A stretch of 42,700 nucleotides of DNA from a bacterium (GCA_027451105.1 DAIDKB010000033.1:1-42700); one strand, 5' to 3'. Shown: positions 1 to 42,700, counted from the stretch's first letter. Notes: generated from the sequence alone by a model not told the origin. A program made the numbers and translations.

Positions 1-396
1 GCAGAGGCTCGCATCGACAACAAGACGACCATCCCCGGCGTGCCTGTGGTACTCACCCGGACCAACGAGGACGGCGTCGAGCTGTTCGAGGCTGTCGTGC
101 GCACGAAGTTCGGTGACCGACTCAAGGACGTCGCACGAGTCGAGGTCAAGAGCCACGTCACGGTATTCTTTGACGCCAATGGCACGCCGATCGTCGGCTT
201 CATCGCCGCTGGTCGTAAAATGCACCACGAGTCGCCCTTCCGTGCGTACAACGCCTCGAAGGCGCTCGCGCTGGTCGGCATCACGATGCCCGTCAAGGAC
301 ATCGCCATCCCCGACTTGTCGGACTACCCGGAGATCATCTTCGAGCGCCAGGCCGACGGATCGTGGGACAGGACGGACCACAAGGTCCCCTGCTGA
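1..396 (+). CDS. 3' part of an unrecognised G+C-rich gene
   Basis: The frame is open from the first base of the window (reading AEARIDNKTTIPG before the first GTG at 40) and stops with TGA at 394-396, so the gene starts outside the window and only its last 131 codons are visible. No membrane segment or known motif can be seen; the end is acidic and polar (DLSDYPEIIFE). Codons are strongly G/C-ending (GTC, CTC, ACC, GCC), unlike the A+T-rich genes that follow, which suggests transfer or a different expression class. A strong terminator follows directly. I do not recognise the family. Confidence 0.7.
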   Translation, partial: AEARIDNKTTIPGVPVVLTRTNEDGVELFEAVVRTKFGDRLKDVARVEVKSHVTVFFDANGTPIVGFIAAGRKMHHESPFRAYNASKALALVGITMPVKDIAIPDLSDYPEIIFERQADGSWDRTDHKVPC

Positions 397-410
397 ACAT
401 GCGGTACGGA

Positions 411-450
411 ACACCGGTCACTCTCTAACGAGGTGACCGGTGTTTTCTTT
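411..450 (+). terminator. Rho-independent terminator of the G+C-rich gene
   Basis: A perfect 10-bp stem (ACACCGGTCA at 411-420 with TGACCGGTGT at 434-443) is followed by TTTTCTTT. It lies 15 nt after the stop of the preceding gene. Confidence 0.9.
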
Positions 451-491
451 TACGCATACGCTAATACCGCCCAATGAGTTAATATGGCAAT

Positions 492-1058
492 ATGAAGGTA
501 TCTTCACTAAAGCGAAGTATCACCTATAGCCAAATCTGTTTTTGGTTAACCATGGCTCTGTGTGTTGCACTCGCGCCCGACAGCCTCAGCGCAAATTCGG
601 GCATAAGCTACTTTGGTCACCACATACTAACAATAATACCCTTTGAAGTTGGCGTATTTGCCACCGCCTATTTCCTACTAGGCGCCACAAAGGCAATTGG
701 AGCCAATCAACAGTTACGTTTTCTAGTCTGGTGCCTGTGGTTAATGATAGTTGGCGTAATCGGCATCGCCATAATGCCAGCAATCGGCGACGGTCTGCTA
801 GACCATCTACACCGACTGTTTGGTATCCTAACCTTTGTCACTCAGCTTGTTTTATCGGCTTGGCTGATAGTTAATTTTAGGAATAATGTAACTAGTTGGT
901 TGATTTACTGCTTACAAATCTTGGGCGGCATCATAGCCCTGATCTACCTTCAACCAGTCAAAGGCTTTTCGATTGAGGGGCAATTGCTATTTCAGTTGGC
1001 ATTTAGTGTGATTATGGGCCGGGCTTTGTTGAGAATGGCGGACAATATCACGGCTTAG
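492..1058 (+). CDS. Polytopic membrane protein (DUF998-like)
   Basis: A 188-residue, very hydrophobic protein with about six membrane segments separated by short loops. The spacing and the short polar N-terminus (MKVSSLKRSITYSQ) resemble DUF998-type integral membrane proteins, but no catalytic motif is present, so the family call is tentative. The ATG at 492 has no clear Shine-Dalgarno sequence; an AT-rich stretch (GTTAATATGGCAAT) lies directly before it. The gene is alone and converges on the minus-strand gene at 1086-1427. A TTGGCTGAT string inside it is a chance match to the att core found further right. Confidence 0.65.
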   Translation: MKVSSLKRSITYSQICFWLTMALCVALAPDSLSANSGISYFGHHILTIIPFEVGVFATAYFLLGATKAIGANQQLRFLVWCLWLMIVGVIGIAIMPAIGDGLLDHLHRLFGILTFVTQLVLSAWLIVNFRNNVTSWLIYCLQILGGIIALIYLQPVKGFSIEGQLLFQLAFSVIMGRALLRMADNITA

Positions 1059-1085
1059 ATGAAGCGCGTGTAAGTTTTTTAGAAA

Positions 1086-1427
1086 TTAAAAGGTCCAATT
1101 ACACCAATTCAAGCCGCCATATGCAACGTTGTATAAGAAAAACTCGTAGCAAAAAATAATAAATACATATAAAACAGCAAAGAACAAGACGAACAACTTA
1201 TTCTTATTAGAAAATGCCACGCCAAGTGCAACGGCAATAGTCGACAGCAAACCTAATATTATTGACCCCATACCCGGATTGGTGCTCCTCGGACATACAT
1301 TGCGTTGAGCCTGCCCAAGGCTATAGCTTACGATAACATTCACAATTTCAAAAATTATAGCAAGAGCAAATAATGTAATTGCCAGCCTACTAAACTGTAC
1401 TTTCTTTTTTGCTTTTACCATAAACAT
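1086..1427 (-). CDS. Small membrane protein, unknown
   Basis: A 113-residue protein with a basic N-terminus (MFMVKAKKKVQF) and three to four predicted membrane segments; one Cys-Pro-Arg loop follows the first segment. No family is recognised. On the minus strand it is the first gene after att-like repeat A (1439-1483), whose terminator hairpin separates it from genes further right. Confidence 0.55.
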   Translation of the reverse strand: MFMVKAKKKVQFSRLAITLFALAIIFEIVNVIVSYSLGQAQRNVCPRSTNPGMGSIILGLLSTIAVALGVAFSNKNKLFVLFFAVLYVFIIFCYEFFLYNVAYGGLNWCNWTF

Positions 1428-1438
1428 ATAATAACAAG

Positions 1439-1483
1439 AATAGACCTATAAAGGTCTATTTAGCATAATTATTTTGGCTGAAC
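1439..1483 (-). repeat. att-like repeat A with terminator hairpin (decayed core)
   Basis: An 8-bp stem (AATAGACC 1439-1446 / GGTCTATT 1453-1460) is followed by TTAGCATAATTATT and the core TTGGCTG at 1474-1480, where the usual GG is replaced by AA. The left arm is nearly identical to that of repeat E, apart from the missing second A of TTTAAGC. Read on the minus strand it is a tRNA-3'-end-like CAGCCAA, then a spacer, then a Rho-independent terminator. Confidence 0.75.
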
Positions 1484-1595
1484 TTGTGGGTCTGGTATTT
1501 TTTAAACTTTAGAACAAGACAAATAAAGCATCTTCCAATGTATTATCAAAATGTCTTGACCAAAATACTGAAGTAGCCTCAATACAACATTAGAG

Positions 1596-1976
1596 CTAGT
1601 TATGTAGTCTGAGGTTTGCTAGGTAATAATAGAGCCGGTACTTCTGGTGAGGTGCAGTGACAAAGAAACTTCCCTCCATCTCATCATTGTCCAGGACTTC
1701 AATAGTCTCTCCACTGTTATTGTACGGTTTAACGAGATTAATAAACTCAAACCCATATTGTCCAGAAATATTTTTTAATTCTATGCTTTGGTGCTGAGGG
1801 TTTGCGTAGTCCGTAATCACTAAGGCTATGAAATCTTCAGTATTTTTAATATAAATGTTAAAAATGGTATCAGGGACCAATGGAATAGGTGATGTAAGGC
1901 GCCTTACGAATGTTGCGTCAGAGATTACAGGAAATGCCTCTATTGCTACTTGGGGAATATCCTCATTATTTTTCAT
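1596..1976 (-). CDS. Hypothetical cassette protein
   Basis: A 126-residue soluble protein with no signal or membrane segment. It appears beta-rich (SIELKNISGQYGFEFINLV) and has an acidic stretch (EVLDNDEMEGSFF). I chose the ATG at 1976 (MKNNEDIP); the longer frame to 2063 would begin inside the region just upstream of the divergent Nudix gene and reads like non-coding sequence. It lies in the unit between cores A and B, facing away from the Nudix gene. Family not recognised. Confidence 0.55.
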   Translation of the reverse strand: MKNNEDIPQVAIEAFPVISDATFVRRLTSPIPLVPDTIFNIYIKNTEDFIALVITDYANPQHQSIELKNISGQYGFEFINLVKPYNNSGETIEVLDNDEMEGSFFVTAPHQKYRLYYYLANLRLHN

Positions 1977-2097
1977 ACTTAATCTATTGTACCAAATAAA
2001 AAGCAGACAGTTTGAAGACACGTCCAGGTCTGTGTGGCTCCTAGGAGCCGCTAAGGTGGTCATAAGCCAAGTAGTGTTCGAGTGATATTATAAAGGT

Positions 2098-2586
2098 ATG
2101 AATATTTTAGCGACTATTGGTCAAGTAGATACATCAATACGATACACGGATCGACCAACCGTGAAGGTTGTAATTAAAAAAGATAATCAACTTTTAATCC
2201 TCAATAAAGGCTTATTACCTGGCGGCGGAATCGAACCAGGCGAATCAGATCACGATGCAATTACCCGAGAGCTGCAAGAAGAACTAGGCTTCACTGTAAA
2301 AAATATTCAAACAATCGGAACGATTGTGCAGTATCGCAACCTACTCGACAAAAAATACCTCATTAACGGATATACCGCAACGCTTGATACTACATGGGAA
2401 GTAACCAACCCGCAGGACGAAGGCGAGGCCCAGTTTACTATACAATGGCTTGCTCTCGAGGAAGCTACGGCGTATGTCTCGGAGTCGATCGAGGAGGCGA
2501 AGCTTAAGCCAATGGACAATGATGCCAATCAAGGTCAACTCTATAATTTTATGACCACATACGATTTTCTAAAGAGACTCGGTTAG
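2098..2586 (+). CDS. Nudix hydrolase
   Basis: A 162-residue protein with a full Nudix box GGIEPGE-x7-RELQEELGF at about residues 43-65, which binds the metal and hydrolyses nucleoside-diphosphate-linked substrates. The exact substrate cannot be read from the sequence; housecleaning of damaged nucleotides is one option. The start is ATG 2098. A TATTAT hexamer ends 6 nt before it, with AAAGG between, so it is either leaderless or has a very short leader. It is divergent from 1596-1976 and occupies the A-B unit of the cassette region. Confidence 0.85.
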   Translation: MNILATIGQVDTSIRYTDRPTVKVVIKKDNQLLILNKGLLPGGGIEPGESDHDAITRELQEELGFTVKNIQTIGTIVQYRNLLDKKYLINGYTATLDTTWEVTNPQDEGEAQFTIQWLALEEATAYVSESIEEAKLKPMDNDANQGQLYNFMTTYDFLKRLG

Positions 2587-2734
2587 TAATTTAAATCAAG
2601 CTCAATCGTCCCAGGCTGACCTAGAATTTTAACTTAAATCCATATTTAAAATATAGGTAGCTAGGCTTGTCAAAATGATTATCGTCTACCGAAGACAGGC
2701 TTCCGTTAATTGTTTTAATACCTAGCTCTTTAGC

Positions 2735-2783
2735 AAAATGAGACCCATATGGGTCTCATTTTAAAGTGTCGCATTTGGCTGGG
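2735..2783 (-). repeat. att-like repeat B with terminator hairpin
   Basis: A near-perfect palindromic hairpin, AAAATGAGACCC / GGGTCTCATTTT (2735-2762), is followed by a short spacer and the core TTGGCTGGG at 2775-2783. Right of the core the sequence ATGGAGGGAT matches the T-arm side of a tRNA 3' end (compare GCGGAGGGATTCGAA in tRNA-Gln). Confidence 0.8.
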
Positions 2784-2929
2784 ATGGAGGGATATCGCAA
2801 GCGAGCTTGCTCCTCCGCTTGTTTGCAAAATGAGCAAGCTAATTTTGCTGCTCGGCACTACGCCGAACCGCCCGAATCTTTTGCTGCGCAAAAGCCATTA
2901 GAGAGTTCGGATCCCAACCAACTCGGTCA
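2784..2929. other. Gene-less structured unit between cores B and C
   Basis: About 150 nt with no credible gene. It contains several short hairpins: GCAAGC-GA-GCTTGC near 2800, CTTTTGC-TGC-GCAAAAG at 2878-2894, and others. On the minus strand TGGGATC near its right end can pair with CATCCCA next to core B, so the whole unit may close like a tRNA acceptor stem with a G-CCA end. The plus-strand frame across it (from about 2766) looks like spurious translation of repeat DNA. Confidence 0.5.
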
Positions 2930-2994
2930 AATTAAAATAACGACCACACGGGTCGTTGTTTTAATTTGGCTGGGGCTAGTGGATGTGTTTCAGG
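2930..2994 (-). repeat. att-like repeat C with terminator hairpin
   Basis: The hairpin AACGACC (2939-2945) / GGTCGTT (2951-2957) is extended by flanking AATTAAAA/TTTTAATT. The core TTGGCTGGG is at 2966-2974, followed by GCTAGTGGATGTGTTTCAGG, which is shared with repeat D apart from one base. The stop codon of the metallopeptidase gene lies just to the right. Confidence 0.85.
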
Positions 2995-2999
2995 AAGAG

Positions 3000-3629
3000 T
3001 TATTCAAACCTAGCGAGTATTTCAGCAGCCGACATACTATTTAGCTCAATTACATTAAGTCCTGTTTTACGTATTACATTCTCAACTATCCACGTTCCTA
3101 CCTTGTAGGTTTTCCAGGCTTCCTTAGTGTCAGGATCGTAGAAAGCCCACTTTCGCCATGTCTCTCCACTTGATTCAAAATACTGATCTGCGGTGATAGT
3201 TTTTATTTCTTCAAGCCAGGCATGTAGTGTTTCTACACTATGCTGCGAGTAATCAGCCCACCTTGGACTAGAGTTCGCGTGCTCTCTCTCAAATATAGTT
3301 GCACATCCTTCGTAAATGGCAGCCTCTATCGCCGAACATGGCTCTGAGTTGTAGAAGCCTTGACCGATATGATATCCTTCGTGAAATATGACCGGTTTAA
3401 TTCTGATAAACTGACTGGTTCTGTCTTCTTGGTCTATCCGAGTGCCTATTTTCATCGAGTCACTAGATAGTGCGCTGCCGGTTATTCCATCTTCTCCATA
3501 AGGATAGTTTGTACCAAAAGAGATATTAATTGTTTCGGGAAGATTCGGTAATAGAGTTTTTAAGCTATCATACGCTTCGACAATTTTCGGCAAGAACAAG
3601 GAATTAACTTCTTTATTTTCAAAGCTCAT
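3000..3629 (-). CDS. Putative zinc metallopeptidase (DUF2268-like)
   Basis: A 209-residue protein with a zincin-type motif HEGYH at residues 83-87 (two zinc-binding His and the catalytic Glu) and a candidate third ligand, Glu107 in AAIYEGCA, 20 residues later. This is the arrangement of gluzincin-like DUF2268 proteins. There is no signal peptide or membrane segment, so it would act in the cytoplasm or leave without a classical signal. Its TAA stop is 25 nt from core C and its terminator is the repeat C hairpin. It is the only gene between cores C and D, as expected for a one-gene cassette. Confidence 0.7.
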   Translation of the reverse strand: MSFENKEVNSLFLPKIVEAYDSLKTLLPNLPETINISFGTNYPYGEDGITGSALSSDSMKIGTRIDQEDRTSQFIRIKPVIFHEGYHIGQGFYNSEPCSAIEAAIYEGCATIFEREHANSSPRWADYSQHSVETLHAWLEEIKTITADQYFESSGETWRKWAFYDPDTKEAWKTYKVGTWIVENVIRKTGLNVIELNSMSAAEILARFE

Positions 3630-3702
3630 TACATTAATGGATTCTTCGGCCGTTGATTATAACTCATTAAACATTCTAGTTGTATTTTAACGTACTAAAC
3701 AA

Positions 3703-3770
3703 AAAATGACGATTTCTCGTCATTTTAAGCATAATCATCTTGGCTGGGACTAGTGGATGTGTTTCAGGAC
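3703..3770 (-). repeat. att-like repeat D with terminator hairpin
   Basis: A perfect 10-bp stem AAAATGACGA (3703-3712) / TCGTCATTTT (3717-3726), then AAGCATAATCATC, the core TTGGCTGGG at 3740-3748 and the arm ACTAGTGGATGTGTTTCAGG. The TCA at 3764-3766 inside the arm is the stop codon (TGA on the minus strand) of the neighbouring gene, so the gene ends inside the repeat. Confidence 0.9.
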
Positions 3771-4195
3771 GAAATCGGCAGTATCGCGTACATTGGGGCC
3801 CCAGGCAGCACTTCTCTGAACCCTGATTTAGCTTCGTGGATATTCTTATTTTCAGACAGATTGATCCACGGGTCCATCCACATATCATTGTGACGTATTA
3901 AGTAGTGGCCAACTGGGTGGTCCTTAGATATTCCTATGAGGACGATTACGCCTTCTTGGTCTATCAGTGGTCTCACGTGGGGTTTGACATATTTCCGTTC
4001 GTAAGCCAAGCCAGCATCATTTAGGGCTTTCATTAAATCATTAACCCAAAACCTTTCGCTATGGGCCTGTTTTTCGCCGAGTCGTTTTTCAGCATCTTTA
4101 TAGGTGACACCGAGTGCAAACGCATAGCAAGCGACTCCGCACCCATAATCAAATTCTTGTGTAATACTTTTTCTCATATCGTCAGTGTAGGCCAT
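3764..4195 (-). CDS. C39-like papain-fold peptidase, single-gene cassette
   Basis: A 143-residue protein with EFDYGCGVAC (candidate catalytic Cys19), then His97 in HPVGHYLI and Asp108 in MDPWIN. This Cys-His-Asp order is that of C39-type/bacteriocin-processing cysteine peptidases. There is no transporter domain, so it is not a full C39 exporter. I chose ATG 4195 (MAYTDD); the frame extends to 4351 but would run through the terminator hairpin of repeat E and across the element border. It fills the D-E unit, with its stop in repeat D and a terminator on each side. No SD sequence is obvious, so translation may be leaderless. Confidence 0.65.
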   Translation of the reverse strand: MAYTDDMRKSITQEFDYGCGVACYAFALGVTYKDAEKRLGEKQAHSERFWVNDLMKALNDAGLAYERKYVKPHVRPLIDQEGVIVLIGISKDHPVGHYLIRHNDMWMDPWINLSENKNIHEAKSGFREVLPGAPMYAILPISS

Positions 4196-4216
4196 ATATT
4201 TATATATACAAGCAAA

Positions 4217-4262
4217 AAAGACTTCTACTAGGAAGTCTTTAAGCATAATTATTTTGGCTGGG
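4217..4262 (-). repeat. att-like repeat E: left attachment site (attL) with terminator
   Basis: The stem AAAGACTTC (4217-4225) / GAAGTCTTT (4232-4240) is followed by AAGCATAATTATT and the core TTGGCTGGG at 4254-4262. The sequence right of the core is the severed 3' end of the recombinase gene. Joining the left arm of E to the tRNA-Gln side of the core at 9481-9489 gives tRNA-Gln followed after 14 nt by this terminator, a sensible empty attB. Confidence 0.9.
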
Positions 4263-4432
4263 AAAATGTTAGTCAATTTGAACCAATACCTACTAATATA
4301 GAACAGACCACATTTGCTGAGGTTATGAATGGCTTGCGTAAATTTGGGCAACTACTGAATGACCTAGTTAGCGGCAATAATGCAAATATTATAAAATACA
4401 GATATCAACAGGGGGTAATTTATGATTTATGA
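4262..4432 (+). pseudogene. Severed native C-terminus of the serine recombinase (56 codons)
   Basis: An open frame begins at core E (GGC TGG GAA AAT = G-W-E-N) and ends with TGA at 4430-4432. It reads like real protein (VSQFEPIPTNIEQ, LRKFGQLLNDLVSGNNAN) but has no start codon of its own at the left. The Gly-Trp codons in core E are in the same frame as the Gly-Trp codons of the recombinase in core 9481-9489. Joining the two ends, as in the excised circle, continues the recombinase from Trp524 into these 56 codons to make a 580-residue protein. The stop overlaps the start of the next gene (ATG 4422), a coupled arrangement that makes sense only in the circle. Confidence 0.85.
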
Positions 4433-4766
4433 TAAGGCGTTAGTGTTAAGTAAGCAAAAAGCGATGATGAAAAGTATTACTGACTTGCTGGATGTATTGA
4501 GCGATATAGAAATAGGTGATGGTGGTAACAGTGGGGAGATAGTGCTAGATGATGGTTCGGTTATGACCTTAAGTGCTGCCGCCAACAAAGAAAGTAACCT
4601 CTTAAATGTTGAAAAAGTATCAGTAACCAACGCAAGATTGAACCTAGATATATTAATAAGTAAGACAATGCCTAGCGTTTTGAGCCAAGATGATAGTGTA
4701 ATAAGACTTGTAAAAAAGAAATCTAGCAGTGATGACAAGATTATATTTGTAAAGAAGAAGCCATAG
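4422..4766 (+). CDS. Hypothetical protein translationally coupled to the recombinase end
   Basis: A 114-residue soluble protein with a helical N-terminus (KALVLSKQKAMMKSITDLLDVLSDI), a Gly/Asp-rich middle and a basic C-terminus (RLVKKKSSSDDK, FVKKKP). The ribosome binding site CAGGGGG lies 9 nt before ATG 4422, inside the recombinase tail. In the circular form it would be co-transcribed with the recombinase; in the integrated form shown here it has lost that promoter. An accessory role in recombination (such as a directionality factor) is possible from position alone. No family is recognised. Confidence 0.65.
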   Translation: MIYDKALVLSKQKAMMKSITDLLDVLSDIEIGDGGNSGEIVLDDGSVMTLSAAANKESNLLNVEKVSVTNARLNLDILISKTMPSVLSQDDSVIRLVKKKSSSDDKIIFVKKKP

Positions 4767-4781
4767 TCTAACGAGTAGCTA

Positions 4782-5483
4782 TTAAGCTTTTTTCTGCTTA
4801 GCCTTTTTATCTCTGTATTGAGTTCGCTTAACCTTTATAGCGTATCGCACCATCGTTGCTAGCTCACCTAACCTCATTATGCCGAGCTTTAGCCAATTAA
4901 GCATACTGAGTCTTTGTGGTGAAGATACTATGTATGCACTACTGTCCTCAATCCTTATTTTTGTTATGTAACGCTGTCCAGCGAGATCAGAAAATCTTAT
5001 AGCAAATGTCAGGGGTCTTTGCTTTTTTGAGAACATTGTAAACTTCGTAAGCCCAAATGGATCGGTCACGCCCTTAATAGTTGCCTGCAATACCCTCCTG
5101 TCGCCATGCCTTAAAATCGGCATCTTCAGGAATAGAATTTTTGTAAGCCCGTATAGATTAAACTGCCCATCAGCCCACCAGTTATAGAAGCTATCTACCT
5201 TAACATTGATGGCAATACCACTGCCAGAATTCTCTACGATCACCTCATCTTTGCTATGGTCGTAGGAGAGAGTTATCAGAGGTAGAGAGCTTAACATATT
5301 TGCTCTCGCACTCTCTCTCGCAGCTCTCAAGGAGGCATAGAGTGTGAGTAAAACAATCAAAAAAGTTAGAGCACCAAGCAAGTCAATGAGAGGCAGCCCA
5401 AATATATCTATCTGTCTTTGATTATCATATACCTTAAAAACTGTGGCAAATGAGGAGCTCATCAAACCAATAACATAACTCAT
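4782..5483 (-). CDS. Single-pass membrane protein with beta-rich domain
   Basis: A 233-residue protein. One strong membrane segment lies at about residues 30-50 (DLLGALTFLIVLLTLYASL), followed by a soluble domain with VENSGSGIAINVKV, a motif typical of Ig-like domains in uncharacterised membrane-anchored proteins, and a very basic C-terminus. A TATAAT hexamer (plus strand ATTATA 5491-5496) ends 7 nt before the ATG, so the mRNA may be leaderless. It is divergent from the HTH gene. Function unknown. Confidence 0.6.
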   Translation of the reverse strand: MSYVIGLMSSSFATVFKVYDNQRQIDIFGLPLIDLLGALTFLIVLLTLYASLRAARESARANMLSSLPLITLSYDHSKDEVIVENSGSGIAINVKVDSFYNWWADGQFNLYGLTKILFLKMPILRHGDRRVLQATIKGVTDPFGLTKFTMFSKKQRPLTFAIRFSDLAGQRYITKIRIEDSSAYIVSSPQRLSMLNWLKLGIMRLGELATMVRYAIKVKRTQYRDKKAKQKKA

Positions 5484-5565
5484 ACTTATGATTATAGTCT
5501 ACGACCATAAGATATTGGCGAATATGAACTTATCAGCTGGTAGAGTAAGCGTTACAATAAAGCTT

Positions 5566-5991
5566 ATGAGCGGGAATGAAAAATCAATTAAGCCTCTGAC
5601 TGCCAGAATTGGCCGTCCTCGCACTATTACCGAGGGTGACACTTACGAACTTATCCGCCTATTTCAAAACGGGTTCTCCGTTTCTGTTGCCTGTACTAAA
5701 ACTGGTATTCCTCGGTCTGTTTACTATGCCGAAATGGAGCGAAATGAGGAGTTTCGGGACAAGATAACAGCCGCAAAAGATGTCATGACTACACGGGCGA
5801 CACGAATTATTGATGACAGCTTACGGAGACGCAATCTTAAAACGGCTATGTGGTGGCTAGATCGCCAAGACAGGCGTGAGCGAAATGCTCAGCGAGCCAA
5901 AGAATATCGGCTCGTAAAGAAGCTTACCCTCACAAAGACCTATCAGGAAAAGCACTCTCTTGAAATTGAACTTGATACTGTAACGGATTAA
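5566..5991 (+). CDS. HTH protein, terminase-small-subunit-like
   Basis: A protein of 141 residues from ATG 5566 (MSGNEKSIK). GRPRTITEGD leads into a helix-turn-helix (LIRLFQNGFSVSVACTKTG, IPRSVYYAEMER), then a helical basic region (RRRNLKTAMWWLDRQDRRER). This layout resembles the phage-type homeodomain/terminase small subunit fold and related DNA-binding accessory proteins. An earlier ATG at 5488 would leave only 4 bp to the divergent gene, so I prefer 5566, although its SD is weak. It may be the element's regulator or directionality factor (inference). Its stop overlaps the convergent gene by 4 nt. Confidence 0.65.
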   Translation: MSGNEKSIKPLTARIGRPRTITEGDTYELIRLFQNGFSVSVACTKTGIPRSVYYAEMERNEEFRDKITAAKDVMTTRATRIIDDSLRRRNLKTAMWWLDRQDRRERNAQRAKEYRLVKKLTLTKTYQEKHSLEIELDTVTD

Positions 5992-6569
5992 GATTTACTC
6001 TTTTTGACCGACCAAGGTGGTGCCCAATCAAACTTTTCGTACACCTTATCAATTGGCAGCGTAACTGCATCGGCATTACCGTCCTTATAAAGATCATCTA
6101 TCCTCATACCAATTATCTGAGCTGGCGTTACCTTGGTATCCGCATAGCCCATATCTCTACGAGCTGCGAGGATAAATTCTACATAGAGCCGCAAGAAAAC
6201 GAGGGCTGTCGGTGGGCTAAAAGAAGCTTGACGGAAATTGTGAAATGCTTTTACAGCATCATCGGAGCCAAAGATGCTAATCCAAGTAATAAACTTTGAC
6301 ATCTTTGACTTAACATCTTCATTGTTAAGCAATTGCCCAGTAGTCCCCTTATCAATAGATTCCTGCAACATATCCAGCATCGGTTTATAGGTTTCGTATT
6401 TCTTTTCAGCTAACCTATTCTCTAGATCTCTTATGCGTGATGCTTGTGAGTCACTTCTCCTCGCTGATATTGCCGACACAGCTGCAATTATGGCAGCGAT
6501 TATAGTTGCAAACGCTGCAATGCCAGCAATAATTAAAGTTGTCTGCGTATCTGGTTGAACGGTAGCCAT
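5988..6569 (-). CDS. Membrane-anchored coiled-coil protein
   Basis: A 193-residue protein with an N-terminal membrane segment at about residues 11-35 (LIIAGIAAFATIIAAIIAAVSAI), then a charged coiled-coil (RIRDLENRLAEKKYETYKPML) and a helical cytoplasmic domain. No enzyme motif is seen. It is convergent with the HTH gene, with a 4-nt overlap. Such anchored proteins with an N-terminal segment and a globular tail are common in small mobile elements; a defence or exclusion role is only a guess. Confidence 0.6.
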   Translation of the reverse strand: MATVQPDTQTTLIIAGIAAFATIIAAIIAAVSAISARRSDSQASRIRDLENRLAEKKYETYKPMLDMLQESIDKGTTGQLLNNEDVKSKMSKFITWISIFGSDDAVKAFHNFRQASFSPPTALVFLRLYVEFILAARRDMGYADTKVTPAQIIGMRIDDLYKDGNADAVTLPIDKVYEKFDWAPPWSVKKSKS

Positions 6570-6846
6570 ATCTAGATTTTAGCAGATAAGTATAGGTCGT
6601 CTTAAAATCTAGCTACGGTGTTATAATCAGAACAACGCTAACAAGCGTAAAAACAATTCGGTATGGCCTAAACTTAGTAGCTTCGGCGAAAGGCATGGTC
6701 GTAAATCCATATACAACAAACAGCCTGTCGTTAGGTTCACTGTTGTATATGGTCATATCGGGAAACTGGTATGGGTGGCGAAAGTCATCGCTTAGCGGCA
6801 GGCTTTTTGGTTGCCGCTCATAACCAGCCGAGAGGAGCGGCACAAC
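6570..6846 (+). other. Non-coding stretch with a long stem-loop before the 6847 operon
   Basis: There is no credible ORF. A perfect 12-bp inverted repeat, CCATATACAACA (6707-6718) / TGTTGTATATGG (6741-6752), encloses a 22-nt loop. AGCCTG near 6723 can also pair with CAGGCT near 6800, which is followed by TTTTT. A TATAAT hexamer near 6621 could serve as a -10 box. This could be a structured leader controlling the downstream genes; no known riboswitch is recognised. Confidence 0.45.
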
Positions 6847-7362
6847 ATGCAAAAAATAATCTCTTGGGTCAAGAAACACAAGATATGGTCAGTTCTAATC
6901 GTTATGGCTATTGGTGGCTTTACCCTTATGGGTACAGCCAGCCCTAGTACACCATCAACAGATACGACCCAGAAATCTGCAAGCCAACAATCAACTACGC
7001 AGCCAGCACAGGAGCCCAAACTCACCTACACGGTTAATGAAGATAAAAACACTTATGTAAGTGTGCTTATTCCAGCCAGCTACGATAACGCTGAGACCAT
7101 GAAGCAGCTTGGTAGTACTCTTAAGCAAGCTTACGACACTTCAGACCGCTCGCATGTTTTTGTTTATGTCTTTGACGACAAGACGGCAGCAGACCTACTT
7201 GAGACAGTACTTTCTGGCAAAGATACGACTGCTCAGGACGCGACTTACGACCCTCACCTAGTTGCCGAGTACCAGAAGAATGCTCCAACTAATTTCAACC
7301 AGTTCACCATTCAGATACATGGTGGCGTTAATGATAATAACCCAACAACCATTAAGTATTAG
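6847..7362 (+). CDS. Membrane-anchored protein with Thr/Ser/Gln-rich linker
   Basis: A protein of 171 residues from ATG 6847 (MQKIISWVKK), chosen because GAGGAG lies 9 nt upstream; the longer frame from 6811 lacks a ribosome binding site. A single N-terminal membrane segment (SVLIVMAIGGFTLMGTA) is followed by a low-complexity linker and an extracellular alpha/beta domain with no recognised motif. It lies 9 nt upstream of the SHOCT-domain gene, so the two form an operon. Confidence 0.65.
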   Translation: MQKIISWVKKHKIWSVLIVMAIGGFTLMGTASPSTPSTDTTQKSASQQSTTQPAQEPKLTYTVNEDKNTYVSVLIPASYDNAETMKQLGSTLKQAYDTSDRSHVFVYVFDDKTAADLLETVLSGKDTTAQDATYDPHLVAEYQKNAPTNFNQFTIQIHGGVNDNNPTTIKY

Positions 7363-7371
7363 GAGCTACAG

Positions 7372-7827
7372 ATGAACAAAGAATACAAAGGAGTAAACGG
7401 TACGCTTATCATTAACGATACGGGCATTGTCATTCACCGAGGAGCAAAAGGAGCAATCTTTGGTACAGCTAGCCAAAGAGGTGATAAGTCTATATCCTAT
7501 AATATGATTTCTGCTGTACAGCTTCAGTCAGGTGGCTTAATACAACGACAAGGCTATATCCGCTTCTCGTTCCTGGGTGGTGCTGAAAGTAAAAACCTTA
7601 CTCGGTATGGTATCGCAAAAGACGAAAACAGTATCCTATTTGCCACTTCAAAGAACAAAGAGTTTGAAGAAGCAAAGCAGCTTGTTGAGAGCCGAATGGG
7701 CACAACACCACAATCTAACGGCCAAAGTAGCCTAGATGAGCTGGAGAAGCTGGGTAAACTCAAGGAGCAAGGTCTTATATCGCAAGAAGAGTTTGATGCT
7801 AAAAAGAAGCAACTACTCGGTTTGTAG
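7372..7827 (+). CDS. DUF4429-like protein with C-terminal SHOCT domain
   Basis: A 151-residue protein. The N-terminal half is beta-rich (GVNGTLIINDTGIVIHRG, YIRFSFLGGAES), similar to PH-like DUF4429 domains. Residues about 118-151 carry the SHOCT motif (LDELEKLGKLKEQGLISQEE followed by FDAKKKQLLGL), a short domain that often mediates oligomerisation. An SD (AGGAGC) lies before ATG 7372. Its partner is the membrane protein encoded 9 nt upstream. Confidence 0.75.
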   Translation: MNKEYKGVNGTLIINDTGIVIHRGAKGAIFGTASQRGDKSISYNMISAVQLQSGGLIQRQGYIRFSFLGGAESKNLTRYGIAKDENSILFATSKNKEFEEAKQLVESRMGTTPQSNGQSSLDELEKLGKLKEQGLISQEEFDAKKKQLLGL

Positions 7828-7916
7828 CGGATATTAAATCGCAAGAGTTCAATAAACGACATATATAATCGCTAATCTGCTAAAATTAAGCTATAGAATA
7901 ATCTTTATAGCAAAAT

Positions 7917-9590
7917 ATGAACTCTGATACTAACGAAGCAATAAACAAGCCACGAACAGCGTATAGATACGCCATATACGCTCGTAAAAGCACCGAGGGT
8001 TTGGAGCGACAGTACCGCTCAATAAGCGACCAAATAGATGACTGCTTGGTGATTGCCAAACGAGACAACTTGAAGGTTATCGGCAAGCCAATAGAAGAAC
8101 GCAAATCCGCCAAAATAGCCAAAAAGCGACCATTATTCAAAGATCTCGTAAAGAAAATTAAGAGCGGTGAATTAGATGGCATTATTGCGTGGCATCCTGA
8201 TCGCTTGGCTCGTAATATGGCAGAAGCAAGCATCATTTTAGATATGCTCAACACGGGCACATTAAAAGACTTGCGGTTTTATTCTCACCCATTTTCAAAT
8301 GACCCTGCTGGGCGAATGATGTTGGGTATGATGTTTGTACTGGCAACGCATTACTCAGACGAATTATCACAAAAGGCTACCCGGGGCGTAAGAAAAAAGT
8401 TTGGGGAGGGCGGTCTTGGTGGCTACCCGAGGTTAGGCTACATTCAAGAAAAAGGCTATTACAAGATAGATATGGAAAATAATAATTTTGGGCTTATCCA
8501 AGAAGCGTGGCAAATGCGAGCCAGAGGTGCTAAACACGAAGAAATTATTGAATATCTAAACACCAACAACTTTTCACAAATAGTAAAAGGTGAACGAAAA
8601 ATAAGGATAATAAAAACTAATGACCTAACTAGAATGTTTAGTGGCAAACATAGCAGTTTTTATTATGGCGTAGCGGCTCAAGCAGACGGCACTGTAGATT
8701 TGCGTGAGCTACTACCTGATTTTGTGCCATTAACAGATGAGGCGACCTACGCAAAAGTTCAGGCGGTAAATTACAAGCGAAAGCGTGGCAGTGGCAAAAA
8801 ATTAGAGTATTTCTTACCCTTTAGGGACATCTTGTTTTGTGAGACTTGCCAAGATGTGCGACCACTGATTATTTATCGGTCTAAGAGTAGAAGTGGTAAG
8901 TACTATATCTATACAAAGTGTAAAAATGCCAACTGCTCTCGCAAACCAAAAGATGTTAGGGCTATTGTAGTGTCTGACGCTGTTAGTAGAGTGCTTCAAG
9001 AAGTGTCATCTAAGCTGACAGAAGACGCGTATAAGAATTATTTAGCTGAAACAAAGGAATTGTCAGCCACACGCAAACAAGCACTCAGGGGCGAGAATAT
9101 AAGCCTACAAGCCCATATAACAAGGCTAAGAGAGGAAAATAAAGATTTTGGCAAGCAGTTAGTGGAAATAAAAGACGAAAAAATGAAAGAAGAAATACAG
9201 ATTGCTATATCTGAAAACATGCGAGTAATTGCAAGCCAAACAGTCAAGATTGAAGCTAACAAACAAAAATTTGAAAAAGTGTCAGTACCAGCCTTCACAA
9301 TAGAAGAGTTTAATACATTGGTTCAAACTATGGCTGAAAGGTTCAACAATGGCACGATGGTTCAAAGAGACATAATTATACGCAATGTGTTTTTGAACCT
9401 TTATTTTGATGGCACAAAAATAGCGAATTACTCTTTAGCAGAGCCATTCGCTACTTTGTTACAATCCGAAAAATTATCTCTTGGCTGGGGCGGAGGGATT
9501 CGAACCCCCGAATGTCGGCACCAAAAGCCGATGCCTTACCACTTGGCGACGCCCCAGTATAAATTTATATGTACAGTACTTTTGTATTAG
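7917..9590 (+). CDS. Large serine recombinase, integrated form with foreign C-terminus
   Basis: A 557-residue site-specific recombinase. The resolvase-type catalytic domain is at about residues 17-165, with nucleophile Ser25 in YARKSTEGL and WHPDRLARN. The recombinase domain follows, then a zinc ribbon (FCETCQ and KCKNANC, about residues 303-343) and a coiled-coil (about 385-450), the classic large-serine-integrase order. From residue 525 the frame crosses the att core and reads the antisense strand of tRNA-Gln (GGGIRTPECRHQ) to a chance stop at 9590, so the last 33 residues are not native. The native tail is at 4262-4432. No clear SD precedes ATG 7917. Confidence 0.92.
   Translation: MNSDTNEAINKPRTAYRYAIYARKSTEGLERQYRSISDQIDDCLVIAKRDNLKVIGKPIEERKSAKIAKKRPLFKDLVKKIKSGELDGIIAWHPDRLARNMAEASIILDMLNTGTLKDLRFYSHPFSNDPAGRMMLGMMFVLATHYSDELSQKATRGVRKKFGEGGLGGYPRLGYIQEKGYYKIDMENNNFGLIQEAWQMRARGAKHEEIIEYLNTNNFSQIVKGERKIRIIKTNDLTRMFSGKHSSFYYGVAAQADGTVDLRELLPDFVPLTDEATYAKVQAVNYKRKRGSGKKLEYFLPFRDILFCETCQDVRPLIIYRSKSRSGKYYIYTKCKNANCSRKPKDVRAIVVSDAVSRVLQEVSSKLTEDAYKNYLAETKELSATRKQALRGENISLQAHITRLREENKDFGKQLVEIKDEKMKEEIQIAISENMRVIASQTVKIEANKQKFEKVSVPAFTIEEFNTLVQTMAERFNNGTMVQRDIIIRNVFLNLYFDGTKIANYSLAEPFATLLQSEKLSLGWGGGIRTPECRHQKPMPYHLATPQYKFICTVLLY
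9481..9489. repeat. Right attachment core (attR) in the tRNA-Gln 3' end
   Basis: TTGGCTGGG is identical to the core at 4254-4262. On the minus strand it is CCCAGCCAA: the last acceptor bases, discriminator G, CCA and one A. Crossover anywhere in it leaves the tRNA intact. Confidence 0.9.
9482..9556 (-). tRNA. tRNA-Gln (TTG)
   Basis: A complete cloverleaf: acceptor TGGGGCG/CGCCCCA, discriminator G and encoded CCA; anticodon stem TCGGC/GCCGA around the loop TTTTGGT, giving anticodon TTG; T-arm GGTTCGAATCC. Its 3' end is the integration site of the recombinase element. The recombinase gene overlaps it fully on the other strand, and the terminator that should follow it is now 5.2 kb away at repeat E. 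Confidence 0.95.
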
Positions 9591-9640
9591 CTGATGCAGC
9601 TTTTGATGCCGCGGCACGATTACCATTACTTGCCCTGCGG

Positions 9641-9679
9641 ACAAAGGCCGATGTTTTACCGCTTGGCGGCAGCCCAGTA
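9641..9679 (-). pseudogene. Relic of the 5' half of tRNA-Gln
   Basis: The segment matches the intact tRNA-Gln from the anticodon loop (CAAA) through the D-arm and 5' acceptor to the flank CAGTA, with scattered substitutions (for example GCCGATGTTTTACCGCTTGG against GCCGATGCCTTACCACTTGG). The 3' half is not recognisable. It lies 85 nt upstream of the intact gene and may be a decayed tandem copy or a trace of an older integration. Confidence 0.6.
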
Positions 9680-9749
9680 AGTACTAAAAGTACTAGGCAA
9701 TTGTACACTAAACCGACCTTCAGCTCAAGAGAGGTCTGCGGATACGGCC

Positions 9750-10286
9750 TTAACGCTTGGCAACCAGCTTTACCCTACCGGCTTTTACAAAATACGATCG
9801 AATTTCAAACAAGAAGTAGGCAGCTATCGTAAGGAAAATAACTCCAAAAAGCACGCCAAAGACAAATCCAAAAAATGTAAAGCTAAAGACTGCATTCAAA
9901 AACACCTGAATTGCGCCAAGCACCAAAGTCATAAACAAGATATCCCAACCCTGTCTTAGGCGCTCCTTAAGTGGCGTTGCTGCCTTTGCATACAAAACAG
10001 TCACAGTGGAAAGATATATCAGACCTACGAGTATTGTAAGTAGCCAACCAGCTGGGTAATGTACGACTGTATAAACATCCAGATAGCCAGGCGCGTTGTT
10101 AATGTAGGTGATGTAGTCAAGCAGTCGGCCCAGCATAACAAGTGCGGAAATTGCCGATATAAACGACGCCAGAACAGCCAACCACCAAGCATTATCAGTT
10201 AACCATCTACGAAAAACATCTGGCAAATGTGGAAATGGCCTTAGCCAGCGTTCAGTTAAAGACTCCAGTTGTCGAACACGATTCAT
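9750..10286 (-). CDS. Polytopic membrane protein, unknown
   Basis: A 178-residue protein from ATG 10286 (MNRVRQLESL), preceded at 7 nt by AGGAG; the frame extends to 10310 but the SD decides the start. It has about four membrane segments and a short amphipathic N-terminus (LTERWLRPFPHLPDVFRRW). It is downstream of and close to the membrane protein at 10339-10815, so the two may be an operon. No family recognised. Confidence 0.6.
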   Translation of the reverse strand: MNRVRQLESLTERWLRPFPHLPDVFRRWLTDNAWWLAVLASFISAISALVMLGRLLDYITYINNAPGYLDVYTVVHYPAGWLLTILVGLIYLSTVTVLYAKAATPLKERLRQGWDILFMTLVLGAIQVFLNAVFSFTFFGFVFGVLFGVIFLTIAAYFLFEIRSYFVKAGRVKLVAKR

Positions 10287-10338
10287 AAACGACTCCTTTT
10301 TATAGCTCAATCATACTCTTAAGCCAGCCCGACAACAA

Positions 10339-10815
10339 CTATTTTCGAGTTTTAATGGGCCACATACTCCAGCTTGACCAACCGGCCAAGATAGCAAGAC
10401 CCAGACTGACTAAAACTGCCCACCAACCAGGCGCTAGCTTTATAACCGTGCCCAGTAACCCAATATTATCAAGTACATTAGTGCTCAGCGCCAGCCATAA
10501 ACTAATAAACATCCAAATACCAGCAACCAACCAGCTACACAACATACTAAAGAACCGCATCGCTAAACTGACGCGGACTCGTAGCAAGAACGGCAGCGCA
10601 AAGACCTCAACAATCACCAGCAATGCTACTAAAAAGTGCGAAAAACCGACACCGCCCGGTAGCCAAAAGCTATCAAATAAGTCCGGCATCTTGTCGAAAC
10701 TAAATAATTGCGCGACGGCAAAGACCGTAATAATTGCCGCGTAGGCTACTCCAATCAGTGGTGCGTCTTTTGTTCTTGGCGAAATTGGTGACGAAGCTTT
10801 TGGTAATATACTCAT
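10339..10815 (-). CDS. Four-segment membrane protein, unknown
   Basis: A 158-residue hydrophobic protein with four membrane segments and a polar N-terminus (MSILPKASSPISPRTKD). There is no SD; a promoter -10 box ends exactly 6 nt before the ATG, so the transcript is probably leaderless. It is followed by 9750-10286 on the same strand. Function unknown. Confidence 0.6.
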   Translation of the reverse strand: MSILPKASSPISPRTKDAPLIGVAYAAIITVFAVAQLFSFDKMPDLFDSFWLPGGVGFSHFLVALLVIVEVFALPFLLRVRVSLAMRFFSMLCSWLVAGIWMFISLWLALSTNVLDNIGLLGTVIKLAPGWWAVLVSLGLAILAGWSSWSMWPIKTRK

Positions 10816-10821
10816 GCTAAA

Positions 10822-10850
10822 AGTATAGACTTATGTCAATTTAGGCGCAA
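10822..10850 (-). promoter_or_regulatory. Promoter of 10339-10815, leaderless type
   Basis: On the minus strand TTGCGC (10845-10850), a 17-nt spacer and TATACT (10822-10827), then 6 nt to the ATG at 10815. The same TTGCGC-N17-TATACT pair occurs upstream of the WhiB gene. Confidence 0.65.
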
Positions 10851-10990
10851 ATGTTGTTATTTTTATTAATCCGCTTGCGCTTTGCTGCGCTTTCAACTAC
10901 AGTAACAACAAGCGAAAGTTACATAAAACAAACATAACTCCAAAAAAACATATGTTGTGACTGATCGCTCTACGATATCCACCACAACAA

Positions 10991-11017
10991 AAGAAATGAC
11001 CCTGCCATGTGCGGGGT
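10991..11017 (-). terminator. Terminator after trmD
   Basis: The stem ACCCCGC / GCAGGGT (11011-11017 and 10999-11005 in plus coordinates, one mismatch) is followed on the minus strand by CATTTCTTTT. The hairpin begins within the trmD stop codon. Confidence 0.7.
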
Positions 11018-11676
11018 TATTTTTCTGATTTCAATGAGTTTTCGGCACGCCATTTGGCAATTAATGCGTGATTACCGCTGAGTAAAACCTCGGGTACCTT
11101 CATACCGCGAAAGTCTTCTGGACGAGTATACTGAGGAAATTCTAGGGTTTCACCGTCGCTAAAGCTTTCAATTGCAGCGCTATTCTCACCGCCAAGCACA
11201 CCCGGGATTAAACGAACAACGCTATCGATAATTGTCATAGCCGCCAATTCGCCACCAGTTAGCACATAATCACCGATACTGACCTGCTCATCAACTAATT
11301 GCATGATACGCTCGTCGTAGCCCTCGTAGCGGCCACAGATAAAGATATAGTTATCGCCACCATCAGCCCACTCCTGGGCAATCGCCTGCTTCCAACGGCG
11401 CCCACGTGGTGTCATAATCACCACCTTAGCGGTTGGATCGTATACTTTGGCGTCTTCAACGGCCGCAAACAGCGGTTCGGGCATTAAAAGCATACCATCG
11501 CCACCACCATATGGCGTATCGTCAACCTGTCGACGCGGACCAAGCCCAAAATCACGCAGGTTAATCATCCTAAATTCAACCAAGCCCTGGTTTTGGGCTT
11601 TCCACATCATCGAGTTATTCAAAACACCGCTGAACATCTCGGGAAATAATGTTATTACTTGAATTTTTCTCATCAT
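11017..11676 (-). CDS. trmD: tRNA (guanine-N1)-methyltransferase TrmD
   Basis: Methylates G37 next to the anticodon with S-adenosylmethionine, which prevents +1 frameshifting. The N-terminus IQVITLFPEMFSGVLN, the SAM-binding trefoil-knot residues (GRYEGYDERI, IGDYVLTGGELA) and the C-terminal PQYTRPEDFRG are all typical, and the length of about 220 residues is usual. The family starts at MRK/MK before IQVITLFPEMF, so ATG 11676 or 11673 is preferred over the longer frame to 11694. In many bacteria it sits behind rpsP, khpA and rimM; here rpsP and khpA are upstream but rimM is not in between. Confidence 0.95.
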   Translation of the reverse strand: MMRKIQVITLFPEMFSGVLNNSMMWKAQNQGLVEFRMINLRDFGLGPRRQVDDTPYGGGDGMLLMPEPLFAAVEDAKVYDPTAKVVIMTPRGRRWKQAIAQEWADGGDNYIFICGRYEGYDERIMQLVDEQVSIGDYVLTGGELAAMTIIDSVVRLIPGVLGGENSAAIESFSDGETLEFPQYTRPEDFRGMKVPEVLLSGNHALIAKWRAENSLKSEK

Positions 11677-11814
11677 TACCAGTTTAGCCGACATTGATTT
11701 ATTTGTCTATAAATTATATAGTATAAAATTTATTTTGAGGTTCATGTTGACGCGCTGGCTGGCAGCCGATAATATCAGAAGTGTTCATCCGTCAGCCCAC
11801 GGTGCGAGGTTATC

Positions 11815-11961
11815 ATGACATTTGATGCAATCACCCGAAGCCTTACCAAGCAAGAAGCCGACGAGCAAGCCGTCCGCGTTGCCGCTAGCCGCGGAGACGT
11901 CATGGCCTGCGGGATCGTGTCGCTCAGTGACGATGACCAGCATGGCATCGAGTCTGATTGA
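11815..11961 (+). CDS. Small G+C-rich ORF (48 residues)
   Basis: ATG 11815 to TGA 11961 encodes an acidic 48-residue peptide (TFDAITRSLTKQEADEQAVR near the start). Codons are strongly G/C-ending, like the other G+C-rich genes of the window and unlike trmD and khpA beside it. GCGAGG lies 7 nt upstream as a possible SD, and a good terminator lies 83 nt downstream. It is on the opposite strand to the surrounding operon. Unrecognised and possibly not translated, but the composition and signals favour a real gene. Confidence 0.45.
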   Translation: MTFDAITRSLTKQEADEQAVRVAASRGDVMACGIVSLSDDDQHGIESD

Positions 11962-12043
11962 CTCTGCATATGCATTACCGCCTCGCCCGAGACGGGCCAC
12001 ATCTGTGGCGAAATCGGGCAACCCCATGCTTATATTTTTAACC

Positions 12044-12074
12044 AATAAAAAAACACCCATTCAGGTGTTTTTTT
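12044..12074. terminator. Bidirectional terminator between the small ORF and khpA
   Basis: AAAAAAACACC / GGTGTTTTTTT around a CATTCA loop, with A- and T-tracts on both sides. It can end both the plus-strand small ORF and the minus-strand khpA transcript. Confidence 0.85.
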
Positions 12075-12159
12075 ACACATATAAAGCTCTCAACATTTAT
12101 GTTGCTCGCATGAGCTATTTCTCGCAGTTAAAAGTTATTTACTTTGTAACTGAGACTAA

Positions 12160-12552
12160 TTATATATCTAGGTCGTCCAGTTCCGCAAGCTCTTCTCTGG
12201 TCTTTTTTGAGTAATCACTAGCGTTATCCACAGTCTCATCTGTAGAGTTTTTCACAGGCTCGTCACTACTGTCATCTGATGACATAGTATAGTTTTCACG
12301 GTCATCGTCATTATTGACGATTTTAAGGTTATAACGAGCATCGTTTTTAGTGCCAAGTGCGCGAAGCAGGGTGCGCAGGCTTTGAGCAGTTACGCCGCGT
12401 TTGCCAATAACCCGTCCAAGGTCCTCGGGGTTAACAGTCAGTGATAGCAGCACTCCCTTTTCATCAATAATTCTTTCTACAACTACATCGTCTGGGTGTC
12501 CAACTAAAGACTTAACGATATATTCTACAAACTGTTGATCTATTGTCGACAT
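12160..12552 (-). CDS. khpA: KH-domain RNA-binding protein KhpA with acidic tail
   Basis: A 130-residue protein. Residues 1-75 form a single KH domain with the GxxG loop in GRVIGKRGVTAQSLRTLL, as in KhpA, which binds RNA with KhpB and affects cell elongation and ribosome biogenesis. The last 50 residues are a Ser/Asp/Glu-rich tail longer than in most KhpA proteins. ATG 12552 (MSTIDQQF) is preceded by GGAGGG; the frame to 12576 would start upstream of that SD. It follows rpsP, with a terminator between. Confidence 0.85.
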   Translation of the reverse strand: MSTIDQQFVEYIVKSLVGHPDDVVVERIIDEKGVLLSLTVNPEDLGRVIGKRGVTAQSLRTLLRALGTKNDARYNLKIVNNDDDRENYTMSSDDSSDEPVKNSTDETVDNASDYSKKTREELAELDDLDI

Positions 12553-12633
12553 AATACCCTCCATGTCTACGGTCACTACTTACTAATATCGTAATACTAT
12601 TGTACCATGACGCGCTAATGCTTGCCCAACACA

Positions 12634-12666
12634 TAAAAAATACCCCTCGCCATGAGGGGTATTTAA
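12634..12666 (-). terminator. Terminator between rpsP and khpA
   Basis: The stem AAATACCCCTC / GAGGGGTATTT with loop ATGGC (minus strand) is followed by TTTTT. It separates rpsP from khpA, which then needs its own promoter or read-through. Confidence 0.85.
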
Positions 12667-12683
12667 AATCAATAGATAGATAT

Positions 12684-13055
12684 TTAGTTTTCGGTTTCGG
12701 CAACTGGCTCTTCGGCAGCAACTTCTTCGACAACTTCTTCTTTTGGCTGGTTCTTACGAAGTTTTTCAGCGTGGCGAATAGATTTCGTCTTGACGTCGGC
12801 CTTTTTAACCCAGTCAGGTAGTTTAACACCTGCAGCTTCAAGCAATTTAGCAACACGAGGAGTTGGCTGTGCACCGTTTCCAAGGTACTTTTCGGCAAGC
12901 TCGTTTTGAACAACGGCTTCTTTGGTGTGTGGGTTATAGCTACCGATGTAAGCGACAACACGACCACTTGATGGGTGACGTTGAGCTTCCTGAACAGCTA
13001 GACGATAGGTTGCGTAGCCTTGTCGGCCAACGCGCTGCAGACGAATTGCAAGCAT
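12684..13055 (-). CDS. rpsP: 30S ribosomal protein bS16
   Basis: A 123-residue protein with the bS16 pattern MLAIRLQRVGRQGYATYRLA and VVAYIGSYNPHTKE. The core is about 80 residues; the remaining 40 form a Lys- then Glu/Ala-rich extension (EEVVEEVAAEEPVAETEN), common in CPR and actinobacterial S16. An SD (AAAGGA) lies upstream of ATG 13055. It is downstream of rnc on the same strand. Confidence 0.95.
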   Translation of the reverse strand: MLAIRLQRVGRQGYATYRLAVQEAQRHPSSGRVVAYIGSYNPHTKEAVVQNELAEKYLGNGAQPTPRVAKLLEAAGVKLPDWVKKADVKTKSIRHAEKLRKNQPKEEVVEEVAAEEPVAETEN

Positions 13056-13111
13056 AAAATTATGATTTCCTTTTACTTATCTATTAAATGATTTTTATGA
13101 CTTGTTCAAGT

Positions 13112-13852
13112 TTACACTGTTTTTGTGGTTTCGTCAATCTGTTTTGCGCGCTCGGCATAGTAATCCAAGGCGGCTTGAGCAGCTTGTTGTTGAGCAACTT
13201 GCTTGCTAGGACCACTTCCCTTACCCAAAAGGTTATCCTTAACATAAACTCCAAGTGTAAAAATCTTGTCGTGGTCAGGACCGACCTCTTCGATAACGCG
13301 GTATTGAGGCGTTTGGCCATCGATTCGCTGCGAGACCTCCTGCAGATGAGATTTAGCATCACGCCATGTACCAGCTTCTAGGATAGCCGGCAACTTGCTA
13401 ATGATATGTTTATGTATAAATTCCGAAGCATCACCATAGCCGCGCTCCAGATAAATAGCTCCAACAACCGCCTCAAAAGCATTCGCCAGTATCTGTTGAC
13501 GGGCCCTGTCACTACCTTGTTTTTCACCGCGGCTCATGCGAACCAGCGGCTCATAACCTAGCTTGAAACCAGCATCACCAATACTTTCAGTCCGTACCAA
13601 TGCGGCTCGCCAACTGGTCAAAATACCCTCTTGCTCACTATAATTTTTAAATAAATAGTCAGTCACCACCAACTCTAAAACAGCGTCACCTAAAAATTCC
13701 AGTCGTTCATTATGCTCGCTAACACTTTTACGGTGCTCGTTAACATAGCTGCGGTGCGTTAAGGCAGTAATTAGTAACTGAATATCATCAAATTCAAAGC
13801 CCAGTTTCTCACGAGCAAAATCTTGATAAGGTGCGGTTAGCATTCCTGTCAT
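13112..13852 (-). CDS. rnc: Ribonuclease III
   Basis: Cleaves double-stranded RNA during rRNA processing. The 246-residue protein has the catalytic signature ERLEFLGDAVLEL (about residues 48-60), the second acidic site near AFEAVVGAIYLERG, and a C-terminal dsRNA-binding domain (SHLQEVSQRIDGQTPQYRVI to AAQAALDYY). Its start overlaps the end of the Nudix gene by 4 nt (ATGA), giving translational coupling in the nusB-Nudix-rnc operon. Confidence 0.95.
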   Translation of the reverse strand: MTGMLTAPYQDFAREKLGFEFDDIQLLITALTHRSYVNEHRKSVSEHNERLEFLGDAVLELVVTDYLFKNYSEQEGILTSWRAALVRTESIGDAGFKLGYEPLVRMSRGEKQGSDRARQQILANAFEAVVGAIYLERGYGDASEFIHKHIISKLPAILEAGTWRDAKSHLQEVSQRIDGQTPQYRVIEEVGPDHDKIFTLGVYVKDNLLGKGSGPSKQVAQQQAAQAALDYYAERAKQIDETTKTV

Positions 13853-14343
13853 AAATTCTCCTGTCTAATTCGTTTCATAGCCATCAGCATTAGTTTGCCG
13901 ATATCTTCATATTCAATTGCATCTAGCGCATCGTGAAATTTAAACCACTTAATACCGTTCATCCAGTCCTCTTTTTGAATGGCATTAGTGTCGCCCTTGG
14001 CACGCACCAAATAGATTTGCGTCGTCATCAGGACTAATTTATCAAGCCGTCGATAGCGAAAATGAATTTTCCCTAACCAACCCAATACTTCAGTGTCCGT
14101 CAAACCCGCCTCTTCACCAATCTCGCGCTTGGCGGTCTGTTGCGCCGTTTCGCCTTCTTCAATATGACCCTTTGGAATCGTCCAGCGATCCTTAGCATCC
14201 TGAATAAGCAGAATCTCGATACCGCCAGTCTCATCGCGCCGAAAAACCACGCCACCAGCGGTTGGTTCGCGCACTATCTCCTGAATTGTATGTTTTTTAC
14301 GATTAAGATACTTCTTAAACTTATCAAACTGTGGTACTGCCAT
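13849..14343 (-). CDS. Nudix hydrolase (nusB-rnc operon)
   Basis: A protein of 164 residues from ATG 14343 (MAVPQFDKF), which overlaps the 3' end of nusB by 20 nt; the frame runs on to 14433 but only through nusB. The Nudix box GHIEEGE-x7-REIGEEAGL and the preceding WTIPKG indicate a MutT/AP4A-hydrolase type that acts on nucleoside polyphosphates; the substrate is not certain. The coupled position between nusB and rnc suggests co-expression with rRNA transcription and processing factors. Confidence 0.88.
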
Positions 14344-14782
14344 TGGTCGTATCCTCCACAAGTGTCCGGAACGCTGTACCAAGCACTCCGTTGACAAACT
14401 TACTTGAGTTATCAGAACCAAACGCTTTGGCAAGCTCTACGGCCTCGTTGATAACAACCTTTGGCGGAACGGTATCGGCTTGATGAAGTAGTTCATAAAT
14501 ACCGATACGCAAAATGTTGCGATCGATTCGAGCGATTTGGTCAATTGGCCAATCAGGCGCAATTGGCTGAATCTTTTCATCGATATCAGCCTGAACTTCA
14601 AGAACGCCCTTGACCAAGGTAGTCACAAACGCCTTATCTTCAATCGCCGCCTCGTATCTATCCAGGTTACGATTTAGAATTTCATCAATGTCGACAGACA
14701 CATCAGCCGATTGAACACGAAACTCGTATTCGTAAAGTGACTGAAGAGCGACTATGCGACCGAGGTGGCGATTAGATGCCAT
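14324..14782 (-). CDS. nusB: Transcription antitermination factor NusB
   Basis: A 152-residue all-helical protein with [20 protein letters not shown] at the N-terminus and the family block [15 protein letters not shown] followed by [21 protein letters not shown]. NusB binds boxA RNA with S10 in rRNA antitermination. First gene of the nusB-Nudix-rnc operon. The SD is weak (AAGAAAGAA, about 13 nt upstream). rpmF lies just upstream. Confidence 0.95.
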
Positions 14783-14833
14783 AACGTTTTAATTCTTTCT
14801 TTTATTTAGTGTTTTGTTAAGGTAATACTATAG

Positions 14834-14983
14834 CTATTTAGCTAGAGCTTTGCCAGTTTCGCGGCGAGTGGTGCGGGCTTTGACTGGTGATTTAGCGTTA
14901 ACGCGGCGAGCAAGCTCCAAACGTAAGTGACTTCGGCGCAAACCGGTCTTACGTGGGCTACTCTGCTTCTTTGGTTGTCCCAT
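14834..14983 (-). CDS. rpmF: 50S ribosomal protein bL32, zinc-free form
   Basis: A short gene of 49 codons: MGQPKKQSSPRKTGLRRSHL to ARTTRRETGKALAK. QPKK near the start and GLRRSH are the bL32 signature. The four cysteines of the zinc-binding form are absent, so this is the C-minus type. AAGGAG lies 6 nt before ATG 14983. It sits upstream of nusB on the same strand. Confidence 0.9.
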   Translation of the reverse strand: MGQPKKQSSPRKTGLRRSHLRLELARRVNAKSPVKARTTRRETGKALAK

Positions 14984-15099
14984 ATAAAGAACTCCTTGTG
15001 GGTTATTATTTTAAAACTTGATAATCATTATAACGGATAAGACACCTTAGCTCAAGAGCTTTAGCCGAATAGTCTGCGCAACTATTTGCAAAAACCAAA

Positions 15100-15126
15100 A
15101 GGTCGCGACCAATTGATCGCGACCTA
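15100..15126 (-). terminator. Terminator of the DUF2569-like gene
   Basis: The stem AGGTCGCGA / TCGCGACCT is followed on the minus strand by TTTTGGTTTTTG. It lies between the gene at 15150-15674 and rpmF. Confidence 0.85.
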
Positions 15127-15149
15127 AAACCTCAATATAAACCGTAAAA

Positions 15150-15674
15150 TTAGTTAATTAAGGTTGCTTTGACACGCTTTGAGACGACAAAGTATAGGGC
15201 CATCAGTCCACTGGCAATCAAGACAGTCATCAATCCACCAACGGTTGCGCCAAGGTTACCATTGTTATTTGCCATATCAATAACGGCTGAAATTAGCGAA
15301 TACAACGCCGATAAACCAATTGCTGATATCGCGAGAGTTTTGCCAAGCTTTTTGCGCATGGCGATAAACACTACGGATGCAAGGTACGCTACCGCCATTA
15401 GTGGTGATAAGATTATGTAAACAACCCCTACCGCATCATTAGCACCAAGGCCAAGTTGCGTAAAGAATGAAGCAGTGTAAGACAAACCAGCGATTGCAAA
15501 TACAATCAACCAAAACATCAGCCAGCCGCCTAAGCCCTCAACCGATCGGTGTTCAACGACATATTGGACCTTAACGTTCTCTGGTGCCTGATTTTGCCAC
15601 TGTTGTACTGGTGGCGCTACCGGTGTAACTACAGGTTCAGTTGCTACAGGCTGCGTATTAGGATCATCTGACAT
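15150..15674 (-). CDS. DUF2569-like membrane protein
   Basis: A 174-residue protein. A Pro/Gln/Val-rich cytoplasmic N-terminus of about 45 residues is followed by GLGGWLMFW, typical of the start of DUF2569 domains, and four membrane segments. No catalytic residues are seen; function unknown. The SD AAAAGGA lies upstream of ATG 15674. It is a single gene with its own terminator. Confidence 0.65.
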   Translation of the reverse strand: MSDDPNTQPVATEPVVTPVAPPVQQWQNQAPENVKVQYVVEHRSVEGLGGWLMFWLIVFAIAGLSYTASFFTQLGLGANDAVGVVYIILSPLMAVAYLASVVFIAMRKKLGKTLAISAIGLSALYSLISAVIDMANNNGNLGATVGGLMTVLIASGLMALYFVVSKRVKATLIN

Positions 15675-15773
15675 ATATATTCCTTTTTAAACTTATGATG
15701 CTTATATTTATATTATAGTCAGGTTAAGAATACAATCATAATCTGTTATTGTTCATATTTATTATATAATATA

Positions 15774-15802
15774 TTGACATTTTTTAGCATTAGTGGTATG
15801 AT
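15774..15802 (+). promoter_or_regulatory. Consensus promoter giving a leaderless mRNA
   Basis: TTGACA (15774-15779), a 17-nt spacer and TATGAT (15797-15802), then only 6 nt (ACAGAA) before the ATG at 15809. Transcription should therefore start at or next to the start codon. Confidence 0.85.
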
Positions 15803-15808
15803 ACAGAA

Positions 15809-16288
15809 ATGAAACGGATAGATCAAGAAATAGAATCTACCACCACACAGACACCAGAGCTACGTAACAGTAGTACTAGGCGCACATTAGGTGGCGACGT
15901 AATGCGCATCGCGGGCGCAATTGATGATAAGTTTGATGCATTTTGGAAAGAGCACCTATCCCAAACCGACAGCGCCATAGAGCATCGACGACATGTTGGT
16001 AAAATAGCTGCTTCACTAGCTATTGCAGGCGTGACTATATTTGGTGCCGAAAAGGTATACACTGCTTTTAATGAGGTTCCTCATTTTTCAGAAAAGACCG
16101 TCCAGTTTGTCGCCAATGACGGTGACAGCATCTGGACAGCCGCTAACCATGTAGAGGGTCACGATAAAGTCCGCGACATGAATGCAATTGTTAACTACAT
16201 CGAAAACATGCCCGAGAATAAGGCCGCTCTTAGCGACGGTCTACAGGCCCATGAATCTATCGATATCCCAGAATCAGTCAAGCCGTAG
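15809..16288 (+). CDS. Membrane-anchored protein with LysM-like C-terminus
   Basis: A 159-residue protein. A charged cytoplasmic N-terminus of about 70 residues is followed by one membrane segment (IAASLAIAGVTIFGAEKVY) and a C-terminal region whose TVQFVANDGDSIWTAANHV and LSDGLQAHESIDIPESV resemble a LysM fold (V-x-x-GDSIW, then a repeat ending in I-x-x-P). A role at the cell wall is an inference. It ends directly against the convergent leuS (stops at 16288 and 16289). Confidence 0.65.
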   Translation: MKRIDQEIESTTTQTPELRNSSTRRTLGGDVMRIAGAIDDKFDAFWKEHLSQTDSAIEHRRHVGKIAASLAIAGVTIFGAEKVYTAFNEVPHFSEKTVQFVANDGDSIWTAANHVEGHDKVRDMNAIVNYIENMPENKAALSDGLQAHESIDIPESVKP

Positions 16289-18721
16289 TTAGACAACGAT
16301 ACTGACTAGCCGGCCGGGGACATAAATCACCTTGGCCGGTTTTTTATCGCCTATAAAACTGGCGACGTGCTCATCCTCAAGGGCCAATTGTTTAATTTGA
16401 GCTTCGTCGGTATCTTTGGCAACAACCAACTTAGCGCGTAATTTACCATTAACCTGGACGATAACCGTCATCGTCTGCTCGGCGATTAAACTATCATCCC
16501 AGATTGGCCACGGCTGGTTTTGGACCAACTCGGTGCTGCCTAGTTGGCTATTTAGCTCTTCGCTCATGTGTGGCGCAAAAGGAGCGATTAACTGCACCAT
16601 TGATTGCAAGGCGTCGTGCCAGACGACTTTTGAAAAGCCATCAACTTTTAGCTTGTAAAGTTCGTTGGTGTATTCCATCAGGCTAGAGATAGCTGTGTTA
16701 AAACTTAGTCGATTAATATCATCTGTAACTTTGCGGATAGTTTTATGCTGCGCGCGTTTAACCGCCAGATCGTTACCATCAAAATCCTTGGCCGAATCTT
16801 GATATTCCTGGGCTAGGACCCAAATACGGTTCAAGAAGCGGTAAATACCGGCAATGCCACGTGAGTCCCAAGCCGCATCAAATTCGATTGGGCCCATAAA
16901 TAACAGATACGTGCGGAGCGCATCGGCGCCATAACCCTGTTCGATTACGTCCAGCGGATCAATCACGTTACCTTTGCTTTTGCTCATTTTGGTACCGTCT
17001 TCGGCATTGATGTAACCGTGGTAAACTAACTTTTTAATTGGCTCTTTAAAGTCGGTTAAGCCCATGTCTTTAAAGACGTGCGTCCAGAAACGAACATACA
17101 GCAAGTGGGCCACAGCGTGGTCGCCACCGACGTAATAATCGACTGGTTCCCAATAGTTAATAATCGCTGGATCCCAGGCTCGCTCGGCGTTTCGCGGGTC
17201 GGCGTAACGTAATAAGTACCAGCTACTGCAAGCGTAACCATCCATCGTATCAGTTTCACGCTTGGCGGGTTTACCACAAGTCGGACAAGTCGTATTTACC
17301 CATTCATCAACACTAGCAAGCGCCGACTTACCATCACCTTTTGGCGCAAAATCTTTCACATCTGGCAAAACAACCGGCAACTGATCCTCGGGCACAGCAA
17401 CTGGACCGTGATCAGGACAATGAATAATTGGAATCGGTGCGCCCCAATAACGCTGGCGGCTAATCAGCCAGTCGCGCATTTTGTAAGAAACTTTTGGACG
17501 ACCAGTTCCCTGCTGCTCTAACCAAGCGACAATCTCTTCACGAACGTCGCTAGTTGATTTGCCGTCAAATCGGCCCGAGTTAACCAACAAACCTTCACCG
17601 TGATAAACCCTGGTGTCGACATCAGTATCCGGCTTTTCAATTACTTCAACAATCGGCAAGCCGAACTTCTCAGCAAACTCAAAGTCGCGCTCGTCATGCG
17701 CTGGAACTGCCATAACAGCGCCAGTACCATAGCCAGATAGGACGTAATCAGCCACCCAAACCGGGACTTTTTCACCACTAGCCGGGTTGATCGCGTATGA
17801 GCCGGTAAAGACACCGGTTTTTTCGCGCGTATCATTCATACGCTCGATTTCAGACTTTTTAATTGAGCTGTCAATATATTCATCAATTGCCTCTTTAAAC
17901 TCAGAAGTGGCTAGTTGACGTGACAATTGGTGCTCGGGGGCTAAAACAATCGCCGTGGCGCCAAATAGCGTGTCGGGGCGAGTCGTAAAGACAGTAATGA
18001 TATCTTTGCTATCAACCAGCTTAAACTCAACTTCGGCGCCAAGCGAACGACCAATCCAGTTAGCTTGAGCCGTCTTAATCTTTTGCGGCCAGTCAAGATC
18101 AGGAATTTCGTCAAGTAAAGCATCGGCATACTCAGTAATCTTGAAGAACCACTGCTTCATTGACTTCTTTTCAACCAAGCTACCACAGCGCCAACAATGA
18201 CCACCTTCAACCTGTTCATTGGCCAGCACGGTCTTATCAACCGGACACCACCACTGCAAACTTTCTTTTTGGTAAGCTAAGCCACGTTCAAATAATTTCG
18301 CAAAGACCCACTGAGTCCAGCGGTAATATTCGGGGTCACTGGTGTTAATTTCGCGACTCCAGTCAATACTGACACCCATGCGCTTGAATTGCTTTTTAAA
18401 GTTTGCAATATTTTCAGCCGTGACAATCGCAGGCGCCGTGTTGGTCTTAATGGCATAATTTTCAGCCGGCAGACCAAAAGTATCCCAGCCCATTGGGTTT
18501 AGGACATTACGGCCATGCTGACGATGGAAACGCGCTAAGGCATCAACGATTGAATAACTAAAGGCGTGTCCAGTGTGCATACCAGCACCGCTTGGATATG
18601 GAAACATGCCCGATACGTAAACTTTCGGCCTTGATGGATCGACGGTCACTTCATTAACATGCTGCTCTTCCCAAGTAGCTTGCCATTTTGGTTCAATTTC
18701 AGATGGGTTGTAACGCTTCAT
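16289..18721 (-). CDS. leuS: Leucyl-tRNA synthetase
   Basis: An 810-residue class I synthetase that attaches Leu to tRNA-Leu. The HIGH-type motif is HTGH (49-52) in YPSGAGMHTGHAF, and KMSKS lies in DGTKMSKSKGN. The large CP1 editing domain is present (TTRPDTLFGAT, GTGAVMAVPAHDERD). Zinc-type cysteine clusters WWCPVDK..CWRCG and CPTCGK are kept. An SD (AGGAG) precedes ATG 18721. Full length for a bacterial LeuRS. Confidence 0.97.
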   Translation of the reverse strand: MKRYNPSEIEPKWQATWEEQHVNEVTVDPSRPKVYVSGMFPYPSGAGMHTGHAFSYSIVDALARFHRQHGRNVLNPMGWDTFGLPAENYAIKTNTAPAIVTAENIANFKKQFKRMGVSIDWSREINTSDPEYYRWTQWVFAKLFERGLAYQKESLQWWCPVDKTVLANEQVEGGHCWRCGSLVEKKSMKQWFFKITEYADALLDEIPDLDWPQKIKTAQANWIGRSLGAEVEFKLVDSKDIITVFTTRPDTLFGATAIVLAPEHQLSRQLATSEFKEAIDEYIDSSIKKSEIERMNDTREKTGVFTGSYAINPASGEKVPVWVADYVLSGYGTGAVMAVPAHDERDFEFAEKFGLPIVEVIEKPDTDVDTRVYHGEGLLVNSGRFDGKSTSDVREEIVAWLEQQGTGRPKVSYKMRDWLISRQRYWGAPIPIIHCPDHGPVAVPEDQLPVVLPDVKDFAPKGDGKSALASVDEWVNTTCPTCGKPAKRETDTMDGYACSSWYLLRYADPRNAERAWDPAIINYWEPVDYYVGGDHAVAHLLYVRFWTHVFKDMGLTDFKEPIKKLVYHGYINAEDGTKMSKSKGNVIDPLDVIEQGYGADALRTYLLFMGPIEFDAAWDSRGIAGIYRFLNRIWVLAQEYQDSAKDFDGNDLAVKRAQHKTIRKVTDDINRLSFNTAISSLMEYTNELYKLKVDGFSKVVWHDALQSMVQLIAPFAPHMSEELNSQLGSTELVQNQPWPIWDDSLIAEQTMTVIVQVNGKLRAKLVVAKDTDEAQIKQLALEDEHVASFIGDKKPAKVIYVPGRLVSIVV

Positions 18722-18771
18722 AACTAACTCCTATTGTAACATGGAGTTATCAGAGTACGGACGGTTGAAAT

Positions 18772-19860
18772 CTATAAGCCCTGTAGCAACGATTCAATGT
18801 CGGACTTGAGTTGCGTTAACGTAATTGACGATGTCGGAGAAACAATATTAACCGTTTGATTATAGGTTGGCTTGATTGTCATCGATGTGGCCGTACCGTC
18901 ACTAGACGTATCACTAAAGTTAATCGCCGTAATTTGGTGCGACCAACTGCTAATCCATAGTTCTAGCGCTGAGTTATCTGTAGCACCCTGATCCGTTTTT
19001 ATGCTAGAAGTATCAATCGTAAACGAATTGTCGCATGCGTGTAGTGTCGTATAGATTTTAGTGGTTTTTAAACTCTCAGCGAAGGCTTTAAGAGCAGTTG
19101 TATTCGACTTTAGGGAGTAGCCGATACTGCCATCTTTTGCGCCAAGCTTTTTGTCGATTACGATAAATGGATTCTTTGCATAAAGATTGGTCATCTCGGA
19201 AATACCAGTTTTGTCGTTTTGAAATTTGTTCAAAGCATCATTCGTGCAAGTCTGAGCTGTTGCCGCCGCCTGGCTGTATTCCTTTAAGTCACTGCTTGAA
19301 ATCTTAATCCAATTACCATCAACCTTGGCGATAATCTGATCGATTGATGCCGACTGAGCCGAGCTAACATACATACTAAGTTGATCCTTAAACGAGGCAT
19401 AGATAGCCGCAAGCTTTTCAAGCTTTATAAACAAATCGCCTGACGAATTGACTATCGCGCTGCCACCTAACGAGAAGGTTTTTCCAGAGGCTGTCTCGTC
19501 AAACGTCGCATCAATACTGCGACTAGATCCAGACTGCTTTGCAGTTATACCTAAAACAGTTTTAGCATCAGCATTATTAATGTTCATTGTTCCGACATAG
19601 GTCGATGATTTAGCCGTCGCAGCATTCACTAAAGCATCTGTTACGACTTTTTCAGGATTCTGATACCACAGACCATAAACCAACGAGCTACCGGCAACAA
19701 TAGCGGCCAAGATTGTAGCAATTATAATGACAATCATTATTGGCTTTTTAGTTTTAACTACGACCGGCTGATTATTAACCGGTACAGGATTGTCGGTCAC
19801 CGTTACTGATGGCTGAGTATAATCGCCGAGTTGATTATTATCCTTAGTTTCATCTGGCAT
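18772..19860 (-). CDS. Membrane-anchored extracellular protein, unknown
   Basis: A protein of 362 residues from ATG 19860 (MPDETKDN), which has AAGGAG 5 nt upstream; the frame to 20142 only shadows the murF region. A polar N-terminus is followed by one membrane segment (IMIVIIIATILAAIVAGSSLVYGLW) and a Ser/Thr/Asp-rich extracellular domain with repeated beta-type stretches. Substrate-binding or structural roles are possible; no family recognised. Confidence 0.7.
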   Translation of the reverse strand: MPDETKDNNQLGDYTQPSVTVTDNPVPVNNQPVVVKTKKPIMIVIIIATILAAIVAGSSLVYGLWYQNPEKVVTDALVNAATAKSSTYVGTMNINNADAKTVLGITAKQSGSSRSIDATFDETASGKTFSLGGSAIVNSSGDLFIKLEKLAAIYASFKDQLSMYVSSAQSASIDQIIAKVDGNWIKISSSDLKEYSQAAATAQTCTNDALNKFQNDKTGISEMTNLYAKNPFIVIDKKLGAKDGSIGYSLKSNTTALKAFAESLKTTKIYTTLHACDNSFTIDTSSIKTDQGATDNSALELWISSWSHQITAINFSDTSSDGTATSMTIKPTYNQTVNIVSPTSSITLTQLKSDIESLLQGL

Positions 19861-19945
19861 GCTGGCTCCTTGCTGGACGCATAAAGTTCTTGCTCTCAGC
19901 TTAGCATAAGCATTATAAATCAGACAATTAAATATGATTAGAAAA

Positions 19946-21226
19946 CTAGAATTTAGAAAAAAAGTTACTTTTACGCTGTAGCCACGATTGTGACTGACGC
20001 ACCAAACGAGATTCTTCTTCGGTTGAATGTAAAATGACCTTAGCGGCCTCTTCAAGGTAGATATTACCCTGCGATCCCTTAAATAATACAGCGCCACCCT
20101 TTTCAAGAACACTATGTACAAAAGCTCCGGCCTCGAGCGCATGTTTAAAGGACTTAACTTGGCAGCCCTGCTGACGAGCGGCTGGTGCTAAATATTTTTC
20201 TGCTTCATTACCAACCGTCACAACCCAAGCTAATTGGTTTGGGTCACACATGCGGCCCAAGGTTTGATGCTCGATCAATGAGGTCTCGCCCAACTCATTC
20301 ATGTCGCCCAACACAGCAATTTTTTGCGGAACCGACAAACTATACAAAGTTTTTAGCGCCGAGCTGGCTGCTAGCGGACTAGAGTTGTAGGTGTCGTCAA
20401 TAATAATCGTGTCTTCGACACCCCTTAGCAGTTGCATGCGACCCGGTGCGGCCGTAATCTTATTCATGCCACGGCCGACTTCTGTGGAATTCATTCCAAG
20501 CTTAACAGCAACAGCAGCAGCGCCAACCGCCGTACGTATACTTTGTTCACCTAATAATTTCAGTTTGACGTCAACCGGCTCGTCCCAATCTTTCGCGATA
20601 AGCTTGCCCTTATAACCATCTTGTATCGTAAAGTCATCCTCTACGAAATAGTACTCAGCGGAAGCACCCATGCCGTAGGTACTGATGTTAGAATTCGTCA
20701 AAAGATTAGCGTAGCGGCCAGGAATATCATCACGATTAATAATTGCCGATTGACTAAAGTTAGCAGCTGCCAGCTCTTCCTGGGCAACAATATCGATGTT
20801 GCCAAAAAACTCCATATGTTCGGGCGAAACTGCCGTAATCACTGCAATGTCTGGCTTTAAGTAGGTTCCAGCATGTGGGATTTGCCCAATTCGATCGCTA
20901 CCGACCTCTTGAATTACCACATCAACATCGGCTGGCTGTTTGATACGAAGTTTTGCGGCTTTAAATACCGCTAACCACGCAAAAATATTTTTAATATCTT
21001 CAGGATACTCGATTCCTAAAATTGCCAGTGGCGCACTAAGCTCGGCATTATGATTGCCTTCGTGGACCCTCACCCTGAATCGTTCTGACAAAACCGTACC
21101 GATTGCCAGTTTAGTAGAAGTCTTGCCAACACTTCCCGCCACGACAATAAGCTTCACTTCAGGATGAGCTTTGAAGTAGGCTTTGACATAATTTTCTAAC
21201 TTTTTTTGGATATACACTTTAAACAT
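19946..21226 (-). CDS. murF: UDP-MurNAc-tripeptide:D-Ala-D-Ala ligase MurF
   Basis: A 426-residue cytoplasmic Mur ligase that adds D-Ala-D-Ala to the peptidoglycan precursor using ATP. The P-loop GSVGKTSTK (about residues 31-39), GNHNAELSAPLAILG, the D-E catalytic region QEVGSDRIG, and IIDDTYNSSP with LGDMNELGE in the C-terminal domain are all typical of MurF. The N-terminal UDP-binding domain is short (about 25 residues before the P-loop), so this is a compact form also resembling MurT/MurF-like proteins. Confidence 0.88.
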   Translation of the reverse strand: MFKVYIQKKLENYVKAYFKAHPEVKLIVVAGSVGKTSTKLAIGTVLSERFRVRVHEGNHNAELSAPLAILGIEYPEDIKNIFAWLAVFKAAKLRIKQPADVDVVIQEVGSDRIGQIPHAGTYLKPDIAVITAVSPEHMEFFGNIDIVAQEELAAANFSQSAIINRDDIPGRYANLLTNSNISTYGMGASAEYYFVEDDFTIQDGYKGKLIAKDWDEPVDVKLKLLGEQSIRTAVGAAAVAVKLGMNSTEVGRGMNKITAAPGRMQLLRGVEDTIIIDDTYNSSPLAASSALKTLYSLSVPQKIAVLGDMNELGETSLIEHQTLGRMCDPNQLAWVVTVGNEAEKYLAPAARQQGCQVKSFKHALEAGAFVHSVLEKGGAVLFKGSQGNIYLEEAAKVILHSTEEESRLVRQSQSWLQRKSNFFSKF

Positions 21227-21256
21227 AGCTACCTATATCATATCAGCTACGGCCGA

Positions 21257-22453
21257 TCAGCGCGACACGCGGAAGCCAATACCCATATAGGTTGTTGAGC
21301 TTGGGTCAAATAAATCAAGTGTAAATATGCCAGCACTAACCCCGTCCTCAAATGAACCACCCCTCAGAAATGCATGTGTCGATGATTCACTTTTATTGCT
21401 AAACAGCTGACCAATACCTTGGGCTGTATTCCAGCCGCTTGCAGCCGATGAGGCAACGCTTGGCAACGAACTACTAGATAAACCGCTCAGTATAAGCGAG
21501 CCACTATTCCAGTCCTTCCATGAATAAGAGCTATCGCTTGAAAAGCCCGGTTGAAGACCACCGCTGATTGTGCCGTTCGTCCACTCCCAGGCATTTCCGG
21601 CAAAATCCCATATAACCTCGCCGTTTGTTAGAGTTAATGTCCGGCGCTGATTTGACGGACTGCTATTACCGGTACCGCTATAGCCGTTAGCGTCATTCGT
21701 ATCGGCAGCTAATAGCCCGGCCGGGCTGCCGTCATTATGACCCGAGTATATATAACCAGACCCGACGGCGCCTCCACTCCAGTTACTCGATACCGACATG
21801 ACATTTTGGGCAATCGTAAGCCATTCAGCTTCAGTCATAAGGTGGCACCCGGTACAGCCGGCGACATTTTGGCTATAGTTGATTGCATCAGTTTGGTCAA
21901 TATTAACCCAGGGCGTACCGCTAGCCTGAGATATCGGCACCGTCGCACTTGACTGCTTGGCCTCATATTTCATAACACAAAATTCGCTCGTACCGTAAGT
22001 CGCGCTACCGGGTACTACAATAAATCCAGTCGGACAAGTTGTTCCATTCGACATCACACCCGAACATCCGCCCGCCACTGGCGTACTGTCGTTAGTAATC
22101 TTATAGCTAACACCATTATTAACCGCTGACAAGCAAAATACTTGCGCGCCTGGAGTATTACTCATCTGATAGGCCGTATATGATGTGCCCGAGCTGGACT
22201 GCAAGCATAACGTCCCCGCAGCTGGTGTCGCACTACAATCGTTGGCGGTTGGATAAACGCTATTATCTACTTGATATAACTTTAGCTTTTTTGCCGCATT
22301 CTCAAGATCTGATTGAAGCGAAGCGGCAGTTGCACGTTGCTGGACGCCGTTATAGGCCACGATAGTGAGGGCCGCTAGGATACCAATGACAACAATCACT
22401 ATTAATAGTTCGACAATCGTAAAACCGGAGACATTGTGGCGGACTCTACGCAT
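21257..22453 (-). CDS. Type IV pilin-like protein with FGE/C-type-lectin-like domain
   Basis: A protein of 398 residues from ATG 22453 (MRRVRHNVSG). The class III signal GFTIVELLIVIVVIGILAAL is cut after Gly by a prepilin peptidase and assembles by its hydrophobic helix. Residues about 25-135 are pilin-like. The rest resembles the formylglycine-generating-enzyme/C-type-lectin fold: MTEAEWLTIAQN, WDFAGNAWEWTNG, AFLRGGSFEDG and the ending GIGFRVSR. No active-site Cys pair is obvious, so binding is more likely than catalysis. The start was moved from 22474 because a promoter lies across the longer N-terminus. Confidence 0.82.
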   Translation of the reverse strand: MRRVRHNVSGFTIVELLIVIVVIGILAALTIVAYNGVQQRATAASLQSDLENAAKKLKLYQVDNSVYPTANDCSATPAAGTLCLQSSSGTSYTAYQMSNTPGAQVFCLSAVNNGVSYKITNDSTPVAGGCSGVMSNGTTCPTGFIVVPGSATYGTSEFCVMKYEAKQSSATVPISQASGTPWVNIDQTDAINYSQNVAGCTGCHLMTEAEWLTIAQNVMSVSSNWSGGAVGSGYIYSGHNDGSPAGLLAADTNDANGYSGTGNSSPSNQRRTLTLTNGEVIWDFAGNAWEWTNGTISGGLQPGFSSDSSYSWKDWNSGSLILSGLSSSSLPSVASSAASGWNTAQGIGQLFSNKSESSTHAFLRGGSFEDGVSAGIFTLDLFDPSSTTYMGIGFRVSR

Positions 22454-22462
22454 ATTACCGTC

Positions 22463-22491
22463 ATTATGGAGCATAAGCGCGATGGCGTCAA
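22463..22491 (-). promoter_or_regulatory. Promoter of the pilin-like gene
   Basis: On the minus strand TTGACG (22486-22491), a 17-nt spacer and CATAAT (22463-22468), with 9 nt to the ATG at 22453. It overlaps the start of the divergent HTH gene (22482). Confidence 0.65.
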
Positions 22492-22955
22492 TTTATAATT
22501 TCTTGGTGGCACTAACAGGACTGACGTCGAAAACTTACGCTCCGCTGATGCGGCTGCTCCGCCTTGACAGAGACGACGAGGCTGCCGTTGCCCTGGCCGT
22601 GGGTCGTCCGATGACTGTGGTCAATCCGGTCGTCAAGCAGGTCCAGCGACGGCTGACGCTCGAACAGCAGGCCGAAGTGGTACGGCGCTACGAGGCGGGT
22701 GCGCAGATGAAGTACCTGGCGGAGCACTACGAGATTCATCGCCGTACGGTGAGTGCGATCCTCAAGCGTCATGGCGTTGAACCGCGGCGACAAGAACTCT
22801 CCAGCGAGCAGATCCAGCACGCTGTTCTGATGTATGCCCAGGGTAAGTCGCTGGCCGTAATTGGCTCCATGTTTGGCGTCGACGCCGGCACGGTGCACGA
22901 CCGACTGCGAGAACAAGGCGTGATTATGCGGGATACGCACGGGCGGGAGCGATAA
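22482..22955 (+). CDS. G+C-rich double helix-turn-helix protein (resolvase/transposase-type HTH)
   Basis: A protein of 157 residues from ATG 22482; the frame is open further left to 22365 but that part lies inside the pilin gene. Two HTH units are visible: RLTLEQQAEVVRRYEAGAQM to VSAILKRHGV, and ELSSEQIQHAVLMYAQGKSL to VHDRLREQGV, the type found at the end of resolvases and IS30/Mu-like transposases, but without a catalytic domain. Codons are strongly G/C-rich. Likely an acquired DNA-binding protein; target unknown. Confidence 0.7.
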   Translation: MASIYNFLVALTGLTSKTYAPLMRLLRLDRDDEAAVALAVGRPMTVVNPVVKQVQRRLTLEQQAEVVRRYEAGAQMKYLAEHYEIHRRTVSAILKRHGVEPRRQELSSEQIQHAVLMYAQGKSLAVIGSMFGVDAGTVHDRLREQGVIMRDTHGRER

Positions 22956-23012
22956 TCCCCTGTACCTATCGGCTCAATTGGCGACGATACGTTCAAAAGT
23001 GTTTTAGGCCCG

Positions 23013-23040
23013 TTGCATAGAATAGCCGACCTATTATACT
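23013..23040 (+). promoter_or_regulatory. Promoter before the 23098-23746 genes
   Basis: TTGCAT (23013-23018), a 16-nt spacer and TATACT (23035-23040). It is the only good candidate in the 308-nt gap 22956-23263 and would drive the small ORF and the membrane protein behind it. Confidence 0.55.
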
Positions 23041-23097
23041 CGGGCTCACCAACACAACATGAGAAAACGCTAGGCAACGCACTAATCCGGCGACTAT

Positions 23098-23196
23098 ATG
23101 TTAGACGGCACCAAGGCGAAGGCACCGGCGGAAAAGCCGGTCAAGCTAGATATGCGCTTCAAGCATACGCTGAGCAAGATGGCCAAGCGCAGGTAA
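23098..23196 (+). CDS. Possible 32-residue basic peptide
   Basis: ATG 23098 to TAA 23196 encodes a Lys/Arg-rich peptide (AEKPVKLDMRFKHTLSKMAK before the end). It lies about 58 nt after a good promoter and about 70 nt before the membrane protein. There is no clear SD. A longer frame over the same bases (23013-23267) starts inside the promoter and reads like an out-of-frame shadow. Confidence 0.35.
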   Translation: MLDGTKAKAPAEKPVKLDMRFKHTLSKMAKRR

Positions 23197-23263
23197 GGCT
23201 CGTTAGCCTTCCCGAAACCGCCGATATGAAGTACTATGAGGATGAATTTAATAGGAGTATAGA

Positions 23264-23746
23264 ATGAACGCGAAGAGAAATGACCAGGGGTTTGTTGCCA
23301 TCATAGTAGTCGTTATTGTGGTTATTCTCATCATCGTGTTTGTACTCAATATCGGAAAAGGCTCCAAGCAAAATACAGCACAACCATCACCGTCTGCATC
23401 CTCATACCCGACAAAGGCCGACACCGTATCAAAGATGAAGGCTATTCACAACCAGTTGGCCGCATCATGGCAGGTATGCCAAATTGATCCAACGAAGTGT
23501 CAGGTGAGCGTTACGCAGGTCGCCAGTGCTGACGATATATTTACTAGCTCTTCATCCCAGTACACCGGCAAAGCTCTTGATGACTTCACGGGATGGAAGC
23601 AGAACGTAGGTATTGCAGAAGGTGATATGAAGCAATGGGCAATCAATGCTAGCTTCAGCAAGGATAATTCGCTTCTGTCTTCAGCAATCCCCATTGAGAT
23701 ACAAACCGACCAAGATACAATTACTAGCTTTACGAACGATAAATAG
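23264..23746 (+). CDS. Small membrane-anchored secreted protein
   Basis: A 160-residue protein. A basic N-terminus (MNAKRNDQG) is followed by a membrane segment (FVAIIVVVIVVILIIVFVLNI), a Ser/Pro linker and an extracellular helical domain with two close cysteines (CQIDPTKC) that may form a disulphide. The N-terminus looks like a pilin-type or signal-anchor helix, but there is no Glu at +5. An SD (AGGAG) lies before ATG 23264. Unknown function; its neighbour across the HTH gene is the pilin-like adhesin. Confidence 0.65.
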   Translation: MNAKRNDQGFVAIIVVVIVVILIIVFVLNIGKGSKQNTAQPSPSASSYPTKADTVSKMKAIHNQLAASWQVCQIDPTKCQVSVTQVASADDIFTSSSSQYTGKALDDFTGWKQNVGIAEGDMKQWAINASFSKDNSLLSSAIPIEIQTDQDTITSFTNDK

Positions 23747-23760
23747 CCTACTACGTGCAG

Positions 23761-24276
23761 CTAGGCGTCATGATTAACTGACTCTTCCTGAACTTGCCTG
23801 TAGTACTCCAAGCTCGCTCGCACCAGCAGCCCAATGTCTGGCTCGGGTCGTCGAATTGCCCTGGCAGTTAATATTGCTCGCCTGTTCTTGAGCTGGAGCG
23901 GTGTTCCTTCAGGTACATACAGGAGCTGCGCATCTCGACTGTCTGGGTCGCTGATCGTGGCCTCGTAGGTCGCCCGAATCGTCTTCCAGGCTTGACTCGG
24001 TGAGACGCCCTGCTGATTGGATGCCTCGAGGAAGAGGCGCTCGAGAACGCCGGCGTAGGTACCGGCCCGCTGAGCTAGCGAAGGGTCGACCATGCGAACT
24101 GACGCGATGTGTGCTGTGAGCTCTTGCTGGCTCAGTTGGTGTGAGGGTTGGTAGAACTTATGAAGATCGGCTTGCTTACGTGTGTCGAGATAGCCGTAAA
24201 TGTTCTCGAAGTTACACCAGGCTGCGCGAAGAAATCGGTAGCGGCGATATTGTTCAGTGTGGTTGATACGTGACAT
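23761..24276 (-). CDS. G+C-rich orphan gene, soluble helical protein
   Basis: A 171-residue protein without signal or membrane segments, rich in Arg, Gln and Glu and predicted helical throughout (TEQYRRYRFLRAAWCNFENI, ERLFLEASNQQGVSPSQAWK). Codons are G/C-ending, unlike the genes on either side. There is no SD within 15 nt of ATG 24276; AAAGGA lies about 25 nt upstream. It is flanked on the upstream side by a structured element and tRNA-Ala, a common place for acquired genes. Family not recognised. Confidence 0.55.
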   Translation of the reverse strand: MSRINHTEQYRRYRFLRAAWCNFENIYGYLDTRKQADLHKFYQPSHQLSQQELTAHIASVRMVDPSLAQRAGTYAGVLERLFLEASNQQGVSPSQAWKTIRATYEATISDPDSRDAQLLYVPEGTPLQLKNRRAILTARAIRRPEPDIGLLVRASLEYYRQVQEESVNHDA

Positions 24277-24445
24277 AGAGTGAAGATGTTTGAGGGGTCC
24301 TTTCTGCTAGGTAGCTAACCACATCGTAGTAGATGCGACAACAAGGCCGGGGTAGTTTCGGTTCTGGCTACAGTGGTCACCAATTTGACAAACGATGTAC
24401 CGCTCATTGTAATAACCCAAGGGACCTAACAGGACTCGAACCATT

Positions 24446-24545
24446 CAACAGGGGTCGCATTCGGAACCCTGCCATGGTCGATGTGAGGGTTCAGGTACCA
24501 CACCCAATGAAAACGGCCCGCACAAGTGCGAGCCGACCCCTGTTG
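24446..24545. ncRNA. Structured 100-nt element closed by a perfect 12-bp stem
   Basis: CAACAGGGGTCG (24446-24457) pairs perfectly with CGACCCCTGTTG (24534-24545). Inside are a second pairing, GAACCCT (24464-24470) with AGGGTTC (24486-24492), and the hairpin CGGCCCGCAC/GTGCGAGCCG, so it can form a three-way junction. Outside, at 24430-24442, CAGGACTCGAACC matches a tRNA T-arm consensus on the minus strand. It is not a tRNA (no anticodon arm or CCA) and not SRP RNA (no conserved loop). It may be a small RNA, a structured leader of 23761-24276 or an att relic. Confidence 0.45.
24511..24535 (-). terminator. Terminator after tRNA-Ala
   Basis: On the minus strand CGGCTCGCAC-TT-GTGCGGGCCG followed by TTTTC, about 47 nt downstream of the tRNA-Ala 3' end. 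Confidence 0.7.
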
Positions 24546-24579
24546 ATACTGCTTATGCTAATGATAACCATTAGCGGTT

Positions 24580-24656
24580 TGGTGGAGCTACAGGGACTCG
24601 AACCCTGGACCTCTTCCATGCCATGGAAGCGCTCTAGCCAACTGAGCTACAGCCCC
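24580..24656 (-). tRNA. tRNA-Ala (GGC)
   Basis: The cloverleaf has acceptor GGGGCTG/TAGCTCC, discriminator A and encoded CCA. The anticodon stem CTTCC/GGAAG encloses ATGGCAT, giving anticodon GGC. The T-arm is CAGGGTTCGAGTCCCTG. Confidence 0.95.
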
Positions 24657-24668
24657 TTACGACTTGCG

Positions 24669-24698
24669 ATTATATCAAACACTCGCCCCTGATAACAA
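24669..24698 (-). promoter_or_regulatory. Promoter of tRNA-Ala
   Basis: On the minus strand TTGTTA (24693-24698), an 18-nt spacer and TATAAT (24669-24674), 12 nt before the mature tRNA. The -35 box lies in the loop of the hairpin at 24677-24714. Confidence 0.8.
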
Positions 24699-24714
24699 GA
24701 GCGAGTGTTTTTTT
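24677..24714 (+). terminator. Hairpin with plus-strand T-tract
   Basis: AAACACTCGC / GCGAGTGTTT followed by TTTT on the plus strand. No plus-strand gene precedes it directly; it may stop antisense transcription into the following leader. It overlaps the tRNA-Ala promoter. Confidence 0.55.
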
Positions 24715-24893
24715 GCTGTTGCGCGCCCACCCGGGGCACGTTTTTGTTGATCCGTGTTTGTTTTGATCGGCGCAAAGGTTACCCCTTTGGCGCACCAGCT
24801 CGTTTATCATTATTATACATTTACACCGATAACACAAGCATTTTAAGTGACTTACGCCACATATGCTGGTATTTTTATGCATACTATGTTTAA

Positions 24894-25010
24894 ATGAAGG
24901 AGTTCAGAAGCACACGCGTATTTAGGCAAAAGGCGGGCGCTTACCACTTAGGTAAACTCTCTTCTTCGCACAACAATCGCAGAAGCGGTCGGTCTGACGA
25001 TAATATTTAG
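24894..25010 (+). CDS. Possible 38-residue peptide in the RRM-gene leader
   Basis: ATG 24894 to TAG 25010 encodes a basic peptide rich in Ser, Arg and His (KEFRSTRVFRQKAGAYHLGK near the start). CATACT ends 8 nt before the ATG, the same near-leaderless layout seen at other genes here, but its -35 region is poor. It ends 30 nt before the RRM gene. The remainder of the gap 24715-24893 shows no gene. Could equally be a non-coding leader. Confidence 0.3.
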   Translation: MKEFRSTRVFRQKAGAYHLGKLSSSHNNRRSGRSDDNI

Positions 25011-25040
25011 AATCAGATAAGAAGAAAAGAGTACCACATT

Positions 25041-25364
25041 ATGGCACAACAAAATCTATTTATCGGTAGCCTTGCATATGCAACTACTGATGACACACTA
25101 AAAGCTTTTTTTGAGCAAGTCGGTGAAGTTGAGAGCGCACGAGTAATTACAGACCGCGATAGCGGCCGTTCAAAGGGCTTCGGCTTTGTTGAATTCAAAA
25201 ACGATGCAGACAACCAAAAAGCTATTGACAGCCTTGATGGCAAAGAGCTTGATGGCCGCGCAATTAGCGTTGGTCTAGCACGTCCAAAAGAAGATCGCCC
25301 AAAGCGCGACTTCAGCAACAACGACCGCGGCGGTAACGGTTCATTCCGTCAACGCAGCTGGTAA
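25041..25364 (+). CDS. RRM-domain RNA-binding protein
   Basis: A 107-residue protein. One RNA recognition motif spans residues 4-82 with RNP2 LFIGSLAY and RNP1 KGFGFVEF; the tail is Arg/Gly/Asn-rich (NNDRGGNGSFRQRS). This is the architecture of bacterial glycine-rich RNA-binding proteins, often cold-induced and thought to act as RNA chaperones. The leader of at least 100 nt would fit post-transcriptional control. Its SD is weak (AAAAGAG, 10-16 nt upstream). A strong terminator follows. Confidence 0.9.
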   Translation: MAQQNLFIGSLAYATTDDTLKAFFEQVGEVESARVITDRDSGRSKGFGFVEFKNDADNQKAIDSLDGKELDGRAISVGLARPKEDRPKRDFSNNDRGGNGSFRQRSW

Positions 25365-25382
25365 TTGCTAGCTAGCAATCAA

Positions 25383-25416
25383 AACACCTCGCCCTAAAAA
25401 GCGAGGTGTTTTATTT
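25383..25416 (+). terminator. Terminator of the RRM gene
   Basis: AAAACACCTCGC / GCGAGGTGTTTT with loop CCTAAAAA, followed by ATTT; it can work in both directions and also ends the convergent PGPGW gene. Confidence 0.9.
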
Positions 25417-25428
25417 AGAAGAATTTTA

Positions 25429-25788
25429 CTAAAACAATGGCGAGCGCAGCCAATCTAGACCAAGATGCAGCCAATCATTAATTAGACCATAGCCATTTAA
25501 CAACCAAATTGTCGCCACCACGATAATGGCCGTTATAAGCGAAAATAGAACTTTAATACAGATATTTTGGCGTCCCAGCCACGCCAGCCAGCTATCGTAT
25601 TTATCACGCGCATAATCCAGTACTCGTTGCGCCCATACAAATTCGGTAGCCATAATCGCCAGCCCAGCAAATACGATTAGCCAACCGGGACCAGGGTATG
25701 GTATTAGAACCAAACCAATTAGGATAACTGCGCTGCCAATCACGGCAATGGCGGCGCGTTTTGAGCGATGGATCAGACTGCGTTGCAT
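25429..25788 (-). CDS. PGPGW-family membrane protein
   Basis: A protein of 119 residues from ATG 25788 (MQRSLIHRSKR), preceded by AAAGGAGG; the frame to 25806 starts upstream of this SD. The family motif PYPGPGWLIVFAGLAIMATEF is present, with three membrane segments and a linker rich in Trp/Asp/Lys (YARDKYDSWLAW). The family is common in Actinobacteria and CPR; its function is not established. It lies downstream of ligA on the same strand. Confidence 0.85.
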   Translation of the reverse strand: MQRSLIHRSKRAAIAVIGSAVILIGLVLIPYPGPGWLIVFAGLAIMATEFVWAQRVLDYARDKYDSWLAWLGRQNICIKVLFSLITAIIVVATIWLLNGYGLINDWLHLGLDWLRSPLF

Positions 25789-25815
25789 GAATCCTCCTTT
25801 TGGCACAATACATGT

Positions 25816-28882
<3,067 letters not shown>

Positions 28883-28887
28883 AATTA

Positions 28888-29775
28888 TTAAAACTTATTC
28901 TCATTCTTGCGCAAACGCTCGATTCGGTCCTCGAGTGGTGGATGCGTACTAAATAATTTACTAAAAAAACCGGGCTTAAGCGGATCAGAGATAAACAAGT
29001 GCGCTGTTGACGTACTTTGCTTTTGCATCGGTCGACCAAACTGCTCTAGCTTCGCCAATGCTATCTCAAGCGCTTCAGGATTACGCGTCGTTAAGGCACT
29101 GGTTGCGTCAGCCAAATATTCACGTTGACGACTAATTGCCATTTGAACAATCAAGGCAATTATTGGTGCTAGGATAATCAAAATTATACCTATTACCATA
29201 AATAACGGATTCGAGCTACTGTCATTATTGCGCCGATTATCACCAAAAAACATACTACGCAGAACGATATCAGACAAAAAGCCGATGGCGCTAACTAAAC
29301 CAAAGGCAATCATACTGACCCGTATATCATAGTTTTGCACATGACCCATCTCGTGCGCCATAACCGCCTCAAGCTCGCTGTCATCCATTATATCCAGCAG
29401 GCCCGATGTAGCCGCCACGATAGCATGTCGCGGGTCGCGACCAGTCGCAAAGGCATTAGGCGCCGGGTCATCAATTATATAAACTTTTGGCGTCTGTATA
29501 CCGGTGGTGATTGATAGATTTTCGACAATCCTATAAAATCGCGGATTATCACTTTTTTGAATCTCATTTGCACCAGTGGCGACAACGGCCAACTTACTAG
29601 CTATAAAATACTGAATTAAGGCGTAAATCGCCGCTACCGCCAAAATATAAGGCGCAAGGCTAGAGTTACCGTACCAGATATAACTGACGGCCCAGCCGAT
29701 TGCGCCAATAATACCGACAAAAAGCGCCATGATAAAGATGGTGTTGCGTTTATTGGCAGCAATTGCACTATACAT
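28888..29775 (-). CDS. htpX: HtpX-type membrane zinc metalloprotease (M48)
   Basis: A 295-residue protein. Two N-terminal membrane segments are followed by the zinc site HEMGH at 141-145, the downstream Glu of the third ligand near QREYLADATSA, a further hydrophobic region and the C-terminal LFSTHPPLEDRIERL typical of HtpX. It degrades misfolded membrane proteins. It lies 11 nt behind lemA, a common pairing in bacteria. Confidence 0.95.
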   Translation of the reverse strand: MYSAIAANKRNTIFIMALFVGIIGAIGWAVSYIWYGNSSLAPYILAVAAIYALIQYFIASKLAVVATGANEIQKSDNPRFYRIVENLSITTGIQTPKVYIIDDPAPNAFATGRDPRHAIVAATSGLLDIMDDSELEAVMAHEMGHVQNYDIRVSMIAFGLVSAIGFLSDIVLRSMFFGDNRRNNDSSSNPLFMVIGIILIILAPIIALIVQMAISRQREYLADATSALTTRNPEALEIALAKLEQFGRPMQKQSTSTAHLFISDPLKPGFFSKLFSTHPPLEDRIERLRKNENKF

Positions 29776-29786
29776 ATTGGGTTGTC

Positions 29787-30350
29787 CTAGAACTTAACTT
29801 CGACAGGTTGTTCGGCTTGTTCTTGGGCGGCTTCGTCAAGTTCGAAAAAATCGCGTTTCGTAAAGCCAAGCATGCCAGCAAAAACGTTAGTTGGGAACAT
29901 TTGAACTTTGGTATTTAAGTCGCGGACACCACCGTTATAAAAGCGGCGAGCAGCCTGAATTTTATCTTCGGTATCAACTAATTCAGCCTGCAACTGTAAG
30001 AAATTCTGATTAGCCTTTAGGTCTGGGTAGGCTTCAGCGACAGCGAACAGGCTCTTCAGCGCACCCTGCAGTTGATTCTCGGCAGCAGCCGTCTCTTTGA
30101 CGCCACTGGCATTAACCATATTAGCCCGAGCGGCCGTGACAGCTTCAAATACACCACTCTCGTGGGCAGCGTAGCCCTTGACGCTATTAACAAGATTTGG
30201 AATCAGATCAGCACGGCGTTTCAGTTGAACCGTAATATCACTCCAAGCTTCATCAACACGAACTTTCAGACGAACAAGCCCGTTGTAAGTTCCCCATAAA
30301 AAAATAACTACAATAACAATGATTCCCAGTACAATCCACAATGCGGTCAT
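29787..30350 (-). CDS. lemA: LemA-family protein
   Basis: A 187-residue protein. One N-terminal membrane segment (LWIVLGIIVIVVIFLWGTYN) is followed by the LemA helical domain: LVRLKVRVDEAWSDITVQLK, RADLIPNLVNSVKGYAAHE, and PDLKANQNFLQLQ. The biochemical role is not settled. An SD (AAAAGGGG) precedes ATG 30350. Paired with htpX. Confidence 0.95.
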   Translation of the reverse strand: MTALWIVLGIIVIVVIFLWGTYNGLVRLKVRVDEAWSDITVQLKRRADLIPNLVNSVKGYAAHESGVFEAVTAARANMVNASGVKETAAAENQLQGALKSLFAVAEAYPDLKANQNFLQLQAELVDTEDKIQAARRFYNGGVRDLNTKVQMFPTNVFAGMLGFTKRDFFELDEAAQEQAEQPVEVKF

Positions 30351-30419
30351 ATATTCCCCTTTTCATTACGTACTTACACCTAATATTATAGAGCTTCACT
30401 GCCTATAAGTCACCAACTA

Positions 30420-30450
30420 AAAATGACCTCCCCGGAGGAAGATCACATTT
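30420..30450 (-). terminator. Terminator after the tRNA-Cys/tRNA-Leu pair
   Basis: On the minus strand GATCTTCCTCC-GG-GGAGGTC followed by ATTTTT, four nucleotides after the CCA end of tRNA-Leu. Confidence 0.75.
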
Positions 30451-30453
30451 AGT

Positions 30454-30540
30454 TGGTGCGCAGAGCGGGAATTGAACCCGCACGACCGTGAGGCCAAGAG
30501 ATTTTAAGTCTCTCGTGTCTACCAATTCCACCATCCGCGC
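30454..30540 (-). tRNA. tRNA-Leu (TAA)
   Basis: An 87-nt class II tRNA with a variable arm, encoded CCA, anticodon stem AGAGA/TCTCT around CTTAAAA (anticodon TAA) and T-arm GGTTCAATTCC. Transcribed after tRNA-Cys. Confidence 0.95.
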
Positions 30541-30550
30541 ATGAAATATT

Positions 30551-30624
30551 TGGAGGCACCTACGGGAGTTGCACCCGTCTACGCGGTTTTGCAGACCGCT
30601 GCGTAACTGCTCCGCCAAGGCGCC
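30551..30624 (-). tRNA. tRNA-Cys (GCA)
   Basis: A 74-nt cloverleaf with acceptor GGCGCCT/AGGTGCC, discriminator T and encoded CCA; anticodon stem GCGGT/ACCGC around CTGCAAA (anticodon GCA). Confidence 0.95.
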
Positions 30625-30656
30625 ATTTGGTAGCTTGGATAATTATATCAGAAAAA

Positions 30657-32372
30657 TTACAAAAACTGGATGAGCGCCAAAACAGCAATTACGCCGATAA
30701 CGGCAATTACCAACTTAGTCTTTTTATAGCGCTCAACGCCACGCCGACTAGCCCGTTCAATATCGCGGACAGTTGTTGCCAAGGCTGCGACACGACCACC
30801 ACTGTAGTATAGATAACGCGGGTGCCAAATCGGGTCGGACTTACCTTTAAATTGTTCGATGCCTTTGAATGAATAGTATCGATTACCGAATTTTTTAACC
30901 AAAGCCAGCAAACGCCCCTCTAGTATTGGCTGATTGTCCTGAAGTTCGATACCCGACAGTGGCGCAAAGCCGATATTGAGTGACGTTTTGTTAAGCGCGT
31001 GCAACCTGGTAATTAATTCGGCAAGTAAAAAGTGCATTCCAATCGACGACGCGCCAGGAATTGAGCGAAAGTGATCAATTGACATCTCATTGTCTAAAAA
31101 TGACGGCAAAATGCTAATATATGCAATAGCTTCATCTTCGCGCTTTAACACCATAACACCACCGGCCCGAATGTAGCTGGGATCAAAGTAACCCATAAAA
31201 AAGGTATATTCCTTACGACCGCCGTGCGACAACCACTTATCGGAAATATGCTTCAATGCCACCATCTGACTGTCGCTAATCGTTTCCCAATGCTCAACAC
31301 TTAGGCCTTCCTTCTTGGCTCGATTATAGACATAGCGAAAATGCTTTGACCGCAATGTTTGATTAACAAAGTTAGATATCGGAATAACCGCCTCGTTACC
31401 AATAAACAATTCATTCAAGCCTTCATCCTGAAAAATAGTCCGCGAAATCGATGTCGACCCAATAATCGCCACATTCCAACCGTTTAAGGTTACGAAACGG
31501 TTAAAGTCAGCCACAAGTTGACTGTACTCACCAACTTTACCCGATGGGTCACCCAGGATAATAGCCGTACGTCCAGTCGTTTTATAAGCCAAAAATGACT
31601 GGCCACTTTTAGAGAAAAAATAATGCTTGTCATCTGGCCATAGCTTAAAATAATCCTCAGATGACATACTGTCTTTTTCTAAAATTGCCAGGGCGCGTTT
31701 TTTATCATCACGTCGTGCGCCTAACGCAAACTTAACCGGTCTAAATAAAGAAATAATTACCAGGATGGCAATTAACGCACTGATTGCATCCAGCGAGTGG
31801 ACGAAAAACTCGCCCTGATAACTAAAAGTATTGACCGACTGAAAGGTAAAAATTGTCCTAAACGACAAAATTACTGCTTGTGAAAGTGTTAAACTCTCAT
31901 GAAAACCGCGACCAGCCAAAAACAAGAACCCCAGTACACCATAAAGATATCCGCCAAATGCGACTAAAGCAGCTGTTCTGATGCCCGATGCCAGACTGAC
32001 CAAGTCACTACGGACCGTATAAAACTGACGCGATAGTGCTAACCAACTCCAGGTAATAATAATTATCAATTCTGATGCAGCCGAGATATGGCGTTGCACT
32101 AACATCAATATAAAGGCCACAACTAACAGGCCTAACGATAAAAAGTATGCCACTTGGCGACGTTTACGAAGCTGTGGCGCAAGGTAAAGCAAAATAAAAC
32201 CGATGATAATTAGAGCTAGGCCGGGTACTATACCCAAAAAGTTTAGTTCGGCAATATGCGCATGTCTTAAGTGGCGATCAATAAATCTAATAATCGGCTG
32301 CAATGTAAAGCCCAGCCCGACCAAGGCGAGCAAAATTGATTGTATGTTAATGATGCGCTTATCTGTGAACAT
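30657..32372 (-). CDS. MprF-like membrane protein with DUF2156 aminoacyltransferase domain
   Basis: A 571-residue protein. The N-terminal half has about seven membrane segments; residues about 240-540 form a cytoplasmic DUF2156/GNAT-type domain (EDYFKLWPDDKHYFFSKSG, ILGDPSGKVGEYSQLVADF, ALVKKFGNRYYSFKGIEQFK, KSDPIWHPRYLYY), as in lysylphosphatidylglycerol synthase MprF. MprF moves Lys from Lys-tRNA to phosphatidylglycerol and lowers negative surface charge. One more membrane segment ends the protein. Starts 2 nt after the PAP2 gene, so the two are an envelope operon. The donor amino acid is not certain. Confidence 0.85.
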   Translation of the reverse strand: MFTDKRIINIQSILLALVGLGFTLQPIIRFIDRHLRHAHIAELNFLGIVPGLALIIIGFILLYLAPQLRKRRQVAYFLSLGLLVVAFILMLVQRHISAASELIIIITWSWLALSRQFYTVRSDLVSLASGIRTAALVAFGGYLYGVLGFLFLAGRGFHESLTLSQAVILSFRTIFTFQSVNTFSYQGEFFVHSLDAISALIAILVIISLFRPVKFALGARRDDKKRALAILEKDSMSSEDYFKLWPDDKHYFFSKSGQSFLAYKTTGRTAIILGDPSGKVGEYSQLVADFNRFVTLNGWNVAIIGSTSISRTIFQDEGLNELFIGNEAVIPISNFVNQTLRSKHFRYVYNRAKKEGLSVEHWETISDSQMVALKHISDKWLSHGGRKEYTFFMGYFDPSYIRAGGVMVLKREDEAIAYISILPSFLDNEMSIDHFRSIPGASSIGMHFLLAELITRLHALNKTSLNIGFAPLSGIELQDNQPILEGRLLALVKKFGNRYYSFKGIEQFKGKSDPIWHPRYLYYSGGRVAALATTVRDIERASRRGVERYKKTKLVIAVIGVIAVLALIQFL

Positions 32373-32374
32373 CT

Positions 32375-32911
32375 CTAGACTATAGTAGCATCGTGGTGGT
32401 TTTGAATCGCTATTTTTGCGAAGTATACGAGCGAGCCACCGACTACACCGGTTATTATACCGCCAGCGATATCAATCGGATAGTGCACCCCTACAAAAAC
32501 GCGCGCAAAACCAATCAAGAGTGCAGCCAAAAAGATAGCCACTCCAAACTTTTTGAAACGAGTAAATAATAACAAACCAACAGCAATTGCGGTTGTCGCA
32601 GTTGTATGGTCACTCGGGAATGACTGACCAGATGCGTGTGCGATTAATTGTGTCAGATGAAAATCAACAAATGGGCGGTGGTCGACGTAAACATGAGCGG
32701 CTATCTGTAAAATAATAAACGATACAACAAGTGTCGCCACAAAGTACGCCACTTCTTGCCACTGGCGCTTACTTGCCAGATAGACCATACAACCAACAAC
32801 AACTACAAAAACAAGGTAAATTAAATAGCTGGCGCAAAATATCATAATTTTATCAAGCACATGGTTATGACCGGCCCAGCCGTTTATATCTAAAAGTAAT
32901 TTATGGTTCAT
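32375..32911 (-). CDS. PAP2-family membrane phosphatase
   Basis: A 178-residue protein with five to six membrane segments and the three PAP2 motifs: DHRPF (motif C1 remnant), FPSDHTT (C2, catalytic His) and RVFVGVHYPIDIAGG (C3, nucleophile His). Likely an undecaprenyl-diphosphate phosphatase (BcrC type) or a related lipid phosphatase on the outer face of the membrane. Operon with the MprF-like gene. Confidence 0.9.
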   Translation of the reverse strand: MNHKLLLDINGWAGHNHVLDKIMIFCASYLIYLVFVVVVGCMVYLASKRQWQEVAYFVATLVVSFIILQIAAHVYVDHRPFVDFHLTQLIAHASGQSFPSDHTTATTAIAVGLLLFTRFKKFGVAIFLAALLIGFARVFVGVHYPIDIAGGIITGVVGGSLVYFAKIAIQNHHDATIV

Positions 32912-33002
32912 GTTTTATATAGGATCCTTCTTTTTTAGCGTAACCTTATCATTATAACCGATAAATATGAAAAATATGACCAATACTTACTAATCGCAAA
33001 AC

Positions 33003-33032
33003 TTGACTATAGGTCTTTAACAGAGGTAAAAT
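33003..33032 (+). promoter_or_regulatory. Promoter of hsp20
   Basis: TTGACT (33003-33008), an 18-nt spacer and TAAAAT (33027-33032), leaving a leader of about 55 nt with a good SD. No CIRCE or other known heat-shock operator is visible. Confidence 0.6.
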
Positions 33033-33092
33033 AGAAGTACCAGAGCCTAATAAGCTCTCCGAAAGTTAATCTTAACGAAAGGAGAAAATATT

Positions 33093-33521
33093 ATGAGCAA
33101 TCTTGTAAGATGGGACCCGTTTGCAGAGCTAAGCTCGTTGCAAAAACAATTCTTTGGCGATAATTTTATGTCACCACTAAAGGGCGTTAACATTCCGACT
33201 ACCGATGTTTACACTAGAGGTAATGATATGGTGGTTGAAGCTCACCTACCAAATTTTGATGATAAAGATATAAATATTCAGGTTGACGACAACGCACTAG
33301 TTATTAGCGCCGAGCGCCACGAAAAAGAAGAAGATAAAGATAAAAAATACGTTGTTCGAGAAAGCTCCAGTAGCTTTTATCGCAGAATTGCTTTGCCTGA
33401 CCGTGCCGATGCTGACAAAATTGAAGCCCACATGGAAGACGGTGTTTTGAAAGTTAATGTTCCACTAACACCACTGCCAGAGCCAAAAAAGATTGCAATT
33501 CAGGCCAAGAATAAAAAGTAA
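33093..33521 (+). CDS. Small heat-shock protein Hsp20
   Basis: A 142-residue ATP-independent holdase. The alpha-crystallin domain covers residues about 35-130 (IPTTDVYTRGNDMVVEAHLP, VDDNALVISAERH, GVLKVNVPL) after the N-terminal WDPFAELSSLQ, with a short KKIAIQ tail. AAAGGAG lies 9 nt before the ATG. Convergent with the ABC permease, 3 nt apart. Confidence 0.95.
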   Translation: MSNLVRWDPFAELSSLQKQFFGDNFMSPLKGVNIPTTDVYTRGNDMVVEAHLPNFDDKDINIQVDDNALVISAERHEKEEDKDKKYVVRESSSSFYRRIALPDRADADKIEAHMEDGVLKVNVPLTPLPEPKKIAIQAKNKK

Positions 33522-33524
33522 AAA

Positions 33525-34259
33525 CTATTCTTGACGACGAATTGTCACTGATCCTAAAATCAGCACACCGATACCAACCGCCACGACAACAATTAGGTCG
33601 CGTGTTAAATCACTCGTCCATGATGAATGATGAGTAATCTGTTGCAAAGCATCAACACTATAGGTTAACGGCATAACATTCGCCAGCCATTGAAGCGGCT
33701 GCGCCATTTGGTCACGGGCGATAAACAATCCACAAATTAGTAGTTGCGGAAAGATAAAGGCTGGCATAAACTGAACAGCCTGAAATTCGCTGCGCGCAAA
33801 AGCACTAGTAAACAACCCCAGCGCCGTGCCTAAAAAGGCGGCACTGACAGCTCCAACAATCGTCGCCAGCTCCCCGCCAGCGACGTCAACACCCAAAAAA
33901 TGTATCATTACAAAACTCGAAACTAAAGCCTGCAAAAAGCCCAGTAGCGAAAACGCAATCGCATAGCCTAACATGAAGTCTAGCTTTGAAATCGGCATAG
34001 TCATTAACCTATCCAAGGTGCCACTAGTACGCTCGCGCAAGGTACCAATAGATGTAATCAAAAACATCATCACCATCGGAAAGGTACCAAGTAGCATCGG
34101 CGCGATACCATCAAAAACTTTTGGCACACCGTCAAAGACATACTTCATGATCGTCAAAAGGACTGGTGGCACAATAAATAACATCGCAACCGTACGCGGA
34201 TCATGTGACAGTTGACGAAGGACGCGCCTGGATGTTGCAAAAGTTTTCGTGACACTCAT
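33525..34259 (-). CDS. ABC-2 type exporter permease
   Basis: A 244-residue protein with six membrane segments and the ABC-2 pattern (LRERTSGTLDRLMTMPISKL, LQWLANVMPLTYSVDALQQI), as in DrrB/NodJ-like permeases. Together with the ATPase encoded directly upstream (1-nt overlap, TAATG) it forms an export pump; the substrate is unknown but lipid, antibiotic or polysaccharide are usual. Confidence 0.9.
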   Translation of the reverse strand: MSVTKTFATSRRVLRQLSHDPRTVAMLFIVPPVLLTIMKYVFDGVPKVFDGIAPMLLGTFPMVMMFLITSIGTLRERTSGTLDRLMTMPISKLDFMLGYAIAFSLLGFLQALVSSFVMIHFLGVDVAGGELATIVGAVSAAFLGTALGLFTSAFARSEFQAVQFMPAFIFPQLLICGLFIARDQMAQPLQWLANVMPLTYSVDALQQITHHSSWTSDLTRDLIVVVAVGIGVLILGSVTIRRQE

Positions 34260-34984
34260 TATTCTTCATCTCCAACTAGACTTAAAAAACTTTCCTCAAT
34301 TGTCTTTGTGCCGGTTATATTCTTTAATTCGTCCGGTGTATTATGCGCAATCAGCCTACCGTCACGAATAAGCACCAAATCATCACACCGCTCAGCCTCG
34401 TCCATAGAATGGCTTGATACCAACAAGGTCGTGCCCTTGGCAGTTAGTTTGTTAAATAACTTCCACAAGCTGTCGCGCAAAACCGGATCTAGCCCAATCG
34501 TAGGTTCATCAAGGACCATTAATTTTGGTGAGCCAATCAGGGCAACCGAAAGCGAGACACGCTGTTTTTGGCCACCAGACAGATTGCTAACCAGCGCATC
34601 GGCCTTGTCGGTCATATCGACCGATTCTAAAACCTCATCAACAATCGCCTTAATTTGTTTTTTGGGCTGCCCCATCATGGTTGCGAAGTATTTAAGGTTC
34701 TCTTTGACAGTTAGGTCAGGATAGACCGATAGCCCCTGAGTCATGTAACTCATCTGGTTGCGGAGCTGGACCGAACCTGCTGGTAAACCAAAAATCTCGA
34801 TACTGCCAGCCGTCAGGCGTTGACGGCCAACGATACTACGAATTAAAGTTGTTTTACCCGCCCCAGATGGACCAATAAAGCCGATAGCCTGACCGACCGG
34901 CAAATCGACACTGATATCTTTAAGCGCCCTGACCGAACCATCTAGCGTAACTGATAAGTTTTTTATTTTTATTGCGGTTTCCAT
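34259..34984 (-). CDS. ABC exporter ATPase
   Basis: A 241-residue nucleotide-binding domain: Walker A GPSGAGKT at 38-45, Q-loop in SYMTQGLS, signature LSGGQKQR, Walker B LMVLDEP and H-loop SSHSMDEAE, closest to the DrrA/CcmA group. A TATTAT hexamer ends 6 nt before ATG 34984 and no SD is present, so the mRNA may be leaderless. Confidence 0.93.
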   Translation of the reverse strand: METAIKIKNLSVTLDGSVRALKDISVDLPVGQAIGFIGPSGAGKTTLIRSIVGRQRLTAGSIEIFGLPAGSVQLRNQMSYMTQGLSVYPDLTVKENLKYFATMMGQPKKQIKAIVDEVLESVDMTDKADALVSNLSGGQKQRVSLSVALIGSPKLMVLDEPTIGLDPVLRDSLWKLFNKLTAKGTTLLVSSHSMDEAERCDDLVLIRDGRLIAHNTPDELKNITGTKTIEESFLSLVGDEE

Positions 34985-35073
34985 AATTTAATAATAGCAA
35001 ACTATACAAACGCTTAAACAAATCCTCTCCAATATGACTTCGTAACTAAGTAGCTTATATCACAGAATCAATA

Positions 35074-35079
35074 TATAAT
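35074..35079 (+). promoter_or_regulatory. -10 box before cydA
   Basis: TATAAT ends 10 nt before the cydA ATG. The -35 region (TAGCTT at 17 nt) is poor. The leader would be only a few bases. Confidence 0.45.
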
Positions 35080-35089
35080 ACTTAAACAT

Positions 35090-36433
35090 ATGCACGATAG
35101 CGTTACTATTGCCCGTACACTAATGGCCGACAGTCTAGGATTCCACATCATTTTTGCCATGCTGGGCGTTGGACTACCGCTAGTAATACTGCTTATTGAA
35201 CACCTAGGAATACGCCGCAAAGACCCACTCATCCTTGAACATGCCAGACGGTTATCAATTGCGTCAATTATACTTGTCGTAGTGGGTGTAGCTTCGGGAA
35301 CGGTCATTTCATTACAAATGGCACTAGTCTGGGGCAATTTAATCAAATTTGGTGGATCAATTATGGGACTAGCTTTCGGATGGGAAGGTTACGCCTTTAT
35401 GATCGAGTCGGTCTTTTTAGCTTTTTACGTTACAACCTGGGGCAAGATTAAGGGATGGAGGCACTGGTTAATTGGACTACCCGTAGCACTTGGCTCATTA
35501 GGCTCAGCCCTAGCGATAACACTTGGTAACGCTTGGATGCAAAACCCTGGCATGCTCGATGTCGTTAATGGTAAAGTCGTCAGTACCAACCCTCTGGGCG
35601 CACTCCTTACCAAGACCGCTTTTTTTATGACTAGCCACTCTGTAGTCGGTTATTATATGGCAACAATTCTGTGCGTTTTGGGCATTTATGCTTTTTATGT
35701 ATGGCGCTATCGTCCCAGCGGTAATGACCAAACCGCCGTCCATACTATCATGCTACGTCTAGTAATTGCTTCATTTGTACTGATAGCAGTCGAAGCTGCC
35801 CTTGGGCACTTCCAGACACAATACCTGGCAGTATCACAACCTCGTAAGTTTGCCGCGCTTGAAACCGTCCAAACAACTACTCGGGACGCACCGTATATTG
35901 TTGGTGGGCATTTCACCGCGGACGGAAAAGTTGAAGATGGACTTAGGATCCCTGGATTACTCAGCATTCTAACTGACTGGACTACTAATACCAAAGTTAC
36001 CGGACTCGACAGCTTTCCCAAGAGCGACTGGCCAATGTTATTCATAAACCTATTATTCGAAATCAAGATGGCGCTCGTTAGTCTGGTTGCCGCCATCACG
36101 CTGGTTTTTGCACTATTGCATATCAAAAAGATAAAAGAGCGGATTCGCCGTTGGCGCTACAGCAAGCTAGTACTTCTGGGGCTAATGATAACCGGGCCAC
36201 TAACCATAGTGATTGTCGAATTAGGTTGGATGATTGCCGAGTTTGGTCGTCAACCGTTTGCGGTTAATGGCTACCTGCGCACATCAGACGCCTTTAGTGC
36301 CAGCCAGGCCGTTACCAACTGGGGCTATCTGTTTCCGCTGTCTTACGTGGTTTTGTTTGCAGCAACCGGCATAGCCTTGAGGTCGCTATTAAAACGCCAA
36401 GGCAAAGTCAGACCTTCTAAGGATCTGTTGTAA
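35090..36433 (+). CDS. cydA: Cytochrome bd quinol oxidase subunit I
   Basis: A 447-residue membrane protein that oxidises quinol and reduces oxygen to water. His19 in LGFHIIFAMLGVG is the heme b595-side axial ligand; FGWEGYAFMIES holds the two conserved Glu of the proton path; TSHSVVGYYM has the heme b558 His; LFEIKMAL has the Met ligand; GWMIAEFGRQPF is the quinol-site motif. The Q-loop is short. Nine membrane segments. The stop overlaps the next gene by 1 nt (TAATG). Confidence 0.95.
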   Translation: MHDSVTIARTLMADSLGFHIIFAMLGVGLPLVILLIEHLGIRRKDPLILEHARRLSIASIILVVVGVASGTVISLQMALVWGNLIKFGGSIMGLAFGWEGYAFMIESVFLAFYVTTWGKIKGWRHWLIGLPVALGSLGSALAITLGNAWMQNPGMLDVVNGKVVSTNPLGALLTKTAFFMTSHSVVGYYMATILCVLGIYAFYVWRYRPSGNDQTAVHTIMLRLVIASFVLIAVEAALGHFQTQYLAVSQPRKFAALETVQTTTRDAPYIVGGHFTADGKVEDGLRIPGLLSILTDWTTNTKVTGLDSFPKSDWPMLFINLLFEIKMALVSLVAAITLVFALLHIKKIKERIRRWRYSKLVLLGLMITGPLTIVIVELGWMIAEFGRQPFAVNGYLRTSDAFSASQAVTNWGYLFPLSYVVLFAATGIALRSLLKRQGKVRPSKDLL

Positions 36434-36951
36434 TGGCGCCGATTCTATTTGTCGTCATTCCACTGATTGCCTACGTACCAATGTTTGGCTATGAAACCTA
36501 TATTGCATTTCGACGAATCGGCAAACCCCGCGACAAAGGTGGCGCCTATCTGCATGCCACTTGGGAATCTACACACACCTTCCTGATTCTAAGCGTTAAC
36601 TACTTTATATGGCTGTACAGCTCTGCCGTGGTAGCTGTTGGTCATGCGGTGTTTCTACCGATGCTAATATTTGGCCTGGCGTTTATCCTGCGTGCGGTCA
36701 TGTACATATATTTGTTTTATATCAAAGAATCTAACCGACCGACGCCCGGACATGATACGTTATTCGCTCTATTGAACGTCGTTATAGCCATATGCTTGAT
36801 ATATACGATTATCCAAACGCTTAGTATATTATCATCCGGTGCCTACCAGCCTAACGATTTACTACCTAGTCTACTGTGGCCGGGCATCGTCTTGACCGTT
36901 CCATTGATTGCGGTACCACTGTACTTCTTGTATCGCACCAAGAGCAGATAA
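36433..36951 (+). CDS. Half-length cytochrome bd subunit II-like protein
   Basis: A 172-residue protein with about five membrane segments, translationally coupled to cydA. The segment W-x-x-THTFLILSVNYFIWLYSS then LPMLIFGLAFILRAVMYIYLF aligns by pattern with the first third to half of CydB (NEVWLLL..., FYLPLFLLLLGLILRGVAFEFR), but the usual N-terminal YDLGVG block and the whole second half are missing; normal CydB has about 340-380 residues. The coding frame is intact, so it is probably a genuine reduced subunit and not a frameshift. Confidence 0.75.
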   Translation: MAPILFVVIPLIAYVPMFGYETYIAFRRIGKPRDKGGAYLHATWESTHTFLILSVNYFIWLYSSAVVAVGHAVFLPMLIFGLAFILRAVMYIYLFYIKESNRPTPGHDTLFALLNVVIAICLIYTIIQTLSILSSGAYQPNDLLPSLLWPGIVLTVPLIAVPLYFLYRTKSR

Positions 36952-37020
36952 AATCAGGTACGTCCATTATCAACCGTGCTATTATTAACACAGTAAACTC
37001 CCAAAAATAAAAACACAATT

Positions 37021-37830
37021 ATGCCAAGACATCACCCAACCAATCCCCAATCCTACCGTTATAGTTACTATAATAATCGGCCAGTCAGTGCGCCGAAGCC
37101 ACATCGCAAGTTACACCCAATAAAGTTGGGCTTGGCGCTTGCCATCATCTTAGTTGGTTATAACATCCTAAGCCCCAAACCCAGTCACGCTGGCAATCAA
37201 CGCCCCAAAGCTCCACTTTATTCCAAATCTCAGACCGTCTGCCTTGATCCAGGGCACGGTGGTGTTGACCCAGGAGCTACCTCGGCTGACGGCACGATTG
37301 TCGAGCGTGACATTAATCTGCAAGTTGCCCTAAGTGTCCGCCAAACCCTTAACTCGCAGGGTTATCAAGTTTTTATGACGCGCACAGATAACGACGCTGC
37401 TCTGACAAACGGCGACCGTTACGATTTTTGCAATAGCAAAAAGGCTACTGTACTGGTTTCAATTCACCATAATGTCTTTTCGGATGATTCGGTCGATTAT
37501 GACACCGACCTGTTCTACAAGCCAACCGATCAAGGCTTAGCCACCAGTATTGTTAATGCAACTTCGGCAAAACTTAACATTCAAAACAACGGTGTCGCCC
37601 AATTCGACGATGGCGTACTGTCAGAATCTAATATGCCGGCTGCGGTTAGCGAGGCCTTCTTTATCACCAGCTCGGCCGAGTACAATATCTTGACGCAGTC
37701 TAATTCGACTCGCCTTGACGATGAAGCACAAGGCATCGCCACTGGAATAATTAACTACCTCAAAGACCCCAAAGCCGCTGATGCTAACGTTATGCCAGGT
37801 GCACCAGTTTTAACTCAAGGGCAAGATTAA
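37021..37830 (+). CDS. N-acetylmuramoyl-L-alanine amidase (Amidase_3)
   Basis: A 269-residue protein. The N-terminal anchor (IKLGLALAIILVGYNIL) places the enzyme outside the membrane. Amidase_3 domain: CLDPGHGGVDPGA (zinc His), IVERDINLQVAL (zinc Glu), VSIHHNVF (zinc His) and AAVSEAFFITS (catalytic Glu). Cleaves the amide between MurNAc and the stem peptide, used in cell separation or in attacking a host wall. The N-terminal tail is rich in His, Tyr and Asn. Confidence 0.92.
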   Translation: MPRHHPTNPQSYRYSYYNNRPVSAPKPHRKLHPIKLGLALAIILVGYNILSPKPSHAGNQRPKAPLYSKSQTVCLDPGHGGVDPGATSADGTIVERDINLQVALSVRQTLNSQGYQVFMTRTDNDAALTNGDRYDFCNSKKATVLVSIHHNVFSDDSVDYDTDLFYKPTDQGLATSIVNATSAKLNIQNNGVAQFDDGVLSESNMPAAVSEAFFITSSAEYNILTQSNSTRLDDEAQGIATGIINYLKDPKAADANVMPGAPVLTQGQD

Positions 37831-37846
37831 GCATCAGGATATGCAA

Positions 37847-37890
37847 AGCCCCGCGGTCGCCTACCTGTTATGGCAAGTCTCCGCGGGGCG
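37847..37890 (-). terminator. G+C-rich hairpin after the glycoside hydrolase gene
   Basis: GCCCCGCGG / CCGCGGGGC with a 25-nt loop, followed on the minus strand by TTTGC. The T-tract is short, so termination may be partial; it can also serve the convergent amidase gene. Confidence 0.55.
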
Positions 37891-37896
37891 TTCGCC

Positions 37897-39048
37897 CTAC
37901 GAGTTGTTGAACTGCTGACGGATTGCGTCGGCGGCCGGACGACCGTAAAAGCTACCCGGATAGTCAGTCTGCGGGTTGGCTACGGGCGCGTACAGGTTGG
38001 TGTCCAGCGTCCAGTAGTAAATCCCCTGCATGCCGGCGACACGAGTGGCCTGGTACATGGCTGCAAACCAGTTGGCCTGTACGGTGAAGTTCAGGGTCGG
38101 GTTCGCATTCGTACCCCAAAACCACGGGTGAACGTACATGCCGCTAATAGCCGGGATGCCAGCCTCTTGGACTGTCATGCGCGAGCGTTCGTCGGCGGTG
38201 TACGTCTTGATCATCCAGTCGGAGATTGCGCCAGTCAATTGCTCGACCGTGGCGCTGTCGCCCAGCTGAATCGCCGGGTAAGCGTCAGTGCCGAGAGCTG
38301 GAAACGCGTCGACAAGACCGCCCGACCAGTTACCTGCGTAACTGATCTTGCCAGTGAAACCTTGGCTCTGCATCTGCTGAATGAGGGCCCGCCATTGAGC
38401 AGTCTGCTTCTGCAGCGATACCAGCTCGGTACCAGCGACAAACTCATCGACACCGTGGCTAACCGCCATCGGTACATACGAACCGATGACGGCATCGTAA
38501 CTGGCGAACCAGGCTGCCGTATCAGCGACACGAATGCTGCCCCGCCACCCGATTGGGTCCTGAGCAACAATGTTCGTCTCGTCGATGATCGGCCGAATCA
38601 TCACCCTTAGGTGACGCTTCTTGGCCTCGTCAATCACTAGGCCGAGCTGTTCAGGTGTCGGCGTCTCGGTGCCAGTGTAGACGCGAGTCGGCTTAATCCC
38701 GTCGGTGTAGACGGGAAAGCTGATTGCGATCGAGTTAGCGCCCAGGTTGACAGCGTAGTCCAGCAGGAAGCCTGCCTTGTGCCGCGTGTCGACATCTGAT
38801 GCCGGGTAGTGCCAGAAGATCTGGATCCCCTTCTCGAAGTCACCGCTCCTCCAGGGCGTTGCCACTATCTGGTAGTCGAACGTCGGATTTGGCGCCGATG
38901 TCTTGTGCGGCGTAATGACCGGCGGAACCGTAACCACGCTGACCTCTGGTTGCGGCTGAGTCTGCGACGGTGTTGCGACACATGAAGCGGTCGTCAATAC
39001 CAAACACAGCACAGCCAGTATCCGTGCGAGGATGCGCATCATGCGCAC
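37897..39048 (-). CDS. G+C-rich lipoprotein, GH113-like glycoside hydrolase
   Basis: A 383-residue protein. The signal peptide ends in LTTASC (lipobox, lipidated Cys), so it is exported and anchored. The TIM-barrel features fit GH113/clan GH-A: GIQIFWHYPASDVDTRH, NSIAISFPVYTDG, RVMIRPIIDE, DEFVAGTEL (candidate acid/base Glu) and TVQEAGIP (candidate nucleophile Glu). GH113 enzymes cut beta-1,4-mannan, though the substrate here is not proven. GTG 39048 has GAGAGG 6-10 nt upstream; ATG 39042 is the alternative. Strongly G/C-rich codons. Confidence 0.75.
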   Translation of the reverse strand: MRMMRILARILAVLCLVLTTASCVATPSQTQPQPEVSVVTVPPVITPHKTSAPNPTFDYQIVATPWRSGDFEKGIQIFWHYPASDVDTRHKAGFLLDYAVNLGANSIAISFPVYTDGIKPTRVYTGTETPTPEQLGLVIDEAKKRHLRVMIRPIIDETNIVAQDPIGWRGSIRVADTAAWFASYDAVIGSYVPMAVSHGVDEFVAGTELVSLQKQTAQWRALIQQMQSQGFTGKISYAGNWSGGLVDAFPALGTDAYPAIQLGDSATVEQLTGAISDWMIKTYTADERSRMTVQEAGIPAISGMYVHPWFWGTNANPTLNFTVQANWFAAMYQATRVAGMQGIYYWTLDTNLYAPVANPQTDYPGSFYGRPAADAIRQQFNNS

Positions 39049-39075
39049 TCACCGCCTCTCTCTTGTGTAGGGACA

Positions 39076-39092
39076 AAGAACAATTTGTTCTT
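39076..39092. promoter_or_regulatory. 17-nt palindromic operator candidate
   Basis: AAGAACAA-T-TTGTTCTT, a perfect palindrome placed at the expected transcription start of the promoter at 39099-39127, where a bound repressor would block initiation. It resembles but does not match the Gram-positive LexA box (spacer 5 and not 4). Confidence 0.6.
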
Positions 39093-39098
39093 ATGTTT

Positions 39099-39127
39099 AT
39101 TATAGCATAATTGTCTACAAATAACAA
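39099..39127 (-). promoter_or_regulatory. Promoter of the glycoside hydrolase gene
   Basis: On the minus strand TTGTTA (39122-39127), a 17-nt spacer and TATAAT (39099-39104). Confidence 0.8.
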
Positions 39128-39141
39128 ATTATTTTTTGTCC

Positions 39142-39193
39142 ATAAAAAATTGGGTGGTCCCGCGCACAATATTGCATGTGCGCGGGACCACCC
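39142..39193 (-). terminator. Strong terminator of the glycosyltransferase gene
   Basis: The 17-bp stem GGGTGGTCCCGCGCACA / TGTGCGCGGGACCACCC (39152-39193) is followed on the minus strand by AATTTTTTATGG. Confidence 0.95.
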
Positions 39194-39210
39194 GGATCGA
39201 ACCCTTCCTC

Positions 39211-40677
39211 TCAGTCTCCGGTAACGCCCTTTTTGATGACGTAAAAATCCGGAGCCTTACCCTTCTGGAACGGCATCTTGACTAGCTGCCAGACTCCCAG
39301 AACAACACCAGCCGACTCGATGAACGAGAAGACAGGTGTCAGGATGACCTGGAGAATGGTCCACTTCGTTCGCTGCAGACGACCCCTTATGGGGTGCTCG
39401 TCCATGTTGGCCTTGAGACCAGTGAGGTACAAGGTCATGAACGACGCAAACGTGAAGTTCGCCAGCAGCCTCACAACCGGCGGGGTAGAATACCCCACGA
39501 AGAAGTGAGCGATTGTGTACACCCCAGCCAGCGGAGCAAACATCCAGAACACGGTGTTCAGGAGGATGCTCATCCGCCAACGGAGCTTGACCGGAGCAAA
39601 GAATGACACCATCCAGAGTCCCTGAAACCAGCGCGCACGCTGCCTCAGGAAGTCCATGACGCCCTCAGTCGACTGCTCCTCCAGATACCCCTCACACCAC
39701 CGTGCGCGAACGCCGTGCTCCATGTTCTTGACAGCCCAGAAGGCGTCTTCGGTAATGGAGCCCTGCGGGCCAAAGTCGAACCCCTCGCGCTTCTCAACGT
39801 CATTCCTGACGATGATGTAGCTACCGTGGAGCCCAAAGATAGTCCGCCCAATGCGGTGCTGCAGGAAGAAGCGGGCGAAGTCGTCGCCAGTCCTCACGTT
39901 GTCCGCGAGGGTCCAGAACGGCTTGCGCTTCCAGTTGCGGTGGTAGAGGATCGCCCCCTGACCGATTCGCAGCTTACCCGACTCCTCCTCCTCGCGAATC
40001 ATCTTCGCGATCCCCTTGATGCCAGAGCTTGTCGGCTGGGTCTCCTCATCGAGGTGAACCAGCCAGGCGTCGTCCGGCACATCCGAGTACTCTAGGGCAT
40101 ATTGTAGCCCGCGAGCCTTGTACTTCGTGTCACCCCGAGGCGTCTCGTAAGAGTCCGGGATAACGACGATGCGGATATTGTCGCCCGTCGGCAGCGTGTT
40201 GACGGTGGCGACGTCGTTGATGACAACCTCTACGAGGTAGTCAAACAAAGGTGAAGCCGTCATCTCGCGGATGCATCGAAGCATGGTGTCGGCCACCATC
40301 TCGATGTTGTCACCCTTGGTACAGATACGGAAGACAACGAGCTGGGGAATAGGTGGCGCTGAGTCGAGCGCCTTCGGATACCTGTAGACCAGCTGGCCGA
40401 TGAAGCCGAAGAGCGCCGCCGGAACCGACAGTGCCCACAGTATCGAGGCGAACTGGAACAGGTAACCGAACGTAGTGCTCGGTTCGATGCTGTGCGGCCA
40501 CAACAGAGTCTGCACAGTGTAGAGTGCGGCCACGAACAGCGTCATAGACACAGCAACGCGCGTCCGGTGTCCAGTGATGAAACCAAGAGACCAGTCGCGC
40601 GCCGGCTCAGTTACGAGTCGTGCGACACTACGTAGCTTCCGCCTTGTTGCAAGCTCGTCGTTAACAGCAAACGACAT
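39211..40677 (-). CDS. G+C-rich family 2 glycosyltransferase, egghead-like
   Basis: A 488-residue membrane glycosyltransferase. Two N-terminal membrane segments are followed by a GT2 domain with LVHLDEETQPTS (metal/UDP- or GDP-sugar site), GLHGSYIIVRNDVE, GSITEDAFWAVK (catalytic Asp) and QRARWFQGLW, then three C-terminal membrane segments. The block order resembles the egghead/BRE-3 beta-1,4-mannosyltransferase group and processive GT2 synthases. The GGAGGA SD lies 5 nt before ATG 40677. Its neighbour is a GH113-like mannanase-type enzyme. Codons are strongly G/C-rich. Confidence 0.8.
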   Translation of the reverse strand: MSFAVNDELATRRKLRSVARLVTEPARDWSLGFITGHRTRVAVSMTLFVAALYTVQTLLWPHSIEPSTTFGYLFQFASILWALSVPAALFGFIGQLVYRYPKALDSAPPIPQLVVFRICTKGDNIEMVADTMLRCIREMTASPLFDYLVEVVINDVATVNTLPTGDNIRIVVIPDSYETPRGDTKYKARGLQYALEYSDVPDDAWLVHLDEETQPTSSGIKGIAKMIREEEESGKLRIGQGAILYHRNWKRKPFWTLADNVRTGDDFARFFLQHRIGRTIFGLHGSYIIVRNDVEKREGFDFGPQGSITEDAFWAVKNMEHGVRARWCEGYLEEQSTEGVMDFLRQRARWFQGLWMVSFFAPVKLRWRMSILLNTVFWMFAPLAGVYTIAHFFVGYSTPPVVRLLANFTFASFMTLYLTGLKANMDEHPIRGRLQRTKWTILQVILTPVFSFIESAGVVLGVWQLVKMPFQKGKAPDFYVIKKGVTGD

Positions 40678-40738
40678 CTATCCTCCAGATGAGAAGGTCA
40701 ACTCCGTGAGGGGTTGAGGGGTGTGTGATTGGGGGAAA

Positions 40739-40758
40739 CTGAGTGAAAGGTACTCAGG
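40739..40758 (-). promoter_or_regulatory. Leader hairpin of the glycosyltransferase gene
   Basis: CTGAGT-ACCTTTC-ACTCAG on the minus strand, just behind the expected transcript start. The loop ACCTTTC could pair with an SD; a control role is only possible. Confidence 0.35.
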
Positions 40759-40775
40759 CTAGGCCCGATTTGGAT

Positions 40776-40804
40776 ATGTTAACATAAAACGTAAAAATAA
40801 TCAA
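40776..40804 (-). promoter_or_regulatory. Promoter of the glycosyltransferase gene
   Basis: On the minus strand TTGATT (40799-40804), a 17-nt spacer and TAACAT (40776-40781), giving a leader of about 90 nt. Confidence 0.6.
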
Positions 40805-40832
40805 GCGCCAGAGAGATGTATAATAATTATAA

Positions 40833-41300
40833 ATGGTTATACGAAGCCTTAAGACTAAACACCGCGAATGGCTGCGACGTTACATTCCAGCCGAAATTAT
40901 CGGTACTACGACTGCCCTTTTGGCGGCTTGGATTGCTTTTGGCCAGACTGACTCGTATATCGCAGCAGCTGCAGCTGGTTGGGTCGGCGAAGGTGTTGGA
41001 TTCTTTGGCTGCTTCATTGCGTCCGAGCTAGTTACTAGTCACAAACGCTACGATAAATATAATTTTTGGAAGCGAATGTCGCTAACGATTACGGCCGCTA
41101 GTACTAACCTGTTGGTTGAGTTTTTACCAGCCGAAATTATCGATAATTTTGTCATTCGACCCTTTGTAATGTATATCGCACCAATCTATATTCACCCCTA
41201 TGCGCTTGGCTTTTTGATAGGTAAATTTAGTGCTGATATTATTTTCTATATAATTGCGATTACCAGTTACGAAACAAAAAAACGCCGGATTGACAAATAG
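40833..41300 (+). CDS. Four-segment membrane protein, unknown
   Basis: A 155-residue protein with a basic amphipathic N-terminus, about four membrane segments and two copies of the short string PAEII (residues about 19-23 and 97-101), which hints at an internal duplication. TATAAT ends 8 nt before ATG 40833 and there is no SD, so a leaderless mRNA is likely. Function unknown; convergent with the WhiB gene, 8 nt apart. Confidence 0.65.
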   Translation: MVIRSLKTKHREWLRRYIPAEIIGTTTALLAAWIAFGQTDSYIAAAAAGWVGEGVGFFGCFIASELVTSHKRYDKYNFWKRMSLTITAASTNLLVEFLPAEIIDNFVIRPFVMYIAPIYIHPYALGFLIGKFSADIIFYIIAITSYETKKRRIDK

Positions 41301-41308
41301 ACGCAAAT

Positions 41309-41950
41309 CTAAACAACGCGGCGCTTTAGCTTGCGGCGCTCACGTTCAGACAGACCGCCCCAAATACCAAATCGTTCATCATTTTCAAGTGCACTTTCAA
41401 GGCACTGCGCGCGGACGTCACATTGTTCGCAAACTTTTTTTGCTTCTCTTGTGCTGCCACCTTTTTCGGGGAAAAATGCGTCCGGATCGGTTTCAGCACA
41501 AACTGCATCCTTTACCCATTCGTCATCCTGGTTCAATTTGTCAGACTGACCAGAAAATAACGATCGTATAGTTAAAGGCGGCATAGGATTACTTTGTAGT
41601 CTAACTTCTCTTTCGGGCTTCAGTCGATCCATCGGCATAACTGGTGGCAATACTGTCATGTGAAATGCGACAGGTGGCTCAACTTCGACTTCTTCCGCCG
41701 GCGCCTCATTAGGATAAAGCTCATCCATTACGTCGTCAGGGAAACCTGAAAAATAAAGGCGAGACAACAGTCGTTCGCCCAATGGATGTTCGTTAATTTT
41801 ATCGCGCACAGCCTCGGGCGCTTCGTCCGCCATGCGCTTTAAGGCATTCGCGCAAAAAGTCGGCATAACATCTTCATAACCCTGAAACCATCGAAAAGCC
41901 TCATTCTCTTCAATACAAAAACCCTCTGCACGATAACGTTCGCCGCCCAT
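41309..41950 (-). CDS. WhiB-type Fe-S regulator with N-terminal extension
   Basis: A 213-residue protein. Residues about 145-213 form a WhiB domain: a single Cys in DAVCAETDPDAFFPE, then CEQCDVRAQC (C-x2-C-x5-C, the four [4Fe-4S] ligands), the turn GIWGGLSERER and basic RKLKRR for DNA binding. The first 130 residues are an acidic helical extension not seen in classic 80-140-residue Wbl proteins (EENEAFRWFQGYEDVMPTFC, ERLLSRLYFSGFPDDVMDEL). Wbl proteins usually bind sigma factor and sense redox or NO. GAGGGG lies 10-15 nt before ATG 41950. Confidence 0.88.
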   Translation of the reverse strand: MGGERYRAEGFCIEENEAFRWFQGYEDVMPTFCANALKRMADEAPEAVRDKINEHPLGERLLSRLYFSGFPDDVMDELYPNEAPAEEVEVEPPVAFHMTVLPPVMPMDRLKPEREVRLQSNPMPPLTIRSLFSGQSDKLNQDDEWVKDAVCAETDPDAFFPEKGGSTREAKKVCEQCDVRAQCLESALENDERFGIWGGLSERERRKLKRRVV

Positions 41951-41977
41951 ACACTTTACCCCTCTTAGTTAAGGACA

Positions 41978-42006
41978 AGTATAATAAGCGGTTTGGTTGT
42001 GCGCAA
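41978..42006 (-). promoter_or_regulatory. Promoter of the WhiB-type gene
   Basis: On the minus strand TTGCGC (42001-42006), a 17-nt spacer and TATACT (41978-41983), with a leader of about 20 nt holding an SD. The same hexamer pair drives 10339-10815. Confidence 0.7.
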
Positions 42007-42071
42007 GCATAAACGGCATGCGTGACCATATTTTCTAGTGTATTTAGTTAAATTACTTTAAATAAAGAATG

Positions 42072-42626
42072 CTATTTTGAAGCTGAAGCGTACATCAAGA
42101 TAACTCCACCAGTTTTTAGCGTCTGTTCCTTGATTAGTTTTAGCTTTTGATTAGGTATGCCTTCATTAAACAGGCGTCGGCCTTCACCCAGGAACACTGG
42201 CGTAATACACAAACGATACTCATCAAACAGGTTAGCCTTCATAAGCGATTCCGACAATATGCCGCTGCCAAAAACAAACATGTTACCGTCGCCTTCCTGT
42301 TTTAGCTTTTGCAGTTCGTTTACGGCGTCACTCACAATTTTTGTATTATTCCACTCAGCGGTTTTAAGCGTGGTGGAACATACAATTTTTGGCAGCTCAT
42401 TCATATACTTCGCTTCAGGCTCACCTTCAGCTTTTGACCAATAGTCAGCCATACCTTTATATGTGTTACTGCCAAAAATAAGGACATCGGCAGTTTTAAG
42501 CTGCTCGATGGCATAATCTTGAAGCTCTTTGCCCCATACCGACTGGTGAAATTCCAGATCCCACGCCTTACTACCCTCAAAGTACCCATCCAGCGTAATT
42601 ACGTTCCACATAATAAGCTTTTTCAT
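42072..42626 (-). CDS. RibD_C/DHFR-like reductase
   Basis: A 184-residue protein of the RibD C-terminal/dihydrofolate-reductase fold: IMWNVITLDGYFEG at the N-terminus, DVLIFGSNTYKGMADYW (NADPH region), NMFVFGSGILSESLM and the C-terminal ITPVFLGEGRRLF. Stand-alone members are NADPH-dependent reductases of unsettled substrate; a true DHFR role cannot be shown. TACAAT ends 6 nt before ATG 42626, suggesting a leaderless mRNA. The remaining 74 nt to the window end show no feature. Confidence 0.85.
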   Translation of the reverse strand: MKKLIMWNVITLDGYFEGSKAWDLEFHQSVWGKELQDYAIEQLKTADVLIFGSNTYKGMADYWSKAEGEPEAKYMNELPKIVCSTTLKTAEWNNTKIVSDAVNELQKLKQEGDGNMFVFGSGILSESLMKANLFDEYRLCITPVFLGEGRRLFNEGIPNQKLKLIKEQTLKTGGVILMYASASK

Positions 42627-42700
42627 ATACTAATTGTAACAAAAATCACAATGTTACACATACGAACGGCCGACAAGCGAGCCAACAAATCCAACGATCA

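Follow-up and report, generated by a model that had tools for sequence, protein, structure and literature searches.

A large serine integrase gene divided at tRNA-Gln, very probably by its own attachment site, in a patescibacterial element

In a 42,700-nt stretch of bacterial DNA (the window), a large serine recombinase gene is split between the two ends of an element inserted at the 3' end of a tRNA-Gln gene: the body of the gene runs into the antisense of the tRNA, and its last codons lie detached, in the matching frame, at the far end of the element. We consider it very likely that the element is integrative, and that its enzyme is a large serine integrase whose own gene holds attP in its 3' part and which reads the T-arm of the target tRNA. 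The features on which the argument rests are given below.

4210-4253, minus strand: displaced terminator-side flank of the distal junction, with the hairpin AGACTTCCTAGTAGAAGTCT and a U-run
4253-4432, plus strand: detached recombinase tail, FGWENVSQFEPIP...YDL, without start codon; dN/dS 0.37 against the tail of the related locus L013
4254-4262: core of the distal junction, a copy of TTGGCTGGG
4254-9489: full extent of the integrated element; the cores are 5,227 bp apart
4276-4284: attP-side motif for the zinc-ribbon domain, ATTTGAACC, 5 bp farther from the core than in attB; encodes F-E-P of the tail
4422-4766, plus strand: first element gene after the tail, kept next to the tail in L013 (68%)
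5488-5991, plus strand: small protein with weak similarity to terminase small subunits; homologues in the L012 and L013 elements
7917-9479, plus strand: body of the large serine recombinase gene, 521 codons up to the core; Pfam Resolvase, E=7.7e-23
9425-9464, minus strand: hairpin resembling an intrinsic terminator, with a U-run, antisense to the recombinase 3' end and now behind tRNA-Gln
9480-9590, plus strand: recombinase frame as read into antisense tRNA-Gln after integration, LGW and 33 residues, then stop
9481-9489: core of the tRNA-proximal junction, TTGGCTGGG, equal to the tRNA 3' end with CCA
9482-9556, minus strand: tRNA-Gln (TTG anticodon; ARAGORN), the integration target, left intact; empty homologue in genome G209
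9498-9506: attB-side motif for the zinc-ribbon domain, ATTCGAACC, antisense of the tRNA T-arm

The divided gene and its two junctions

The recombinase ORF, 7917-9590, encodes 557 aa and reads the core TTGGCTGGG at 9481-9489 as CTT GGC TGG (Leu-Gly-Trp) on its way into antisense tRNA-Gln. At the core copy 4254-4262, the matching frame reads TTT GGC TGG (Phe-Gly-Trp) and continues for 56 codons to a TGA at 4430-4432; it has an in-frame stop upstream of the core and no start codon, and its own stop overlaps the ATG (4422) of the next ORF. When both ends are joined a single frame of 580 aa results, and on the joined chromosome a terminator hairpin follows tRNA-Gln directly. The initial annotation had read both cores, the start-less tail and the products of joining in just this way, and reading the ORF, the tail frame and the joined sequence confirmed it on each point.

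Because the nine-base core occurs three further times in the window, the choice of 4254 as the partner needed testing. There are five exact copies of TTGGCTGGG (4254, 9481, 2775, 2966 and 3740) against 0.36 expected, plus a degenerate one at 1474, and only the copy at 4254 has both the tail and the shifted T-arm motif described below. The cores at 2775, 2966 and 3740, tried as alternative att ends of the element, were rejected, as they come without the tail and the +5 motif, and those at 2966 and 3740 belong to a separate cassette array. The earlier proposal that 4254 and 9481 form the true att pair had left the three further exact cores out of the pairing. About 2% of random positions in the window open a frame of 55-62 codons, and it is homology, rather than the chance of such an ORF length, that confirms at the level of sequence that the tail is a genuine part of the recombinase.

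On its distal side the element borders an array and not plain chromosome. One-gene units with shared ends occupy 2966-3740 and 3740-4254; a copy of the tRNA-Gln 3' end terminates each of them, and the array is separated from tRNA-Gln by the serine-integrase element. Integron-like arrays of this kind (window 2775-4253; L172 7072-12550; L173, L174, L175, L136 and L138) consist of short, mostly one-gene units directly behind tRNA-Gln that end in TCCTGAAACACATCCACTAGCCCCAGCC, whose last part equals the 3' end of tRNA-Gln. A terminator-like hairpin usually comes next, and the genes of the units include those of NUDIX, glyoxalase-like, AHSA1-like and Zn-protease-like proteins. Among 295 genomes of the order, 27 have the 25-bp array end, often as a series of sites on one strand, up to seven of them, behind tRNA-Gln. 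No serine recombinases of the split-gene family were present in the arrays looked at, and since the +5 motif, inspected by eye, is only partial at the cassette ends, the cassettes were not assigned to the split-gene serine integrase. A gene-less unit of 191 bp at 2775-2965 has the core followed by GGAGGGAT, which resembles the T-arm side of tRNA-Gln and is possibly a tRNA remnant. Positions 1-436 of the window have a G+C content of 62%, against about 41% in 437-9489, and may represent a chimeric contig end or recent foreign DNA.

The enzyme and its attachment sites

The window recombinase has the Resolvase-type catalytic domain of large serine integrases (PF00239, E=7.7e-23), and the Y-x-R-x-S and DRLxRN positions are invariant or nearly so across 24 relatives. 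The Recombinase (PF07508) and zinc-ribbon (PF13408) domains are present in relatives, and four Cys are invariant, the window protein included; in the Pfam search the window protein itself gave no match to PF07508. We modelled an uninterrupted relative from the genome G333 (see below), and the closest solved structures to this model are the integrase complexes of SPbeta, phiC31 and Bxb1; phmmer with the window protein found no solved structure, and a profile search did find some. Judged by its domains and by the solved structures closest to the modelled relative, the window protein is a large serine integrase. In the model, the canonical fold ends near residue 511, a coiled coil (helices 364-412 and 416-451) is embedded in the zinc-ribbon domain, and the core falls in the linker that follows, so that integration would strip off an add-on module and no canonical domain. 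The tail is predicted as two low-confidence helices, in a model whose overall confidence is low (pLDDT <50 for most of the tail, pTM 0.35).

The attachment sites point the same way. On the attB side the T-arm motif GAACC starts about 16-17 bp from the inferred centre, and on the tail side it lies exactly 5 bp farther out. At +5 the match to the T-arm motif averages 4.89 of 6; no other offset exceeds 2.44, and none of 2,000 random placements exceeds 2.67. An outward shift of the zinc-ribbon motif by 5 bp in attP relative to attB is the rule for serine integrases (PMC3783163), and the tRNA/tail side of the sites follows it. On the recombinase side of attP a motif in mirror image lies equally far out but is weak, and a search on the terminator side of attB brought no evident one. 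Crossover probably takes place at C74/base 73 of the tRNA-proximal core, a centre that we infer from the mirror positions of the motif. Read in this manner, the att architecture identifies the enzyme as a serine integrase. As TTTGAACC encodes the Phe-Glu-Pro of the tail, part of the apparent conservation of the tail is a constraint on the DNA.

Recurrence of the divided gene in relatives

For relatives of the recombinase, 380 genomes of the phylum (Patescibacteria) were searched and the 29 closest loci fetched; two close relatives were found by genome-wide scan. The L013 recombinase is 84% identical to that of the window and ends in another tRNA-Gln gene, with the anticodon CTG; its detached tail, which shares 71% identity with the window tail, is found 8 kb upstream, right after a tRNA-end core and in the matching frame. 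Between the window and L013, dN/dS is 0.096 for the body and 0.37 for the tail, the latter resting on 30 differences, which suggests some purifying selection on the tail, moderate and estimated from few changes. The window's own genome has a recombinase paralogue, 35% identical, that likewise ends in a tRNA, here tRNA-Leu. A second self-split element of the same genome (L014, G000:C37, 4974-11626) lies at tRNA-Leu (TAG), is about 6.6 kb long and has the tail FGTPEAKQLEPLEAISDWLL...EYKL; a further 22-nt fragment of tRNA-Leu is seen 185 bp past it.

The recombinase frame overlaps the 3' end of a tRNA or tmRNA in antisense in all 29 of the closest loci, with tRNAs for Gln, Leu, Pro, Met, Asp, Ala, Ile, Gly, Glu and His as targets and tmRNA once. 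More distant recombinases end in a tRNA in 14 of 20 cases, two of these loci using Ser and Asp. The tree of relatives indicates an old group with several changes of target, and many of the 380 genomes have more than one recombinase match. Tails in the main group are 37-58 residues long; a hydrophobic pattern recurs in them, and they share their C-terminal ending; family-wide the tail is poorly conserved, and its best-conserved residues coincide with the DNA motif. A second, distant serine recombinase group of the phylum (L194, L187 and L140-L159) also ends inside tRNAs, and has short tails of about 11-28 residues after the core.

Some of the tails had initially been chosen partly by an EP/EL motif that is itself encoded by the GAACC site; the DNA-only, strand and frame controls are independent of that choice. 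In a decoy test over the 29 loci with usable upstream DNA, in which a core copy had to open a 36-64-codon tail with the family motif, the true frame gave a tail in 18 loci, against 0-3 in the shifted frames and on the reverse strand. A criterion that ignored protein sequence and asked for at least 6 nt of the core with the T-arm hexamer at +5 bp gave 32 matches on the correct strand and 2 on the opposite one, with a match in 22 of the 29 loci; read in the matching frame, 25 of these 32 matches lead into 36 or more open codons, compared with 3 and 1 for the two other frames. The remaining 7 loci gave no tail by this DNA-only test, some of them lying on short contigs or having their tail possibly beyond 20 kb.

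Uninterrupted versions of the gene were also found. In G333 (L057, oriented 283-16470), a tandem array at tRNA-Pro holds three tail copies and two recombinases, and at its internal junction the recombinase frame passes without interruption through the core into the tail. The internal junction of a tandem array is attP-like, and the uninterrupted recombinase is probably chimeric. An intact gene, complete with a short tail and with the motif in position, is present on the viral contig L187, of the distant group, and in L194 a gene of this kind runs into tRNA sequence matching the tRNA-Asn of another locus. A single-protein scan of the viral contigs gave no match, and three family scans returned mostly other recombinases, with L187 and L194 as the only relevant ones; plasmid and phage collections gave only distant catalytic-domain matches. 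The presence of the tail in relatives had been set beforehand as a test of the proposal, and it came out in its favour: most relatives have the tail detached at the distal end of the element, and in G333 and L187 it is uninterrupted.

An empty site is seen in G209, a genome of the same genus, where a tRNA-Gln (TTG, 95% identical) in the same gene neighbourhood is followed by a terminator and then by a chromosomal gene; it is the only empty site found, and in a species other than that of the window. The initial annotation had made the lack of an empty tRNA-Gln joined to the repeat E terminator a further ground for refutation, and the proposal passed this test too: a terminator directly follows the empty site, though as a hairpin that occupies the place of repeat E and differs from it in sequence. 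An antisense intrinsic-terminator-like hairpin with a U-run, in the window GTAGCGAATGGCTCTGCTAAAGAGTAATTCGCTAT-TTTTGT, lies just behind the tRNA, within the final ~95 bp of the recombinase gene, at 17 of the 29 loci; of 397 control windows, 54 have one (P=1e-7). We regard self-splitting as the property of an old group of serine integrases, spread through the phylum, and not of this one element.

Proposed scheme, alternatives and known systems

The scheme that we favour can be laid out as a cycle. In the circular form the gene would be whole, its 580 residues comprising catalytic, recombinase, zinc-ribbon and coiled-coil parts and a C-terminal tail of ~56 residues. The enzyme would recombine attP with the tRNA-Gln 3' end, which serves as attB, probably by crossing over at C74/base 73 beside the CCA, with the zinc-ribbon domain most likely reading the GAACC of the T-arm, which attP would mimic 5 bp farther out in the first tail codons. 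Integration would leave the tRNA intact, sever the tail from the gene and let the enzyme end in a few antisense-tRNA residues, and in most relatives it would also place the antisense terminator from the last codons of the recombinase behind the tRNA. Excision would then restore the whole recombinase gene. For the effect of tail loss we see about an even chance of a reversible change of the C-terminus as in the phage Mx8 integrase, by analogy with which the tail-less enzyme would keep its canonical domains with altered activity or direction; that tail loss locks the element in place or switches direction is plausible. We put forward more tentatively, at slightly under even, the generalization that in Patescibacteria most large serine integrases read the T-arm, target tRNA/tmRNA 3' ends and carry attP in the gene, tail loss being a reversible switch and the gene end a terminator.

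Two other accounts accept the division of the gene and differ on the tail. Loss of the tail might inactivate the enzyme, the element then staying put until an incoming or tandem relative provides a whole enzyme in trans. The same logic has been published for archaeal suicidal integrases (PMC8371274), the whole gene is restored in tandem arrays such as that of G333, and many genomes have more than one recombinase match; yet every canonical serine-integrase domain survives the cut, and the conservation of the tail in elements that are integrated suggests that they often go back to being circles. We think this account somewhat unlikely. It could also be argued that attP lies in the 3' end of the gene only to provide a terminator and an att arm, the tail having no role in activity. 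That the 3' end combines codons, att arm and antisense terminator would fit such compaction, as would the poor family-wide conservation of the tail, with its conserved residues matching the DNA motif, and the short tails of the distant group. The main-group tails, at 37-58 residues with a hydrophobic pattern and a shared C-terminal ending, together with some purifying selection (dN/dS 0.37) and helices predicted at low confidence, speak against it and leave it, in our judgement, unlikely.

The remaining two accounts deny the self-splitting itself, and we give either of them hardly any credence. Short open frames are common (2% at random) and the core is repeated elsewhere in the window, so the tail could be imagined as a chance frame or another gene's remnant, and the run of the recombinase into tRNA-Gln as a decayed 3' end; the homologous detached tail in L013, the strand, frame and swap controls, and the contiguous gene of G333 refute this. 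Likewise, tRNA 3' ends are the classic target of tyrosine integrases (Islander), and one of these might have inserted the element with the serine recombinase as a passenger. Against this, the junction lies inside the serine recombinase gene in every relative, whichever tRNA is used, the +5 offset is a signature of serine-integrase att sites, and no tyrosine-integrase Pfam family had a match among the element genes searched.

If the favoured scheme holds, reading of the T-arm at a fixed offset would allow one enzyme family to move among many tRNA genes. It would explain why recombinases of these bacteria end in antisense tRNA (e.g., ...GRGDRIRTCD), and would mean that annotated or cloned versions of them are without their real C-terminus. 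The tail as a controller of the direction of serine integrases can now be tested directly, a matter of practical weight because these enzymes are tools of genome engineering.

In the well-studied large serine integrases, attP sits outside the gene; recombination of attP with attB runs one way, and excision calls for a directionality factor. The enzymes of A118/LI, SPbeta (YokA), phiC31 and Bxb1 share with that of the window the catalytic, recombinase, zinc-ribbon and coiled-coil parts and the 5-bp shift between attP and attB, but the phage enzymes are stated not to target tRNA genes (Islander 2014), and here a tail past the canonical end is cut off. The SSV-type integrases (SSV1, pTN3 and pT26-2) resemble the present case in having attP in the integrase gene, a tRNA target and a partitioned gene, clade-wide, but they are archaeal tyrosine recombinases and the cut separates their catalytic C-terminal part, whereas here just a C-terminal tail of a serine recombinase is lost (PMC8371274). 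Mx8 of Myxococcus xanthus is bacterial and, as described in PMC6070905, has attP within the integrase coding sequence and a new 3' end after integration; the integrase with the rewritten end is reported there to be active with changed specificity (Tojo 1996, Magrini 1999). By analogy, it would be the best functional precedent for tail loss. The C-terminus is rewritten here as in Mx8, but the enzyme here is a serine recombinase, whereas Mx8 is treated by Islander as a tyrosine integrase, is a single phage case with an unrelated protein, and has no 5-bp offset in its att sites. A text search of a partial literature library found no report of self-splitting serine integrases, and the design appears to be undescribed for them. 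Earlier accounts had it that serine integrases do not specify tRNA genes (Islander, 2014) and that self-splitting integrases occur only in archaea (PMC8371274, 2021), both with tyrosine enzymes in view and with the bacterial Mx8 overlooked; here a whole phylum has serine integrases that combine tRNA targeting with self-splitting.
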